Shown here: piece by piece, positions 1-46,598 of the stretch
Layout of the letters: every line of letters begins with the position of its first letter
How positions within the stretch are numbered: position 1 is the stretch's first letter
Assembly (NCBI GenBank): GCA_030066985.1
Contig: JASJAN010000026.1
Span: 1-46,598, forward strand
Source: Desulfobacterales bacterium
Lineage (GTDB): Bacteria > Desulfobacterota > Desulfobacteria > Desulfobacterales > JAHEIW01
Length of the DNA: 46,598 nucleotides
Direction: 5' to 3'
Notes under the pieces: generated by a model
What the model was told of the DNA's origin: nothing
The model's input: the letters and a program-made list of their open reading frames with translations, nothing else
Database searches by the model: none
Translations under genes and position numbers: made by a program

Positions 1-1841
1 ACACCGACATACTGGAAGGCAACCTGGGCGGAGAGGGCAACATCGACCGCTTTTCCGGTAAATTTAGTGTGGAATTTAACACGGCCCCCGTGCTCGATGT
101 GCCCATTGTGGCCAACTATAAGTATTATACGACATACAGCAACATGCTGGATTTTAACAGCAGCAATGTCACTGCCGATATGCTGGGCATAGATGACACT
201 CATGTCGTTGGTGAAGGTTACACCTATGACTTTGACGGTGACGGCAACTATGAAGCCGATGATGACCGTGACTGGCTGATCAACTGGGTGCGCGGTTACA
301 AAGACGGGGCCAGCACCAAAAAAGACTGGCTGCTGGGCGCCATCGACCACTCCATGTCGGCGCTGCAGACCCCGCCGTCTTTGCCCGATTGGTATTACGG
401 TACGGCGGTCACCAAAGCAGAGCGCAAAAGCTTTAAGCAATTTGTGGAAGACAATGCCACTCGTAAAACCGTGCTTTACAATGGCGCGCGCGACGGCATG
501 CTGCATGCTTTTGACGCCGGAAAATTTCGCCATCCGGAAAGCGGCGAATGCCCCGACGGCAACAATCGCGGCTGTTTTCTGGGCGAAGATTACGGCACCG
601 GCGAAGAGCTGTGGGCCTTTATTCCGGCCAACCTGCTTCCGCGCCTGAAAAACAACGTGCTGCAGGGCGATGATCAGGCCTATGTGGACGGCTCGCCTTC
701 GCTGGCCGATGTGCGCATCTACAATGAATCTTTAAGCAAATGGGAATGGAAAACCGTGCTGCTCTCAGCGCAGGGCAACGGCGGGGACACCATTTTTTGT
801 CTGGATGTCACCGATCCTGAAGATCCCAAATTTATGTGGGAATTTGCCGACCCGGATCTGTTCCGCAGCCGTTCCTCACCGTCGGTAGGCAAGATTGGCC
901 GTATTATGGTCGGCGGTGAACCGGTGTGGGTGGCCTTTTTTGTCTCGGGCAAAACCTACGATGCTGCCATGTATCCGTCCATTTACCTGATCAACGTGGC
1001 CACCGGAGATTTGGTCAAGCGTGTGATGCTGGATGACGACGCCAGTGGTGTGGGCGGTGTGCCCAGCGGGCAGCCCTCGATCATTGATTCCGATGGCAAC
1101 GGCTATATTGACCGCATGTACATCGGCACCAACAAGGGCTTTTTGTACAAGGTCAATATTCCCGATGATCCGGATACCAATGATCTTGAAAAAATGCAGT
1201 TTAGCAACTGTGTGATCAACCGCGATTTTACCGATACCAATGAGCCGGCCAATTCGGTGGCTGTTGATCAGCGCTATCATCCGATTTACGGCACACCGGT
1301 GGTCATTGTGGACAACGGGGTTGATGCGGACGGCGCCATTACCTACGACATTAAGATTTTGTTTGGCACCGGCGACAGCCCCTATTATGACGAGGACATC
1401 GACATGGGCAACACGCGCTACCACTTTTTTGCCTATCGCGATCAGACCAAAAAAGGCGAATGCGACGACAGCAAGGTCTTTTTAGACTGGTTCATAGAGC
1501 TGGCTGAAGGTCATCGCATCTTTTCTTCGGCCTTTGCTTCAGCGGGTAAGGTGTATTTTGGCACCGCCACATCAGAGACCGAAGATCCCTGTGATGGTCC
1601 CAGCACCGAGGGGCTGACGTCTCTGGGTGATATTTATGTCATTGACCTTGCCACAGGAACTGAGACCAACAAACTCAACGTTGGCAACACGGTGATCACG
1701 CCGATCGTCTACGATGAGCACCTGTATGTCAAGTCATCTTCAGCCGAGGTGCAGTCTTTTGGCAGCGGCCAGTACGACAACGAAGTGCTCAAGGCCGGTT
1801 TTCCCAAGGTGGAAATCAAGGCCTGGCGTGAGTTCTTTTAA
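1..1841 (+). CDS. pilY1: PilY1-like type IV pilus protein, C-terminal part (5' truncated by window edge)
   Basis: The reading frame is open from base 3, so this is the 3' part of a longer gene; the GTG at 69 is an internal codon, not a supported start. The protein matches the PilC/PilY1 beta-propeller domain. Visible signatures are VLYNGARDGMLHAFDA, LWAFIPANLLPRL, YVDGSPSLADV and LLSAQGNGGDTIFCLDVTDP, the usual run of propeller strands. An acidic DGDGNYEADDDRDW stretch lies ahead of the propeller. In the family, PilY1 is a secreted or surface pilus-tip protein that supports pilus extension, adhesion and calcium-dependent retraction control. The C terminus here (KVEIKAWREFF) is the usual short tail after the propeller. 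Minor pilin genes would be expected upstream, outside the window. A strong terminator follows 50 bases after the stop. Confidence 0.93.
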   Translation, partial: TDILEGNLGGEGNIDRFSGKFSVEFNTAPVLDVPIVANYKYYTTYSNMLDFNSSNVTADMLGIDDTHVVGEGYTYDFDGDGNYEADDDRDWLINWVRGYKDGASTKKDWLLGAIDHSMSALQTPPSLPDWYYGTAVTKAERKSFKQFVEDNATRKTVLYNGARDGMLHAFDAGKFRHPESGECPDGNNRGCFLGEDYGTGEELWAFIPANLLPRLKNNVLQGDDQAYVDGSPSLADVRIYNESLSKWEWKTVLLSAQGNGGDTIFCLDVTDPEDPKFMWEFADPDLFRSRSSPSVGKIGRIMVGGEPVWVAFFVSGKTYDAAMYPSIYLINVATGDLVKRVMLDDDASGVGGVPSGQPSIIDSDGNGYIDRMYIGTNKGFLYKVNIPDDPDTNDLEKMQFSNCVINRDFTDTNEPANSVAVDQRYHPIYGTPVVIVDNGVDADGAITYDIKILFGTGDSPYYDEDIDMGNTRYHFFAYRDQTKKGECDDSKVFLDWFIELAEGHRIFSSAFASAGKVYFGTATSETEDPCDGPSTEGLTSLGDIYVIDLATGTETNKLNVGNTVITPIVYDEHLYVKSSSAEVQSFGSGQYDNEVLKAGFPKVEIKAWREFF

Positions 1842-1890
1842 ACGGGCCGGCGGACAAACCGCTAAATAACCACCACTAACCTGGACACAA

Positions 1891-1920
1891 AAGGGCGGGG
1901 ACTTTCCCCGCCCTTTTTTT
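1891..1920 (+). terminator. Rho-independent terminator of the pilY1-like gene
   Basis: A perfect 8 bp GC stem, GGGCGGGG (1893-1900) with CCCCGCCC (1906-1913), encloses a 5-base loop and is followed directly by a run of seven T. The flanking AA/TT extends the stem. It lies 50 bases after the stop codon at 1841. Confidence 0.92.
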
Positions 1921-2240
1921 ATTGGAGGAAAGAGGTCAGGCAAATAGCTCGTAGCTCACAGCTGATAGCTCAATGAAGACGCTGCGAATAAATTGAACTT
2001 GCGATCATTTTAACCACAGAGGACACAGAGAGCACAGAGTTAGTAAAGCTCATAGCTCAAAGCCTGAAGCTAAAAGCTGAATGTTGTTTCACCGCAAACC
2101 TATTTTCGCTTTGGCAACCTTTGAACCTTTGAACCCAGAACGCTGAACCATTATTTTATTTAACACCCTCCCTTAATGCCGCAATCACCTATTTTTATCC
2201 GTATGACCGACTTTTTGCAGTGCACCATACGCCTTGCTTG

Positions 2241-2289
2241 CCCTGTGGAATGCAGCTTCGCTACCCTCCGATAGGAGGATTCCACTGGG
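2241..2289 (-). repeat. Dispersed repeat, copy 1 of 2 (partner at 20905-20957)
   Basis: The segment starting CCCTGTGGAATGCAGCTTCG and ending AGGAGGATTCCACTGG aligns with the reverse complement of 20905-20957. Both copies have self-complementary ends (GTGGAAT and ATTCCAC). The two copies lie 18.6 kb apart in opposite orientation, both intergenic. Confidence 0.65.
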
Positions 2290-2432
2290 GCGCTTTGAGC
2301 CTCGAAAGAAAAAATCTTTAATCATATTTATGGCTTAAGTATTTTGTAGAAAGTGCCGATAACATAACAGGGCATTTATATGCGGGTGAAGTGCGTCCTT
2401 TCAAAACCCGTCGCGCAGGCATTGAATCCAGC

Positions 2433-2448
2433 TGTAAAAATTTTTACA
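2433..2448. promoter_or_regulatory. Perfect 16-bp palindrome, possible operator
   Basis: TGTAAAAATTTTTACA is a perfect inverted repeat about 200 bases ahead of the giant surface protein gene. A symmetric TGTAAA/TTTACA site could bind a dimeric regulator. It is AT-rich and could occur by chance, and no regulator is encoded next to it. Confidence 0.3.
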
Positions 2449-2651
2449 AATTTTGCCGGATGAAGCAAATTTACAGGAGCTTAAGAATTAAAAAAATATA
2501 ATAATTACAGTAGGTAAAAGCTTAAGTCGGGCACGCTAATTGTATTTTTAGAAAGCACATATTCGTGTTCCAAATAGGCAATTATGATTTTGGAAAAGCT
2601 GCTCGTACGTGATGCATCAACAAGTATAGACCGCGAAAATTAGGAAACATC

Positions 2652-5600
2652 TTGGATATACTGAAAAAGAAAAGCACCAGAATTTTCAAAATTCTTAACA
2701 GCGGAGTACCCGCAGCCTTTCTTTTTGCGACAATCATCCTGCTGATCATAACTGTAACGGCCAATGCAGCCGCGCCTGGTGGAGAATGGTGGGACGGTAA
2801 TTATCAGAGTCGCAAGAAGATTACAATTACAACCGGCGCAACGGGTGCGCCAATAGGATACTCTGTCTCCTTTACCGAGGACACCGCGTCTCTTATCGCC
2901 AGTAGCAAACTTCGATCCGAGGGTAATGATTGGCGTATAGTTTACTGGAATGGTTCGGCATGGGTGGAGCTTGACCGTTGGGTGGATGACATCATAGGTG
3001 ATGGTTGGAACACAGCCAATACAATTACCTGGTTTGAGACTCAGGCTGCGATCGGCGCTACCTCTTCAGATGACAACTATTATGTCTATTACGGATATAC
3101 TGGTGAAACCCAATCTGCGCCAGCATCCATGTCAGACTCCATGGGTGCGGACGCCGCTTCAAAGGTTTTCTGGTATGCAGATGATTTTGAAGAGCATGCC
3201 GCCAGTACAGACCCCGACGGTTGGACCGACCAGGGTACAGAAGATTTTAAAGTCATGCTCCATGGTTCTGAAAAATGGCTCCAGGCCCAAACCTCCGATA
3301 ACTGGGAAGATGGTTCAACAGCTTCCAGTATGGCCAACGTTGGTGATGCGATCTGGAGCGCCAAGCTCTATTACCATCAAGCCGGCACTGGTGGTGAATG
3401 GGGTGGAATCGGTGTTCATATTGGTAATGGCAATGTTGGTTACATTGTAATCGTCATGGATGGTTATTGGTACAGGGCTGATGAAAACTGGGGTGATGCA
3501 ACTGGTTGGCTGGCGAACGCAGATATTCATTTTCCACTGGGGACGAAAGGACGAATTGAACTAGTTACCAGTGGCACCACGCTTGATGCCTATTGGTACA
3601 ATCCTGCGGGTTACAGTCCGGAAAAGGTGACCATATTCACAGGTTTCAACATGCCTGCAGGTACAGGAAAACTGGCTGTTTATATCGAACGTCCCTGGAC
3701 TAACCCCCCTAATGACAGATGGATCGATGCGGATGATGTTATCGTGCGCAGATATGTGAATCCCGAGCCTACCACCAATCTAGGCAGCGAAGAAGCCCCT
3801 GGAGTTGCGTTTACTCAAAGAGATTTTCGCTGGTATGAAAATATCGATGCCCTTCAACCGACCAATCCTTTAGCGGGTGAAAACAGCACGGCAACCATTT
3901 CTACTACAACCGACCCGGTTCGTCTCCGTATGAATGTAACGGTCTCTGATTTTGATTTGGTTGGTTCTTCGCAAGATTTTAAACTGCAATATGCCACCAA
4001 CACCGTCGGTCCCTGGACAGATGTTGGAACCGGCGAAGGCACCCTTATTTTAGCCAATCCGAATATCCAAGTCATCGATCAGCTAACCGGACTGTCGGGC
4101 ACAACGCCTACAGCTATAGAATTGGTAGGATTCAGGTTGAGCACGACGAGTGCAACCTCCACGGTATCCGAGATCGCTGTCAATCTATCCTACTCGGGCA
4201 TTGTGGATGGAGATGTCAATAATTTCCGGCTTTACAAAGATTCAGGCACCATCGGCACCTATGAGTCTGGTACAGACATTCTGGTGGACACGGTGGCTGG
4301 CAATCCTATCAGCGGTGCGGTGACATTTTCCTCTTTAAGTGAGTCCATCGGCATCAGCCCAAGCCATTATTTGATCATCTATGATTATGCTAATGGGCTC
4401 TCGGCCAGCGACCAAATAACAGCAGGTATTGGCACTGCTGATATTACCACGACAGCCTCAGCCAAATCCGGAAATCTCACCAACGAACCGACCCATACGG
4501 CTTCTACTGCTGCTGGATCTGTAAGTTACACTGAGGTTACTTCCGGAGCTAATTTAGGAACAAGCCCAGGCGGTGGCGGTATCGTATTCTTTGATGGCAA
4601 CAATGACGGCTATTTAGATGTGGCTTTGAATGACGATGTCTATACCACCACAATTGTAAGGCTCAGACAAAATAACGGCAATAATACGTTTACGGATCGT
4701 GATGCCCAAATAACCCTGACAGACCTCGGTAGAGGTCTTGGTTCAGGAGATTTTAATAATGACGGCTGGGAAGATATTGTCTGGGGTTATGGGGTCGAGC
4801 TCCAAGTCAACTCCGGACAACCGAATATTACGTTTACTTTAGCCACTCCTCCTGAAAATAATGACGAAGCGTTGATGTTTGCGGACATAGATGGTGATGG
4901 TGATTTGGACATATGGAACCCTGGGCAAAGTTTTCTCTGGCAGAGAAATGATGGAGGAACCACATTCGTGGGCCAGACAACTATGCCCGGTAACGTGGGA
5001 TCGACTGCCAACGGTGAAGGCGCCACGGCTGCGGATATCAATAACGATGGCCATATCGATTTTTTGTGGGCGAATTCCACGAGCACCTGCGAGGCGTATA
5101 CGAATAATGGAAATTATACTTATACGCTTGATAGTGATGTAAACATTGATTCTGGGCCGGGAGATATCTCCGGCTTACCAATGAATGTCGGAGATCATGA
5201 AAACATGGAGTGGGCCTGGGGCGATTGTGACAATGACGGAGATTTGGATGTTTTCATATCAGGGGCTGACAACGAGGGACTGTATATAAATGACGGGGAC
5301 GGTGACTTTACCAACGAAGGCGCTGCAAGGGGGGTGTCGGGCTTCAACGATCCAATTGGGGCAGACTGGGGTGATGTTGACAACGACGGCGATTTGGATT
5401 TGATCATTGCACTGAATGGCGTCGCCTCCCGTCTCTATATCAACGATGGTACGGGTAGTTTCACGGACGATGCGGTTGGCGCTGGTATTGGAACCATCGG
5501 TGACCTCGGTAAAACGGTTGGTTTCTTTGACTCAGAAAATGATGGGGACCTTGATATTCTGGTTAATGATCCAACCAAACTCTGGCGCAACGCTCTTAAT

Positions 5601-8600
5601 GACCTAAACAGTGGTAGCTATTTAAGGGTTATCGTAAAAGGAAAAGGAGGACCGAACTTCGCTCCGATTACGCCAATCGGAGCACAAATTGATGTATTTG
5701 AGACGGGCACCAGTAATCTCGTCGGTCACAGGGAAATATTCGCATCGTTTAACCAGCTGCAGCCGCCCAAGTGGCAACATTTTGGTCTGCCTGCTTCATC
5801 CGGCGGCGGAAGCGGGGCCTATGATGTTACGGTCACATTTCCAAGCAGTGGCACTGTCGTTACCCGATCCGGTGTGGTTCCTGCTAATGAGTCCATCCAA
5901 ATTGGTGCGACAAATCTAAATCAGACCATTGAAATTCATGAAGGCGAACTCGGCTTGGCCAATCCAACTTCTCAGGTTGTCAATCAACTGGGTGGAGAAG
6001 CAGGCAACACCCCCACTGAAGTGGAATTAGTGGGACTGAAATTGAACACGTTTACGGGCACGGCCGCAGTTTCTCAGATAGTGGTCAATCTTTCCTACAC
6101 AGGAATCGTGGACGCTGACGTGAATAACTTCCGGCTTTACCAGGACCTTGGAACCATTGGCACCTATGAGTCCGGCATTGACACCCTGGTCGCAACGGTG
6201 GCCGGCAACCCCACCAGCGGTACGGTGACATTTGACGGTCTAAGCGAATCCATCGGCACCGCGGCAAATCATTACCTGTGTATTTATGATGTTGTAAATC
6301 CGCTCGCTGCCGATGATCAGATTACGGCCTCCGTTGGCCCCTCCGATATTACCTCTGCGGCTGCACTTATATCCGGCGATTTGACCGATGAGCCGACCCA
6401 TACGGCAGTAAACGTCGGTGTCTGGCAGTTCTACGATAACGGTTCTGTTGCAAACGGGGCTACGATTACCTCTACTCTTCTTTCTGCGTCCGATGTAAAT
6501 GAGTCCTATGGCGAAAGTAATCCCACGGCCTCGAATCCCAATGGTATCACAGTGGGCCAGGAGGGTGAATGGGATTATGCCCTGGATCCCGCAAATATCA
6601 GCAATACTAGCTATTATTTCCGCATGGTGGAATCAGACGGGACACCTTTCAATTCATATGCAAATTATCCAACTATTGATGCCACCGGCACCGGCGTCTT
6701 TCAATACAGAAAATCGATTACCATTCCTGCGGCGAACCTGAGTGGAAATTGTTCGGCCGACCTGGATGATTTCCCCCTTCTCATCAGCATCACGGACCCT
6801 GACCTTCGAGACAAGGTTAGGGGCGATGGCTATGACATTGTCTTTAGGTGGGATGACGGTACCTGCGGAGGAAGTTCGTGTCAAGGCTTGTACCATGAGA
6901 TTGAACAGTGGAACAGTTCAACAGGAGAGTTAATCGTCTGGGTGAGAATTCCTACGCTATCTGAATCGTCAGATACAACTATTTATATGTACTACGGGAA
7001 CCCCTTCGTCGATGTGCCCACTGAAGACCCGGCAGAGGTCTGGGATGCCAATTACGTGGGTGTCTGGCATTTGCATGAGAGTCCCAACGACGGTGTGGCT
7101 GGACACGTGGATTCAACAGGTAACCTCAATGTTGGCACACCACAGAACTTCCAGGACGGTGGTGGAGGCTCCACCAATGCGACTGGAAAAATAGGTGGGG
7201 CAGACTATTTTGCTGGCGACGATGATCTTGTAGATTGCGGTAATAATGGCATTCTCAATGTCAACTATCTCACGATTGAGCTCTGGATCAATATTAATAG
7301 CTGGGTGAGTGATGGCGGCATTCTGGCAAAAGGTGATAACGCCTACAGGCAATACTGGATGTGGACTTATGATAGTGCCGGGGCATTTGAAGTTGATGAA
7401 GGCGGCCATCACAATCATGGTTGGGATTTTCCTGCTGGAGAGTGGGTACATCTATCCATGACCTATAACGGGTCGAATGTCATTACATACAGAAATGGCG
7501 TACAGGAGAATACTTATCCTCAAACAACCGGCATCATCGACAGCCAGACACCGAATTTGTTTTTCGGATACATCCCGAGCTTCAATTATTTTGACGGCAG
7601 CCTGGACGAAGTTCGCATCACCAATGGAGTGCGAGATCTCTGCTGGATTCAAACCTCTTTCGCCAACCAGAACAATCCGGGCGATATCGGCAGCCCCGGA
7701 TTTTACACCATCGGCGGTGAGGAAGGCAACCCGGCGACGTCTGTCTCGTTGATTTCCTTTTCGGCTGCAGGCGACGGCAATGCGGTTAACGTGGCATGGC
7801 AGACCGCACGTGAGTTTGACAACGTGGGCTTTCACCTGTACCGCGCGCAAGCTGCGGGCGGACCCTACACACGCATAACCGACAAGCTCATATCGGCCAA
7901 TCCGCAGCAGAGCAGAGGGGGCTACTACAGCTATCTGGATGCCAATGTCAGTGTTGGGCAGCTGTATTACTATAAGCTTGAAGACATCGATGTGTTTGGC
8001 AAGCATACGCTGCACGGGCCGGTGTGTGTGGACTGGGATGCGGACGGCATGCACGATGACTGGGAGATTAGCCATGGCCTTAGTCCCTGGATCAATGATG
8101 CGAATATCGACTCTGACGGTGACGGGCTGACCAACTTAGAAGAATATGAGCGCGGCACCGACCCGTTTAACCCCGACAGCGACGGTGACGGGATCTTGGA
8201 TGGCGATGAAGATGGCCGCATCGAACGCTCAGAAGATAACGGTGCGCGCCAACTGACCCGCGGCATCGAGGTGCTTTCCGAAGATGAGAGCGGCATGACC
8301 CTGGAGCTGATCACCACAGCTTTTAACGCTGAAGTGGTCACAGCGGGCAGCGAAGAGTTTGAACAGCTGTCGATTGCCGAATACGTGCATGGGTTTACAT
8401 CCGAGCTTGGTACCCCGCAGCTGCCGCTAAGAGGCATGCTGATCAATGTGCCAGAAGGTAGGGTGGCGCAGTTGACGGTGTTGAGCAACACCGTTGAGCC
8501 CCATTACGGTTACCGCGTCTATCCGGTGCCCCAGGACGTACTCGACGTTCAGGGTGCAGCTTCAGCAGTGGGCCAGGAGTTTGTGCAGGATCAAACCGCT

Positions 8601-11600
8601 TACAACGTGGACCAGTTTTATCCACAGGCAGTAGCCGAACTGGGCCAAAGCTATGTGCTGCGCGAGCAGATCAAACAACAGGTCATCTTTTATCCGCTAA
8701 GCTTTAATGCCGCCAGCGGTCAGCTTAATTTTTACCGGCGCATTAAAGTGCGCATTGATTTTATCGATGCCCATTATGCCCATTTAGAAAGCTTAACCAA
8801 TCAGCCCTGGCAGCCGCCCAAAGCCACCGCGGCTTTGATGGCACCAATTGCCGTTGGGTTGGCCGCTTGTCCCTTGCTGGCCAACCCCATCAGCCCGCTG
8901 CTCTCATCGCTGGGCGCAGCGATTGCTGCGGTGTGGAGCCCGCCGCAAGGCGACGGCTCTGCGGTTTACAAGATTGTCACTTCTGCCGAGGGCATTTATC
9001 GTATTGAGCGCGCCTGGCTGCTGGCACAAGGCCTTGATGCAAGCGAGGTCGATGACATCGATCTTGACCAGGTGCGCCTGTTTAACCGCGGCGAGGAAGT
9101 GGCGGTCTACGTTGAAGATCAGGCAACAGCGGGCCAGCTGGATGCCGGCGATTACATCGAGTTTTACGCTGTTGACCTTACCGCAGCTGAGACCAAATAC
9201 AGCACCGAAAATGTCTACTGGCTGACGCCAAGCGGCGGGGCGGGGCTGCCCAAACGCATGGGGGCCATCGATGCCGCACCTACCGGTGGCGGTCTGCTGT
9301 CAGATGATTTTGACCATACCGCACACCATGAACTTAATCAGGCCTACTGGATCAAAGCGCCCGGCGCTGATGACATCGAGCGCTGGTTTTTTAACTCCTA
9401 TGTGCAGGGCGATGAGCACGGCGGCGGGGGGCTGCCGGTGCCCTTTACCATCAGCGTGCCGGCTCCGGTCGGCAGCGGCACCTTAAAGATATCGATGGCT
9501 GGACAAACCACTACCGACCATGTGGTTGAAGTGGTGATCAACGGTGAGTCACAGATCATTAACTGGAGTGATATTGCCTACACCGAGGCCATATTAACCG
9601 ATGTGCCCTTAAACCCGGGTGATAATACGGTTACTTTGCAGTGTCTAAGCGCAGACGGCAACGACTCGGTTATCGTGGATTTTTTTGAGATCAGCTACCG
9701 GCGCGATTATGTTGCCGGCGCTGACGATACCTTAAAATTTGCCCCTGACGCCGGTGATCTTTATTTGATTGAAGACTTTACCAGCAACAGCCTGCTGGCC
9801 TATGACATCAGCGACCCCACCGATGTGGCCATTTTAGAAAACGGGGTGATCAGCGGTGCCGGCCCCTATGACATCGAGCTTGAGCCCGCCAGCCCCGGTG
9901 ATAGCTACCTGGTGGCGGCAGCTGCGGCGATTAACAACCCGGATCGGCTGGCAGTTGAGCGCACCTCCACGCTGTCTGATACGGCCAATGGGGCCGACTA
10001 TATCCTGATCACCCACCGCGATGTCGGCTGGGACGGCAGCGACCAAAGAGCGTGGCTGGAGGATCTTGTGGCCCTTCGACAGGCTCAGGGCTTTAGAGTG
10101 TTTGTGGCTGATATTGAAGACATCTACGATGAGTTTAACTACGGCATTCAACACCCGGCAGCCCTTAAGGATTTTCTATCCTATGCCTACAGTGATTGGG
10201 AAACGCCCGCACCCGGTTATGTGCTGCTGGTCGGAGACAGCACCTATGATCCCAATAACAACTGGGTGGCTGGCGATACCACACCCTATCTGCCCGCATA
10301 TCTGATCTTTACCGACTTTAAGGGTGAGACAGTTTCCGACAACTGGTTTGTGACCATCAGCGGCGATGATGCAGTGGCTGATATGCACATTGGACGCCTG
10401 CCGGCAGCCGATGACAGCCAGGCTGCCACCATGGTCGATAAGATCATCACCTATGAGAGCAGCCCTAACAGCAAGTTTGTCGACCCGGATGCCTGGGAGA
10501 AAAATATTTTACTGGTCGCAGACGACCAGCGGCCCGGTGAGGACTATGCCTACGAGGCGGTCTTTGAGATTATGAACGACACCGCTGCGGACATGCTGCC
10601 AACCGGCATGGCTGCCCCGGTTAAAGGCTATCTGGCCGATTATGTGGATGAGGACTTTTTAACCGATGATATCATCGATGCCATCAACGACGGGGTGCTG
10701 ATGGTCAACTACTCGGGTCACGGGGCCACCCAGATCTGGGCGGATGAGAACATCTTTAATGCCGGTGATGTGGCTTCTTTGACCAACACCGACAAGCACC
10801 CGTTTTTTGTGTCCATGAGCTGTGAGACCGGTGTGTATACTTACCCCGAACCTTTGGGTTTTGCCTCGCTGGCAGAGGCCATGCTGCGCTCAGATGCCGG
10901 GGCAGTGGCGGCCTTGATGCCCACGGGCATGACCACCACCCCGGGCCAGGAGATTTTAAACAACGCGCTTTTTGAGGCCATCTTTACCGATGATGTGCGC
11001 ACTCTGGGCCCGGCCATCGCAGCAGCCAAACAAACCCTTTTGGCTAACGGTGATGCCTATTATGAGCAGATTGCGGCCACCTTTATGCTGTTTGGCGATC
11101 CGGCCACAACGCTGAAGGTGCCCCTGCCCTACAAACCCAACGATGTGCGCGCCAAACGCAAAGACAAAAAGGTGCGCATTCGCTGGCATGCGGCCACCGA
11201 TTGTGACGGCAACCCGGTAGACGGCTACAACATCTACTGGGCAGCCACCGCAGCAGGGCCCTTTAGTAAGATCAACGTCGATCCGGTCACCGAGCTGGTC
11301 TATTTTGACAGCCAGATGGGGGTGGGCATCGATGCAGGCGGTGGCAGCGGCAGCGGCTATTATGTGGTCAGCTCTGTGGACAGCGCAGGAGATGAAAGTG
11401 TGCAGAGTCTTGCGGTCAGACCCGCAGCCGCGGCTGCTTCAGCCGGCAGCAGTGTGGTGGGGTGTTTTATATCATCCGCTCAAGATACAATGTCGCTCAA
11501 AGCAATGGGGTTGGTTGTACTATCGATTTTGGCCTTATGTATCTGGCGCAAGGCAAAAGGCAAAGGGCGAAAGGAATATAATCCAATAGACCGAAGCGCA

Positions 11601-11612
11601 TCGATTCAGTAA
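2652..11612 (+). CDS. Giant multidomain secreted protein with gingipain-like C25 protease domain and C-terminal GCFI-TM-basic sorting signal
   Basis: The protein has 2,986 residues. The TTG start is chosen because AGGAAA lies 5 bases upstream and a signal peptide follows (basic N terminus, hydrophobic core about 21-38, cleavage near ANA-A). Domains in order: DUF2341 (about 47-130); a bacterial repeat (about 465-617); seven FG-GAP/VCBS repeats with DxDxDGxxD calcium loops (about 640-976), likely a seven-bladed propeller; an ASPIC/UnbV-like domain (about 987-1087); a second copy of the 465-617 repeat (about 1101-1253); a second DUF2341 (about 1350-1480); LamG (about 1530-1680); an FN3-like module (about 1697-1795); thrombospondin type 3 repeats (about 1793-1853); C25 propeptide-like (about 1863-2046); C25 protease (about 2440-2826). 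The catalytic pair is visible as His2690 (NYSGHGA) and Cys2724 (VSMSCETG), spaced as in gingipains. Another FN3-like module follows, then Cys2938 in VVGCFI, a helix at 2951-2965 and a lysine/arginine-rich tail. The role is probably a surface-anchored adhesin or protease; the substrate is unknown. Confidence 0.85.
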   Translation: MDILKKKSTRIFKILNSGVPAAFLFATIILLIITVTANAAAPGGEWWDGNYQSRKKITITTGATGAPIGYSVSFTEDTASLIASSKLRSEGNDWRIVYWNGSAWVELDRWVDDIIGDGWNTANTITWFETQAAIGATSSDDNYYVYYGYTGETQSAPASMSDSMGADAASKVFWYADDFEEHAASTDPDGWTDQGTEDFKVMLHGSEKWLQAQTSDNWEDGSTASSMANVGDAIWSAKLYYHQAGTGGEWGGIGVHIGNGNVGYIVIVMDGYWYRADENWGDATGWLANADIHFPLGTKGRIELVTSGTTLDAYWYNPAGYSPEKVTIFTGFNMPAGTGKLAVYIERPWTNPPNDRWIDADDVIVRRYVNPEPTTNLGSEEAPGVAFTQRDFRWYENIDALQPTNPLAGENSTATISTTTDPVRLRMNVTVSDFDLVGSSQDFKLQYATNTVGPWTDVGTGEGTLILANPNIQVIDQLTGLSGTTPTAIELVGFRLSTTSATSTVSEIAVNLSYSGIVDGDVNNFRLYKDSGTIGTYESGTDILVDTVAGNPISGAVTFSSLSESIGISPSHYLIIYDYANGLSASDQITAGIGTADITTTASAKSGNLTNEPTHTASTAAGSVSYTEVTSGANLGTSPGGGGIVFFDGNNDGYLDVALNDDVYTTTIVRLRQNNGNNTFTDRDAQITLTDLGRGLGSGDFNNDGWEDIVWGYGVELQVNSGQPNITFTLATPPENNDEALMFADIDGDGDLDIWNPGQSFLWQRNDGGTTFVGQTTMPGNVGSTANGEGATAADINNDGHIDFLWANSTSTCEAYTNNGNYTYTLDSDVNIDSGPGDISGLPMNVGDHENMEWAWGDCDNDGDLDVFISGADNEGLYINDGDGDFTNEGAARGVSGFNDPIGADWGDVDNDGDLDLIIALNGVASRLYINDGTGSFTDDAVGAGIGTIGDLGKTVGFFDSENDGDLDILVNDPTKLWRNALNDLNSGSYLRVIVKGKGGPNFAPITPIGAQIDVFETGTSNLVGHREIFASFNQLQPPKWQHFGLPASSGGGSGAYDVTVTFPSSGTVVTRSGVVPANESIQIGATNLNQTIEIHEGELGLANPTSQVVNQLGGEAGNTPTEVELVGLKLNTFTGTAAVSQIVVNLSYTGIVDADVNNFRLYQDLGTIGTYESGIDTLVATVAGNPTSGTVTFDGLSESIGTAANHYLCIYDVVNPLAADDQITASVGPSDITSAAALISGDLTDEPTHTAVNVGVWQFYDNGSVANGATITSTLLSASDVNESYGESNPTASNPNGITVGQEGEWDYALDPANISNTSYYFRMVESDGTPFNSYANYPTIDATGTGVFQYRKSITIPAANLSGNCSADLDDFPLLISITDPDLRDKVRGDGYDIVFRWDDGTCGGSSCQGLYHEIEQWNSSTGELIVWVRIPTLSESSDTTIYMYYGNPFVDVPTEDPAEVWDANYVGVWHLHESPNDGVAGHVDSTGNLNVGTPQNFQDGGGGSTNATGKIGGADYFAGDDDLVDCGNNGILNVNYLTIELWININSWVSDGGILAKGDNAYRQYWMWTYDSAGAFEVDEGGHHNHGWDFPAGEWVHLSMTYNGSNVITYRNGVQENTYPQTTGIIDSQTPNLFFGYIPSFNYFDGSLDEVRITNGVRDLCWIQTSFANQNNPGDIGSPGFYTIGGEEGNPATSVSLISFSAAGDGNAVNVAWQTAREFDNVGFHLYRAQAAGGPYTRITDKLISANPQQSRGGYYSYLDANVSVGQLYYYKLEDIDVFGKHTLHGPVCVDWDADGMHDDWEISHGLSPWINDANIDSDGDGLTNLEEYERGTDPFNPDSDGDGILDGDEDGRIERSEDNGARQLTRGIEVLSEDESGMTLELITTAFNAEVVTAGSEEFEQLSIAEYVHGFTSELGTPQLPLRGMLINVPEGRVAQLTVLSNTVEPHYGYRVYPVPQDVLDVQGAASAVGQEFVQDQTAYNVDQFYPQAVAELGQSYVLREQIKQQVIFYPLSFNAASGQLNFYRRIKVRIDFIDAHYAHLESLTNQPWQPPKATAALMAPIAVGLAACPLLANPISPLLSSLGAAIAAVWSPPQGDGSAVYKIVTSAEGIYRIERAWLLAQGLDASEVDDIDLDQVRLFNRGEEVAVYVEDQATAGQLDAGDYIEFYAVDLTAAETKYSTENVYWLTPSGGAGLPKRMGAIDAAPTGGGLLSDDFDHTAHHELNQAYWIKAPGADDIERWFFNSYVQGDEHGGGGLPVPFTISVPAPVGSGTLKISMAGQTTTDHVVEVVINGESQIINWSDIAYTEAILTDVPLNPGDNTVTLQCLSADGNDSVIVDFFEISYRRDYVAGADDTLKFAPDAGDLYLIEDFTSNSLLAYDISDPTDVAILENGVISGAGPYDIELEPASPGDSYLVAAAAAINNPDRLAVERTSTLSDTANGADYILITHRDVGWDGSDQRAWLEDLVALRQAQGFRVFVADIEDIYDEFNYGIQHPAALKDFLSYAYSDWETPAPGYVLLVGDSTYDPNNNWVAGDTTPYLPAYLIFTDFKGETVSDNWFVTISGDDAVADMHIGRLPAADDSQAATMVDKIITYESSPNSKFVDPDAWEKNILLVADDQRPGEDYAYEAVFEIMNDTAADMLPTGMAAPVKGYLADYVDEDFLTDDIIDAINDGVLMVNYSGHGATQIWADENIFNAGDVASLTNTDKHPFFVSMSCETGVYTYPEPLGFASLAEAMLRSDAGAVAALMPTGMTTTPGQEILNNALFEAIFTDDVRTLGPAIAAAKQTLLANGDAYYEQIAATFMLFGDPATTLKVPLPYKPNDVRAKRKDKKVRIRWHAATDCDGNPVDGYNIYWAATAAGPFSKINVDPVTELVYFDSQMGVGIDAGGGSGSGYYVVSSVDSAGDESVQSLAVRPAAAAASAGSSVVGCFISSAQDTMSLKAMGLVVLSILALCIWRKAKGKGRKEYNPIDRSASIQ

Positions 11613-11668
11613 TTACTATCTGTTTTCTGACATCTGTCCTCTGACCTCTGAAAATTGAGCTATTGAAG

Positions 11669-11684
11669 TGGCACACAGTTTGCA
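11669..11684 (+). promoter_or_regulatory. Sigma-54 (RpoN) promoter, perfect consensus
   Basis: TGGCACACAGTTTGCA has the -24 element TGGCAC and the -12 element TTGCA, with exactly 10 bases between the GG and GC doublets. It sits 75 bases ahead of the PqqD-like gene, in the only space between that gene and the giant protein gene. The RiPP-like cassette is therefore probably driven by an enhancer-binding activator. Confidence 0.85.
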
Positions 11685-11758
11685 AAATATCAATTCGTCA
11701 TTTTTGCCTTTAATTGGCTCAATACGGGTGAAATTTTTTTATTTGATATAATTACAAT

Positions 11759-12103
11759 ATGTTAAAAGAAAATGTGAACAGGATAGAGACTATGAACGGA
11801 CTGAATCGGGTGTACCAAAAGAATCAAAATTTTGTCTTTCGTCAAATTGATGATGAAACTCTGCTGGTTCCCATCAAGGATAGTGTCGGTGATATGGGGT
11901 CCATTTACAATTTAAATTCGGTGGCGGCGTTCGTGTGGCAGCATCTGGACGGCCAAAATTCACTAAAGGATATCAAAGGCTTAATTGAAACTGAATTTGA
12001 GGTATCCGGTCCAGTTGCCGAGCAGGATCTGACGGATTTTGTCGCTCAATTAGATAAAATTGACGCTATATTTCAAGAAGCTTCAAATAAGGAGACTGAG
12101 TAA
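11759..12103 (+). CDS. PqqD-family protein (RiPP recognition element)
   Basis: The 114-residue product has the PqqD fold pattern: FRQIDDETLLVPI, a middle SIYNLNSVAAFVWQHLDG segment and a helical region with LKDIKGLIETEFEVS. Members of this family bind the leader peptide of a ribosomally made precursor and present it to modifying enzymes. The stop codon overlaps the start of the next gene (TAATG), and that gene is a 53-residue peptide with a leader-like N terminus, which fits the role closely. A second in-frame ATG at 11792 could be the true start; neither has a strong ribosome binding site. The gene lies 75 bases after a consensus sigma-54 promoter and is the first of a four-gene cassette. 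Confidence 0.85.
   Translation: MLKENVNRIETMNGLNRVYQKNQNFVFRQIDDETLLVPIKDSVGDMGSIYNLNSVAAFVWQHLDGQNSLKDIKGLIETEFEVSGPVAEQDLTDFVAQLDKIDAIFQEASNKETE
12089..12094 (+). promoter_or_regulatory. Strong ribosome binding site of the precursor peptide gene
   Basis: AAGGAG lies 8 bases before the ATG at 12103, inside the end of the PqqD-like gene. It is the best ribosome binding site in the cassette and supports the short peptide ORF as translated, at a higher rate than its neighbours. Confidence 0.75.
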
Positions 12104-12264
12104 TGAAATCAGCTGAAAAAAAAGAATACCAAAAGCCCAAAATAACCCAAATCAAACTGGATGCGGCCTGTGCTGTTTTAGGTTTTTGCAAGACTGGAGG
12201 CAAAATAGGGCCCGGAGCGCCGGGTTGTAGCAGTGGATCGGCATGCGATTCACTTGGTTCCTAA
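12103..12264 (+). CDS. Putative RiPP precursor peptide, 53 residues, four cysteines
   Basis: ATG at 12103 overlaps the PqqD stop by one base and has AAGGAG 8 bases upstream. The product starts MKSAEKKEYQKPKITQIKLD and continues AACAVLGFC, then KTGGKIGPGAPGC, then SSGSACDSLGS. The N terminus is charged and carries Y9-x-x-P12-x-I14, which matches the YxxP-type leader motif bound by recognition elements in lasso systems. The C-terminal half is rich in Gly, Ser and Cys (Cys23, 29, 42, 48), and the last residue is Ser53. I infer a leader of about 20-28 residues and a Cys/Gly-rich core. The next gene is an HPr-kinase-like protein; in the paeninodin lasso system such a kinase phosphorylates the C-terminal Ser of the precursor. 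The class of final product (lasso, thioether, disulfide or other) cannot be decided from sequence. Confidence 0.8.
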   Translation: MKSAEKKEYQKPKITQIKLDAACAVLGFCKTGGKIGPGAPGCSSGSACDSLGS

Positions 12265-12296
12265 TAGCTGTATTATTCAATCGATAAATCTCCCGA

Positions 12297-13151
12297 ATGA
12301 CCAACCATATCAAGATTGAAATAGCCGGTGTGTGTATCGCCATTGAAAGCGAAGGTGGGCTTGACGACTGGGATGTCGATGCCGCTTATCAACCCTTTGT
12401 CTGCGACCAACCGGCAGACATACACCTGCGTCTGCTGCCGGGTAATCCGGCCATCTCCGGCACGGCAAAGGTATTTGACGGTTCACCGATCTGGACCCTC
12501 CATCGTCAAGGAGATAGGACCGCCTTTAAAATTTTTGATCACCTGAACGATCAAAAACGCGTGCTTGTATTGGATCCGGAAATTCGCGCAGTAAAGCTTT
12601 ACTTTCCAAATCCCAACACTGATTTTGTAAATCCCTTTTATGGGCCGACCATCGAACTATTGTTGATCCAATACCTGGCGCGGGAGCGGGCGATGATCGT
12701 GCATGCCTGCGGAATCGATGACGGCGACCGCGGCATGCTGTTTGTCGGTGAATCCGGCGCCGGGAAAAGCACCTTGTCGAATTTATGGTATCAGGGCAGC
12801 GGGGCAGTTTTTAGTGATGATCGCATCATTGTGCGTAAAAATGGCAGCGCCTACTGGATGTACGGCACGCCCTGGCACGGCGAAGCCAGATTCGTATCAG
12901 CGCGCAGTGCCAGATTGACGCAAATCTTTTTCCTGCAGCACGCTCAAGCCAATGAAATACGGCCATTGAACCGGGCCGATACGGTGGTCGAATTTTTGAA
13001 AGTGTCGTTTCCTCCCTTCTGGGATAGCCAGGGGGTTGAATTCGCGATGGCGTTTTTAAGTGATCTGACCGAGACAGTACCGTGTCAGGCACTGTCGTTT
13101 AAGCCTGATATTAGTATCGTTGATTTTATTAAAAGACTTGATCAAGGATAA
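12297..13151 (+). CDS. HPr kinase-like protein of a RiPP cassette
   Basis: The 284-residue protein resembles the C-terminal kinase domain of HprK and its RiPP-associated relatives. The P-loop GESGAGKST is at 151-159, preceded by a conserved VHACGI with His136. DDR at 174-176 and TPWHGEA with His194 follow, as in HprK-related kinases. The N-terminal 130 residues are a beta-rich domain typical of the RiPP-type homologues and differ from the HprK regulatory domain. No HPr or phosphotransferase system gene is nearby, so carbon control is unlikely. The gene begins 32 bases after the precursor peptide. By analogy with lasso clusters the substrate is probably the precursor, with Ser53 the obvious target. 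The start ATG has only a weak ribosome binding site. Confidence 0.82.
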   Translation: MTNHIKIEIAGVCIAIESEGGLDDWDVDAAYQPFVCDQPADIHLRLLPGNPAISGTAKVFDGSPIWTLHRQGDRTAFKIFDHLNDQKRVLVLDPEIRAVKLYFPNPNTDFVNPFYGPTIELLLIQYLARERAMIVHACGIDDGDRGMLFVGESGAGKSTLSNLWYQGSGAVFSDDRIIVRKNGSAYWMYGTPWHGEARFVSARSARLTQIFFLQHAQANEIRPLNRADTVVEFLKVSFPPFWDSQGVEFAMAFLSDLTETVPCQALSFKPDISIVDFIKRLDQG

Positions 13152-13152
13152 T

Positions 13153-13420
13153 TCACCGCAGATTCAAACTGATTTTATTGAACCGGAGATTAATTTATCC
13201 TCAGATTACACAGATTAACGCAGATTAAAATATAAGTTAAAAGATTTTGTCAAATTAGACGTGCAGACACCCTGCGATAAAATATTGTGCTGAACGCACT
13301 CACCATAAAATTGGGATCTGTATTTAGGTAAAAAAATAAATATTGAAATTGCCCGAAAGGCATGAAGTAAATAGCCGCCCAGGTCGGGCGGCTATTTATC
13401 TGCACATGTCTGCGGTTAAA
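13153..13420. repeat. Composite intergenic repeat with CGCAGA-type ends, copy 1
   Basis: The left end has TTCACCGCAGATT and ACACAGATTAACGCAGATTA; the right end has TGTCTGCGGTTAAAAT, the inverse of the left motif. The middle has GCCCGAAAGGCATG. The same order (CGCAGA ends in inverse orientation around a TGCCCGAA-GGCATG core) recurs at 32641-32937. It separates the kinase gene from the nucleotidyltransferase gene. Confidence 0.55.
13369..13397. terminator. Perfect 12-bp hairpin, likely terminator
   Basis: AAATAGCCGCCC (13369-13380) and GGGCGGCTATTT (13386-13397) form a perfect stem with a 5-base loop. The flanking A and T tracts suit termination in both directions. It lies between the kinase gene and the nucleotidyltransferase gene, so the latter may be transcribed by read-through or from its own promoter. 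Confidence 0.7.
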
Positions 13421-13433
13421 ATAAATCATTTTT

Positions 13434-14549
13434 ATGGATTCGATAGAAAATAAAATTTTGCTGGCGGCTGGCCATATTGATCCGGATGCGGATCAGCAGG
13501 CACAGCTCCGTGAGCTGCTGGCCGGGGACTATGATCAGGATCACCTGATTCGCCTGGCGCGCAAAGAAGGCATGTCCGGGCTGCTGTATAAAAGCCTCAA
13601 AAAAGCCGGTATCCTTGGATACCTCGGTCACCGGCAAATGCAGCATTTGCAATCCTTTTATTACCGCAGCGTTCAGCAGAATCTAAACACGATTCATGAG
13701 CTAAAAGAAATATTGCGGCGTTCAAATATAAGCGGGATTCAGGTAGTGCTGCTGCAGGGGATCGCTCTTTTTGAGAAGGTATATAAAGATATCGGATTGC
13801 GGCCGCTGACAGACATCGATCTGTGGGTGCTGCCTGATAGGCGGGAAGCTTTTGACACCCTTATAACGAATTTGGGCTATCAACCGGACCCACTCTATCC
13901 GGGGACCTTCAAAAAAGACCAGACCATCGTTGATATCAACTCGCACATCCTGTGGGCAGAGCGTATCAAAAGCCGGCAAGGTCTTCTGGCAAAAAGCCAG
14001 CATGCGATTCATGATGATATTGATATTCTGCGCTTCGAAGGCCAACCGGCCGGATGTTTGAATGCGGTTGACCAGGTGCTCTATTTGAGCCTGCATGCGT
14101 TTAAGCACTGTGCGAGTCGCTTAATCTGGCTGGTGGATATCAAAGAATTGATCGCAGATTGGCAATGTGCTGATTGGAAAGCGCTGTTTGACCGTGCCGC
14201 GGAACTAGGACAGACTCAGATCGTCTGCGACATGATTTACTTGATAAAGCACCTGTTTCAGCTTAAACTGCCGGAAGAAATTGAACAGATGTTTGCCGAA
14301 CAGGGCTTCACATGGCTGGAACGCTCTATTTTAGCGAGACGCTTGAACGGAAACCACCTGCCGGATTGGGCCCCGCTGTTGTTGTTTACGTCCGGGAAAG
14401 ATTTGAAAACCCGGGTGTGTTTTGTTTTTGAGACCCTGTTTCCGAGACCGGAGATTCTCAGGCAGGTATTTGCAAACTCTGCAAAGTCGAATGTATGGCA
14501 TCTATATTTGAAAAGGTTTTTACAATTGCTCAGCCATGCTAAATTGTAA
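13434..14549 (+). CDS. NTP_transf_5 nucleotidyltransferase-like protein (RiPP-associated)
   Basis: The 371-residue protein matches the uncharacterised nucleotidyltransferase family NTP_transf_5. The core motif is VVLLQGIAL (102-110) followed by GLRPLTDIDLWV, with the metal-binding acidic pair at Asp127 and Asp129. Most relatives have Lys-Gly where this protein has Gln108-Gly109, so one active-site position may be altered. Members often sit in lasso and other RiPP clusters next to an HprK-like kinase and a PqqD-type protein, which is the arrangement here. The chemical role in those clusters is not well established. The gene is 282 bases after the kinase gene and is separated from it by a strong hairpin. 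No clear ribosome binding site precedes the ATG. Confidence 0.8.
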   Translation: MDSIENKILLAAGHIDPDADQQAQLRELLAGDYDQDHLIRLARKEGMSGLLYKSLKKAGILGYLGHRQMQHLQSFYYRSVQQNLNTIHELKEILRRSNISGIQVVLLQGIALFEKVYKDIGLRPLTDIDLWVLPDRREAFDTLITNLGYQPDPLYPGTFKKDQTIVDINSHILWAERIKSRQGLLAKSQHAIHDDIDILRFEGQPAGCLNAVDQVLYLSLHAFKHCASRLIWLVDIKELIADWQCADWKALFDRAAELGQTQIVCDMIYLIKHLFQLKLPEEIEQMFAEQGFTWLERSILARRLNGNHLPDWAPLLLFTSGKDLKTRVCFVFETLFPRPEILRQVFANSAKSNVWHLYLKRFLQLLSHAKL

Positions 14550-14607
14550 AACACTTTTTTCACCGCCCGCTTCGCTCAAGGCGCAGAGCTCGCAGAGGGG
14601 ATATAAC

Positions 14608-14642
14608 TTTTGATTTGTCGTTGAGAGGACGACAAATCAAAA
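14608..14642. terminator. Bidirectional hairpin terminator between convergent genes
   Basis: TTTTGATTTGTCGT (14608-14621) and ACGACAAATCAAAA (14629-14642) form a perfect 14 bp stem with a 7-base loop. It lies between the stop of the nucleotidyltransferase gene on the plus strand and the stop of the OmpA-family gene on the minus strand. The T and A ends give a U-tract on either strand. Confidence 0.75.
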
Positions 14643-14755
14643 ACTCTCAGCTACTTTGTGGCAAATAATATCCCATCTCTATATCCCACTTAAAGAATAT
14701 GAATCGATAAAATTACCTTAAAATGGCTAGTCATTATTTTTTGAACTTGAAGCGC

Positions 14756-15994
14756 TCAATTTTGGTTTTGATATGCCAGCCTCTTCTGATCAGGTACTAG
14801 TAATATTTCAACCCTGCGATTCAATGCGCGGCTGGCTTCATTTTCATTAGATGCTGAGCTGACGGTAAACCCAAATCCCTTCGACAGCAGGCGGTCTCCC
14901 TCAATACCTTTTTGCACCAAATACTGTTCCACTGTGCGCGCTCTTTTTTCGGAAAGCGTCTGATTGTATGCTTGCGTACCGATACTATCGGTGTGTCCAT
15001 GGATCTCGGCTTGCGTCATTGGGCTGCGGTTTAGCATTTCAGCCGCCTCATCCAGAGTCGAATAATACTGGGACTTCAATTCAGCGCGATCAAAATCAAA
15101 AAGGACATTTTGGAACTGACCGTCAGTTTTAGCCAAAGCAGCTACAGCGTCTCTTTGATGGCCGTTTATTTTTTGCCGGTTGGCAGCCTGGGCCAGGTTT
15201 GAACGCCTGGCACAGCCGTCCATACCCACTTCTGCACCTGCAGGCGTGTCCATACACAGATCAGCATAGTCGGGAATTCCGTCACCATCCCCATCGGCTT
15301 CAGAAAGCGCCGTACCGCCAAATGTTTTTAGGATCATTTTGGGGGCGTTAAATTGGATGCTCTTTACACGGGTTCTGTCCACGGTTATTTCGGAAACTGA
15401 TTCCGGGGCTACTCGAAATTGATCTTGCTTCAAGATGCCAGTGATCAGATCACCGTTTTCGAGTAATATTTCAGTGCCATCCTGGTAGTTATCTGCAAAT
15501 TCAAGCCGGTTGATATTTTTTGGCTGAATTGTCTTGGTGATAAAATTGGCACGGATCTCCAAAGATGTATCCAAGAATTTACCGGAAAAGCGATCGTTGT
15601 TTTTCATGGTAATGATAGTGGTCGTTGCCTGTCGGCTTTGTGCTCTGAACTCTCGCCATATACGCGTTATCCTGCCTTTATCTATTGTTCGTTTCCTGCC
15701 GTCTTTCTGTATAAATTGAACGTTTGCATTCAACAGGCGTCCACTAAACTGATCATTGTTGACGGTTTCGATAATCCATTGACCGGCGGCCCCATCTTTA
15801 AAATCAATGCTTTTTAAAAATTCCGTTTTAATACGAATGTTTCCATAGGGGGTTTGCACCGTGAAAGCGGGATTCTGAATGATGCCCACTAATCTGTCCT
15901 CGTCTTTGACGTACACGATATCTGCCTGACCGACAGCCGGGCATAAAAATGCAATGGCGATCAGGATGATTAAAATGTTTTCGATTTTATTCAT
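14756..15994 (-). CDS. OmpA-family outer-membrane protein
   Basis: The 412-residue protein has a signal peptide (hydrophobic core about 7-20, cleavage near GQA-D at 23/24). Three to four weak repeats of about 60 residues of the type NNDRFSGKFL / NGDLITGILK follow. They end in a thrombospondin type 3 motif (ADGDGDGIPDYADLC, about 233-247) and a TPAGAEVGMDGC sequence. The last 110 residues are an OmpA peptidoglycan-binding domain with LFDFDRAELKS, IHGHTDSIGTQAYNQTLSEKRA and NRRVEILL. The protein probably ties the outer membrane to peptidoglycan; the repeat region's function is unknown. GGAGG lies 8 bases before the ATG. The upstream region holds two copies of the large palindromic repeat. Confidence 0.9.
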   Translation of the reverse strand: MNKIENILIILIAIAFLCPAVGQADIVYVKDEDRLVGIIQNPAFTVQTPYGNIRIKTEFLKSIDFKDGAAGQWIIETVNNDQFSGRLLNANVQFIQKDGRKRTIDKGRITRIWREFRAQSRQATTTIITMKNNDRFSGKFLDTSLEIRANFITKTIQPKNINRLEFADNYQDGTEILLENGDLITGILKQDQFRVAPESVSEITVDRTRVKSIQFNAPKMILKTFGGTALSEADGDGDGIPDYADLCMDTPAGAEVGMDGCARRSNLAQAANRQKINGHQRDAVAALAKTDGQFQNVLFDFDRAELKSQYYSTLDEAAEMLNRSPMTQAEIHGHTDSIGTQAYNQTLSEKRARTVEQYLVQKGIEGDRLLSKGFGFTVSSASNENEASRALNRRVEILLVPDQKRLAYQNQN

Positions 15995-16025
15995 GAGGCT
16001 AAACCTCCTAAATTACAACAATTTA

Positions 16026-16222
16026 AGAAGTCATCTCAAAAATGCATCTAACGCTCAAGGGCTGTGTTCTCCAGGATAAATGGATCACACATCTATTTTA
16101 ATGAAGATTAAGGTGTGCGTAAAACCGATTCAAAATGCTCGAATACTATCGTGTATGCTCCACTTTTGAATCGGTTTTCGCCTTGCCCTTGAGCGTGATC
16201 TACTATTTTTGAGACGGCTTCT
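16026..16222 (+). repeat. Large palindromic repeat, copy A (with internal insertion)
   Basis: The outer arms are AGAAG-TC-ATCTCAAAAA (16026 on) and TTTTTGAGACGGCTTCT (to 16222). A second pair of arms (GCTCAAGGGC and GCCCTTGAGC) and an inner pair (ACCGATTCAAAA and TTTTGAATCGGT) enclose the shared core GCTCGAATACTATCGTGTATG. Compared with the other copies it carries about 50 extra bases (about 16069-16120) between the second and inner left arms. The extra bases themselves contain CACAC and GGTGTGC, which could pair. Confidence 0.85.
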
Positions 16223-16299
16223 AGTACTAAAGCACTTTGAGTTATAAATGATGGGAGCCATCTGGTAATATATCGGCCAGTTATCTAAAAACCTTTATT

Positions 16300-16445
16300 A
16301 GAAGCTGTTTTTAAAATGCATCTAATGTCCAAGGGCTTTGTTATAAACCGATTCGAAATACTCGAATACTACCGTGTATGCTCCGTTTTCAAATCGGTTT
16401 ATGTCGCGCCCTTGAACATGATCTGCTATTTTTAAGACAGCGTTC
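16300..16445 (+). repeat. Large palindromic repeat, copy B
   Basis: This is a 146 bp copy of the same family as 16026-16222 in the same orientation, only 78 bases away. Its outer arms are AGAAGCTGTTTTTAAAA and TTTTTAAGACAGCGTTC, different from copy A but again complementary to each other. The inner arms are ACCGATTCGAAA and TTTCAAATCGGT around the core with CGTGTATGCTCC. Confidence 0.85.
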
Positions 16446-16570
16446 AAGGCTAGGCGTCATGATGTTCAAATATTCAAGGGCGCTGTATTTACTGGGAAAT
16501 CTCTAACAAAGGCAATGATGTTTGGGGCATGGTGATTGAATCGATAGGGAGGGAATTTGTACAAAGGCTT

Positions 16571-17221
16571 CTAAATCATCAGGGCGAGGGTGAAGATGGC
16601 CAGGTTGCCCAGGCAATGAATGGTTATCGGCACAAGAAGGTTTTTCTCGACTTCATATGCAATGGCAAACACAAGACCGCCGATGAGTTGGGTTACGGGT
16701 ATGATGCTGCCGGATGCGTGGGTGTGCGGCAGTACAAAGAGTAAGGTGCTCAAAATGATGGCAGTTGGGATTCCCCATCTTCTAAAAAAAGTGTAGAAGA
16801 TGCCACGAAAAAATATCTCCTCTGCTATGGGCCCGATCAAAACGCCCACCAGGAAAAAAGCTGCTAGCTGTTTGCTTTCAGACGGCAGCGGCATCTGGAA
16901 AAGCCCGCTCACTCGAATGCCGACCAGATGCATGGCCAGCAAAACAATCCCTGCGGCTGCGCCAAATAATAGCGACCAGATCAATCCCTTTTTTAAACCC
17001 TCAAAAATACGCGATGATGCCAATCCGACGGCTGCCAGGCTTTTTTCTCGCAGCATAATAATGATAAACAAAAAAATGATTTCGGCTACACGGGCCAGAC
17101 CCAGGGCAGTCATATGGGCAAGAATGTTCTGGCTGATGAGTAGCCGCGCCCCAAACTCGACAGCAACGACAGCGACCAGGGCGGCTATGACGGTACTTAT
17201 TTTAATTTTACTTGCCTCCAT
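16571..17221 (-). CDS. CPBP-family glutamic intramembrane protease
   Basis: The 216-residue protein is almost entirely membrane-spanning, with about six to seven hydrophobic segments. All three catalytic motifs of the CPBP (Abi/CAAX-protease-like) family are present: EExxxR as Glu134-Glu135 and Arg139 in GPIAEEIFFRG, FxxxH as Phe162-His166 in FVLPH, and HxxxN as His202-Asn206 in HCLGN. It should therefore be an active integral membrane protease. Its start overlaps the end of the upstream HEAT-repeat gene by 25 bases, which suggests translational coupling. Some CPBP proteases are the processing enzymes for C-terminal surface-anchor signals (myxosortase type). The giant C25 protein ending 5 kb away carries a signal of that general form, so this is a candidate partner. 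Immunity or prenyl-protease-like functions are alternatives. Confidence 0.85.
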   Translation of the reverse strand: MEASKIKISTVIAALVAVVAVEFGARLLISQNILAHMTALGLARVAEIIFLFIIIMLREKSLAAVGLASSRIFEGLKKGLIWSLLFGAAAGIVLLAMHLVGIRVSGLFQMPLPSESKQLAAFFLVGVLIGPIAEEIFFRGIFYTFFRRWGIPTAIILSTLLFVLPHTHASGSIIPVTQLIGGLVFAIAYEVEKNLLVPITIHCLGNLAIFTLALMI

Positions 17222-18690
17222 CCGAGTGAACGCAATGCTTTATAGGCATACCATTGGGTGTACCAGTTATCTGATGTGGTGATGACTTGCATAATGTCAT
17301 CAATCTCGTCTTGGCCGCCCCTTTTGCCCGTGGCGTAAATTGCCATTGTACGGACATTTGGGTGCGGGTCATTTAAAAAAAGCAGCAAATCGTTGTATGT
17401 GGCTGGACTCTTGGAATTACCCAGGGTCCTTACCAACCAATAGCGCTCGGCAATCTGAGTGCTTATAAGTAATTCGGGGTAGGATATAAACTGGTTTATT
17501 TCCAAATTATTTTTATCGATGATTTTTAAGGCGCCCACACGCGTTTGCCAGTTTTTTGAGCTTAAGGCCTCGTGCAGGTTTGTGGCGGAAACATTGCGGC
17601 CTCTGCTAAATTGAAAGGTAAAAAACATGATAACGCAGACAGCAAAACATAACCCTGAAGCGATTAATGCCGCCTTTCTTGCATTCAAAAAAAAACCGGC
17701 GACAATGCTGATCAACCCGTGCGCGATGACGTAAACCGCAAGCGGGAAGGCGAACAATAAAGAAATGAAAGTCATCTGTCTCAGGATATTGTCGGTATCA
17801 CTTTGCTTCTCGAATTCTCTAATTGCTTTGTTCGGATCTGCGAAGAACGCCTTAGAAGATAACTGCATAACGGGATTGCCGCGGCTTTCCAAATGGAGTG
17901 AATCAGATGTTGCTGTAATTTTAAGATCAACATCATTGGTGTCCTCAACCGGAATGTAGTCATAGTTAAGCAGAATGCTGTTCAGGGCGCTGCCGGTAAC
18001 GTCTGCATTTGTCTCAACCATACCGGTTTTGAGCATTTTCTGATCGAGGGATTTAAAAACTTCTGCGGGGTAGAGGGTGTATCTATAGTAAAAGTCATTA
18101 ATACGGGCGCCGATCGGGTTGGATAATAAATAAATATCACGAAAATCCGTAAACATGCGGCTATCGATTTGCCAGCTGAGCAACAACCCCAGAACGATGA
18201 TGGGCAGGATGTGGATCATGTCAGTTGGGGCTTTGCCTTGCCGGCTCAAGTGTGCCAGACACTTGGAGACAAATGCAAACACGGTCGGCGGCACCAATAG
18301 TGCAATGAGGGTTAAAAAAAGGTTGAAACCATAAATGTTCAGAATAGCCAAGCCAACTGGCCAAAGCAGCAAACATGCATAGAGGAAATATTTGCTGCGG
18401 GAAAATATGCGGTTCCAGATCCAGGCCATTGCCAACGTGAAAAAGGATATGCCGGCACCGATGCTGAAAGTGAAAAAAAGACCACCACATAAAGCCGGCC
18501 TCAAATCCTGCAGGCTGCTCATGACGTCTGCATGGGGTATGGTCAGATAACCGGCTTTTTTAATTGCCAGTAAATTATCATACAGGGCTGCATTGGAGAT
18601 ATACACCTGCACTGATGCCAGAATCTGCGTCAGGATCAGTCCGATCAACAAAGCAAAAAACGGGTATAGGGTTGTCAGTTTCTCTCGCAT
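17197..18690 (-). CDS. Polytopic membrane protein with C-terminal HEAT-type repeats
   Basis: The 497-residue protein has an N-terminal membrane helix (about 10-28), further helices at about 70-185, a soluble loop of about 100 residues, then two more helices (about 305-365). The C-terminal 130 residues look like HEAT or PBS-lyase-type alpha repeats, with DPHPNVRTMAIYATGKRG, NWQTRVGALKIIDKNN and WYTQWYAYKALRSLGWR. I chose the ATG at 18690; a TTG two codons upstream (18696) has a better-spaced GGAAA. It is translationally coupled to the CPBP protease gene. The pairing suggests that the HEAT domain recruits or regulates a client of the protease. I do not recognise a named family. Confidence 0.75.
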   Translation of the reverse strand: MREKLTTLYPFFALLIGLILTQILASVQVYISNAALYDNLLAIKKAGYLTIPHADVMSSLQDLRPALCGGLFFTFSIGAGISFFTLAMAWIWNRIFSRSKYFLYACLLLWPVGLAILNIYGFNLFLTLIALLVPPTVFAFVSKCLAHLSRQGKAPTDMIHILPIIVLGLLLSWQIDSRMFTDFRDIYLLSNPIGARINDFYYRYTLYPAEVFKSLDQKMLKTGMVETNADVTGSALNSILLNYDYIPVEDTNDVDLKITATSDSLHLESRGNPVMQLSSKAFFADPNKAIREFEKQSDTDNILRQMTFISLLFAFPLAVYVIAHGLISIVAGFFLNARKAALIASGLCFAVCVIMFFTFQFSRGRNVSATNLHEALSSKNWQTRVGALKIIDKNNLEINQFISYPELLISTQIAERYWLVRTLGNSKSPATYNDLLLFLNDPHPNVRTMAIYATGKRGGQDEIDDIMQVITTSDNWYTQWYAYKALRSLGWRQVKLK

Positions 18691-18700
18691 AACCAATCAG

Positions 18701-18854
18701 TTTCCATTCGGTCCGCCTGAGGCGGATTCCGCTGAGCGGTGTTCTCCGCGGGTTTTTACCTTCGACGTACTAAAAGTACGCCTCAGACAAAAACCCTTGT
18801 GTCCGCCTCAGGCGGACTCATCGAAATCCGCCATAGGCGGACCAAAGTGGAAAC
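18701..18854. repeat. GC-rich composite inverted repeat built from TCCGCCTNAGGCGGA palindromes
   Basis: The ends are TTTCCATTCGGTCCGCCT (18701 on) and AGGCGGACCAAAGTGGAAA (to 18854), an imperfect inverted repeat. Inside are three versions of the palindrome TCCGCCTNAGGCGGA (about 18712, 18802 and 18827) and a pair GGGTTTTTACC / AAAAACCC around a GTACTAAAAGTAC core. The base composition is clearly richer in G and C than the flanks. Confidence 0.75.
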
Positions 18855-19042
18855 AAATTTATTTTAACGTTAGTTTCCGGATGGATACTAATAAGTATCT
18901 AACCGACAAGAACCAGGGGTAAACCGGTCTGTTTAATGGTTAATCGATAGTTTTTTGGTTTTCAAAAGTTTGCTAACCACTTATCAGTATGATATTCTTT
19001 TCTAAGCTGAGCGCTTGTCGAGGTTGTCGCAGCTACAAGGAA

Positions 19043-19081
19043 GATGTTGTTCCACAATAGTTAACTATGTGGGACGACATC
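19043..19081. other. Strong hairpin with wobble pairs, possible structured RNA
   Basis: GATGTTGTTCCACAATAG (19043-19060) pairs with CTATGTGGGACGACATC (19065-19081), with two G-U wobbles and one unpaired base. Wobble pairs rather than mismatches favour folding as RNA from this strand. The loop is TTAA. No coding gene overlaps it; the identity of any RNA is unknown. Confidence 0.4.
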
Positions 19082-19318
19082 TGAAGCAGTAGATGCGGTA
19101 AGATCGGCAAGCCCGACTTGTTGGGGCGTAGCTGTCAGCGAAGCCCAAAGGGTTCAAATTGTAAAAATTAAAAAGGCAGAATTACTATTAGTTAAATTTA
19201 AATTTTATTTTTAGAATTTGAAACGCTCCATTTAGAATTTTATCATTATAGAGACTTATTGCATTAAAAAAAAGCCGAAATGTAATTTTGGCCAAATTAA
19301 AAGACAGGACTTTCCCTT

Positions 19319-20014
19319 TTGATCGTTGCCATTCACCAGCCCCAATATCTGCCCTGGCTCGGGTATTTTGATAAGATGAATAGGGCAGATGTGTTCTGCT
19401 ATCTGAATGATGTCCAGTATAAAAAAAGCGAGTGGCAAAATCGAAACCGAATTAAAACCGCTCAAGGCTGGCAATGGCTGACAGTGCCGGTGCGCTATCA
19501 TTTTCCGGATAAAATCAACGAGGTCCCGATCAACCATACGACCGGCTGGCAGAAAAAGCACCTGCAGGCGCTGATCACCAATTACAGCCGCGCGCCCTTT
19601 TTTAAATCCTACGGTGATATTTTCGAAGATACTTTTTCCAGGGAATGGGAGTTTATTTCCGAACTCAATATCCATTTGCTGGAGCGGCTGAGAAAAGCAT
19701 TAAACATGGATGCAAAACAGACAGTGGTTTCATCGGAGCTGGACCTAAGGGAAGAACCCACCGATCGGCTCATCGATATTTGCAAGGCTGTTGGCGCGGA
19801 CACCTATCTAGCAGGAGAGGGCGGTGCCAATTATATGGACCTGGAGCGGTTTGCCCAAAATGGGATTAATGTTATCACCCAGAACTTTAAACATCCCGTT
19901 TATCCGCAAATGTTCGCTGAATTTGAGTCGCACCTGTCGATTGTGGATTTGCTGTTTAATTGCGGACCTGAAAGTCTCGAAGTGATTAAAAGAGCTAATG
20001 AAGGCTCGTCTTAA
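19319..20014 (+). CDS. WbqC-family protein
   Basis: The 231-residue protein has the WbqC signature at its very N terminus (IHQPQYLPWLGYFDKM, His6), then FCYLNDVQYKKSEWQNRNRIK and the C-terminal PVYPQ segment. The TTG start at 19319 is forced, because the next in-frame Met lies inside the signature; AGGAC is about 8 bases upstream. WbqC proteins occur in O-antigen and capsule loci and are thought to act in amide or acyl decoration of sugars. The exact reaction is not established from this sequence. The gene is followed by a PIG-L deacetylase and a DegT aminotransferase, a frequent grouping for making or trimming amino sugars. Confidence 0.92.
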   Translation: MIVAIHQPQYLPWLGYFDKMNRADVFCYLNDVQYKKSEWQNRNRIKTAQGWQWLTVPVRYHFPDKINEVPINHTTGWQKKHLQALITNYSRAPFFKSYGDIFEDTFSREWEFISELNIHLLERLRKALNMDAKQTVVSSELDLREEPTDRLIDICKAVGADTYLAGEGGANYMDLERFAQNGINVITQNFKHPVYPQMFAEFESHLSIVDLLFNCGPESLEVIKRANEGSS

Positions 20015-20022
20015 GTTGACAT

Positions 20023-20126
20023 GGAGTAATGGAGTACTGGAGTGCTGGAGTGCTGAATGAGTTGAACAAATGTGGTTCAAAACTTCTTCATACCATTACT
20101 CCATTACTCCAACACTCCATCACTCC
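20023..20126. repeat. Inverted repeat of GGAGTAATGG-type short units
   Basis: The left arm is a run of ATGGAGTAATGGAGTACTGG and related 9-base units (20023-20057). The right arm is the inverse run ACCATTACTCCATTACTCC and related units (20092-20126). The arms flank a 34-base spacer. It can form a long hairpin between the WbqC and PIG-L genes and may attenuate transcription. Confidence 0.75.
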
Positions 20127-20200
20127 GGCAACAATTTTGAGCAAGCATTCTTTGATTTGTATCATGATAAGAAAAACTTGAATGCATTTGAAGGGGAGCC

Positions 20201-20824
20201 ATGCAAAAAGCAACCATTCTGGCAATTGGTGCGCATCCGGACGATATTGAATTCGGCTGCGGTGGAACGCTAATTAAATATACCGAGGGAGGTCATCGCC
20301 TATTTTTGCATATTATGACCAAAGGCGGCTCAGGCGCGGATTCTGCCACTCGGGCCGAAGAGCAGGAAGCATCCAAAGCCATATTGGGTGCAGAGGATAT
20401 TTTCTGGGGCGGGTATGAGGATACACACCTGCAGGTGGATATTGAGTTGATTGGCAAGATCGAAGCGGTTATCAAAAAAATCAAGCCGGATTTTATTTTT
20501 TGCCATTATCCGGATGATACCCACCAGGACCACCGCCATCTGACCCAGGCCGTCATGTCAGCCACTCGGTACATTCGCAACGTCCTATTTTTTGAAGGTC
20601 CCACCACTCAAAACTTCAAGCCCCATGTATTTGTGGATATCGCCGATACCCTCGACAAAAAAATCAAAGCGCTCCAGGCACATCGATCCCAGGTAATGAA
20701 AACCAATATCGAAGATTTGTCCATTGTTGAGGTCGCCCGTTCGAGCGCCAATTTTCGCGGTATCCAGGGCAGGGTTAAATTTGCAGAAGCATTCCATAGC
20801 CTACGCCTTTTTATTAATATTTAA
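20201..20824 (+). CDS. PIG-L/LmbE-family N-deacetylase
   Basis: The 207-residue protein carries the zinc-binding motif AHPDD at 11-15 (His12, Asp14, Asp15) and the second motif PDDTHQDH with His108 and His111. Family members remove acetyl groups from N-acetylglucosamine-type sugars on lipid or nucleotide carriers. The length is normal for the family. AGGGGAG lies about 5 bases upstream of the ATG. With WbqC before it and a sugar aminotransferase after it, the likely substrate is an amino sugar of the envelope polysaccharide. It is probably cytoplasmic, as no signal peptide is visible. Confidence 0.93.
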   Translation: MQKATILAIGAHPDDIEFGCGGTLIKYTEGGHRLFLHIMTKGGSGADSATRAEEQEASKAILGAEDIFWGGYEDTHLQVDIELIGKIEAVIKKIKPDFIFCHYPDDTHQDHRHLTQAVMSATRYIRNVLFFEGPTTQNFKPHVFVDIADTLDKKIKALQAHRSQVMKTNIEDLSIVEVARSSANFRGIQGRVKFAEAFHSLRLFINI

Positions 20825-20869
20825 AAGAGCTTACCAATTTCTTGTGGCAAAATATGTTTAATTATTAAT

Positions 20870-21023
20870 AAATCCGAAATTCGAATCTCGAAAACCGAAA
20901 TTTACCCAGTGGAATCCTCCGTAGGAGGGTCGCAAATGGCGGCATTCCACCGTGCAGGTCCGAATGAACAAAGACAAAAATTTAAAAAAAGATGATTTAG
21001 GAATTCGGATTTCGAGTTTTGAA
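20870..21023. repeat. Nested composite repeat between PIG-L and DegT genes
   Basis: The outer arms AAATCCGAAATTCGAATCTC (20870 on) and TTTAGGAATTCGGATTTCGA (20996 on) are imperfect inverse copies. They enclose the repeat at 20905-20957, which reads CCCAGTGGAATCCTCC to GGCATTCCACCG. That inner repeat has an opposite-orientation relative at 2241-2289. Confidence 0.65.
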
Positions 21024-21065
21024 AGAAAAAAGCAACAAATAGAAATTCACTCTTTATGAATTGTT

Positions 21066-22139
21066 ATGGCCAGCACCCCCAACATTAGCAACACTTTTAT
21101 CCCTCATTCACAACCAACCCTTGGCGAAGATGAAGCTCGGGCAGTTGCCGCGGTAGTCAGCTCGGGCCATATTGCCGAGGGAAAGGTCGTTTCAGATTTC
21201 GAAAAGGCTTTTGCCCAAAAAATGGGTATTCGGGATGCCGTGGCGGTGAGCTCCGGGACGGCAGCGCTGCACCTAACCCTTCTGGCAATGGATGTGGGGC
21301 CCGGCAATGAGGTCATCATTCCCAGCTATGTGTGTACGGCCCTGCTGCATGCAATTGAATACGTCGGGGCAAAGCCCGTGTTGGCCGAAATTGATCCGCG
21401 GTCGTATAATCTGGATGCATCAGATGTCCAAAAGCGAATAACGGAGCAAACCAAAGCCATCATTGTCCCGCATCTGTTTGGTTTAGCAGTTGATCTGGAT
21501 CGGTTTTTAGATTTGAATGTCCCGCTTATCGAAGACTGCGCCCAGGCGGTGGGGGGAACCTACCATAATAAAATGCTCGGCACATTCGGTCAGGCGGCCA
21601 TATTTTCCTTTTATGCCACCAAAGTAATGGCCGCCGGCGAAGGCGGAATGGTTATTTCCAAATCGCCGGAATTGTTGGAACGGATTCGAGATTTAAAAAC
21701 CTATGATGAGAAGGCGGCGGATCGAACCCGATACAATTATAAGATGACCGACATGCAGGCGGCCCTCGGAAAAGTGCAGCTGGGGCGGCTCGATGAGTTT
21801 ATTTCGCGCAGGCGAAAGATTGCCCAAAACTATATCCAGGCATTTGATAGCCTAGCGGTTAAATTGCCTGTGGAACAGGATGAGCACATCTATTACCGGT
21901 TTACTGTTGGTCTGGATTCTGATTGCGAGGCTATGATTCGAAATCTGGGAAAGCAGGAGATCGGAAGCGCCCGGCCGATATTTTTGCCGATTCACCGGCA
22001 TTTAAAAACAGATGGTTATCCAATAACCGACCACGCCTGGAAAACCACCTTGTCCATTCCCATTTATCCTTCATTGCCATCCGCGGCTATCGACAGAGTA
22101 TCTGACTGTTTTATCAGGAATTATGAAAAATACCGCTAA
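21066..22139 (+). CDS. DegT/DnrJ/EryC1/StrS-family sugar aminotransferase
   Basis: The 357-residue PLP-dependent enzyme has the family core intact. SSGTAALHLTL (62-72) binds the cofactor phosphate, IEDCAQAVGG with Asp157 contacts the pyridine nitrogen, and FSFYATKVMAAGEGGMV contains the PLP lysine Lys186. Members transfer an amino group to a keto-sugar nucleotide to make amino sugars for surface glycans. This copy is slightly short at the C terminus compared with the usual 370-400 residues but includes the DMQAALG and YRF segments. No strong ribosome binding site precedes the ATG. It closes the WbqC/PIG-L/DegT group and runs toward the exopolysaccharide operon. Confidence 0.93.
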   Translation: MASTPNISNTFIPHSQPTLGEDEARAVAAVVSSGHIAEGKVVSDFEKAFAQKMGIRDAVAVSSGTAALHLTLLAMDVGPGNEVIIPSYVCTALLHAIEYVGAKPVLAEIDPRSYNLDASDVQKRITEQTKAIIVPHLFGLAVDLDRFLDLNVPLIEDCAQAVGGTYHNKMLGTFGQAAIFSFYATKVMAAGEGGMVISKSPELLERIRDLKTYDEKAADRTRYNYKMTDMQAALGKVQLGRLDEFISRRRKIAQNYIQAFDSLAVKLPVEQDEHIYYRFTVGLDSDCEAMIRNLGKQEIGSARPIFLPIHRHLKTDGYPITDHAWKTTLSIPIYPSLPSAAIDRVSDCFIRNYEKYR

Positions 22140-22214
22140 AAATCGGCAACCCAATGACGGACAAGGAATAAATTGCCGGTATTTTGACAGTATGAATGGG
22201 TAAAAACATGACAG

Positions 22215-22227
22215 TGTAAATTTTACA
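22215..22227. promoter_or_regulatory. TGTAAA-T-TTTACA palindrome upstream of a sigma-54-like promoter
   Basis: TGTAAATTTTACA is a perfect 13-base palindrome 44 bases ahead of the -24 element. The position suits an operator or weak activator site, though enhancer sites usually lie further upstream. Its half-sites match those of 2433-2448 but the spacing differs. Confidence 0.3.
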
Positions 22228-22270
22228 ATAAAAATCATATATTTATAACCCTGCCCGACCTCCTGCCAAA

Positions 22271-22286
22271 TGGCACGAAATGTGCA
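22271..22286 (+). promoter_or_regulatory. Sigma-54 (RpoN) promoter, one mismatch
   Basis: TGGCACGAAATGTGCA has a perfect -24 element (TGGCACG) and the -12 element GTGCA in place of TTGCA. The GG-N10-GC spacing is exact. It lies 175 bases upstream of the first exopolysaccharide gene in a gene-free region. Confidence 0.7.
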
Positions 22287-22460
22287 GATTGCAATGCAAG
22301 CATTGATTTTATTTCATTCTTGATCGAACTAATTTAAATTTGTGAATTTATTCAGTGTGTTACGATCTGCCTTCATCGGTTTGAGCGTAAAAATAGAATA
22401 TCCCTTATCCGGGTTTTCACAAAACGAATTTGAAATTTTTAATAATATTTAAAACACTTT

Positions 22461-23777
22461 ATGGCTGAAATCGTAAAAGACGAAGCGGCAAACAGCTTGA
22501 TTAATTCTGTTGCTTTGCCGGCTAAACCCACAGACAGGCACCCGCCTGTCAAACTGATTGTTGGTCAGGACCAAACGGTTAAAAAGGCGGGCCTCATCCA
22601 GGAACTTTCTCAGTCTTTGAACGTCAACTTTTTCCTTTACACTGTGATTGCGGCCTTAACCGTTATGCTGTTTACGCCTCAGGTGCAGCAATTTTTTAGT
22701 CAGACCGGCTTGAGATGGGCGCATATCCTGAGTCTTTCATTTTCGCTTTCTTTTTGCCTGAACCCTGTTTTTGCCGGGATAGCCAGAAAATTGAATATCC
22801 TTGACATACCCGATACCCGCAAACTTCATAAAGAAGCCACTCCGCTGCTGGGTGGCGCTGCTGTTTTTATTGGTTTCGGTGTTGCTTTGCTGATGAATGG
22901 TATTTTTTCGCAACAGGTTTTGATCATTCTGATTACTTCATTGATGTTGTTCGGGATTGGAATCATCGACGATTTTAAAGAAATATCGGCCGGGTTTAAA
23001 TTGGCGACGCAGATGGTGTGCACGCTGCTGGTGATGAGCTACGGGATTGTGCTGCGGGTTTTACCGACCGACCTGGGTATTCTGGGGCTGATTGGCAATT
23101 ATTTACTGACCGTTTTCTGGATTATCGGGATCACCAATGCCATGAATTTTTTTGACGGCATGGACGGATTGGCTGCCGGACTGGGCGCATTAATTTCATT
23201 CTTTTTGGGTGTGGTGGCTTTTCAAACCGCTCAACCGTTTTTAGGATGGATCGCCGTTGCCATGCTGGGTGCCTGTCTTGGTTTTTTGCCGTTTAATTTC
23301 CGGCGCAAAAAAAATGCGGCCATTTTTCTGGGAGATGCCGGCAGTGTGGTGATCGGCTTTATCCTTGCATGCTTGGCGGTATATGGCGATTGGGCTCAGA
23401 GTGATCCGGTTGTGGCGCTGGTCTCACCGATATTGATTTTCTGGATCCTCATATTTGATATGGTGCACATCACCATCGATCGAATCATCACCGGCAAAGT
23501 CAATAATTTCAAACAATGGATCGATTACGTCGGCAAAGATCACCTTCATCACCGTCTGGCCAATGTTCTGGGAGGTCGCAAGCAAAGTGTTCTTTTTATC
23601 TATTTACTGGGGCTATGTCTGGGGACCAGTGCGGTGGTCCTGCGCAATGCCCGACCAACGGATGCGGTTTTGCTCATTATCCAAGCGTGCATCATGGTTG
23701 TGTTGATTACAGTACTGGAACGACGGGGCCGATTGGCCAATGGAACGCTAAAATCTAAACGTTACTTAAGGGATTGA
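22461..23777 (+). CDS. Polyprenyl-phosphate sugar-1-phosphate transferase (MraY/WecA family)
   Basis: The 438-residue membrane enzyme has about eleven hydrophobic segments and the family's catalytic signatures. These are PDTRKLHKEATPLLGG, GIIDDFKEISAGFK with the Asp-Asp pair, NAMNFFDGMDGLAAG, AIFLGDAGS, and the substrate-specificity loop GKDHLHHRL. It transfers a sugar-1-phosphate (usually GlcNAc or GalNAc) from UDP-sugar to undecaprenyl phosphate, the first membrane step of polymer synthesis. An extra N-terminal segment of about 60 residues, including a membrane helix preceded by a hydrophilic tail, is longer than in WecA. It is the first gene after a sigma-54-like promoter and is followed after 4 bases by the HD-GYP gene. 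Confidence 0.92.
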   Translation: MAEIVKDEAANSLINSVALPAKPTDRHPPVKLIVGQDQTVKKAGLIQELSQSLNVNFFLYTVIAALTVMLFTPQVQQFFSQTGLRWAHILSLSFSLSFCLNPVFAGIARKLNILDIPDTRKLHKEATPLLGGAAVFIGFGVALLMNGIFSQQVLIILITSLMLFGIGIIDDFKEISAGFKLATQMVCTLLVMSYGIVLRVLPTDLGILGLIGNYLLTVFWIIGITNAMNFFDGMDGLAAGLGALISFFLGVVAFQTAQPFLGWIAVAMLGACLGFLPFNFRRKKNAAIFLGDAGSVVIGFILACLAVYGDWAQSDPVVALVSPILIFWILIFDMVHITIDRIITGKVNNFKQWIDYVGKDHLHHRLANVLGGRKQSVLFIYLLGLCLGTSAVVLRNARPTDAVLLIIQACIMVVLITVLERRGRLANGTLKSKRYLRD

Positions 23778-23781
23778 TATT

Positions 23782-24822
23782 GTGGTTCAATTTAGAAAAA
23801 TCGTCAACCAACCGCCAACAACAAAGCGGGGATCTGCCTTTAATACAGGCAAATTAAATTTTTCCAAGCTGCCTGAGGAATCACTCGCAAGCACTAAATT
23901 GGCGACCTCGCCCATGCCGGATAAGAGCCGCAACCTTTTGTATGAAGAAGCTGCAACCTATATGGATGAAGTCCTAAAGGCATTGCGCAACCGCAAAGGG
24001 TTTGATCTGGATAAAGGTTTTGAAATTATTAGAAAAATTGTAAACTATAGTCACCCGCAGGATCCGGTTCTGGTCATGGCACTGCATAAGGACGACTGGC
24101 GCAAGTATGTCATTTATCATGCGGTTAATGTTGCCATTTTCGCGATAAAGATGGCCGATCATCTTGGTTTTGACCGCAGCAAACAGGTGGAGATCGGCAT
24201 GGCGGGTTTGCTGCATGATGTGGGGATGGCAGCCATTCCGGAAAACATTCTTTTTAAACAGGGCCGGCTCAACAATAACGAGGTCAAAATCTTCAGACAG
24301 CGTCCGAATTTAAGTTCCAAAATTTTGCGAACTCTGGACGCCAAATATGCCTACACGGCTGAATGTGCGGCTCAGGTTTATGAAAGGACGGACGGCAGTG
24401 GCTATCCGCGCGGTCTTAAGGCGGATGAAATGCATGAATATGCCCAGATTATCGGCCTTTTGGATATGTACGAGTCTTTGATTCATTCCCGACCGCAACG
24501 GGGTAAATGGACACCTTTTGCCGCCGTCAAAGAAATTATTAACACCAGTAAAAATAAATTTGGCAAACAATACTTAAAGGCGCTGTTGAGTATTTTTACC
24601 GCTTTTCCAATTCACAGCTATGTCCGTCTGAATTCGGATGCGATCGGTAAGGTCATCGAAACCTATCCGGATCAGCCTTTGAGGCCTAAAATTAAAATTA
24701 TGTACGATTCTCAAAAAAGAAAAGTGTTAACAGAAAAGATTGTGGCGCTGCCCGAAGATCCGCTCTTGAATATTATTGACTCAATCAGTGAAAAGGAAGT
24801 CCGGCAAATGACAGATTCGTGA
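23782..24822 (+). CDS. HD-GYP domain protein (c-di-GMP phosphodiesterase-like)
   Basis: The 346-residue protein begins with GTG four bases after the previous stop. The HD-GYP domain occupies about 110-250: HAVNVAIFA, GLLHDVGMAAIPENIL with the HD pair near 142, then ERTDGSGYPRGLKADE with GYP near 209, and LLDMYESL. Such domains cleave cyclic di-GMP or related dinucleotides. No N-terminal receiver or sensor domain is present; the first 60 residues look disordered and the C-terminal 90 residues are a small extra domain. Placement inside the exopolysaccharide operon suggests local control of polymer synthesis by c-di-GMP. Whether it is active or a binding-only protein cannot be decided. Confidence 0.9.
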   Translation: MVQFRKIVNQPPTTKRGSAFNTGKLNFSKLPEESLASTKLATSPMPDKSRNLLYEEAATYMDEVLKALRNRKGFDLDKGFEIIRKIVNYSHPQDPVLVMALHKDDWRKYVIYHAVNVAIFAIKMADHLGFDRSKQVEIGMAGLLHDVGMAAIPENILFKQGRLNNNEVKIFRQRPNLSSKILRTLDAKYAYTAECAAQVYERTDGSGYPRGLKADEMHEYAQIIGLLDMYESLIHSRPQRGKWTPFAAVKEIINTSKNKFGKQYLKALLSIFTAFPIHSYVRLNSDAIGKVIETYPDQPLRPKIKIMYDSQKRKVLTEKIVALPEDPLLNIIDSISEKEVRQMTDS

Positions 24823-25068
24823 TGCGATTGACTGATCAAAAGCAATAAGTGATTAAAAAAGTGAATATAAAATAAAATTGAGATTAAATCTTTAAGTCTT
24901 TAAGTCTTTTTGCCGATATATCATGTGTGGAATAGAACTGAATGTTTAAAGATATATAATTAAGTAACTTCAAATAGTTAGATTAACTTTTAAGTTAAAG
25001 TATGTTCATAATGGTTGACCGCAAACACTTTGGTCAACAAAAATCCATCAACAGGGAAATAATTTTTC

Positions 25069-25872
25069 ATGTATTTAGAGCATTGGGGTCTTCAAAAAAC
25101 GCCCTTTGGCAATGTGCCATCGCGGGACGTCTTTTACCGATCCCCTCAACATGAAGAAGCGCTTCGACGGCTGCTTTACGCCATCGAGCACCGTAAAGGG
25201 GTTGCTATGCTCACCGGTGAGGTGGGCTGCGGTAAGACGACCGTCACCAAGGCACTGAACAATCACCTCAGCCGGGACCAGTTCCAGTTCCAGATACTGT
25301 CGAATCCGGCATTGCAACCAACGGATCTGATTAAGGCCATCCTGCTCAAACTTGGCGATACCAATTCCGACAATGGGTCTAAAACCATCTTGTTGGATCG
25401 TTTGCAGAAATTACTCATTCAAAATGGCGAGCAGGGGATCTGCACGGTATTGGCGATCGATGAAGCCCATGTAATATCCAATCAGGCCACTCTGGATGAA
25501 CTGCGGATGTTGCTCAACATCCAGTCGGAAGATGAATTTCTGATTACCCTGGTATTGTTAGGGCAGCCGCCGCTGCTAAAGAATATTTCTGAATTACAAC
25601 CGCTAAAAGAAAGAATCAGCATAAAGTTTAACCTTGAACCGTTGGATGTTGAAAACACTTTAAGATATGTCGTTTTTCGCCTGAAAAGTGCAGGGGCCAC
25701 ACGCGGCATTTTCACGCGCGAGGCCATCGAAAAACTGTACGAATATTCAGGCGGAATTCCATTGCGCGTCAACAATGTATGTGATCGCTGTCTGCTGATC
25801 GGATTGATGAAAAAGGCCAAGGTAGTAGACACGAAAGTGGTTGAAGAAGCTATCGAAGATCTAAATTCATAA
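25069..25872 (+). CDS. ExeA/TIGR03015-like AAA ATPase of the exopolysaccharide operon
   Basis: The 267-residue ATPase opens with MYLEHWGLQKTPFGNVPS, the usual start of ExeA-type ATPases. Walker A is GEVGCGKTT (about 50-58), Walker B is VLAIDEAHVIS, and sensor-type residues sit in LVLLGQPPL and GGIPLRVNNVCD. It lacks the C-terminal peptidoglycan-binding domain of true ExeA. Short homologues of this kind are a regular component of exosortase-associated polysaccharide operons. Their exact function is unknown, though a role in assembling or regulating the export complex is likely. It lies 246 bases after the HD-GYP gene, with AGGGAAAT before the ATG, and 36 bases before the export lipoprotein. 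Confidence 0.9.
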   Translation: MYLEHWGLQKTPFGNVPSRDVFYRSPQHEEALRRLLYAIEHRKGVAMLTGEVGCGKTTVTKALNNHLSRDQFQFQILSNPALQPTDLIKAILLKLGDTNSDNGSKTILLDRLQKLLIQNGEQGICTVLAIDEAHVISNQATLDELRMLLNIQSEDEFLITLVLLGQPPLLKNISELQPLKERISIKFNLEPLDVENTLRYVVFRLKSAGATRGIFTREAIEKLYEYSGGIPLRVNNVCDRCLLIGLMKKAKVVDTKVVEEAIEDLNS

Positions 25873-25908
25873 ACATACATTGTAAAAAAACATAGCAGGA
25901 TTGGAAAA

Positions 25909-28092
25909 ATGAATACCCGTTCAAGAATTGGATTGGTATGGGCAGGATGCCTTATCATGTTGATGGTTTTGGGCTGTGCGCAGCACAAAGCCTATGAGGC
26001 CAAACCTCGATCGGCCGGTCCGCCTAAGGCGGAGAATTTTGTCGTTGCCGGCAAATTCCGGGCGGTGGTAATCGAGGATATGGACAATGATGGAAACCTG
26101 GATGTTGTCGGTGGCGCAGCGTCGCCCGGCATGATAACCATCAGTTACGGGGATGGCCAGGGTGCGGTTTCTGAACCTCAGATCCTGCCGGTCCATGGTG
26201 AGGTGCGCTCGGTCGCCGTTGCGGATTTCAACGGCGACGGGCTCAATGACATTGTCTTTTCGGTTCAAAAAGAAACCTCCGGCATCCGTTTGTGGATGAA
26301 TCAATCCGATCGGCAATGGCAGCAGCAAAACGGGCCCGTCAAAATCAACAAATATGAAATCGTAACAACGGCGGATGTCAATTCTGACGGGCACATGGAT
26401 ATTATTGCCGCCAATTCCACCGAGGATAAAAAAGCCGGTGTCCAGGTGTGGCTGGGAGATGGCAGGGGCGGCTGGGTGGTAGAGACAGGCCCCACAACAC
26501 TCGGGCGGTACATTGGCGTTGCGGTGGCGGACGTAAATAAAGACGGCTTTCCGGATTTGATTGGCGCCGGCTGGGGTCTGCATGGCAGCTTGCGGGTCTG
26601 GCTGGGTGACGGCACCGGAAGATGGCTATCGACAGAACCCCTGGATGACGGAAATTTTTACGGCGTCAATGTCGGTGATATCAACAGCGACGGCAATCAG
26701 GATATTTTAGCCGCAACTTTTCAAGCGGGTGTTCAGACATTCCTGGGAGATGGCAATGGTAATTTTACATACGTTGTCGGACCGGTAAAAGATGTTAGAA
26801 GGCGCAAGCGATCGGACACCACCCCCGGAAAGCAAAAAATGCCGTTTCCGGAAAAGCCCAGTTTTTGGTATGTGGTACCGGTTGATCTGGATGGCGATAC
26901 TTTTGTTGACCTGGTGGCGGGTTCTCTGGACTCAAAAGGGCTTATTGCCTTAAGAAATAAAGGCAACCTTGGATGGGAACTCTTCAAGGGGAAATTCCCT
27001 GCTGAAGGCAATTATTATGGCCTGGCCCTGGCTGATTTGAATGCTGATGGCCATGCGGAGATCTGTGCTGCCAATTATGGTGAAGGCATTCAGATTCTGC
27101 CTGCTAATTCGGGCCCTGTCGTTCGCACCCGTAACATGGAAATTCAACAACTGGCAAGTGTGGATCGACTGGCGGCCTTAGCAGTGCCCACCGAAAACGA
27201 AGTTTTTAAAACAACCAATGGGTACGTGGAATATAAAATCGGCCCCGGTGATATCCTTGAGATCACCAACTGGGAAGGGACAAAGGCCACAAAAGAGGAA
27301 ATTCAAGTTCGCCCGGACGGCAAAATTTCCTTCCGTTTTGTTGAAGATTTTCCTGTCGATGGACTGACCGCCCTAGAGTTGGATCAACAACTGACAAAAA
27401 GGCTAAAAAGCTATATCAGAAAACCCAAAATTGATGTGGTTATCAAAGAGCATATAAGTAAAACAATAACGCTTCTCGGAGCGATTGCCTTCAGGAATAC
27501 CGCTGGGACAGGTCCGGGTGAGTATCGTCTGACGGGCAAGACAACACTGCTGGAAATGGTGACAAAAGCTGGAGGACCAACTGAAAATGCGAACCTGAGC
27601 GGCGTTAATATTCGACGCGCAAGCGGTGAAACCATTTCGGTAAATCTGTTCAAGGCCATCCAGCAGGGAGACCCCGGCAAGGATTTCATACTGGACAATC
27701 GTGATGTGATTTTTATTCCGACCTTATCCAAGGATGGCAACCGCATCCACGTATTTGGTGAGGTCATGCAGCCGGGCACGTACTCATTCAATGACGCGAA
27801 TATCCGGCTTGCGAATGTCATTGCCGAAGCCGGCGGACCCACGGTTTTTGCCACTGAATCCAATACCCGGGTCATTCGGGGTGACATTACCCGGCCCGAA
27901 GTCATATCAGCAAATTTAGATCTTCTGCTCGAAGCAGGAGATCAATCTCAAAATGTGGTCTTAGCCCCCGGAGATCTGGTGTATGTGCCGCGCAGCCGGA
28001 TTGGCGATTTCAACCGCTTCTGGGAACAGGTCAGGCCTATCTTTGAACTCCTTCAGGCGCCGGGTAAGACCTGGAGGGTCTACAAAAGATAA
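25909..28092 (+). CDS. Outer-membrane polysaccharide export lipoprotein (Wza-like) with N-terminal seven-repeat FG-GAP propeller
   Basis: The 727-residue protein is a lipoprotein: hydrophobic segment 9-21 and lipobox VLGC with Cys23. Residues about 50-395 contain seven FG-GAP/VCBS repeats, each with a DxDxDGxxD-type loop (DMDNDGNLD, DFNGDGLND, DVNSDGHMD, DVNKDGFPD, DINSDGNQD, DLDGDTFVD, DLNADGHAE). Seven repeats would close a propeller. From about 438 the sequence is a polysaccharide export protein: YKIGPGDILEI start of the Poly_export domain, RPDGKISFRFVEDFPVDGLT, then two SLBB domains (about 518-600 and 610-690) with GPGEYRL and QPGTYSFND. The C-terminal FWEQVRPIFELL fits the outer-membrane helix. 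It is about twice the size of usual family members because of the propeller. Confidence 0.9.
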   Translation: MNTRSRIGLVWAGCLIMLMVLGCAQHKAYEAKPRSAGPPKAENFVVAGKFRAVVIEDMDNDGNLDVVGGAASPGMITISYGDGQGAVSEPQILPVHGEVRSVAVADFNGDGLNDIVFSVQKETSGIRLWMNQSDRQWQQQNGPVKINKYEIVTTADVNSDGHMDIIAANSTEDKKAGVQVWLGDGRGGWVVETGPTTLGRYIGVAVADVNKDGFPDLIGAGWGLHGSLRVWLGDGTGRWLSTEPLDDGNFYGVNVGDINSDGNQDILAATFQAGVQTFLGDGNGNFTYVVGPVKDVRRRKRSDTTPGKQKMPFPEKPSFWYVVPVDLDGDTFVDLVAGSLDSKGLIALRNKGNLGWELFKGKFPAEGNYYGLALADLNADGHAEICAANYGEGIQILPANSGPVVRTRNMEIQQLASVDRLAALAVPTENEVFKTTNGYVEYKIGPGDILEITNWEGTKATKEEIQVRPDGKISFRFVEDFPVDGLTALELDQQLTKRLKSYIRKPKIDVVIKEHISKTITLLGAIAFRNTAGTGPGEYRLTGKTTLLEMVTKAGGPTENANLSGVNIRRASGETISVNLFKAIQQGDPGKDFILDNRDVIFIPTLSKDGNRIHVFGEVMQPGTYSFNDANIRLANVIAEAGGPTVFATESNTRVIRGDITRPEVISANLDLLLEAGDQSQNVVLAPGDLVYVPRSRIGDFNRFWEQVRPIFELLQAPGKTWRVYKR

Positions 28093-28238
28093 AATGATTG
28101 TTCGGTGTTTTTATTTTAGATCAGTTATCCTCCAGGCGAAAACCTCAAAAATATAAATATTTTTAGTGGTTGGCGACCATCAAGTGGACCAGAGATAAAT
28201 CCCGATTTGATGACAGGGGTAAATCAAGGAAATTAGGT

Positions 28239-30461
28239 ATGGCGCAATATGACGTAGATTTAAGAGAATACTGGCATATTATCCGTAAACGAAAAGCGCC
28301 GATTCTGTTTCTGATTGTTTTGGTAGGCATTTGCAGTTTCGGATTTGCCAAGTTCAAAGAGCCTGTGCCGCTTTACGAGGCGGTTGCTGCCATTAAAATT
28401 GATCGATCCGCCAATATTGGTTCCATTTTGACGGGTGCTTACTGGGCCCAGGCAGAAAATATGGATACCCATGCCTACATCATTCAAAGCTTCCCGGTAC
28501 TGGCAAATGCAGCCCAAATTTTAGGCAAAATACCCAAAGATGTTTCGTCGGATGATATCCGCAGCGACAAGCAGTTCCTTTCTGTTATTCAACATCTCAA
28601 ATCTATCGTTGAAGCCGAACATCAGGATGGCACCAATATCATCGATATCAAAGTCACCTTGAAAGATCCTGTGGAAGCCGCTGCCATTGCCAATGGCTTT
28701 GCCCGCGCTTATAAGAATTTCAACACTCGCGAAAGAAACAAACAGACATTTGAGACCAAAACTTTTATCGAAGAACAGTTAAGCGTGACATCTGTCAAAC
28801 TCAAAGAAGCCGAAAAAAATCTCCAAGCTTTCAAAGAAGGTTATGCCCTGATTTCGATGGATACCCAGACCCAGAATACCCTGGACAGGCTCTATAGCGT
28901 CGAAAAAGAATATGATGATCTAAAATCGGAAGCAGAGGAGGTTGCCGCCCAGATAAAGGCGCTGGGCTCAAGCAAAAAAGGTTCCATAAAGCGCTTCAAG
29001 GAAGTGTTTTTTTCTACCGGTCAGGAATCGCCTTTATACACATACAAAAAGAAACTCAGCGAGCTGTTTATTAAACGCCAGACCTTGCTGATCAATTTCA
29101 CGGCCAAGCACCCGCAGGTGCAGGAAGTCGACAATCAAATTCGGGCGATCATCTACGAAGCTGAAAAAGAGCTCAATACCTTACTCAAGTCACTGCAAGC
29201 CAAAGTCAAAAACCATGCGGAAAGGCTTTCGCAACTGCAGGAGGAAAACAAACGGTTGCCGGAAAAAGCACTGCAGCTGGTCAGGCTCCAGAGAGAGGTC
29301 GATCTGCAGGCCTCATTATATTCCCAGCTCAAAGAAAGATACCAGGAAACCTTGATTGCCGAATCCAGTAAAGTGGAGCAGGTTTCTATTGTTAAACCGG
29401 CGGTGCCGCCGAACAAACCTTCCAACATTCCATCTAAATTGATCATTGTATCGACCGGACTGGTCATCGGATTGATCATTGGCATTGTGTTTGCTTTTAT
29501 GGCCGAAGTGTTTGACACCTCTATGGGCCGAATCGAGGATGTAGAAGAGTTGTTACAGGTGCCGGTGCTGGGTGTCATCCCGCTCCTGCAGAGTGAAGAA
29601 ACTGATAAAAAAAATGGCGGCAAGCGCAGGGAACCGGAAAGGACGCGGACGCGTGATCTGGTGACGCACTTCAAACCCGGTTCGATGGGCGCAGAGGCCT
29701 TCCGTGCTCTGAGGACCAACCTACAGTTTTTGCGGGTGGAAACCAAGGGGAAATCGTACCTGATTACCAGTGCTTTCGTGCAGGAGGGGAAAACCGTTAA
29801 TGCCATTAACCTGGCCCTGATTATGGCCCAGGCCGGCAACAAAGTGCTGCTGGTAGATGGTGATTTGCGCAAGCCACTGGTCAACAAGTATTATGGACTG
29901 CCCATTTCTCCGGGACTGACGGATTATGTTCTGGGAAATTACCACTGGAATGAAGTCACCAATGCCATCTCCGACATCATGCTCGGTGATTTTGGAATTG
30001 ACGACATCCTGAGAACGCCGGGCATGGATACGCTGCACATCATAACGGCCGGGACCAAACCGCCGAATCCATCTGAAATTCTAACATCCCATCGCTTCAA
30101 AAAGTTCTTAAAAGAAGCCGGAAGCGCCTATGATTTCATTTTTATTGATGCACCGCCGGTGATGCCGGTGGCCGATGCTTCGGATATTGCAACCCTGGTA
30201 GACGGGGTCATCCTGGTTTACATGACCGGCAAAATCGGAAGGGGTGTGTTAAAGCGGGTCAAGGGCAATCTTGAAAATGTCGATGCCAAGTTAACCGGTG
30301 TCATTTTAAACAAAGTAAAATCAGATGCGGGGCCAGAATACTACCAGTATCATTCCTATTACTATTATGGGAATGAATCTACAGCTAAAAAAGAAAAGCA
30401 AATAAAAAACCCCAACAAATCAAATAAAATTAAACCCAAAAGAAAAGTTGCCAGCTCATAG
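28239..30461 (+). CDS. Wzz/GNVR chain-length protein fused to BY-kinase (tyrosine autokinase)
   Basis: I place the start at the ATG at 28239, with AAGGA about 8 bases upstream, because MAQYDVDLREYWHIIRKRK is the normal Wzz beginning. A TTG at 28170 in the same frame would add 23 atypical residues. The protein has two membrane helices (about 20-40 and 400-425) around a coiled-coil periplasmic region, including the GNVR-type ELFIKRQTLLINFTAKHPQ. The cytoplasmic kinase follows, with Walker A SAFVQEGKTVNAIN, Walker A' VLLVDGDLRKP and Walker B FIFIDAPP. A tyrosine cluster (YYQYHSYYYYG) precedes a lysine-rich tail. It controls polymer length and export with the outer-membrane protein encoded upstream, through cycles of autophosphorylation. 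Confidence 0.93.
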   Translation: MAQYDVDLREYWHIIRKRKAPILFLIVLVGICSFGFAKFKEPVPLYEAVAAIKIDRSANIGSILTGAYWAQAENMDTHAYIIQSFPVLANAAQILGKIPKDVSSDDIRSDKQFLSVIQHLKSIVEAEHQDGTNIIDIKVTLKDPVEAAAIANGFARAYKNFNTRERNKQTFETKTFIEEQLSVTSVKLKEAEKNLQAFKEGYALISMDTQTQNTLDRLYSVEKEYDDLKSEAEEVAAQIKALGSSKKGSIKRFKEVFFSTGQESPLYTYKKKLSELFIKRQTLLINFTAKHPQVQEVDNQIRAIIYEAEKELNTLLKSLQAKVKNHAERLSQLQEENKRLPEKALQLVRLQREVDLQASLYSQLKERYQETLIAESSKVEQVSIVKPAVPPNKPSNIPSKLIIVSTGLVIGLIIGIVFAFMAEVFDTSMGRIEDVEELLQVPVLGVIPLLQSEETDKKNGGKRREPERTRTRDLVTHFKPGSMGAEAFRALRTNLQFLRVETKGKSYLITSAFVQEGKTVNAINLALIMAQAGNKVLLVDGDLRKPLVNKYYGLPISPGLTDYVLGNYHWNEVTNAISDIMLGDFGIDDILRTPGMDTLHIITAGTKPPNPSEILTSHRFKKFLKEAGSAYDFIFIDAPPVMPVADASDIATLVDGVILVYMTGKIGRGVLKRVKGNLENVDAKLTGVILNKVKSDAGPEYYQYHSYYYYGNESTAKKEKQIKNPNKSNKIKPKRKVASS

Positions 30462-30515
30462 CATTTATTCTTCATGTGACATTTCTATTCTATTTTTAGA
30501 TTTCAGGAAATAATT

Positions 30516-31907
30516 GTGCGACCCAATATCCTACTGGTCTGCTTTATTGCTCTGTCCCTCATTGCGAGTTTTCTGATCTCGCAATTTTCGTCTTCTATTG
30601 TCATCATCATAGCTCTCGTGGCTGCTATATTTGTTATTTCTTTTATCAATGTTGAGTGGGGTCTGTATATCCTGATATTTTCAATGCTGTTGAGCCCGGA
30701 ACTCAACGTCGCTGAGACTTCCGGTGGATCATTGCAGAGGGGTGTTACGCTGCGGTTCGAAGATTTTTTGCTGGTTATCATTGGTTTTAGCTGGTTTGCC
30801 AGAACTGCCGTCGACAAAGAAATCGGTCTCTTCCTAAAAACACCATTGAATAAACCCATATTCATTTACATACTTGCCTGTCTGGTGCCGACAGGCATTG
30901 GCATTTTAGCGGGAACAGTGGATGCTAAAACCGGGCCTTTATTTGTATTAAAGTACATCGAATATTTTATTGTTTATTTTATGGTGGTCAATCATCTAAA
31001 GAGCAGCGATCAGGTAAAACGCTTTGTTTTTTGCCTTTTGCTGACCTGCTTTATTACATCCGCTATTGGAATTCTTCAAATTCCGACTGGAGAGCGTGTC
31101 AGTGCCCCGTTTGAAGGCGAAATCGGTGAGCCCAATACCTTTGGCGGCTATCTTTTGTTATTGGGTTCAATGACGGCTGGCCTATTGCTAAAGTCAGAAA
31201 GCGCAAGGTCTAAACAGTTGTATCTGTTTTTGATTATCGCGATCATACCCGCTTTTCTGTTTACCCAATCCCGTACTTCATATCTGGGTTTAGTTGCGAC
31301 ATGTTTTGCTTTTGCAATGCTTAGCAAACATCGCATCATTATTACGGGATTTTTAACTCTGGCTCTTCTATCAAGTCCATTGTTTCTTCCCCAGGAAGTT
31401 AAGGATCGCGTACTTTATACATTTACACAACCCGAGGAAGCCGGTCAGGTCCAGATCGGGGATGTCCAGCTGGATACATCGACATCTGCCAGAATAGCAA
31501 GTTTACAAAAGCTTCTGTCAGACTGGCCCAAGAAACCGATAATTGGTTACGGTGTTACCGGTTATAATTTCTTAGACGCTCAATATCCCCGAGTGCTTAT
31601 CGAAACCGGTTTATTGGGACTAATGGCCTTCCTGTACCTTGTGTTTTCTGTTTTGAAAATGGCTATAGACTGTATGAAGACCGTAAAAATACCATACTAT
31701 AAGGGGCTTGCGTTAGGATTTTTGGCTGGCTATGTTGGGCTTTTAGTCCATGCAATCGGAGCCAATACCTTCATAATTGTACGGATCATGGAGCCTTTCT
31801 GGTTTATTGCCGGCATCATCGCTGTTCTACCCACTCTGGAACGGCAGCACCAGGAGCAGGCTCAGGAACAAGAATCACCCGCTCCCAGGCTTGCCACCGT
31901 TAGATGA
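30516..31907 (+). CDS. O-antigen ligase/polymerase family membrane protein
   Basis: The 463-residue protein starts with GTG, preceded by AGGAAA at 7 bases. It has about ten to twelve hydrophobic segments and the large periplasmic loop of the Wzy_C (O-antigen ligase) family. Recognisable segments are GEIGEPNTFGGYLLLLGS, FTQSRTSYLGLVA with the conserved Arg, and the late GYGVTGYNFLDAQYPRVLIETGLLGL. It either polymerises repeat units or ligates the polymer to a carrier; the two activities cannot be separated by sequence. It is the last gene of the operon, 54 bases after the BY-kinase gene. The C-terminal tail is rich in Gln and Glu. Confidence 0.9.
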   Translation: MRPNILLVCFIALSLIASFLISQFSSSIVIIIALVAAIFVISFINVEWGLYILIFSMLLSPELNVAETSGGSLQRGVTLRFEDFLLVIIGFSWFARTAVDKEIGLFLKTPLNKPIFIYILACLVPTGIGILAGTVDAKTGPLFVLKYIEYFIVYFMVVNHLKSSDQVKRFVFCLLLTCFITSAIGILQIPTGERVSAPFEGEIGEPNTFGGYLLLLGSMTAGLLLKSESARSKQLYLFLIIAIIPAFLFTQSRTSYLGLVATCFAFAMLSKHRIIITGFLTLALLSSPLFLPQEVKDRVLYTFTQPEEAGQVQIGDVQLDTSTSARIASLQKLLSDWPKKPIIGYGVTGYNFLDAQYPRVLIETGLLGLMAFLYLVFSVLKMAIDCMKTVKIPYYKGLALGFLAGYVGLLVHAIGANTFIIVRIMEPFWFIAGIIAVLPTLERQHQEQAQEQESPAPRLATVR

Positions 31908-32154
31908 TCTATCACCATTCCTCATTTTGAAACTCCGAATTCTAACTATCATCATAAAATAAAAAAACAGAATCTAAGCTGTGCTGCATAACGGCGTACA
32001 ATCGTTAAACAACTTTCACATTAAACCGATCTGCAGAGGTTAAGTTATCTCACTATATTGATATTTTAAGAAGGTTTATGATAGAGAGTTGCGGTCACTT
32101 TACCACTGGACTCGCCATGTGTGTCTACGATCAATAAATAAAAAGGGGTTAGGT

Positions 32155-32610
32155 ATGCGCAGAAAAGAAAAGGAAATCACCGATAAAACTGAAATGGATG
32201 CCATTATACGTGATTCACAGGTTTGCCGGCTGGGATTGGCGGATGCAGGCGTGGCTTACATTGTGCCGCTGTGCTTTGGTTATGATGGCAATCATTTGTA
32301 TTTCCATTCGGCCCGGGAAGGTCGAAAAATTGAGATCTTAAACCGCAATAACCGGGTGTGTTTTGAATTTGAGGTCAACACGAAGATCAACCCCGGTAAA
32401 ACCGCCTGTGCCTGGGGGATGAATTTCCGAAGTGTGATTGGCTATGGAACGGCCAGTTTTGTAGAGGATTCTGCGGAAAAGTGCCGGGCGCTTGATATTA
32501 TCATGGGGCAGTATGCAGACGGTGATTTTGAATATGCCGATAAAGCGTTAAGCAAAACGCTGGTCATAAAAGTGGAAATTCATAGTATGACCGGCAAAAA
32601 ATCCGATTGA
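32155..32610 (+). CDS. Pyridoxamine 5'-phosphate oxidase-family flavin-binding protein (NimA-like)
   Basis: The start at 32155 is chosen because AAGGGGTTAGG precedes the ATG and the protein then begins MRRKEKEITDKTEMDAII, the usual start of this family. Upstream in-frame codons add an unlikely sequence. The 151-residue product has the FMN-binding split-barrel pattern: VCRLGLADAGVAYIVPLCFGYDGNHLYFHSAREGRKIEIL and VCFEFEV, then SVIGYGTASFVED. Relatives bind FMN and include nitroimidazole-resistance proteins and uncharacterised flavin proteins. The substrate is unknown. It stands alone between the exopolysaccharide operon and a repeat-rich gap. Confidence 0.9.
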   Translation: MRRKEKEITDKTEMDAIIRDSQVCRLGLADAGVAYIVPLCFGYDGNHLYFHSAREGRKIEILNRNNRVCFEFEVNTKINPGKTACAWGMNFRSVIGYGTASFVEDSAEKCRALDIIMGQYADGDFEYADKALSKTLVIKVEIHSMTGKKSD

Positions 32611-32961
32611 TGATTAAGAAGAGCCGTCAGAGGCTTTGAGTTTTAATTTACCGCAGACAGGCGCAGACGCCCGCAGACTTAATTTTTTTATCCGGTCGAC
32701 CTGACCGGACAAAATCCTCCAATCGCTTTGCGATTAAAACTCAAATCCCAAGGTTTGTCTGTGGCATTTGGGCACAATAAAGTTACCAATTTTTATTTAA
32801 AGAAAAAAACTGTTTGCCCGAAGGGCATGCAGTTTTTCCTTGCTCAAGTCTGCCGCGGCGAAGCTCACCGGAGCGAAGACGGGTCGAGCAAGGAAAAGAT
32901 AGTGTCTGCGAATGTCTGCGTGCGTCTGCGGTTAATAAAAAAAATCAGTGCAAATACCAGG
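32611..32961. other. Convergent intergenic region filled by a composite repeat
   Basis: Between the stop codons of two convergent genes almost the whole gap is occupied by the repeat at 32641-32937. Its hairpins can terminate transcription from both sides. No gene is supported. Confidence 0.6.
32641..32937. repeat. Composite intergenic repeat with CGCAGA-type ends, copy 2
   Basis: The left end holds TTTACCGCAGACAGGCGCAG; the right end holds TGTCTGCGTGCGTCTGCGGT, its inverse. Inside are two hairpins. AAAAACTG with CAGTTTTT surround GCCCGAAGGGC (32805-32837), and TTTTTCCTTGCTC pairs with GAGCAAGGAAAAG. The layout parallels 13153-13420. Confidence 0.65.
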
Positions 32962-33495
32962 TTAATTATTTTGAAGCCAGTTGTAGGCCAGATACAGCCC
33001 GGAGATGGTCTTGCCGTCGCTGATGTCACCTGTCAAAATCATCTGCATAGCCTTCTCCAGCTTTATCGGATGCACTTTTAGCAATTCATCATCATCCAGA
33101 TCCTGTTCAGCCTGCCGCAAATCCGATGCCAGAAAAATATGAATACGTTCATCCGAGCAGCCCGGCAAAGGGGTAATGGTTCCCAGTGGCTGCCAGTCGG
33201 CTGCCGAATACCCGATTTCTTCTATCAACTCTCTCTGAGCGCAATTCAAGGGCGATTCTGAGGGATCTAAAGTGCCGGCCGGAATTTCCCAGATAAATTC
33301 CCGCAGGGCGTGCCGATATTGTTTGATTAAAATGACGTCGGTCGAATTCAACATGGGCACCATGGCCGCTGCGCCTGGATGTTGAATAAAGTCCATCTCC
33401 GAAGTCACGCCATTATCCAGAGTGTAATTTTCTTTTACCAGATTAAACACCCGCCCCTGGTGAAGCGTTACACTCCTGTTGATTACTGCCGTCAT
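32962..33495 (-). CDS. Nudix hydrolase, ADP-ribose pyrophosphatase-like
   Basis: The 177-residue protein contains a complete Nudix box, Gx5Ex7REUxEExGU, in GTLDPSESPLNCAQ followed by RELIEEIGYSA. The preceding IKQYRHALREFIWEIPAG and the following PLPGCSDERIHIFLA are typical of the ADP-ribose/ADP-sugar pyrophosphatase subgroup (NudF/YffH type). It probably hydrolyses ADP-ribose or a nucleotide sugar to a monophosphate pair. The length is normal. It is a single gene; its stop faces the flavin-protein gene across a repeat. Confidence 0.92.
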   Translation of the reverse strand: MTAVINRSVTLHQGRVFNLVKENYTLDNGVTSEMDFIQHPGAAAMVPMLNSTDVILIKQYRHALREFIWEIPAGTLDPSESPLNCAQRELIEEIGYSAADWQPLGTITPLPGCSDERIHIFLASDLRQAEQDLDDDELLKVHPIKLEKAMQMILTGDISDGKTISGLYLAYNWLQNN

Positions 33496-33607
33496 ATAAG
33501 GGCTCCAATCTCGCGGTTTTCTGAATTTTATAGTGAGGAATGGATCTTATCACAATTAGGTCTAAAATGTAAAAAATAGCTGTAGCGCGAACCTCAGATT
33601 ATCTGAA

Positions 33608-34267
33608 TTATGCCATAATACTCAGATTGTGGCCTATTGAGTCAGAATTGCTTGGATCAGCAAATGGATCTGCGGCAATACCAAAAGGGGATTCTTCAGG
33701 GTTAGGGGAATTTTCTTCCGCTTCTTTTGCTTTTTGTTCCTGTAACTCTATGCGGGCTTCAGCTTCGATCTGGGCGGCCTTGGCAGCTACACTGCGGTCC
33801 TGTGCTGAAGGCTGGGCCGGTGCCAGGGCGGCTTTTTTTACCTGCTGCATTTTGCGAATGGTCGCTTCGGGGTCATTTTCTTTGGATGTATCAATCTTGA
33901 CCTCGCCACTGACAGCGTACATCTTCCCGTCCGGACCGTGTTCATATTTATAGCTGGCACCGCCCCTGACGACACCTGCACCGGCTGCCATATGGGCCCT
34001 TTCATGGGCCTTGATCTCCTGGTCCTGCTGTTTCAGTTTCTCGACTTCACGTTTTTCTTCTTCACTGAGGTTGTTTTGATCTTTGATGCCGGCACTTTCA
34101 TTTGCCTGGGCGCTTTGTTTTTCGCGCGCTTGATCAGATATCCGCACCTTGTCCGCTTTTTCTGGCCGCTGTTGCCCATCTGTCGATATGCCTTGCGGTA
34201 CGGGCTGTTTGCCGCCGATATGCTCCAACGGTGCGGATGCAAAATGCGTATTTAAGGGTGCGATCAT
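33608..34267 (-). CDS. SprA-related putative metalloprotease-like protein
   Basis: The 219-residue protein matches the SprA-related family. The diagnostic HExxH-type motif AHERAHMAAGAG (His88, Glu89, His92) is followed by GGASYKYEHGPDGKMYAVSGEVKIDTS and a PEATIRKMQQVKKAALAPAQPS segment. The ends are low-complexity, rich in Glu, Lys and Ala. The motif suggests zinc binding, but proteolysis has not been shown for the family to my knowledge. No signal peptide is obvious. It is divergent from the class III aminotransferase gene across 237 bases. Confidence 0.88.
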   Translation of the reverse strand: MIAPLNTHFASAPLEHIGGKQPVPQGISTDGQQRPEKADKVRISDQAREKQSAQANESAGIKDQNNLSEEEKREVEKLKQQDQEIKAHERAHMAAGAGVVRGGASYKYEHGPDGKMYAVSGEVKIDTSKENDPEATIRKMQQVKKAALAPAQPSAQDRSVAAKAAQIEAEARIELQEQKAKEAEENSPNPEESPFGIAADPFADPSNSDSIGHNLSIMA

Positions 34268-34504
34268 GTAACCTCTCTAATTTAAGGGTAACCATACGAT
34301 TATCGGTCAGAAGCAACTAAAACTGTAGCAGATTCATGCTGTTTGCTTATCTGCATTCTTAACGGTATTTTTGCGAAAGGCAGCACGTTCTTGCACTTTT
34401 TCCAATAATAAGGTAAACTATTGTAATATAAGCATATAGATAGAATTTGAATTACAGCTAAGGCTGATATTCAGATTGGGTTTGAATCTCTTGCTGGAGG
34501 AGCC

Positions 34505-35833
34505 ATGCCAAAGAAACCGACGATTAAAACGAAACTGCCGGGACCGCGCGCCAAAAAACTAATTAAACTGGATAAAAAATACGTTTCGCCATCTTACACC
34601 CGGGTTTACCCGCTGGTGGTTGATAAGGCCGAAGGCATGTGGGTTCATGATGTTGATGGCAACACTTTTCTGGACTTTACGGCCGGTATTGCCGTGAATG
34701 CCACCGGCCATTGTCATCCGCAAGTGGTGAAAGCCATTCAAAACCAGGCCGAGCAGCTGCTGCACATGTCCGGAACTGACTTTTACTACACGCCGCAGAT
34801 TCAGCTGGCGGAGAAACTGGCATCCGTCGTTCCGAGCAATGGATCCAAACGGGTGTATTTTGGAAACTCGGGAGCAGAAGCTGTAGAAGCAGCGTTTAAA
34901 CTGGCGCGCTGGCATACCAAACGCGAGCTGAATATCGCTTTTTTCGGTGCTTTTCATGGGCGTACCATGGGCGCTTTATCTTTGACAGCCAGCAAAACCG
35001 TTCAGAAAAAACACTATAACCCCTTTGTGCCCGGCATTACCCATATTCCGTATGCCTATTGCTATCGATGTGCCTACAATTTGTGCTATCCAGATTGCGA
35101 CCTGTTCTGCGTCAAATGGATTGAAGATACCTTATTTCGCACCACCGTTCCGCCAGAGGAGGTGGCTGCCATATTTATCGAGCCCATCCAGGGTGAGGGC
35201 GGCTACATCGTTCCACCTCCGGGATTCCACAAGGAAATGTATCGCATCGCTAAAAAGTACGGGATCCTTTACGTTGCCGATGAAGTGCAGTCGGGCATGG
35301 GACGCACCGGTACGATGTTTGCCATCGAGCACTTCAAGGCCAAAGCCGACATTATCGCTATTGCCAAAGGGATTGCTTCCGGTATGCCGCTGGGCGCCAT
35401 GGTCGCGCCGGCCAAGATTATGAACTGGGAGGCCGGCTCGCATGCGTCCACTTTCGGCGGTAATCCGATTTCATGCCAGGCTGCCATGGCAACCATTGAA
35501 CTGCTGGAAAAGGGTTTGATGAAAAATGCCACTGCTCAGGGAAAACGGCTGATGAAGGGCCTGCACGAGCTCCAAAAGACCTATGAATGCATGGGAGATG
35601 TCCGCGGCAAAGGCCTGATGGTGGGGGTCGAATTTGTCAAAGACCGGGAGACCAAAGCGCCGGCCACCAAATGGCGGCCGGCCATCATTCGCAAGGCCTT
35701 TGAAAAAGGCCTGCTGATTTTAGGCTGCGGCGCAAACAGCATCCGGTTTTGCCCGGCGTTGACGGTCAGTGCTAAGGAAATCGATCTGGGGTTGACTATT
35801 TTTGAAGAGGCAGTCAAGGAAGTTGCCGGCTAA
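34505..35833 (+). CDS. Class III aminotransferase (acetylornithine/GABA aminotransferase family) with cysteine-rich insertion
   Basis: The 442-residue PLP enzyme has all core motifs. FGNSGAEAVEAAFKLAR binds the phosphate, GAFHGRTMGA is the aromatic-His motif, LYVADEVQSGMGRTG contains Asp259, and IAIAKGIASGMPLGA contains the PLP lysine Lys288. Residues 186-202 form a five-cysteine motif (C-x2-C-x4-C-x3-C-x3-C) in CYRCAYNLCYPDCDLFC, just before the active-site half. This insertion marks a subfamily seen in archaea and some anaerobes and may bind metal. Substrates in the broader family include acetylornithine, GABA and basic amino acids; racemase activity is known for some archaeal relatives. 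GGAGG lies 5 bases before the ATG. A palindromic repeat begins 3 bases after the stop. Confidence 0.92.
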   Translation: MPKKPTIKTKLPGPRAKKLIKLDKKYVSPSYTRVYPLVVDKAEGMWVHDVDGNTFLDFTAGIAVNATGHCHPQVVKAIQNQAEQLLHMSGTDFYYTPQIQLAEKLASVVPSNGSKRVYFGNSGAEAVEAAFKLARWHTKRELNIAFFGAFHGRTMGALSLTASKTVQKKHYNPFVPGITHIPYAYCYRCAYNLCYPDCDLFCVKWIEDTLFRTTVPPEEVAAIFIEPIQGEGGYIVPPPGFHKEMYRIAKKYGILYVADEVQSGMGRTGTMFAIEHFKAKADIIAIAKGIASGMPLGAMVAPAKIMNWEAGSHASTFGGNPISCQAAMATIELLEKGLMKNATAQGKRLMKGLHELQKTYECMGDVRGKGLMVGVEFVKDRETKAPATKWRPAIIRKAFEKGLLILGCGANSIRFCPALTVSAKEIDLGLTIFEEAVKEVAG

Positions 35834-35835
35834 TC

Positions 35836-35981
35836 AGAAGCTGCCTGCAAAATGCATCTAACACTCAAGGGCTGTGTTACAAACCGATTCAAAATGCTCG
35901 AATACTGTCGTGTATGCTCCACTTTTGAATCGGTTTGCGCCTTGCCCTTAAGCGTGATCTGCTATTTTGCAGGCAGCTTCT
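35836..35981 (+). repeat. Large palindromic repeat, copy C
   Basis: This 146 bp copy begins three bases after the aminotransferase stop codon. Its outer arms AGAAGCTGCCTGCAAAAT and ATTTTGCAGGCAGCTTCT are perfectly complementary and are unique to this copy. The second arms (CACTCAAGGGC and GCCCTTAAGCG) and inner arms (ACCGATTCAAAA and TTTTGAATCGGT) match copies A and B. Confidence 0.9.
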
Positions 35982-36138
35982 ATTTTATGGTCAAAATAAT
36001 CTCAATACTTGAAACATTTTTGGAATGTATAGGTCAATAAGATCGATTTTGATTCCATGCGGGCGGGAATAAACCGCGCCCGGCCGACCATTCAACCTGC
36101 AACGCGAAACCCGCAACCCGCAGCGCGCAACAAGAAGC

Positions 36139-37032
36139 TTATGTGTGATTGAATAAACTTGAGGCCAGCCAGCGATGAATGGCTTCCGCCACACCGCCAT
36201 CGTCATTGGAGGCAACGGTCGGGAATCGTTCGACCAGATCCGGCGGCGCATTGGCAACCACAAAGCTGCTTCCAGCCCATTCCAGCAGATCTAGGTCATT
36301 ATAATCATTACCAACCGAAAGCGCCTGATGGGCGTCCAGGTTAAACATTTCGGCCAGCCAAGCGGTAGCGAGACTTTTTGATACAGTTGCCGGGAAAATC
36401 TCAATCCAGGTGGAGCGCCCATCTAACGGCGATGTCGTCTGGATTACACTGAAGCCCGGTAAATCCTTGCGCAGGGTTTGCATCAGCGGGCGGGTATCTT
36501 CGGGCGGAACCACGGCAAGCAGCTGCGCCGCCATGTCAAATCCATCCGGGTTGGCTTCCAGCGGCTGTGCAAACTGCTGATAGATCTCGATGCGTTTTTT
36601 GAAATCCGAGTTGTTTTTGGTGGCTTCATAATAGCTGAATGCATGGTTTTCCGGAACCGGGCGGTGAACCATAAAATCAAGGTTATTTGTCTTTAGGATT
36701 TTTATCGCCTGGTGCACCTGATGCTCTTCCAGACCCGAACTGCGGATCAGCCAGCCCGCAGGATGCCGATTGATACCGGCACCGCTGGAAAATATAAGAA
36801 AATCAATCGGCAGATGTGAAATTGAAATCGTATTGATGGAGTAGAATGAACGGCCGGTGGCAATCGCTCTGACGATACCAAGCTCACCGATGTGTTTTAA
36901 GGCTTCCAAATCCTGATCGGAAAAACTGCGGTCTGATCGCAGCAAAGTCCCATCAAAATCACAAACGAACAACCCTTTAAAATTGTTCTCAATTCCCCAT
37001 TCAGATCGCGACATTTCGTAAGAAATACTCAT
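36139..37032 (-). CDS. HAD-IIB (Cof-type) phosphatase
   Basis: The 297-residue protein has the HAD motif I CDFDGTLLRSD with Asp25 and Asp27, motif II in RAIATGRS, and the C-terminal LSVGNDYNDLDLLEWAG motif IV. The capping region between them is of the C2B type, as in Cof/YidA phosphatases that act on sugar phosphates or cofactors. The N terminus carries about 18 residues before the first strand. The last residues, DGGVAEAIHRWLA, are typical. It is a single gene convergent with the aminotransferase across a palindromic repeat. The natural substrate cannot be told from sequence. Confidence 0.92.
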   Translation of the reverse strand: MSISYEMSRSEWGIENNFKGLFVCDFDGTLLRSDRSFSDQDLEALKHIGELGIVRAIATGRSFYSINTISISHLPIDFLIFSSGAGINRHPAGWLIRSSGLEEHQVHQAIKILKTNNLDFMVHRPVPENHAFSYYEATKNNSDFKKRIEIYQQFAQPLEANPDGFDMAAQLLAVVPPEDTRPLMQTLRKDLPGFSVIQTTSPLDGRSTWIEIFPATVSKSLATAWLAEMFNLDAHQALSVGNDYNDLDLLEWAGSSFVVANAPPDLVERFPTVASNDDGGVAEAIHRWLASSLFNHT

Positions 37033-37569
37033 GGCATCAAAAGCGTTTTTTAATCCTTACCCGAAGTTTTACTCTATGTGGATTCATCGTTTGCAAGAAT
37101 AATAAAATAATAGAATCAAGACTTTACCCTGTCAAATAAAAACCCTATGTCATGAATTTTACTCCTTTTTGCATTATTATTATAACCCTCTTAAAACATT
37201 TAATAATTTTAACTATCCATAAGTTGAAGTTGTCTCAAAAATAGTAGGTTACGCTCAAGGGCGCGGCGAAAACCAATTTAAAAACGGAGCATACACGATA
37301 GTATTCGAGTATTTTAAATTGGTTTTCAACAAAGCCCTTGAGAGTTAGATGCATTTTTGAGGCAACTTCGAGTGTTGGATTTTCCGACATTGATAATTAC
37401 CTAAAGCTATCGGCCCAAAGTGACGATATATAAAATACATGGAAATCAGGATGTTTTTAGAATTTGATTGCACACAAAACACCTGAAGAACAGGCCGAGA
37501 TGAGCTCGAGGACGAAAAAAAATACAACGGCAGGATAGCGAAATTCATATATTGATCGGAGGATGCGTT
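37033..37569. other. Intergenic region with one palindromic repeat
   Basis: This 537-base gap lies upstream of the HAD gene (minus strand) and upstream of the small ORF at 37570. It holds an AT-rich stretch and repeat copy D (37225-37369). No other gene is supported. Confidence 0.6.
37225..37369 (-). repeat. Large palindromic repeat, copy D (inverse orientation)
   Basis: This is a 145 bp copy in the opposite orientation to A, B and C: the ATGCATCTAA-side arm is on the right, as TTAGATGCAT. The outer arms TGAAGTTGTCTCAAAAAT and ATTTTTGAGGCAACTTCG are complementary with one mismatch. The second arms are GCTCAAGGGC and GCCCTTGAGA. The inner arms AACCAATTTAAAA and TTTTAAATTGGTT differ from those of the other copies, yet pair perfectly. 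Confidence 0.9.
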
Positions 37570-37743
37570 TTGGCAGTAGATAAGGAGACCATAATTTTTT
37601 TTGAGCAACTGGGATTCGGGTGGGTTCTGGACAATATGATGCTAAAGGAAATAAAGCTCAATAGAATACGAGATGAACTGATCACCGATACATCGCTGAT
37701 TAAGATTATCGAAAACATGTTGACTGAAAATCCGAACATCTAA
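37570..37743 (+). CDS. Small hypothetical protein, 57 residues
   Basis: TTG at 37570 has GGAGG 7 bases upstream, an ideal position. The product begins MAVDKETIIFFEQLGFGWVL and ends MLTENPNI, with a helical, mixed-charge composition that looks like a folded or membrane-peripheral small protein. I recognise no family. It stands alone in a gene-poor stretch. The start and reality of the gene rest on the ribosome binding site and composition only. Confidence 0.4.
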   Translation: MAVDKETIIFFEQLGFGWVLDNMMLKEIKLNRIRDELITDTSLIKIIENMLTENPNI

Positions 37744-38100
37744 CATCTAACACCCCATGTATGTCAAAATTCGTTTATTGGATGCTGCGTGATTTTTAAT
37801 TCAATTCATCTCACCACCAGCCTTTTGATCGCGACTTTCACACATCAATAGTTGTCAACAGCCCATAAATTCTTAAGTTTTTATAGATGAAACCGTTTAT
37901 AAACTGTATAATAAACGCATGGCAGCGGTTCCCTGCCACTTCAGTCTATTGTTGCGAATCACCAACGCGTTACCAATCTATCACATGAATTGCAAACCAT
38001 CCTCAGCTGGACCCATTCAAGTGTCCGGCATTCATGGTCGTTGTAATTGAGGGCGGTCATACCAATAAATATCATACATAATTGAATTGAGGACTGATAA
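37744..38100. other. Gene-free leader of the LOG-domain protein gene
   Basis: This 357-base region has no gene. A TATAAT at 37907-37912 with a weak TAGATG 17 bases upstream (37884-37889) could be a sigma-70 promoter for the LOG-domain gene. A short TGGCAG/CTGCCA hairpin follows at 37920-37938. Nothing else is visible. Confidence 0.35.
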
Positions 38101-40080
38101 ATGGCCAAAGCAGAGCGGGAAAATCTTACTTACCGTGGATTGATACAATCCGCTGATGGGGTCATCACCAAAATAGTGGATTCAAATTCCCGGGAAATAA
38201 CTTTCCAAACGACTTTCGGCTTAAACGATCCGCTTGTTGCGCGACTGGAAAAACAATCCGAGCATATTGTTTTTAGCGAACGATCCAGAATTGCCCGTCT
38301 GGGTGTCCAGATCAAATGCGAACCGCCGACAGCCGAAGCCTTGGCAGGTGATCAGATCACTTTAAACCAAGTGGCCTCACCGGTCATTCCAGGCTATCCT
38401 GGACTCAAAGCGTTGCGTGAATTTATTACCCTGGGATTGCCGGTCGGGCGATTGGTATTCTGCGATCCTGAAGCGCTTTTGACCTCTGATGAAGTTTTAG
38501 AGGCCATCGAACACTCCCAGCTCAAATTACCGGCTTCCACCACGATTTCAGCCGACGGCAGTATCGTGATTGCTCCCCACAAAGTCATCTGCGAGTTGAA
38601 GGAGCCCCTCGATCAGGAAGCACTGGGGCGTATATTGCTTCGCGAAGACGGACGGGAACTGTTAAATCGCTACCAGGTGCGCAAATCGGTAACAGCGCTC
38701 AATATTGCACCCGGCGAAGGTGCTGTGACGACCTGCTCCATGTATCTCAATGAGCATTATGTTGTTTTGCAAAGCGGTTTTGAATTGGGCCGAAATTTAC
38801 CGGCCACAGTTCTGGACCCCATCAAGACCCGCGGCATTCGCATATATCTGGAAATCGTCAACCACACACGTCATCCCATAGTGAATCCGCTGATCAGCGC
38901 CAAAGTGTACAATGTTGCCAAATCCAAAAACAGCATGAATCCGGAAAAAAGCAGTGACAACGGTACTTTTTTCAGCTACCGGCAAATGCGCGAGCTGGAA
39001 AAGCGATTTGAGCCTCCCAAACCCATTAGTTGTCACTACCTGGACAAACCAGTCGCAATTATTGAAGATAAAATGAATGCCCTCAAAAATGCGCGCATCT
39101 ATTTAAACGGACCCGACAGTGCCTGTGAAGCGACCCATGCATTGTGTGCGGTTGCACGCCGCGATTTTTCCCCGACCAGTGAATGCAATCATGAATATGC
39201 GACCTCCAAGCTGGCAGATAGCTTTAAAGATTCACCGGGTGTTATGGCCATCAAGTATTTCCCGAATTTAATTGAGCATCGCGATATCATCAATTTGGCC
39301 TGCGACGGAAAACTCAAGGCACTATATTTTTACGAGCCCTCCTGCGAGCATGGCCCGTTTCTGTCACAACTGGATCACAATCGCTTACAGGAATACCACG
39401 CGTTCGGCATTGAAGTGTATTGGGTATCGGGCTTGAACGGCTGCCTCATGGTCCACACCATGCGCGACGGCATGGGTTATTTCGTACTGCCTGAACGAAT
39501 GGCTGATTTTCACAAGTCGATGCTGTTTGCCTTCTATGGCTCAAATATGCGGCTTTCAAAAGAGGGTCAGGGACGTCTGGGGCATCTAATGGATGCATTG
39601 ATCGCATTCTGGGGCCAAAGCATCGGCATTGTTACCGGCGGTGGCAGCGGTGTCATGGAGCAAGCCAATACGCTGGCGCGCAACCGCGGTATTTTGTCCG
39701 GGGCCAATTTTTTGGATATTACCGATCAATCCATGACCACCGATGTCGATTTTTGTCAGGTCTTTCAGGCCACCTGTCGACACAGCCGGCAAAAATGGTT
39801 TGAGGTGGCATCTTTTCCGATTTTTAATGTCGGCGGTCTGGGATCCCTTGAGGAGCTGGGAATAACACTGTGCAATATGAAGCTTTCTATCCTGGAACAG
39901 GTGCCGGTCATTTTGTTTGATACCGAAAGCCGCAAGGGATACTGGAACGGCATTGATCAGCAAATTCAGGATATGGTCCATCATGGCCGGGCGCCCGCCT
40001 GGATTCAGGAAAATATTGTGATCACCGATGATCCTGAAGAGGTTGTTGAGGCCTATCGGACCCGCCTTCAACTCTTCTAA
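38101..40080 (+). CDS. Large LOG-domain protein with long N-terminal region
   Basis: The 659-residue protein has a C-terminal Rossmann-type LOG (lysine decarboxylase-like) domain from about 470. AFYGSNMRLS forms the first strand, GIVTGGGSGVMEQANTLAR (about 510-528) the nucleotide-binding loop, and NVGGLGSLEELG (about 576) the place of the PGGxGTxxE motif. Here Val replaces the usual Pro and Ser replaces Thr, while the Glu pair remains. True LOG proteins are about 200 residues and cleave cytokinin or nucleotide monophosphates. The first 420 residues, including a Cys/His-containing LFYEPSCEHG-like portion near the junction, are not recognised and make the gene three times normal length. GAGG lies upstream of the ATG. 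A palindromic repeat begins at its stop codon. Confidence 0.7.
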   Translation: MAKAERENLTYRGLIQSADGVITKIVDSNSREITFQTTFGLNDPLVARLEKQSEHIVFSERSRIARLGVQIKCEPPTAEALAGDQITLNQVASPVIPGYPGLKALREFITLGLPVGRLVFCDPEALLTSDEVLEAIEHSQLKLPASTTISADGSIVIAPHKVICELKEPLDQEALGRILLREDGRELLNRYQVRKSVTALNIAPGEGAVTTCSMYLNEHYVVLQSGFELGRNLPATVLDPIKTRGIRIYLEIVNHTRHPIVNPLISAKVYNVAKSKNSMNPEKSSDNGTFFSYRQMRELEKRFEPPKPISCHYLDKPVAIIEDKMNALKNARIYLNGPDSACEATHALCAVARRDFSPTSECNHEYATSKLADSFKDSPGVMAIKYFPNLIEHRDIINLACDGKLKALYFYEPSCEHGPFLSQLDHNRLQEYHAFGIEVYWVSGLNGCLMVHTMRDGMGYFVLPERMADFHKSMLFAFYGSNMRLSKEGQGRLGHLMDALIAFWGQSIGIVTGGGSGVMEQANTLARNRGILSGANFLDITDQSMTTDVDFCQVFQATCRHSRQKWFEVASFPIFNVGGLGSLEELGITLCNMKLSILEQVPVILFDTESRKGYWNGIDQQIQDMVHHGRAPAWIQENIVITDDPEEVVEAYRTRLQLF

Positions 40081-40226
40081 AACCCATCTAAAAAAACGCG
40101 TCTAAAGGGCCCATGGCTGTGTTGCGATTCGCCTCAAAATGCTCACATACTGACGTGTATGCTCCGCTTTTTCGCCGAAGCGCGCCTTGCCATGAACCCT
40201 TATCCACGCTTTTTTAGATGGGTTTA
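40079..40226 (+). repeat. Large palindromic repeat, copy E (divergent)
   Basis: This 148 bp copy starts within the stop codon of the LOG-domain gene. The outer arms AAACCCATCTAAAAAA and TTTTTTAGATGGGTTT are perfectly complementary but unlike those of the other copies. The inner arms have changed to GCGATTCGCC / TCGCCGAAGCGC. The core still reads TGCTCACATACTGACGTGTA, parallel to the CGAATACTATCGTGTATG core elsewhere. Confidence 0.8.
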
Positions 40227-40504
40227 AATTTCTATTTTCTGGCACTGTTGTTTAGCTTTAGCCAGATTTTCGGTGAGGATTTTTTAAATTAGGTTGAGAG
40301 ATATTTGCCTTTTCATCACCTCAATCTAAACAAGGTCTAATGCGAAATCCCGTCTTGTGCTTAAGCCCTTGTGGATGATCACCTATTTTTGAGACAACTT
40401 TAACTCTTTTCAAAAAATTTCATTATCGAGTACGAGGACGAGTACGAGATTAGGCAGCGGTCTTTCAATCATCCTCGGTATCCATTGCCAACTGCGCAGG
40501 ATAA
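40081..40504. other. Convergent intergenic region with palindromic repeats
   Basis: This region between the LOG-domain gene and the AlaX-like gene holds repeat copy E, the remnant F, and a short GAGTACGAGGACGAGTACGAG-like tandem tract (about 40428-40450). No gene is supported. Confidence 0.6.
40346..40400 (+). repeat. Partial palindromic repeat, copy F (right arm only)
   Basis: TAAGCCCTTGTGGATGATCA followed by CCTATTTTTGAGACAACTT matches the right third of copies A and B (GCCCTTGAGCGTGATCTACT then ATTTTTGAGACGG). No left arm or inner hairpin is recognisable upstream, so it looks like a decayed or truncated copy. Confidence 0.55.
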
Positions 40505-40939
40505 TCAACTCTCGAGTTTATAGCGAATCCTGCAGACGCCATTTTCGAAGCTGGTGGAAGTTATTTTAAATATGCCGATTTCTGCGGTTGAACGGACATG
40601 CGGGCCAATGCAGGGGCAGTGGTCATAATCACCGATACTGACAATCCGAATTCTGTCTCCGGCATCGGGCGGCAGTTTTTCAACATTGAATCGTTTCTCT
40701 GCGTCTGATCTTGAGATAAAGTTTTCGCTCACCGGCAAATCGGATTGAATCCTTTGGTTGACCTGCTTTTGGATTTCCTCGATTTCAGCTGCGCTCAGGG
40801 CTTTGTCGAAATGGTAATCACACTTGGATTTTTTACGCTCAATGTGAGCGTTAAAGCAACGGCCGCATTGATACAACCGGTCCATTGTCTGGTTGAGAAG
40901 ATGCTCGGCTGAATGCATTCTGGGATCGTATGTTTTCAT
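40505..40939 (-). CDS. AlaX-like stand-alone tRNA-editing (SAD) domain protein
   Basis: The 144-residue protein has the zinc-binding pattern of the alanyl/threonyl-tRNA second-additional domain: HxxxH as His9 and His13 in RMHSAEHLL, and CxxxH as Cys110 and His114 in CPCIGPHVRST. These line the hydrolytic site that clears mischarged Ser- or Gly-tRNA(Ala) in AlaX proteins. The N-terminal C-Ala/glycine-rich parts of longer AlaX forms are absent, so this is a minimal type. It is on the same strand as, and 88 bases after, the radical SAM gene and may be the last gene of that operon. Confidence 0.85.
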   Translation of the reverse strand: MKTYDPRMHSAEHLLNQTMDRLYQCGRCFNAHIERKKSKCDYHFDKALSAAEIEEIQKQVNQRIQSDLPVSENFISRSDAEKRFNVEKLPPDAGDRIRIVSIGDYDHCPCIGPHVRSTAEIGIFKITSTSFENGVCRIRYKLES

Positions 40940-41027
40940 CTCTTCACATTAATTATCATACAAGATTCAGGCTTGTATAAAAGCGCGTTGTCTCTAATTT
41001 GATCGTGCGATGGTTACTAAAATGATG

Positions 41028-42674
41028 TTATCCGTCGACCACAACCCCTTTTATGTCAGTTACCGTCAACCGGTGATGAAATTCCCGGATCAATTCGACG
41101 CTAGCCTCATGTTCGTAAATCTCACCTTGCGAGGTGATACCTCTGATCTTTCCATCGTGCAAAAAGAATTGCAATAGTTGTTTTCCGATAGCTTGGCGAT
41201 CTTGCGATACGTTGACAGCTTTGCTGGCGGGTGTCGGTTGCGGCAATTTGTGACCGCTATCCACAAGGGATTTCATAAAGTTCACGATTCGCGTCAACCG
41301 CAACAACGTCACCGTTTCTTTGCGGGTGGTGGTGTGGGATAAGGGCAGGGCGCTGGACCGAAAGCAGGAGAAGGTTTCGGGCAGCAAACCCAAGGCGGCA
41401 CAATGCGCATAATCTTTGCTGCCCGGTGCCGGGTAGAAGACGGAGGCACCGACCAGAACGCTACGCTTGCTCAAATACAGTAAATCATTCAGAGAATCGT
41501 CTGGTTTTTGAAACGGTGCCCCAATGATAATATAGCCGACTACCTGTAGACCGTTGCTGCAGGCTATTTCCAGGGCGCGTTCAAATGCGCGGCGAACATC
41601 CGGTCTTTGGAATCGATATAGTTGCGCAGCTTCCATGCTGCCCAGCGACAGGTTCAGTGTTCGAAAACCGGCCGCCCGCATGGCAACGATGACCTGCTCA
41701 TCCAGAGTGGACGGCAGCAGCCCGTTCATGGCACGCAACTCCGGCAAAGCCCCCTTGAAGCGCTTGCGGATAGCTTCCAATAATTGCAGAAACCAGGCCC
41801 GCTCGAGCGAAAGATTTTCATCTTCAAAATCGATAAATCCAATCTCGGCCTGATCGGCTGCTTTTTCGATTTCAGCGATCACTGAAGCCACGCTTCTTCT
41901 GCGATAGCGAAAAGGCGATGCAGCCCCCATCGAACAATAGCTGCAATTCCAGGGGCATCCCCTGCTGGCAACCACCGCTGTGCTGGTTTTTTTGTTGCGA
42001 CCGTAATAGCGCCGGGCGATCAGGTCGGTGGCCGGCAACGGGTAGTCTTCTAAATGCTCCATAATGGCCGGATCGCCGATATGCAGGCAGCCGTCCGATT
42101 TGCGGAAAACCAGACCGGGTATGTTTTCATATGACGACCCATCTAGAAGCGCTTTGGCCAGCAACGGCATTGACACTTCACCTTCGCCGCGGATGACAAA
42201 ATCGACAGCTGATGAAGCCATCACCTGTTCGGGCAGCACACTGGGGTGGTGACCGCCAACGACGATCTTGCAGGTTGGATGATGGGTCTTAATCACCTTT
42301 GCAGTGCGGAGGGTCTCTGGCGCGTAAGCCGTAAAAAGTGAAGAAATACCCACCAGAAACGGCTGTGCGGTTTTAACCCGTTGCCCTATGGTGTCGAAGC
42401 TATAGCCAAAATGTTTGTAATTATGGAACAGGGCGAACGGGGATCGATCGGATCTATTATAGTAAGATTGTAAATAGGCCATTTCAGCGGGCAGCTTGAG
42501 TTTGCGCGATTTCTGGGTGGCCAGGGCATCCAGGATATGAACTGAAAAGCCGGCATCCCTCAAAGCGGCGGCAATGCCGGCCAACCCGAGGGGGATGGTG
42601 CGTTTGGTTGTTAAATAAAAATCGCGGATAGGCGGCTGCACAAGCAGGATGTTCGTCATATCTGCTGATGTCAT
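41028..42674 (-). CDS. B12-binding-domain radical SAM protein
   Basis: The 548-residue protein has an N-terminal cobalamin-binding domain (LVQPPIRDFYL, PLGLAGIAAALRDAGFSVHILDA, then VVGGHHPSVLPEQ and DFVIRGEGE). The radical SAM core follows, with the iron-sulfur motif CxxxCxxC at Cys240, Cys244 and Cys247 (SRGCPWNCSYC). The cobalamin part lacks the DxHxxG motif, as is common in this class. A C-terminal domain of about 150 residues follows the barrel. Such enzymes carry out methylations and other rearrangements; the substrate cannot be inferred. Its start overlaps the end of mutY by 4 bases. It lies 26 kb from the RiPP-like cassette, so a link is only speculative. Confidence 0.9.
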   Translation of the reverse strand: MTSADMTNILLVQPPIRDFYLTTKRTIPLGLAGIAAALRDAGFSVHILDALATQKSRKLKLPAEMAYLQSYYNRSDRSPFALFHNYKHFGYSFDTIGQRVKTAQPFLVGISSLFTAYAPETLRTAKVIKTHHPTCKIVVGGHHPSVLPEQVMASSAVDFVIRGEGEVSMPLLAKALLDGSSYENIPGLVFRKSDGCLHIGDPAIMEHLEDYPLPATDLIARRYYGRNKKTSTAVVASRGCPWNCSYCSMGAASPFRYRRRSVASVIAEIEKAADQAEIGFIDFEDENLSLERAWFLQLLEAIRKRFKGALPELRAMNGLLPSTLDEQVIVAMRAAGFRTLNLSLGSMEAAQLYRFQRPDVRRAFERALEIACSNGLQVVGYIIIGAPFQKPDDSLNDLLYLSKRSVLVGASVFYPAPGSKDYAHCAALGLLPETFSCFRSSALPLSHTTTRKETVTLLRLTRIVNFMKSLVDSGHKLPQPTPASKAVNVSQDRQAIGKQLLQFFLHDGKIRGITSQGEIYEHEASVELIREFHHRLTVTDIKGVVVDG

Positions 42675-43765
42675 GGCGCCCCCGATGAGCGCTGAAAGTG
42701 TTCTAATAATGGAATGAACTTATGATTGGCCCGGGGAAACGGGTACTGTTTGCATTCAGCGAGGCGGATCCAGCGAAATGCCTGCGGTCCGCGCAAATAC
42801 ACCCTGCCGGAGACATACTTGCAGCAAAACACCTCCATGACAATTTTAAAATGGGTATAGGCGTGTTTTACCTGCGTCAGATGGTGATCGATCTTTACCC
42901 GCAGGTTAACTTCCTCTTTGATTTCTCTTATACAGGCTGCAGACGCTGATTCACCATCTCTGATTTTGCCGCCCGGAAATTCCCATAAGCCACCCAGCAG
43001 CCCTTCGGGCTTGCGCTGGGTGATGAGAACTTGGTCATTTTTAAAAACCACCCCCACCGCAATATGATATTGCGGCGTGGCTGCGCGTTTTATCCGTTTC
43101 GGAAAAAGGGCCACCTGCTGGGTTTGATATGCCCGACAAATTTGATTTAGCGGGCAGACATCACAAGCGGGATGGCGCGGTTTGCAGATTAAGGCGCCGA
43201 GTTCCATCATGGCCTGGTTAAAGGTGCCCGGCCGCTTTACATCCAACAGCTTTTGCGCGGTTGATTTAAACCGGCGATAGGATTGGGGTTGATTGACCGC
43301 GGCGCTGATTTTATACAGGCGGGCCAGCACGCGTTTGACATTGCCATCCACCACCGCATATGGCTGCTCAAAGGCGATGCTCAGTACAGCAGCGGCGATG
43401 TAATCGCCCACACCGGGCAGAGCGTGAAAAGCATCCCAGGTGTCCGGTATCTTTCCGCTTTGCTGTTGGACAACGCTCTGTGCAGCCCGATGCAGGTTGC
43501 GGGCCCGTGCGTAATATCCCAACCCTTCCCACATTTTGAGAACCGACTGCCCATCCGCCTGCGCCAGGCGTTTTACGCTCGGAAATGCTTTAATAAAACG
43601 CCGGTAATATTTTAAAACGGTATTGACCTGGGTTTGCTGCAGCATGACCTCAGAAACCCATATATGATACGGGTTGCTGGATCGACGCCACGGCAAATCC
43701 CGCAGATTCTCTTGATACCAGGTTATTAATTGTTTTTGGAGAACTTTCAGATTTGCGCTGGTCAT
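42671..43765 (-). CDS. mutY: A/G-specific adenine DNA glycosylase MutY
   Basis: The 364-residue protein is a full MutY. The HhH-GPD domain has the catalytic Glu39 in VSEVMLQQTQV, the helix-hairpin-helix LPGVGDY at 116-122 and catalytic Asp140 in VVDGNVKRV. The iron-sulfur cluster ligands are Cys194, 201, 204 and 210 in the C-x6-C-x2-C-x5-C pattern. The C-terminal Nudix-like domain, with WEFPGGKIRDGESASAACIREIKEE, recognises 8-oxoguanine. It removes adenine mispaired with 8-oxoG. It overlaps the radical SAM gene by 4 bases and lies 7 bases after the aldehyde dehydrogenase gene, so all three are probably co-transcribed. Confidence 0.97.
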   Translation of the reverse strand: MTSANLKVLQKQLITWYQENLRDLPWRRSSNPYHIWVSEVMLQQTQVNTVLKYYRRFIKAFPSVKRLAQADGQSVLKMWEGLGYYARARNLHRAAQSVVQQQSGKIPDTWDAFHALPGVGDYIAAAVLSIAFEQPYAVVDGNVKRVLARLYKISAAVNQPQSYRRFKSTAQKLLDVKRPGTFNQAMMELGALICKPRHPACDVCPLNQICRAYQTQQVALFPKRIKRAATPQYHIAVGVVFKNDQVLITQRKPEGLLGGLWEFPGGKIRDGESASAACIREIKEEVNLRVKIDHHLTQVKHAYTHFKIVMEVFCCKYVSGRVYLRGPQAFRWIRLAECKQYPFPRANHKFIPLLEHFQRSSGAP

Positions 43766-43772
43766 GGAACAG

Positions 43773-45143
43773 TTATCTCAGAATTTTTTTAAGAATGGAA
43801 AGTTTATTTTTATAAGGTGGATAACGCAAAGGCGGCTCGTACGTAAACGATTTTTTCATAATGCTTTTATGATGGGAGAACGTATCAAAACTGGCTTTGC
43901 CATGATAACACCCCATACCGCTGTTTCCCACCCCGCCAAACGGGAGATGGGCGTTGCCGGCCTGAATGACCGTATCGTTGATGCAACCGGTGCCGAAAGA
44001 TACCGCATCAATCACTTGTTGACAGTTTTGCGGTTGGTTCGAAAAGATATACAGTGCCAGGGGCTTCGGGTGGGAATTCAACAGTGAAACAACCTCGGAT
44101 AAATTATCAAATTCGAGCAGCGGAAGGATGGGACCAAAGATTTCTTCCTGCATAACCGGATGCTCCCAGGAAGGATCTTCGACCAGAGTTGGCGCGATAT
44201 AAAGGTCCTGCGGGTCACTTTGACCGCCGAATACGATCCGACTGCCGTTCAGCAAACCAACCAATCGATCGAAATGGCGCCGGTTGATAATTCGGGCATA
44301 ATCCGTGCTTTTATGGGGGTTGTTTCCATAAAACTGGCGCACGTATTTTTTAATGAGCTCCCGCAGTTTTTGGCTGCTGGATGTGTGCACAAGCAGATAA
44401 TCCGGCGCAATACATGTTTGTCCGGCATTGAGAAATTTGCCGAAAACAATCCGGCGGGCGGCCTGATCGATATTGACATCCTGATCGACAATACAGGGGC
44501 TTTTGCCCCCCAACTCAAGGGTGACAGGAGTCAGATGCCTGGCAGCTGCGGTCATCACCAATTTGCCGACAGCAGCGCTGCCGGTAAAAAAGATATAATC
44601 GAAACGCTCTTCAAGCAACGCTTGACCCGTCTGGGCATCACCCTCGATGACGGCAATATAGTTATCATCAAAGTGAGAAGAGATGATTTCAGAAATTATG
44701 GCAGCTGTGTGGGGCGCATATTCAGATGGTTTAATGACACTGCAATTGCCGGCTGCAATAGACCCGATCAATGGCGCCAGTGACAGCTGCAACGGGTAGT
44801 TCCAGGAGGCAATGATCAAGGCGATCCCGTAGGGCTCAACATAAATGCGGCTTGAAGCCACCCACAGGACAAATGGTGTTTTGACACGCCGCGGCCGGGC
44901 CCATGAATTTAGCTTGCGACTGACCAGACGGATTTCATTCAAAATAAAGCCGACTTCAGACAGGTAGCCTTCATAGCCTGATTTAGAAAGGTCCTGGTTG
45001 AGGGCTTTTAATATGGCATCTTCATTTTGAATGATGGCCTCTTTTAGCCGTGCCAGGTTTTTTAGGCGAAATTGCAGATCTTTTGTGCGTCCTGATTGGA
45101 AAAATTGCTTTTGCGCTGCGAGGATTTTCGGGATGTCAATCAT
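43773..45143 (-). CDS. NAD(P)-dependent aldehyde dehydrogenase, class 3 type
   Basis: The 456-residue enzyme has the standard ALDH motifs: IIASWNYPLQLSLAPLIGSIAAGNCSVIKPSE for cofactor binding, FFTGSAAVGK, VTLELGGKSP with the general base Glu210, and LNAGQTCIAPDY with the nucleophile Cys244. The length and the C-terminal HKSIMKKSFTYEPPLRYPPY segment match the class 3 / fatty aldehyde type (YwdH, ALDH3). A hydrophobic C-terminal anchor is absent. It probably oxidises medium or long-chain or aromatic aldehydes. It is 36 bases after the DUF255 gene and 7 bases before mutY on the same strand. Confidence 0.95.
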   Translation of the reverse strand: MIDIPKILAAQKQFFQSGRTKDLQFRLKNLARLKEAIIQNEDAILKALNQDLSKSGYEGYLSEVGFILNEIRLVSRKLNSWARPRRVKTPFVLWVASSRIYVEPYGIALIIASWNYPLQLSLAPLIGSIAAGNCSVIKPSEYAPHTAAIISEIISSHFDDNYIAVIEGDAQTGQALLEERFDYIFFTGSAAVGKLVMTAAARHLTPVTLELGGKSPCIVDQDVNIDQAARRIVFGKFLNAGQTCIAPDYLLVHTSSSQKLRELIKKYVRQFYGNNPHKSTDYARIINRRHFDRLVGLLNGSRIVFGGQSDPQDLYIAPTLVEDPSWEHPVMQEEIFGPILPLLEFDNLSEVVSLLNSHPKPLALYIFSNQPQNCQQVIDAVSFGTGCINDTVIQAGNAHLPFGGVGNSGMGCYHGKASFDTFSHHKSIMKKSFTYEPPLRYPPYKNKLSILKKILR

Positions 45144-45179
45144 ACGCTCACGAGCTGTTATTTTGATTTTAGCTATGAT

Positions 45180-46598
45180 TTATTTTTTGCCCACAAGGCG
45201 ATCAACCATTTCCTGGACATCTGAAGTGGGCTCTTTGCAGGCAAAACCTTTGCAGATATGGGCAGTGGCTTTGCCCTGGGCAAGCTCCAGGCCATCGGTA
45301 AAACCGGCAAATTTGGCCAGGCGCTCAGCATTTTGATCTGATTTGACCAGCGCGACCTTATGGGGCGCAAAATTAAGATTCAGGGCTGCCAGCATCTGCT
45401 GCGCATCGGTTTTGTTGGGATCACCGGTGATAACGACCTCCTGGCCCGGCCGCAGGGCAAAATCGACACCCAGCAGAAAATAGGTGAAAGCTGTTGGCTG
45501 AGCCTTTACCGTACCAGAAAACGCGCGCATTTGCTCCTGGGCTTTGGTGTCCCATTGGGGGTCACCGGTCAGACGGGATAACCACAACAGATTCAGCAAA
45601 GACACCGAATTGGCCGAGGGCATTGCGCCATCATACAATTCCTTGGGGCGCACCGGAAGGGCTTCGCCCTCATTTGCAGTCGAATAAAAGCCCCCTTTGT
45701 CGGGGTCCCAAAAATCTGCCAACATTTTTTCCTGCAAAGCAGCCGCTTTTTCAGCGTACGACAAATTAAATGTTGCCTGGTATAAGTTGAGCAGCCCGTG
45801 GATCAAAAAAGCATAATCTGCGGCCTGGGCTTCAACGGCCAGTTCACCTTCCCGGAAGCGGTGAAAAAGACGGTCGTCATCAGCCTGCATGCGGGTTAAA
45901 ATGAACTGCGCTGATTTCTCAGCAGCAGCGGCGTATTCGGGTTTGTCCAGAACACGAGCGCCTTGCGAAAGCGCCGCAATCATCAGGCCGTTCCAATCGA
46001 CTAAAATTTTATCGTCTTTTAGGGGGTGAATCCGCTTCTCACGAGCTGCATATAACTTCTGGCGTATCTGATCCCATTGTTCATCGAGCGCTTCGCTTGC
46101 CAGATTCAGCTCTCTGGCCCACTCGGTCAGGGGCCGGTCAAGATGGAGAATGTTGGCGCCTGTCTTTTGGCGGGTGGCCTCATCTTCAAAATTGCCATCC
46201 GGCTGCAGATTGAATATCCGACCCCATTTTGCAGCATCCTCTGTGTTGAGCACCTTTTGAAACGCGTCCAAATGCCAGACATAAAACTTGCCTTCCTCGC
46301 CTTCGCTGTCGGCATCTTCAGCCGAATAAAAGGCGCCCTCGGGTGATGTCATGTCCCGCAAAACATAGGTGAAAATCTCTTCTGCCGTTTGGGCGTAAAA
46401 GGGATTTTGGGTCACCTGGTAGGTTTCCAAATAGGTCTGGGCGATCAGGGCCTGGTCATAGAGCATCTTTTCAAAATGCGGCAGCAGCCAGTGCGTATCG
46501 GTGGCATAGCGGTGAAAACCGAAACCAACATGATCCCAGATGCCGCCCAAGCGCATGGCGGTTAAGGTTTTTTCCACCATGCTCAACGCTTTGGCTTC
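45180..46598 (-). CDS. DUF255/YyaL (SSP411-like) thioredoxin-domain protein, C-terminal part (5' truncated by window edge)
   Basis: The frame is open to the right edge, so the start and the N-terminal thioredoxin-like DUF255 domain lie outside the window. What remains is about 472 residues of the (alpha/alpha)6-barrel region: GGIWDHVGFGFHRYATDTHWLLPHFEKMLYDQA, YSAEDADSEGEEGKFYVW, DWNGLMIAALSQG, YDGAMPSANSVSLLNLL, and the closing TAHICKGFACKEPTSD. This family (YyaL in Bacillus, SPATA20 in animals) is widespread and of uncertain function. The signature segments are all intact. It is the first gene of the minus-strand operon that continues through aldehyde dehydrogenase and mutY. Confidence 0.93.
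   Translation of the reverse strand, partial: EAKALSMVEKTLTAMRLGGIWDHVGFGFHRYATDTHWLLPHFEKMLYDQALIAQTYLETYQVTQNPFYAQTAEEIFTYVLRDMTSPEGAFYSAEDADSEGEEGKFYVWHLDAFQKVLNTEDAAKWGRIFNLQPDGNFEDEATRQKTGANILHLDRPLTEWARELNLASEALDEQWDQIRQKLYAAREKRIHPLKDDKILVDWNGLMIAALSQGARVLDKPEYAAAAEKSAQFILTRMQADDDRLFHRFREGELAVEAQAADYAFLIHGLLNLYQATFNLSYAEKAAALQEKMLADFWDPDKGGFYSTANEGEALPVRPKELYDGAMPSANSVSLLNLLWLSRLTGDPQWDTKAQEQMRAFSGTVKAQPTAFTYFLLGVDFALRPGQEVVITGDPNKTDAQQMLAALNLNFAPHKVALVKSDQNAERLAKFAGFTDGLELAQGKATAHICKGFACKEPTSDVQEMVDRLVGKK

Follow-up and report, generated by a model that had tools for sequence, protein, structure and literature searches.

The window analysed here, a 46,598-nucleotide stretch that constitutes one complete contig (C26; JASJAN010000026.1) of a Desulfobacterales genome, carries a small cassette for a recognition protein, a peptide, a kinase and a nucleotidyltransferase. 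A preliminary description had read it as a RiPP-type cassette whose leader is bound by PqqD and whose tailoring enzymes are of the lasso type. It had also reported no cyclase, protease, radical SAM (rSAM) enzyme or exporter nearby, and had proposed either that these act in trans or that a new kind of product is made.

The four genes were found at the positions given in the preliminary description, and its details of the peptide were borne out. Its reading of the cassette type, of leader binding by PqqD and of the tailoring set was likewise supported. The PqqD-like RiPP recognition protein (11759..12103, + strand; PF05402, E 1.3e-13) is conserved in another genome of the same genus (G002), whose frame begins at the equivalent of 11792, a likelier start than 11759. 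Its best PDB sequence match was TbiB1 (E 3.8e-4), which we take to be a lasso protein. The 53-residue precursor peptide (12103..12264, +), ending in Ser53, shares one base of its ATG with the PqqD TAA, and a probable ribosome-binding site, AAGGAG (12089..12094, +), lies 8 bases before the ATG. The leader motif Y9xxP12xI14 occupies 12127..12144 (+). According to alignments, the probable core (12169..12261, +) comprises Cys23, Cys29, Cys42 and Cys48 with the C-terminal Ser53; Cys29, Cys42 and Cys48 are the three cysteines of the precursor family, and Cys23 was seen in the window's clade only.

The kinase (12297..13151, +) has His136, the P-loop GESGAGKST at residues 151-159, as described earlier, and SDD at 173-175. 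Its sequence matched nothing in the PDB better than E 0.15, so a fold search was needed. The AlphaFold model (pLDDT 91.4) matched PEPCK with Z 13.1 and rmsd 5.0 over 238, a fold match over the P-loop domain, and HprK/P 1jb1 in Foldseek (TMt 0.53, TMq 0.33). All 50 VIA matches listed were PEPCK, and HprK appeared in the Foldseek list. By this model, the protein is predicted to have the HprK/PEPCK fold. H136, G151, K157, S158, D174 and D175 match the spacing of the residues described as important in BsfK (H148, G163, K169, S170, D186 and D187) in PMC10368454. The last cassette gene encodes an NTP_transf_5 nucleotidyltransferase-family protein (13434..14549, +; PF14907, E 7.6e-43).

The same PqqD-peptide-kinase-NTP order was found in G002, where the peptide is 70% identical over 53 codons with a dN/dS of 0.10 (dS 1.98, near saturation). 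When 389 genomes of the order were searched with a three-peptide profile, it recovered another three clear members (E 1.8e-26, 3.7e-19 and 7.3e-17). The shared order, the low dN/dS and these members indicate that the peptide is not a chance frame. In the window's own genome it is the single match at E ≤ 1. The peptide is retained without stops in five other genomes (G002, G034, G183, G211 and G189). One case speaks against such retention: an 8-kb contig of G079, beginning just before the kept genes, has the kinase, NTP, OmpA, CPBP and HEAT genes, and neither PqqD nor the peptide was found on it. The clade's rSAM is also present in G147 and G093, where no close-form peptide was detected.

In G034 (DYEU01000015.1), PqqD and the peptide form a natural in-frame fusion, and a single contig carries GT, ABC, rSAM, S26-type, C25, PqqD-peptide, kinase, NTP, CPBP and HEAT genes. 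An AlphaFold model of this fusion did not predict docking of the leader on PqqD (peptide pLDDT blocks 45-64). The second PqqD of the window's genome, on contig C33, was rejected as a RiPP candidate, since inspection of the frames in a 16-kb stretch revealed no RiPP genes beside it.

The enzymes absent from the window were located on a 6.7-kb contig of the same genome, C62, which encodes an ABC exporter, an rSAM/SPASM enzyme, a signal-peptidase-like (S26-type) protein and pilin genes. The rSAM enzyme (PF04055, E 1.1e-21) has C31xxxC35xxC38 and further C-terminal cysteines, invariant in five aligned rows. Among loci of its homologues with at least 50% identity, the same precursor family follows in 18 of 22. 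The gene order of relatives would put C62 immediately upstream of the window. The two sets of genes may therefore be one locus cut by assembly, and the appearance of missing enzymes is probably a contig-end effect. The window opens with a PilY1 gene whose 5' end is missing at the contig end (1..1841, +) and which may continue the set of pilin genes with which C62 ends. PilY1 pieces also occur at the ends of contigs C8 and C48, which are 95% alike there, and C62 and the window have no overlap and no common 19-mer. The earlier proposal of enzymes acting in trans was therefore right in effect, as the rSAM/SPASM enzyme, exporter and signal-peptidase-like protein are on C62. The reported lack of enzymes nearby held for the rSAM and for Asn_synthase matches; upstream it is valid only as far as the contig end, since the window is the whole contig, and it did not hold for the protease, because PqqD is closely preceded by a Peptidase_C25 gene.

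The peptide belongs to a widespread family of modified peptides, apparently so far without a name. Members were found in relatives of Desulfobacterales, Acidobacteria, Nitrospirae and methanogens, normally adjoining an rSAM and a kinase. We examined 65 loci; 64 had a precursor, 63 once L173, a repeat of L035, was dropped. These 63 contained PqqD in 61, the kinase in 60, rSAM in 58, the S26-type protein in 44, C25 in 32 and NTP in 15, counts that are raised by the use of kinase, peptide or rSAM as bait. In the three loci without the kinase, the precursor sits at a contig end. None of seven precursors tested reached the cut-off of an NCBIfam model, nor did the maturase among the 25 best matches listed, and no description of the precursor family was found in open-access literature.

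The C-terminal residue of the family is nearly invariant. Among 71 distinct precursors, counted without a near-stop-codon filter, 67 end in Ser, two in Thr, one in Ile and one in Pro; the Pro-ending sequence is the weakest match (E 0.02) and has no Cys. In the filtered set, which took in only matches extending close to the stop codon, Ser was terminal in 59 of 60, compared with a background of 7% at other positions of the last 45 residues, and Y/WxxP was present in 59 of 59. One further Ser-ending member, outside the count of 71, occurs in additional loci.

Taken with gene content, family membership, conservation and gene orders, this near-invariant hydroxyl residue makes it likely that a radical SAM RiPP pathway has its precursor and tailoring half in the cassette. 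By sequence, the pairing of a CxxxCxxC rSAM bearing SPASM-type cysteines with an RRE and a precursor would place it among rSAM/SPASM RiPPs in the broad sense. PqqD would bind the Y-x-x-P-x-I leader, as its family and the natural fusion suggest, and the C62 enzyme would act on the Cys-rich core, with thioether bonds at Cys as the most likely modification. Export would fall to the ABC exporter of C62, and leader removal or trimming of the product may be the task of either the signal-peptidase-like protein or the C25 protease. The best reading of that product is an rSAM-modified RiPP whose C-terminus is phosphorylated and perhaps sugar-capped.

Five of the 63 precursor loci have no rSAM in the stretch: the window, G002, G183, G211 and G189. 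They give some ground for a minimal, rSAM-free pathway, a reading we consider unlikely: PqqD, kinase and NTP_transf_5 would suffice for a phospho- or glycophospho-peptide, and the C62 rSAM would have another role. The G211 peptide sits on a 103-kb contig, 15 kb in from the nearer end and with no rSAM detected in that stretch, and a different contig of 65 kb carries the rSAM, so the two can be truly apart; in G002, no rSAM of the window's clade was detected. However, the peptide contigs of G183 and G189 are only ~5 kb, the G002 assembly has 440 contigs and a completeness of 91%, and the 9.9-Mb bin of G211 is 9% contaminated. The clade's rSAM is present on another contig in four of the five genomes, all except G002, its homologues precede the precursor family in the 18 of 22 loci noted above, and no other precursor of the family was found in the window's genome. 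Across the 389 genomes, peptide and rSAM were associated (Fisher's test, p = 1.7e-9), a partly circular result to which we give no weight, because peptide-bearing genomes supplied the five rSAM rows and the bit limit was set after the fact.

Directly upstream of PqqD on the same strand lies the gene for a 2986-residue, probably exported protein (2652..11612, +) with Propeptide_C25 and Peptidase_C25 domains (the latter E 6.7e-86) and a C-terminal GCF...TM...basic tail. Against the PorU sortase model, its C25 region scores 245.6 of 420 bits (E 8.2e-73). A His motif was found in 28 of 35 C25 proteins, and a Cys-motif pattern, which was too strict to support any conclusion on activity, in 8 of 35. 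The right-hand block, beyond NTP_transf_5, encodes an OmpA-domain protein (14756..15994, -; same order in G079, G211 and G147), a CPBP (Rce1-like) intramembrane protease (16571..17221, -) and a HEAT-repeat membrane protein (17197..18696, -). The C25 tail and the CPBP protease, closest to MrtJ and MrtS, resemble myxosortase/CFI-box sorting; however, the scores are below cut-offs, and these genes are neighbours of the cassette and not part of it.

The C25 homologue, which precedes the precursor in loci ordered like the window and follows it in Acidobacteria, also bears on the use of the product. The rSAM-modified, C-terminally phosphorylated peptide might serve the adjoining PorU/gingipain-like protein as substrate, inhibitor or prosthetic group, but 31 of the 63 loci lack a C25 homologue in the stretch, some through a contig end, and we hold this improbable. 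Another doubtful proposal is a new bacterial and archaeal RiPP class, in which an rSAM-crosslinked peptide, its C-terminal Ser/Thr bearing phosphate or sugar-phosphate, would be used by the exported C25 protein, which would trim it or join it to the cell surface via the capped C-terminus. No report of a C25-RiPP pairing was found in open-access literature.

Among known systems, lasso clusters with a kinase and nucleotidyltransferase (paeninodin, pseudomycoidin, bsf) share with the radical SAM pathway proposed here a discrete PqqD-type RRE, a YxxP leader motif, an HprK-like kinase and a nucleotidyltransferase, and paeninodin also shares the C-terminal Ser of the precursor. In contrast, an rSAM/SPASM enzyme replaces the lasso cyclase and B2 peptidase, neither of which was found alongside, and the core holds three or four Cys. 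A degenerate lasso locus of the paeninodin kind, already disfavoured, is very improbable despite the lasso-type tailoring set (PqqD, HprK-like kinase and NTP_transf_5, according to PMC8498205 and PMC10368454) and the TbiB1 match, since Asn_synthase (PF00733) matches lie on C8 (full length), C20 and C22 and none on C26 or C62, the genome's one Transglut_core3 (B2-type) match, on C43, is below cut-off, and the precursor family travels with an rSAM.

SynChlorMet (Scm; TIGR04248-04251) likewise unites PqqD, an HprK-like protein and rSAM/SPASM, and two-rSAM methanogen loci (L177-L179) carry related precursors (EESVLFVCK, EEHVLAGCK, EEAVLTACK; L177 reads KESVLFVCK). The window and C62 differ in having one rSAM between them, not two, and their proteins scored far below the cut-offs of the ScmC, ScmD, ScmE and ScmF equivalogs (30.7 of 100, 23.9 of 125, 75.4 and 63.1 of 400). 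No paper on SynChlorMet was found in open-access literature. Sactipeptide and ranthipeptide pathways share a SPASM-type rSAM, a Cys-rich precursor and an RRE, and none of their models reached cut-off among the matches listed. To our knowledge, those pathways do not include kinase, NTP_transf_5 or C25 partners.

The phosphorylation site cannot be deduced from the kinase by itself: according to PMC10368454, BsfK phosphorylates Ser3 of a precursor ending in Asp, and kinase relatives at L018 and L019 adjoin repeat-type candidate precursors not ending in Ser.

An orphan-looking cassette thus becomes one member of a large precursor family, and a RiPP family is linked to giant C25 proteases. The locus also illustrates that a pathway interrupted by a contig end can appear enzyme-free. 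If the kinase phosphorylates the C-terminal Ser, the kinase and nucleotidyltransferase tailoring known from lasso peptides would also serve radical SAM peptides, across bacteria and methanogens.

The four cassette genes named in the preliminary description, encoding a PqqD-like protein (11759..12103), a four-cysteine precursor peptide of 53 residues (12103..12264), an HprK-like kinase (12297..13151) and an NTP_transf_5 protein (13434..14549), were all found as described. The PqqD stop and the peptide gene share one base, and the latter has a good ribosome-binding site. Gene order was identical in the congener G002, where the peptide form has 58 aa. dN/dS against G002 was 0.17 for PqqD, 0.14 for the kinase, 0.16 for NTP_transf_5 and 0.10 for the peptide (dS 1.98, near saturation), values showing that selection acts on the peptide at the protein level. 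In the 282-base gap between kinase and NTP_transf_5, an inverted repeat (13369-13399, AAATAGCCGCCC..GGGCGGCTATTT) represents a terminator or a repeat.

A profile built from the peptides of the window's own genome (G000), G002 and G034 detected a close form (E < 1e-16) in 6 of 389 genomes of the order: these three, G183, G211 and G189. In G034 (DYEU01000015.1, Desulfatibacillum sp. Tomsk_70_44), a single 161-residue frame comprises PqqD and peptide, its core reading LDAxCAVLGFCK...C...C...GS; this fusion ties the two proteins together, in one genome and with assembly error possible.

We consider it probable that the cassette is the precursor and tailoring half of a radical SAM (rSAM) RiPP pathway, with the other half on C62, another contig of the same genome. 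When 84,980 species genomes were scanned once with an rSAM alignment, 77 loci emerged. Homologues of at least 50% identity occurred in 22, and in 18 of these (one cut at a contig end) a precursor directly followed the rSAM gene (16 Acidobacteria, one Planctomycetes, one Methylomirabilis). No precursor followed it in L149, L150, L161 and L166, the first three of which may correspond to the contigs that carry the rSAM in G183, G211 and G189, genomes with the peptide elsewhere.

An iterated profile returned 94 frames, 71 of them distinct by their last 45 residues; the last residue was Ser in 67, Thr in two, Ile in one and Pro in one. Three cysteines were present in 49 of 60 filtered precursors and four in 11; Cys23 of the window peptide was found in its own clade only, and G211 lacks it. 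Gene content was examined in 65 loci, 64 with a precursor and 63 after removal of L173, a repeat of L035. Partners were PqqD (61), kinase (60), rSAM (58), an S26-type signal-peptidase-like protein (44), C25 (32), NTP_transf_5 (15) and an ABC match (12), counts biased by the kinase, peptide and rSAM baits and by many short stretches. The examined stretch lacked rSAM in five: the window, G002, G183, G211 and G189.

Using the rSAM near the G034 cassette as query in eight genomes, close homologues were found in G000, G183, G189 and G211 (E 1.5e-134 to 9.0e-116), each off the peptide's contig; G002 and G079 yielded no match better than E 9e-21, except that one contig of G079 ends in a short stretch with 51% identity. 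The G000 copy lies on C62 (6,676 bases), which reads backwards as glycosyltransferase, ABC exporter, rSAM, 23S-IVP-like, signal-peptidase-like (S24/S26-type), FimT-like pilin and PilW-like pilin, the last cut off at the contig end; the pilin names are our own reading. The window, a complete contig, begins within PilY1. JAFDCJ010000364.1, whose rSAM is 77% identical over the 217 residues available, runs rSAM, short gene, S26-type and then, by our reading, four genes of pilin type and a PilY1-like protein of 1900 aa, this protein being 28% identical to the window PilY1 over 259 residues. In G211 and G147, glycosyltransferase, ABC, rSAM and S26-type genes are directly followed by NTP_transf_5, OmpA, CPBP and HEAT, the block 3' of the kinase in the window. 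Because of these gene orders, C62 likely lies directly upstream of the window. Direct comparison revealed no overlap between the two contigs. PilY1 genes also occur at the ends of contigs C8 and C48 of G000, which look like mutual partners since they are 95% identical over 109 residues. Peptide and rSAM can also be truly separated, as in G211; G211, G147 and G093 count against the two-half pathway.

Under the rSAM pathway reading, PqqD would carry the leader peptide, the rSAM would modify the cysteine core, the kinase would target the C-terminal Ser (Ser53 in the window), NTP_transf_5 would cap the phosphate, and exporter and proteases would perform the last steps. The kinase and NTP_transf_5 steps are proposed by analogy with lasso peptides, in which, according to PMC8498205, kinase homologues phosphorylate a C-terminal Ser and the pseudomycoidin nucleotidyltransferase puts hexoses on the phosphate. 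BsfK is a counter-example: PMC10368454 gives its target as Ser3 of a precursor ending in Asp, with a PqqD-type partner aiding it. Residues described there as important in BsfK are all present in the window kinase with identical spacing, and its predicted fold (pLDDT 91.4) matches the PEPCK/HprK superfamily.

Several neighbouring loci were also observed. The C-terminus of the giant C25 protein (2652-11612) reads GCFISS...TM...basic tail, and nearby (16571-17221) lies the gene of a CPBP protease closest to MrtJ/MrtS, below cut-off; G034 likewise has a C25 protein with a GCFLD tail and a CPBP protease, and the remaining C25 proteins compared mostly stop at the C25 domain. The giant and the protease possibly form an unnamed myxosortase-type sorting pair. 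Positions 19319-31907 (WbqC, PIG-L, DegT, GT4, XrtA-type ATPase, export and chain-length genes) are an exosortase-type polysaccharide locus, with XrtA models below cut-off; similar genes adjoin the rSAM block in G211. A B12-binding radical SAM protein adjoining mutY (41028-42674) matched no family at cut-off among the 16 listed and showed no relation to the cassette.

No NCBIfam model matched seven precursors at cut-off (for one of them the StsA sactipeptide model scored below threshold, with 17.6 of 42 bits), and none among the best 25 of 54 models reached cut-off for the C62 rSAM. Methanogens have two-rSAM loci with precursors similar to this family, and these loci are reminiscent of NCBIfam's SynChlorMet cassettes; no paper under that name was found in the open-access literature. 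Both cassette types adjoin in L081 (G190:C64), where C25, PqqD, rSAM, precursor and kinase are followed by an rSAM above the ScmE cut-off (E 1.6e-124), then a second PqqD-like frame and another rSAM. In L018 and L019, kinase relatives have rSAM-like frames beside them, together with GxxC candidate precursors that are rich in repeats and lack a terminal Ser, another, undescribed-looking peptide type. The rSAM/RRE kind of peptide is already known; searchable open-access papers seem to hold no description of it together with lasso-type tailoring and C25 proteins.
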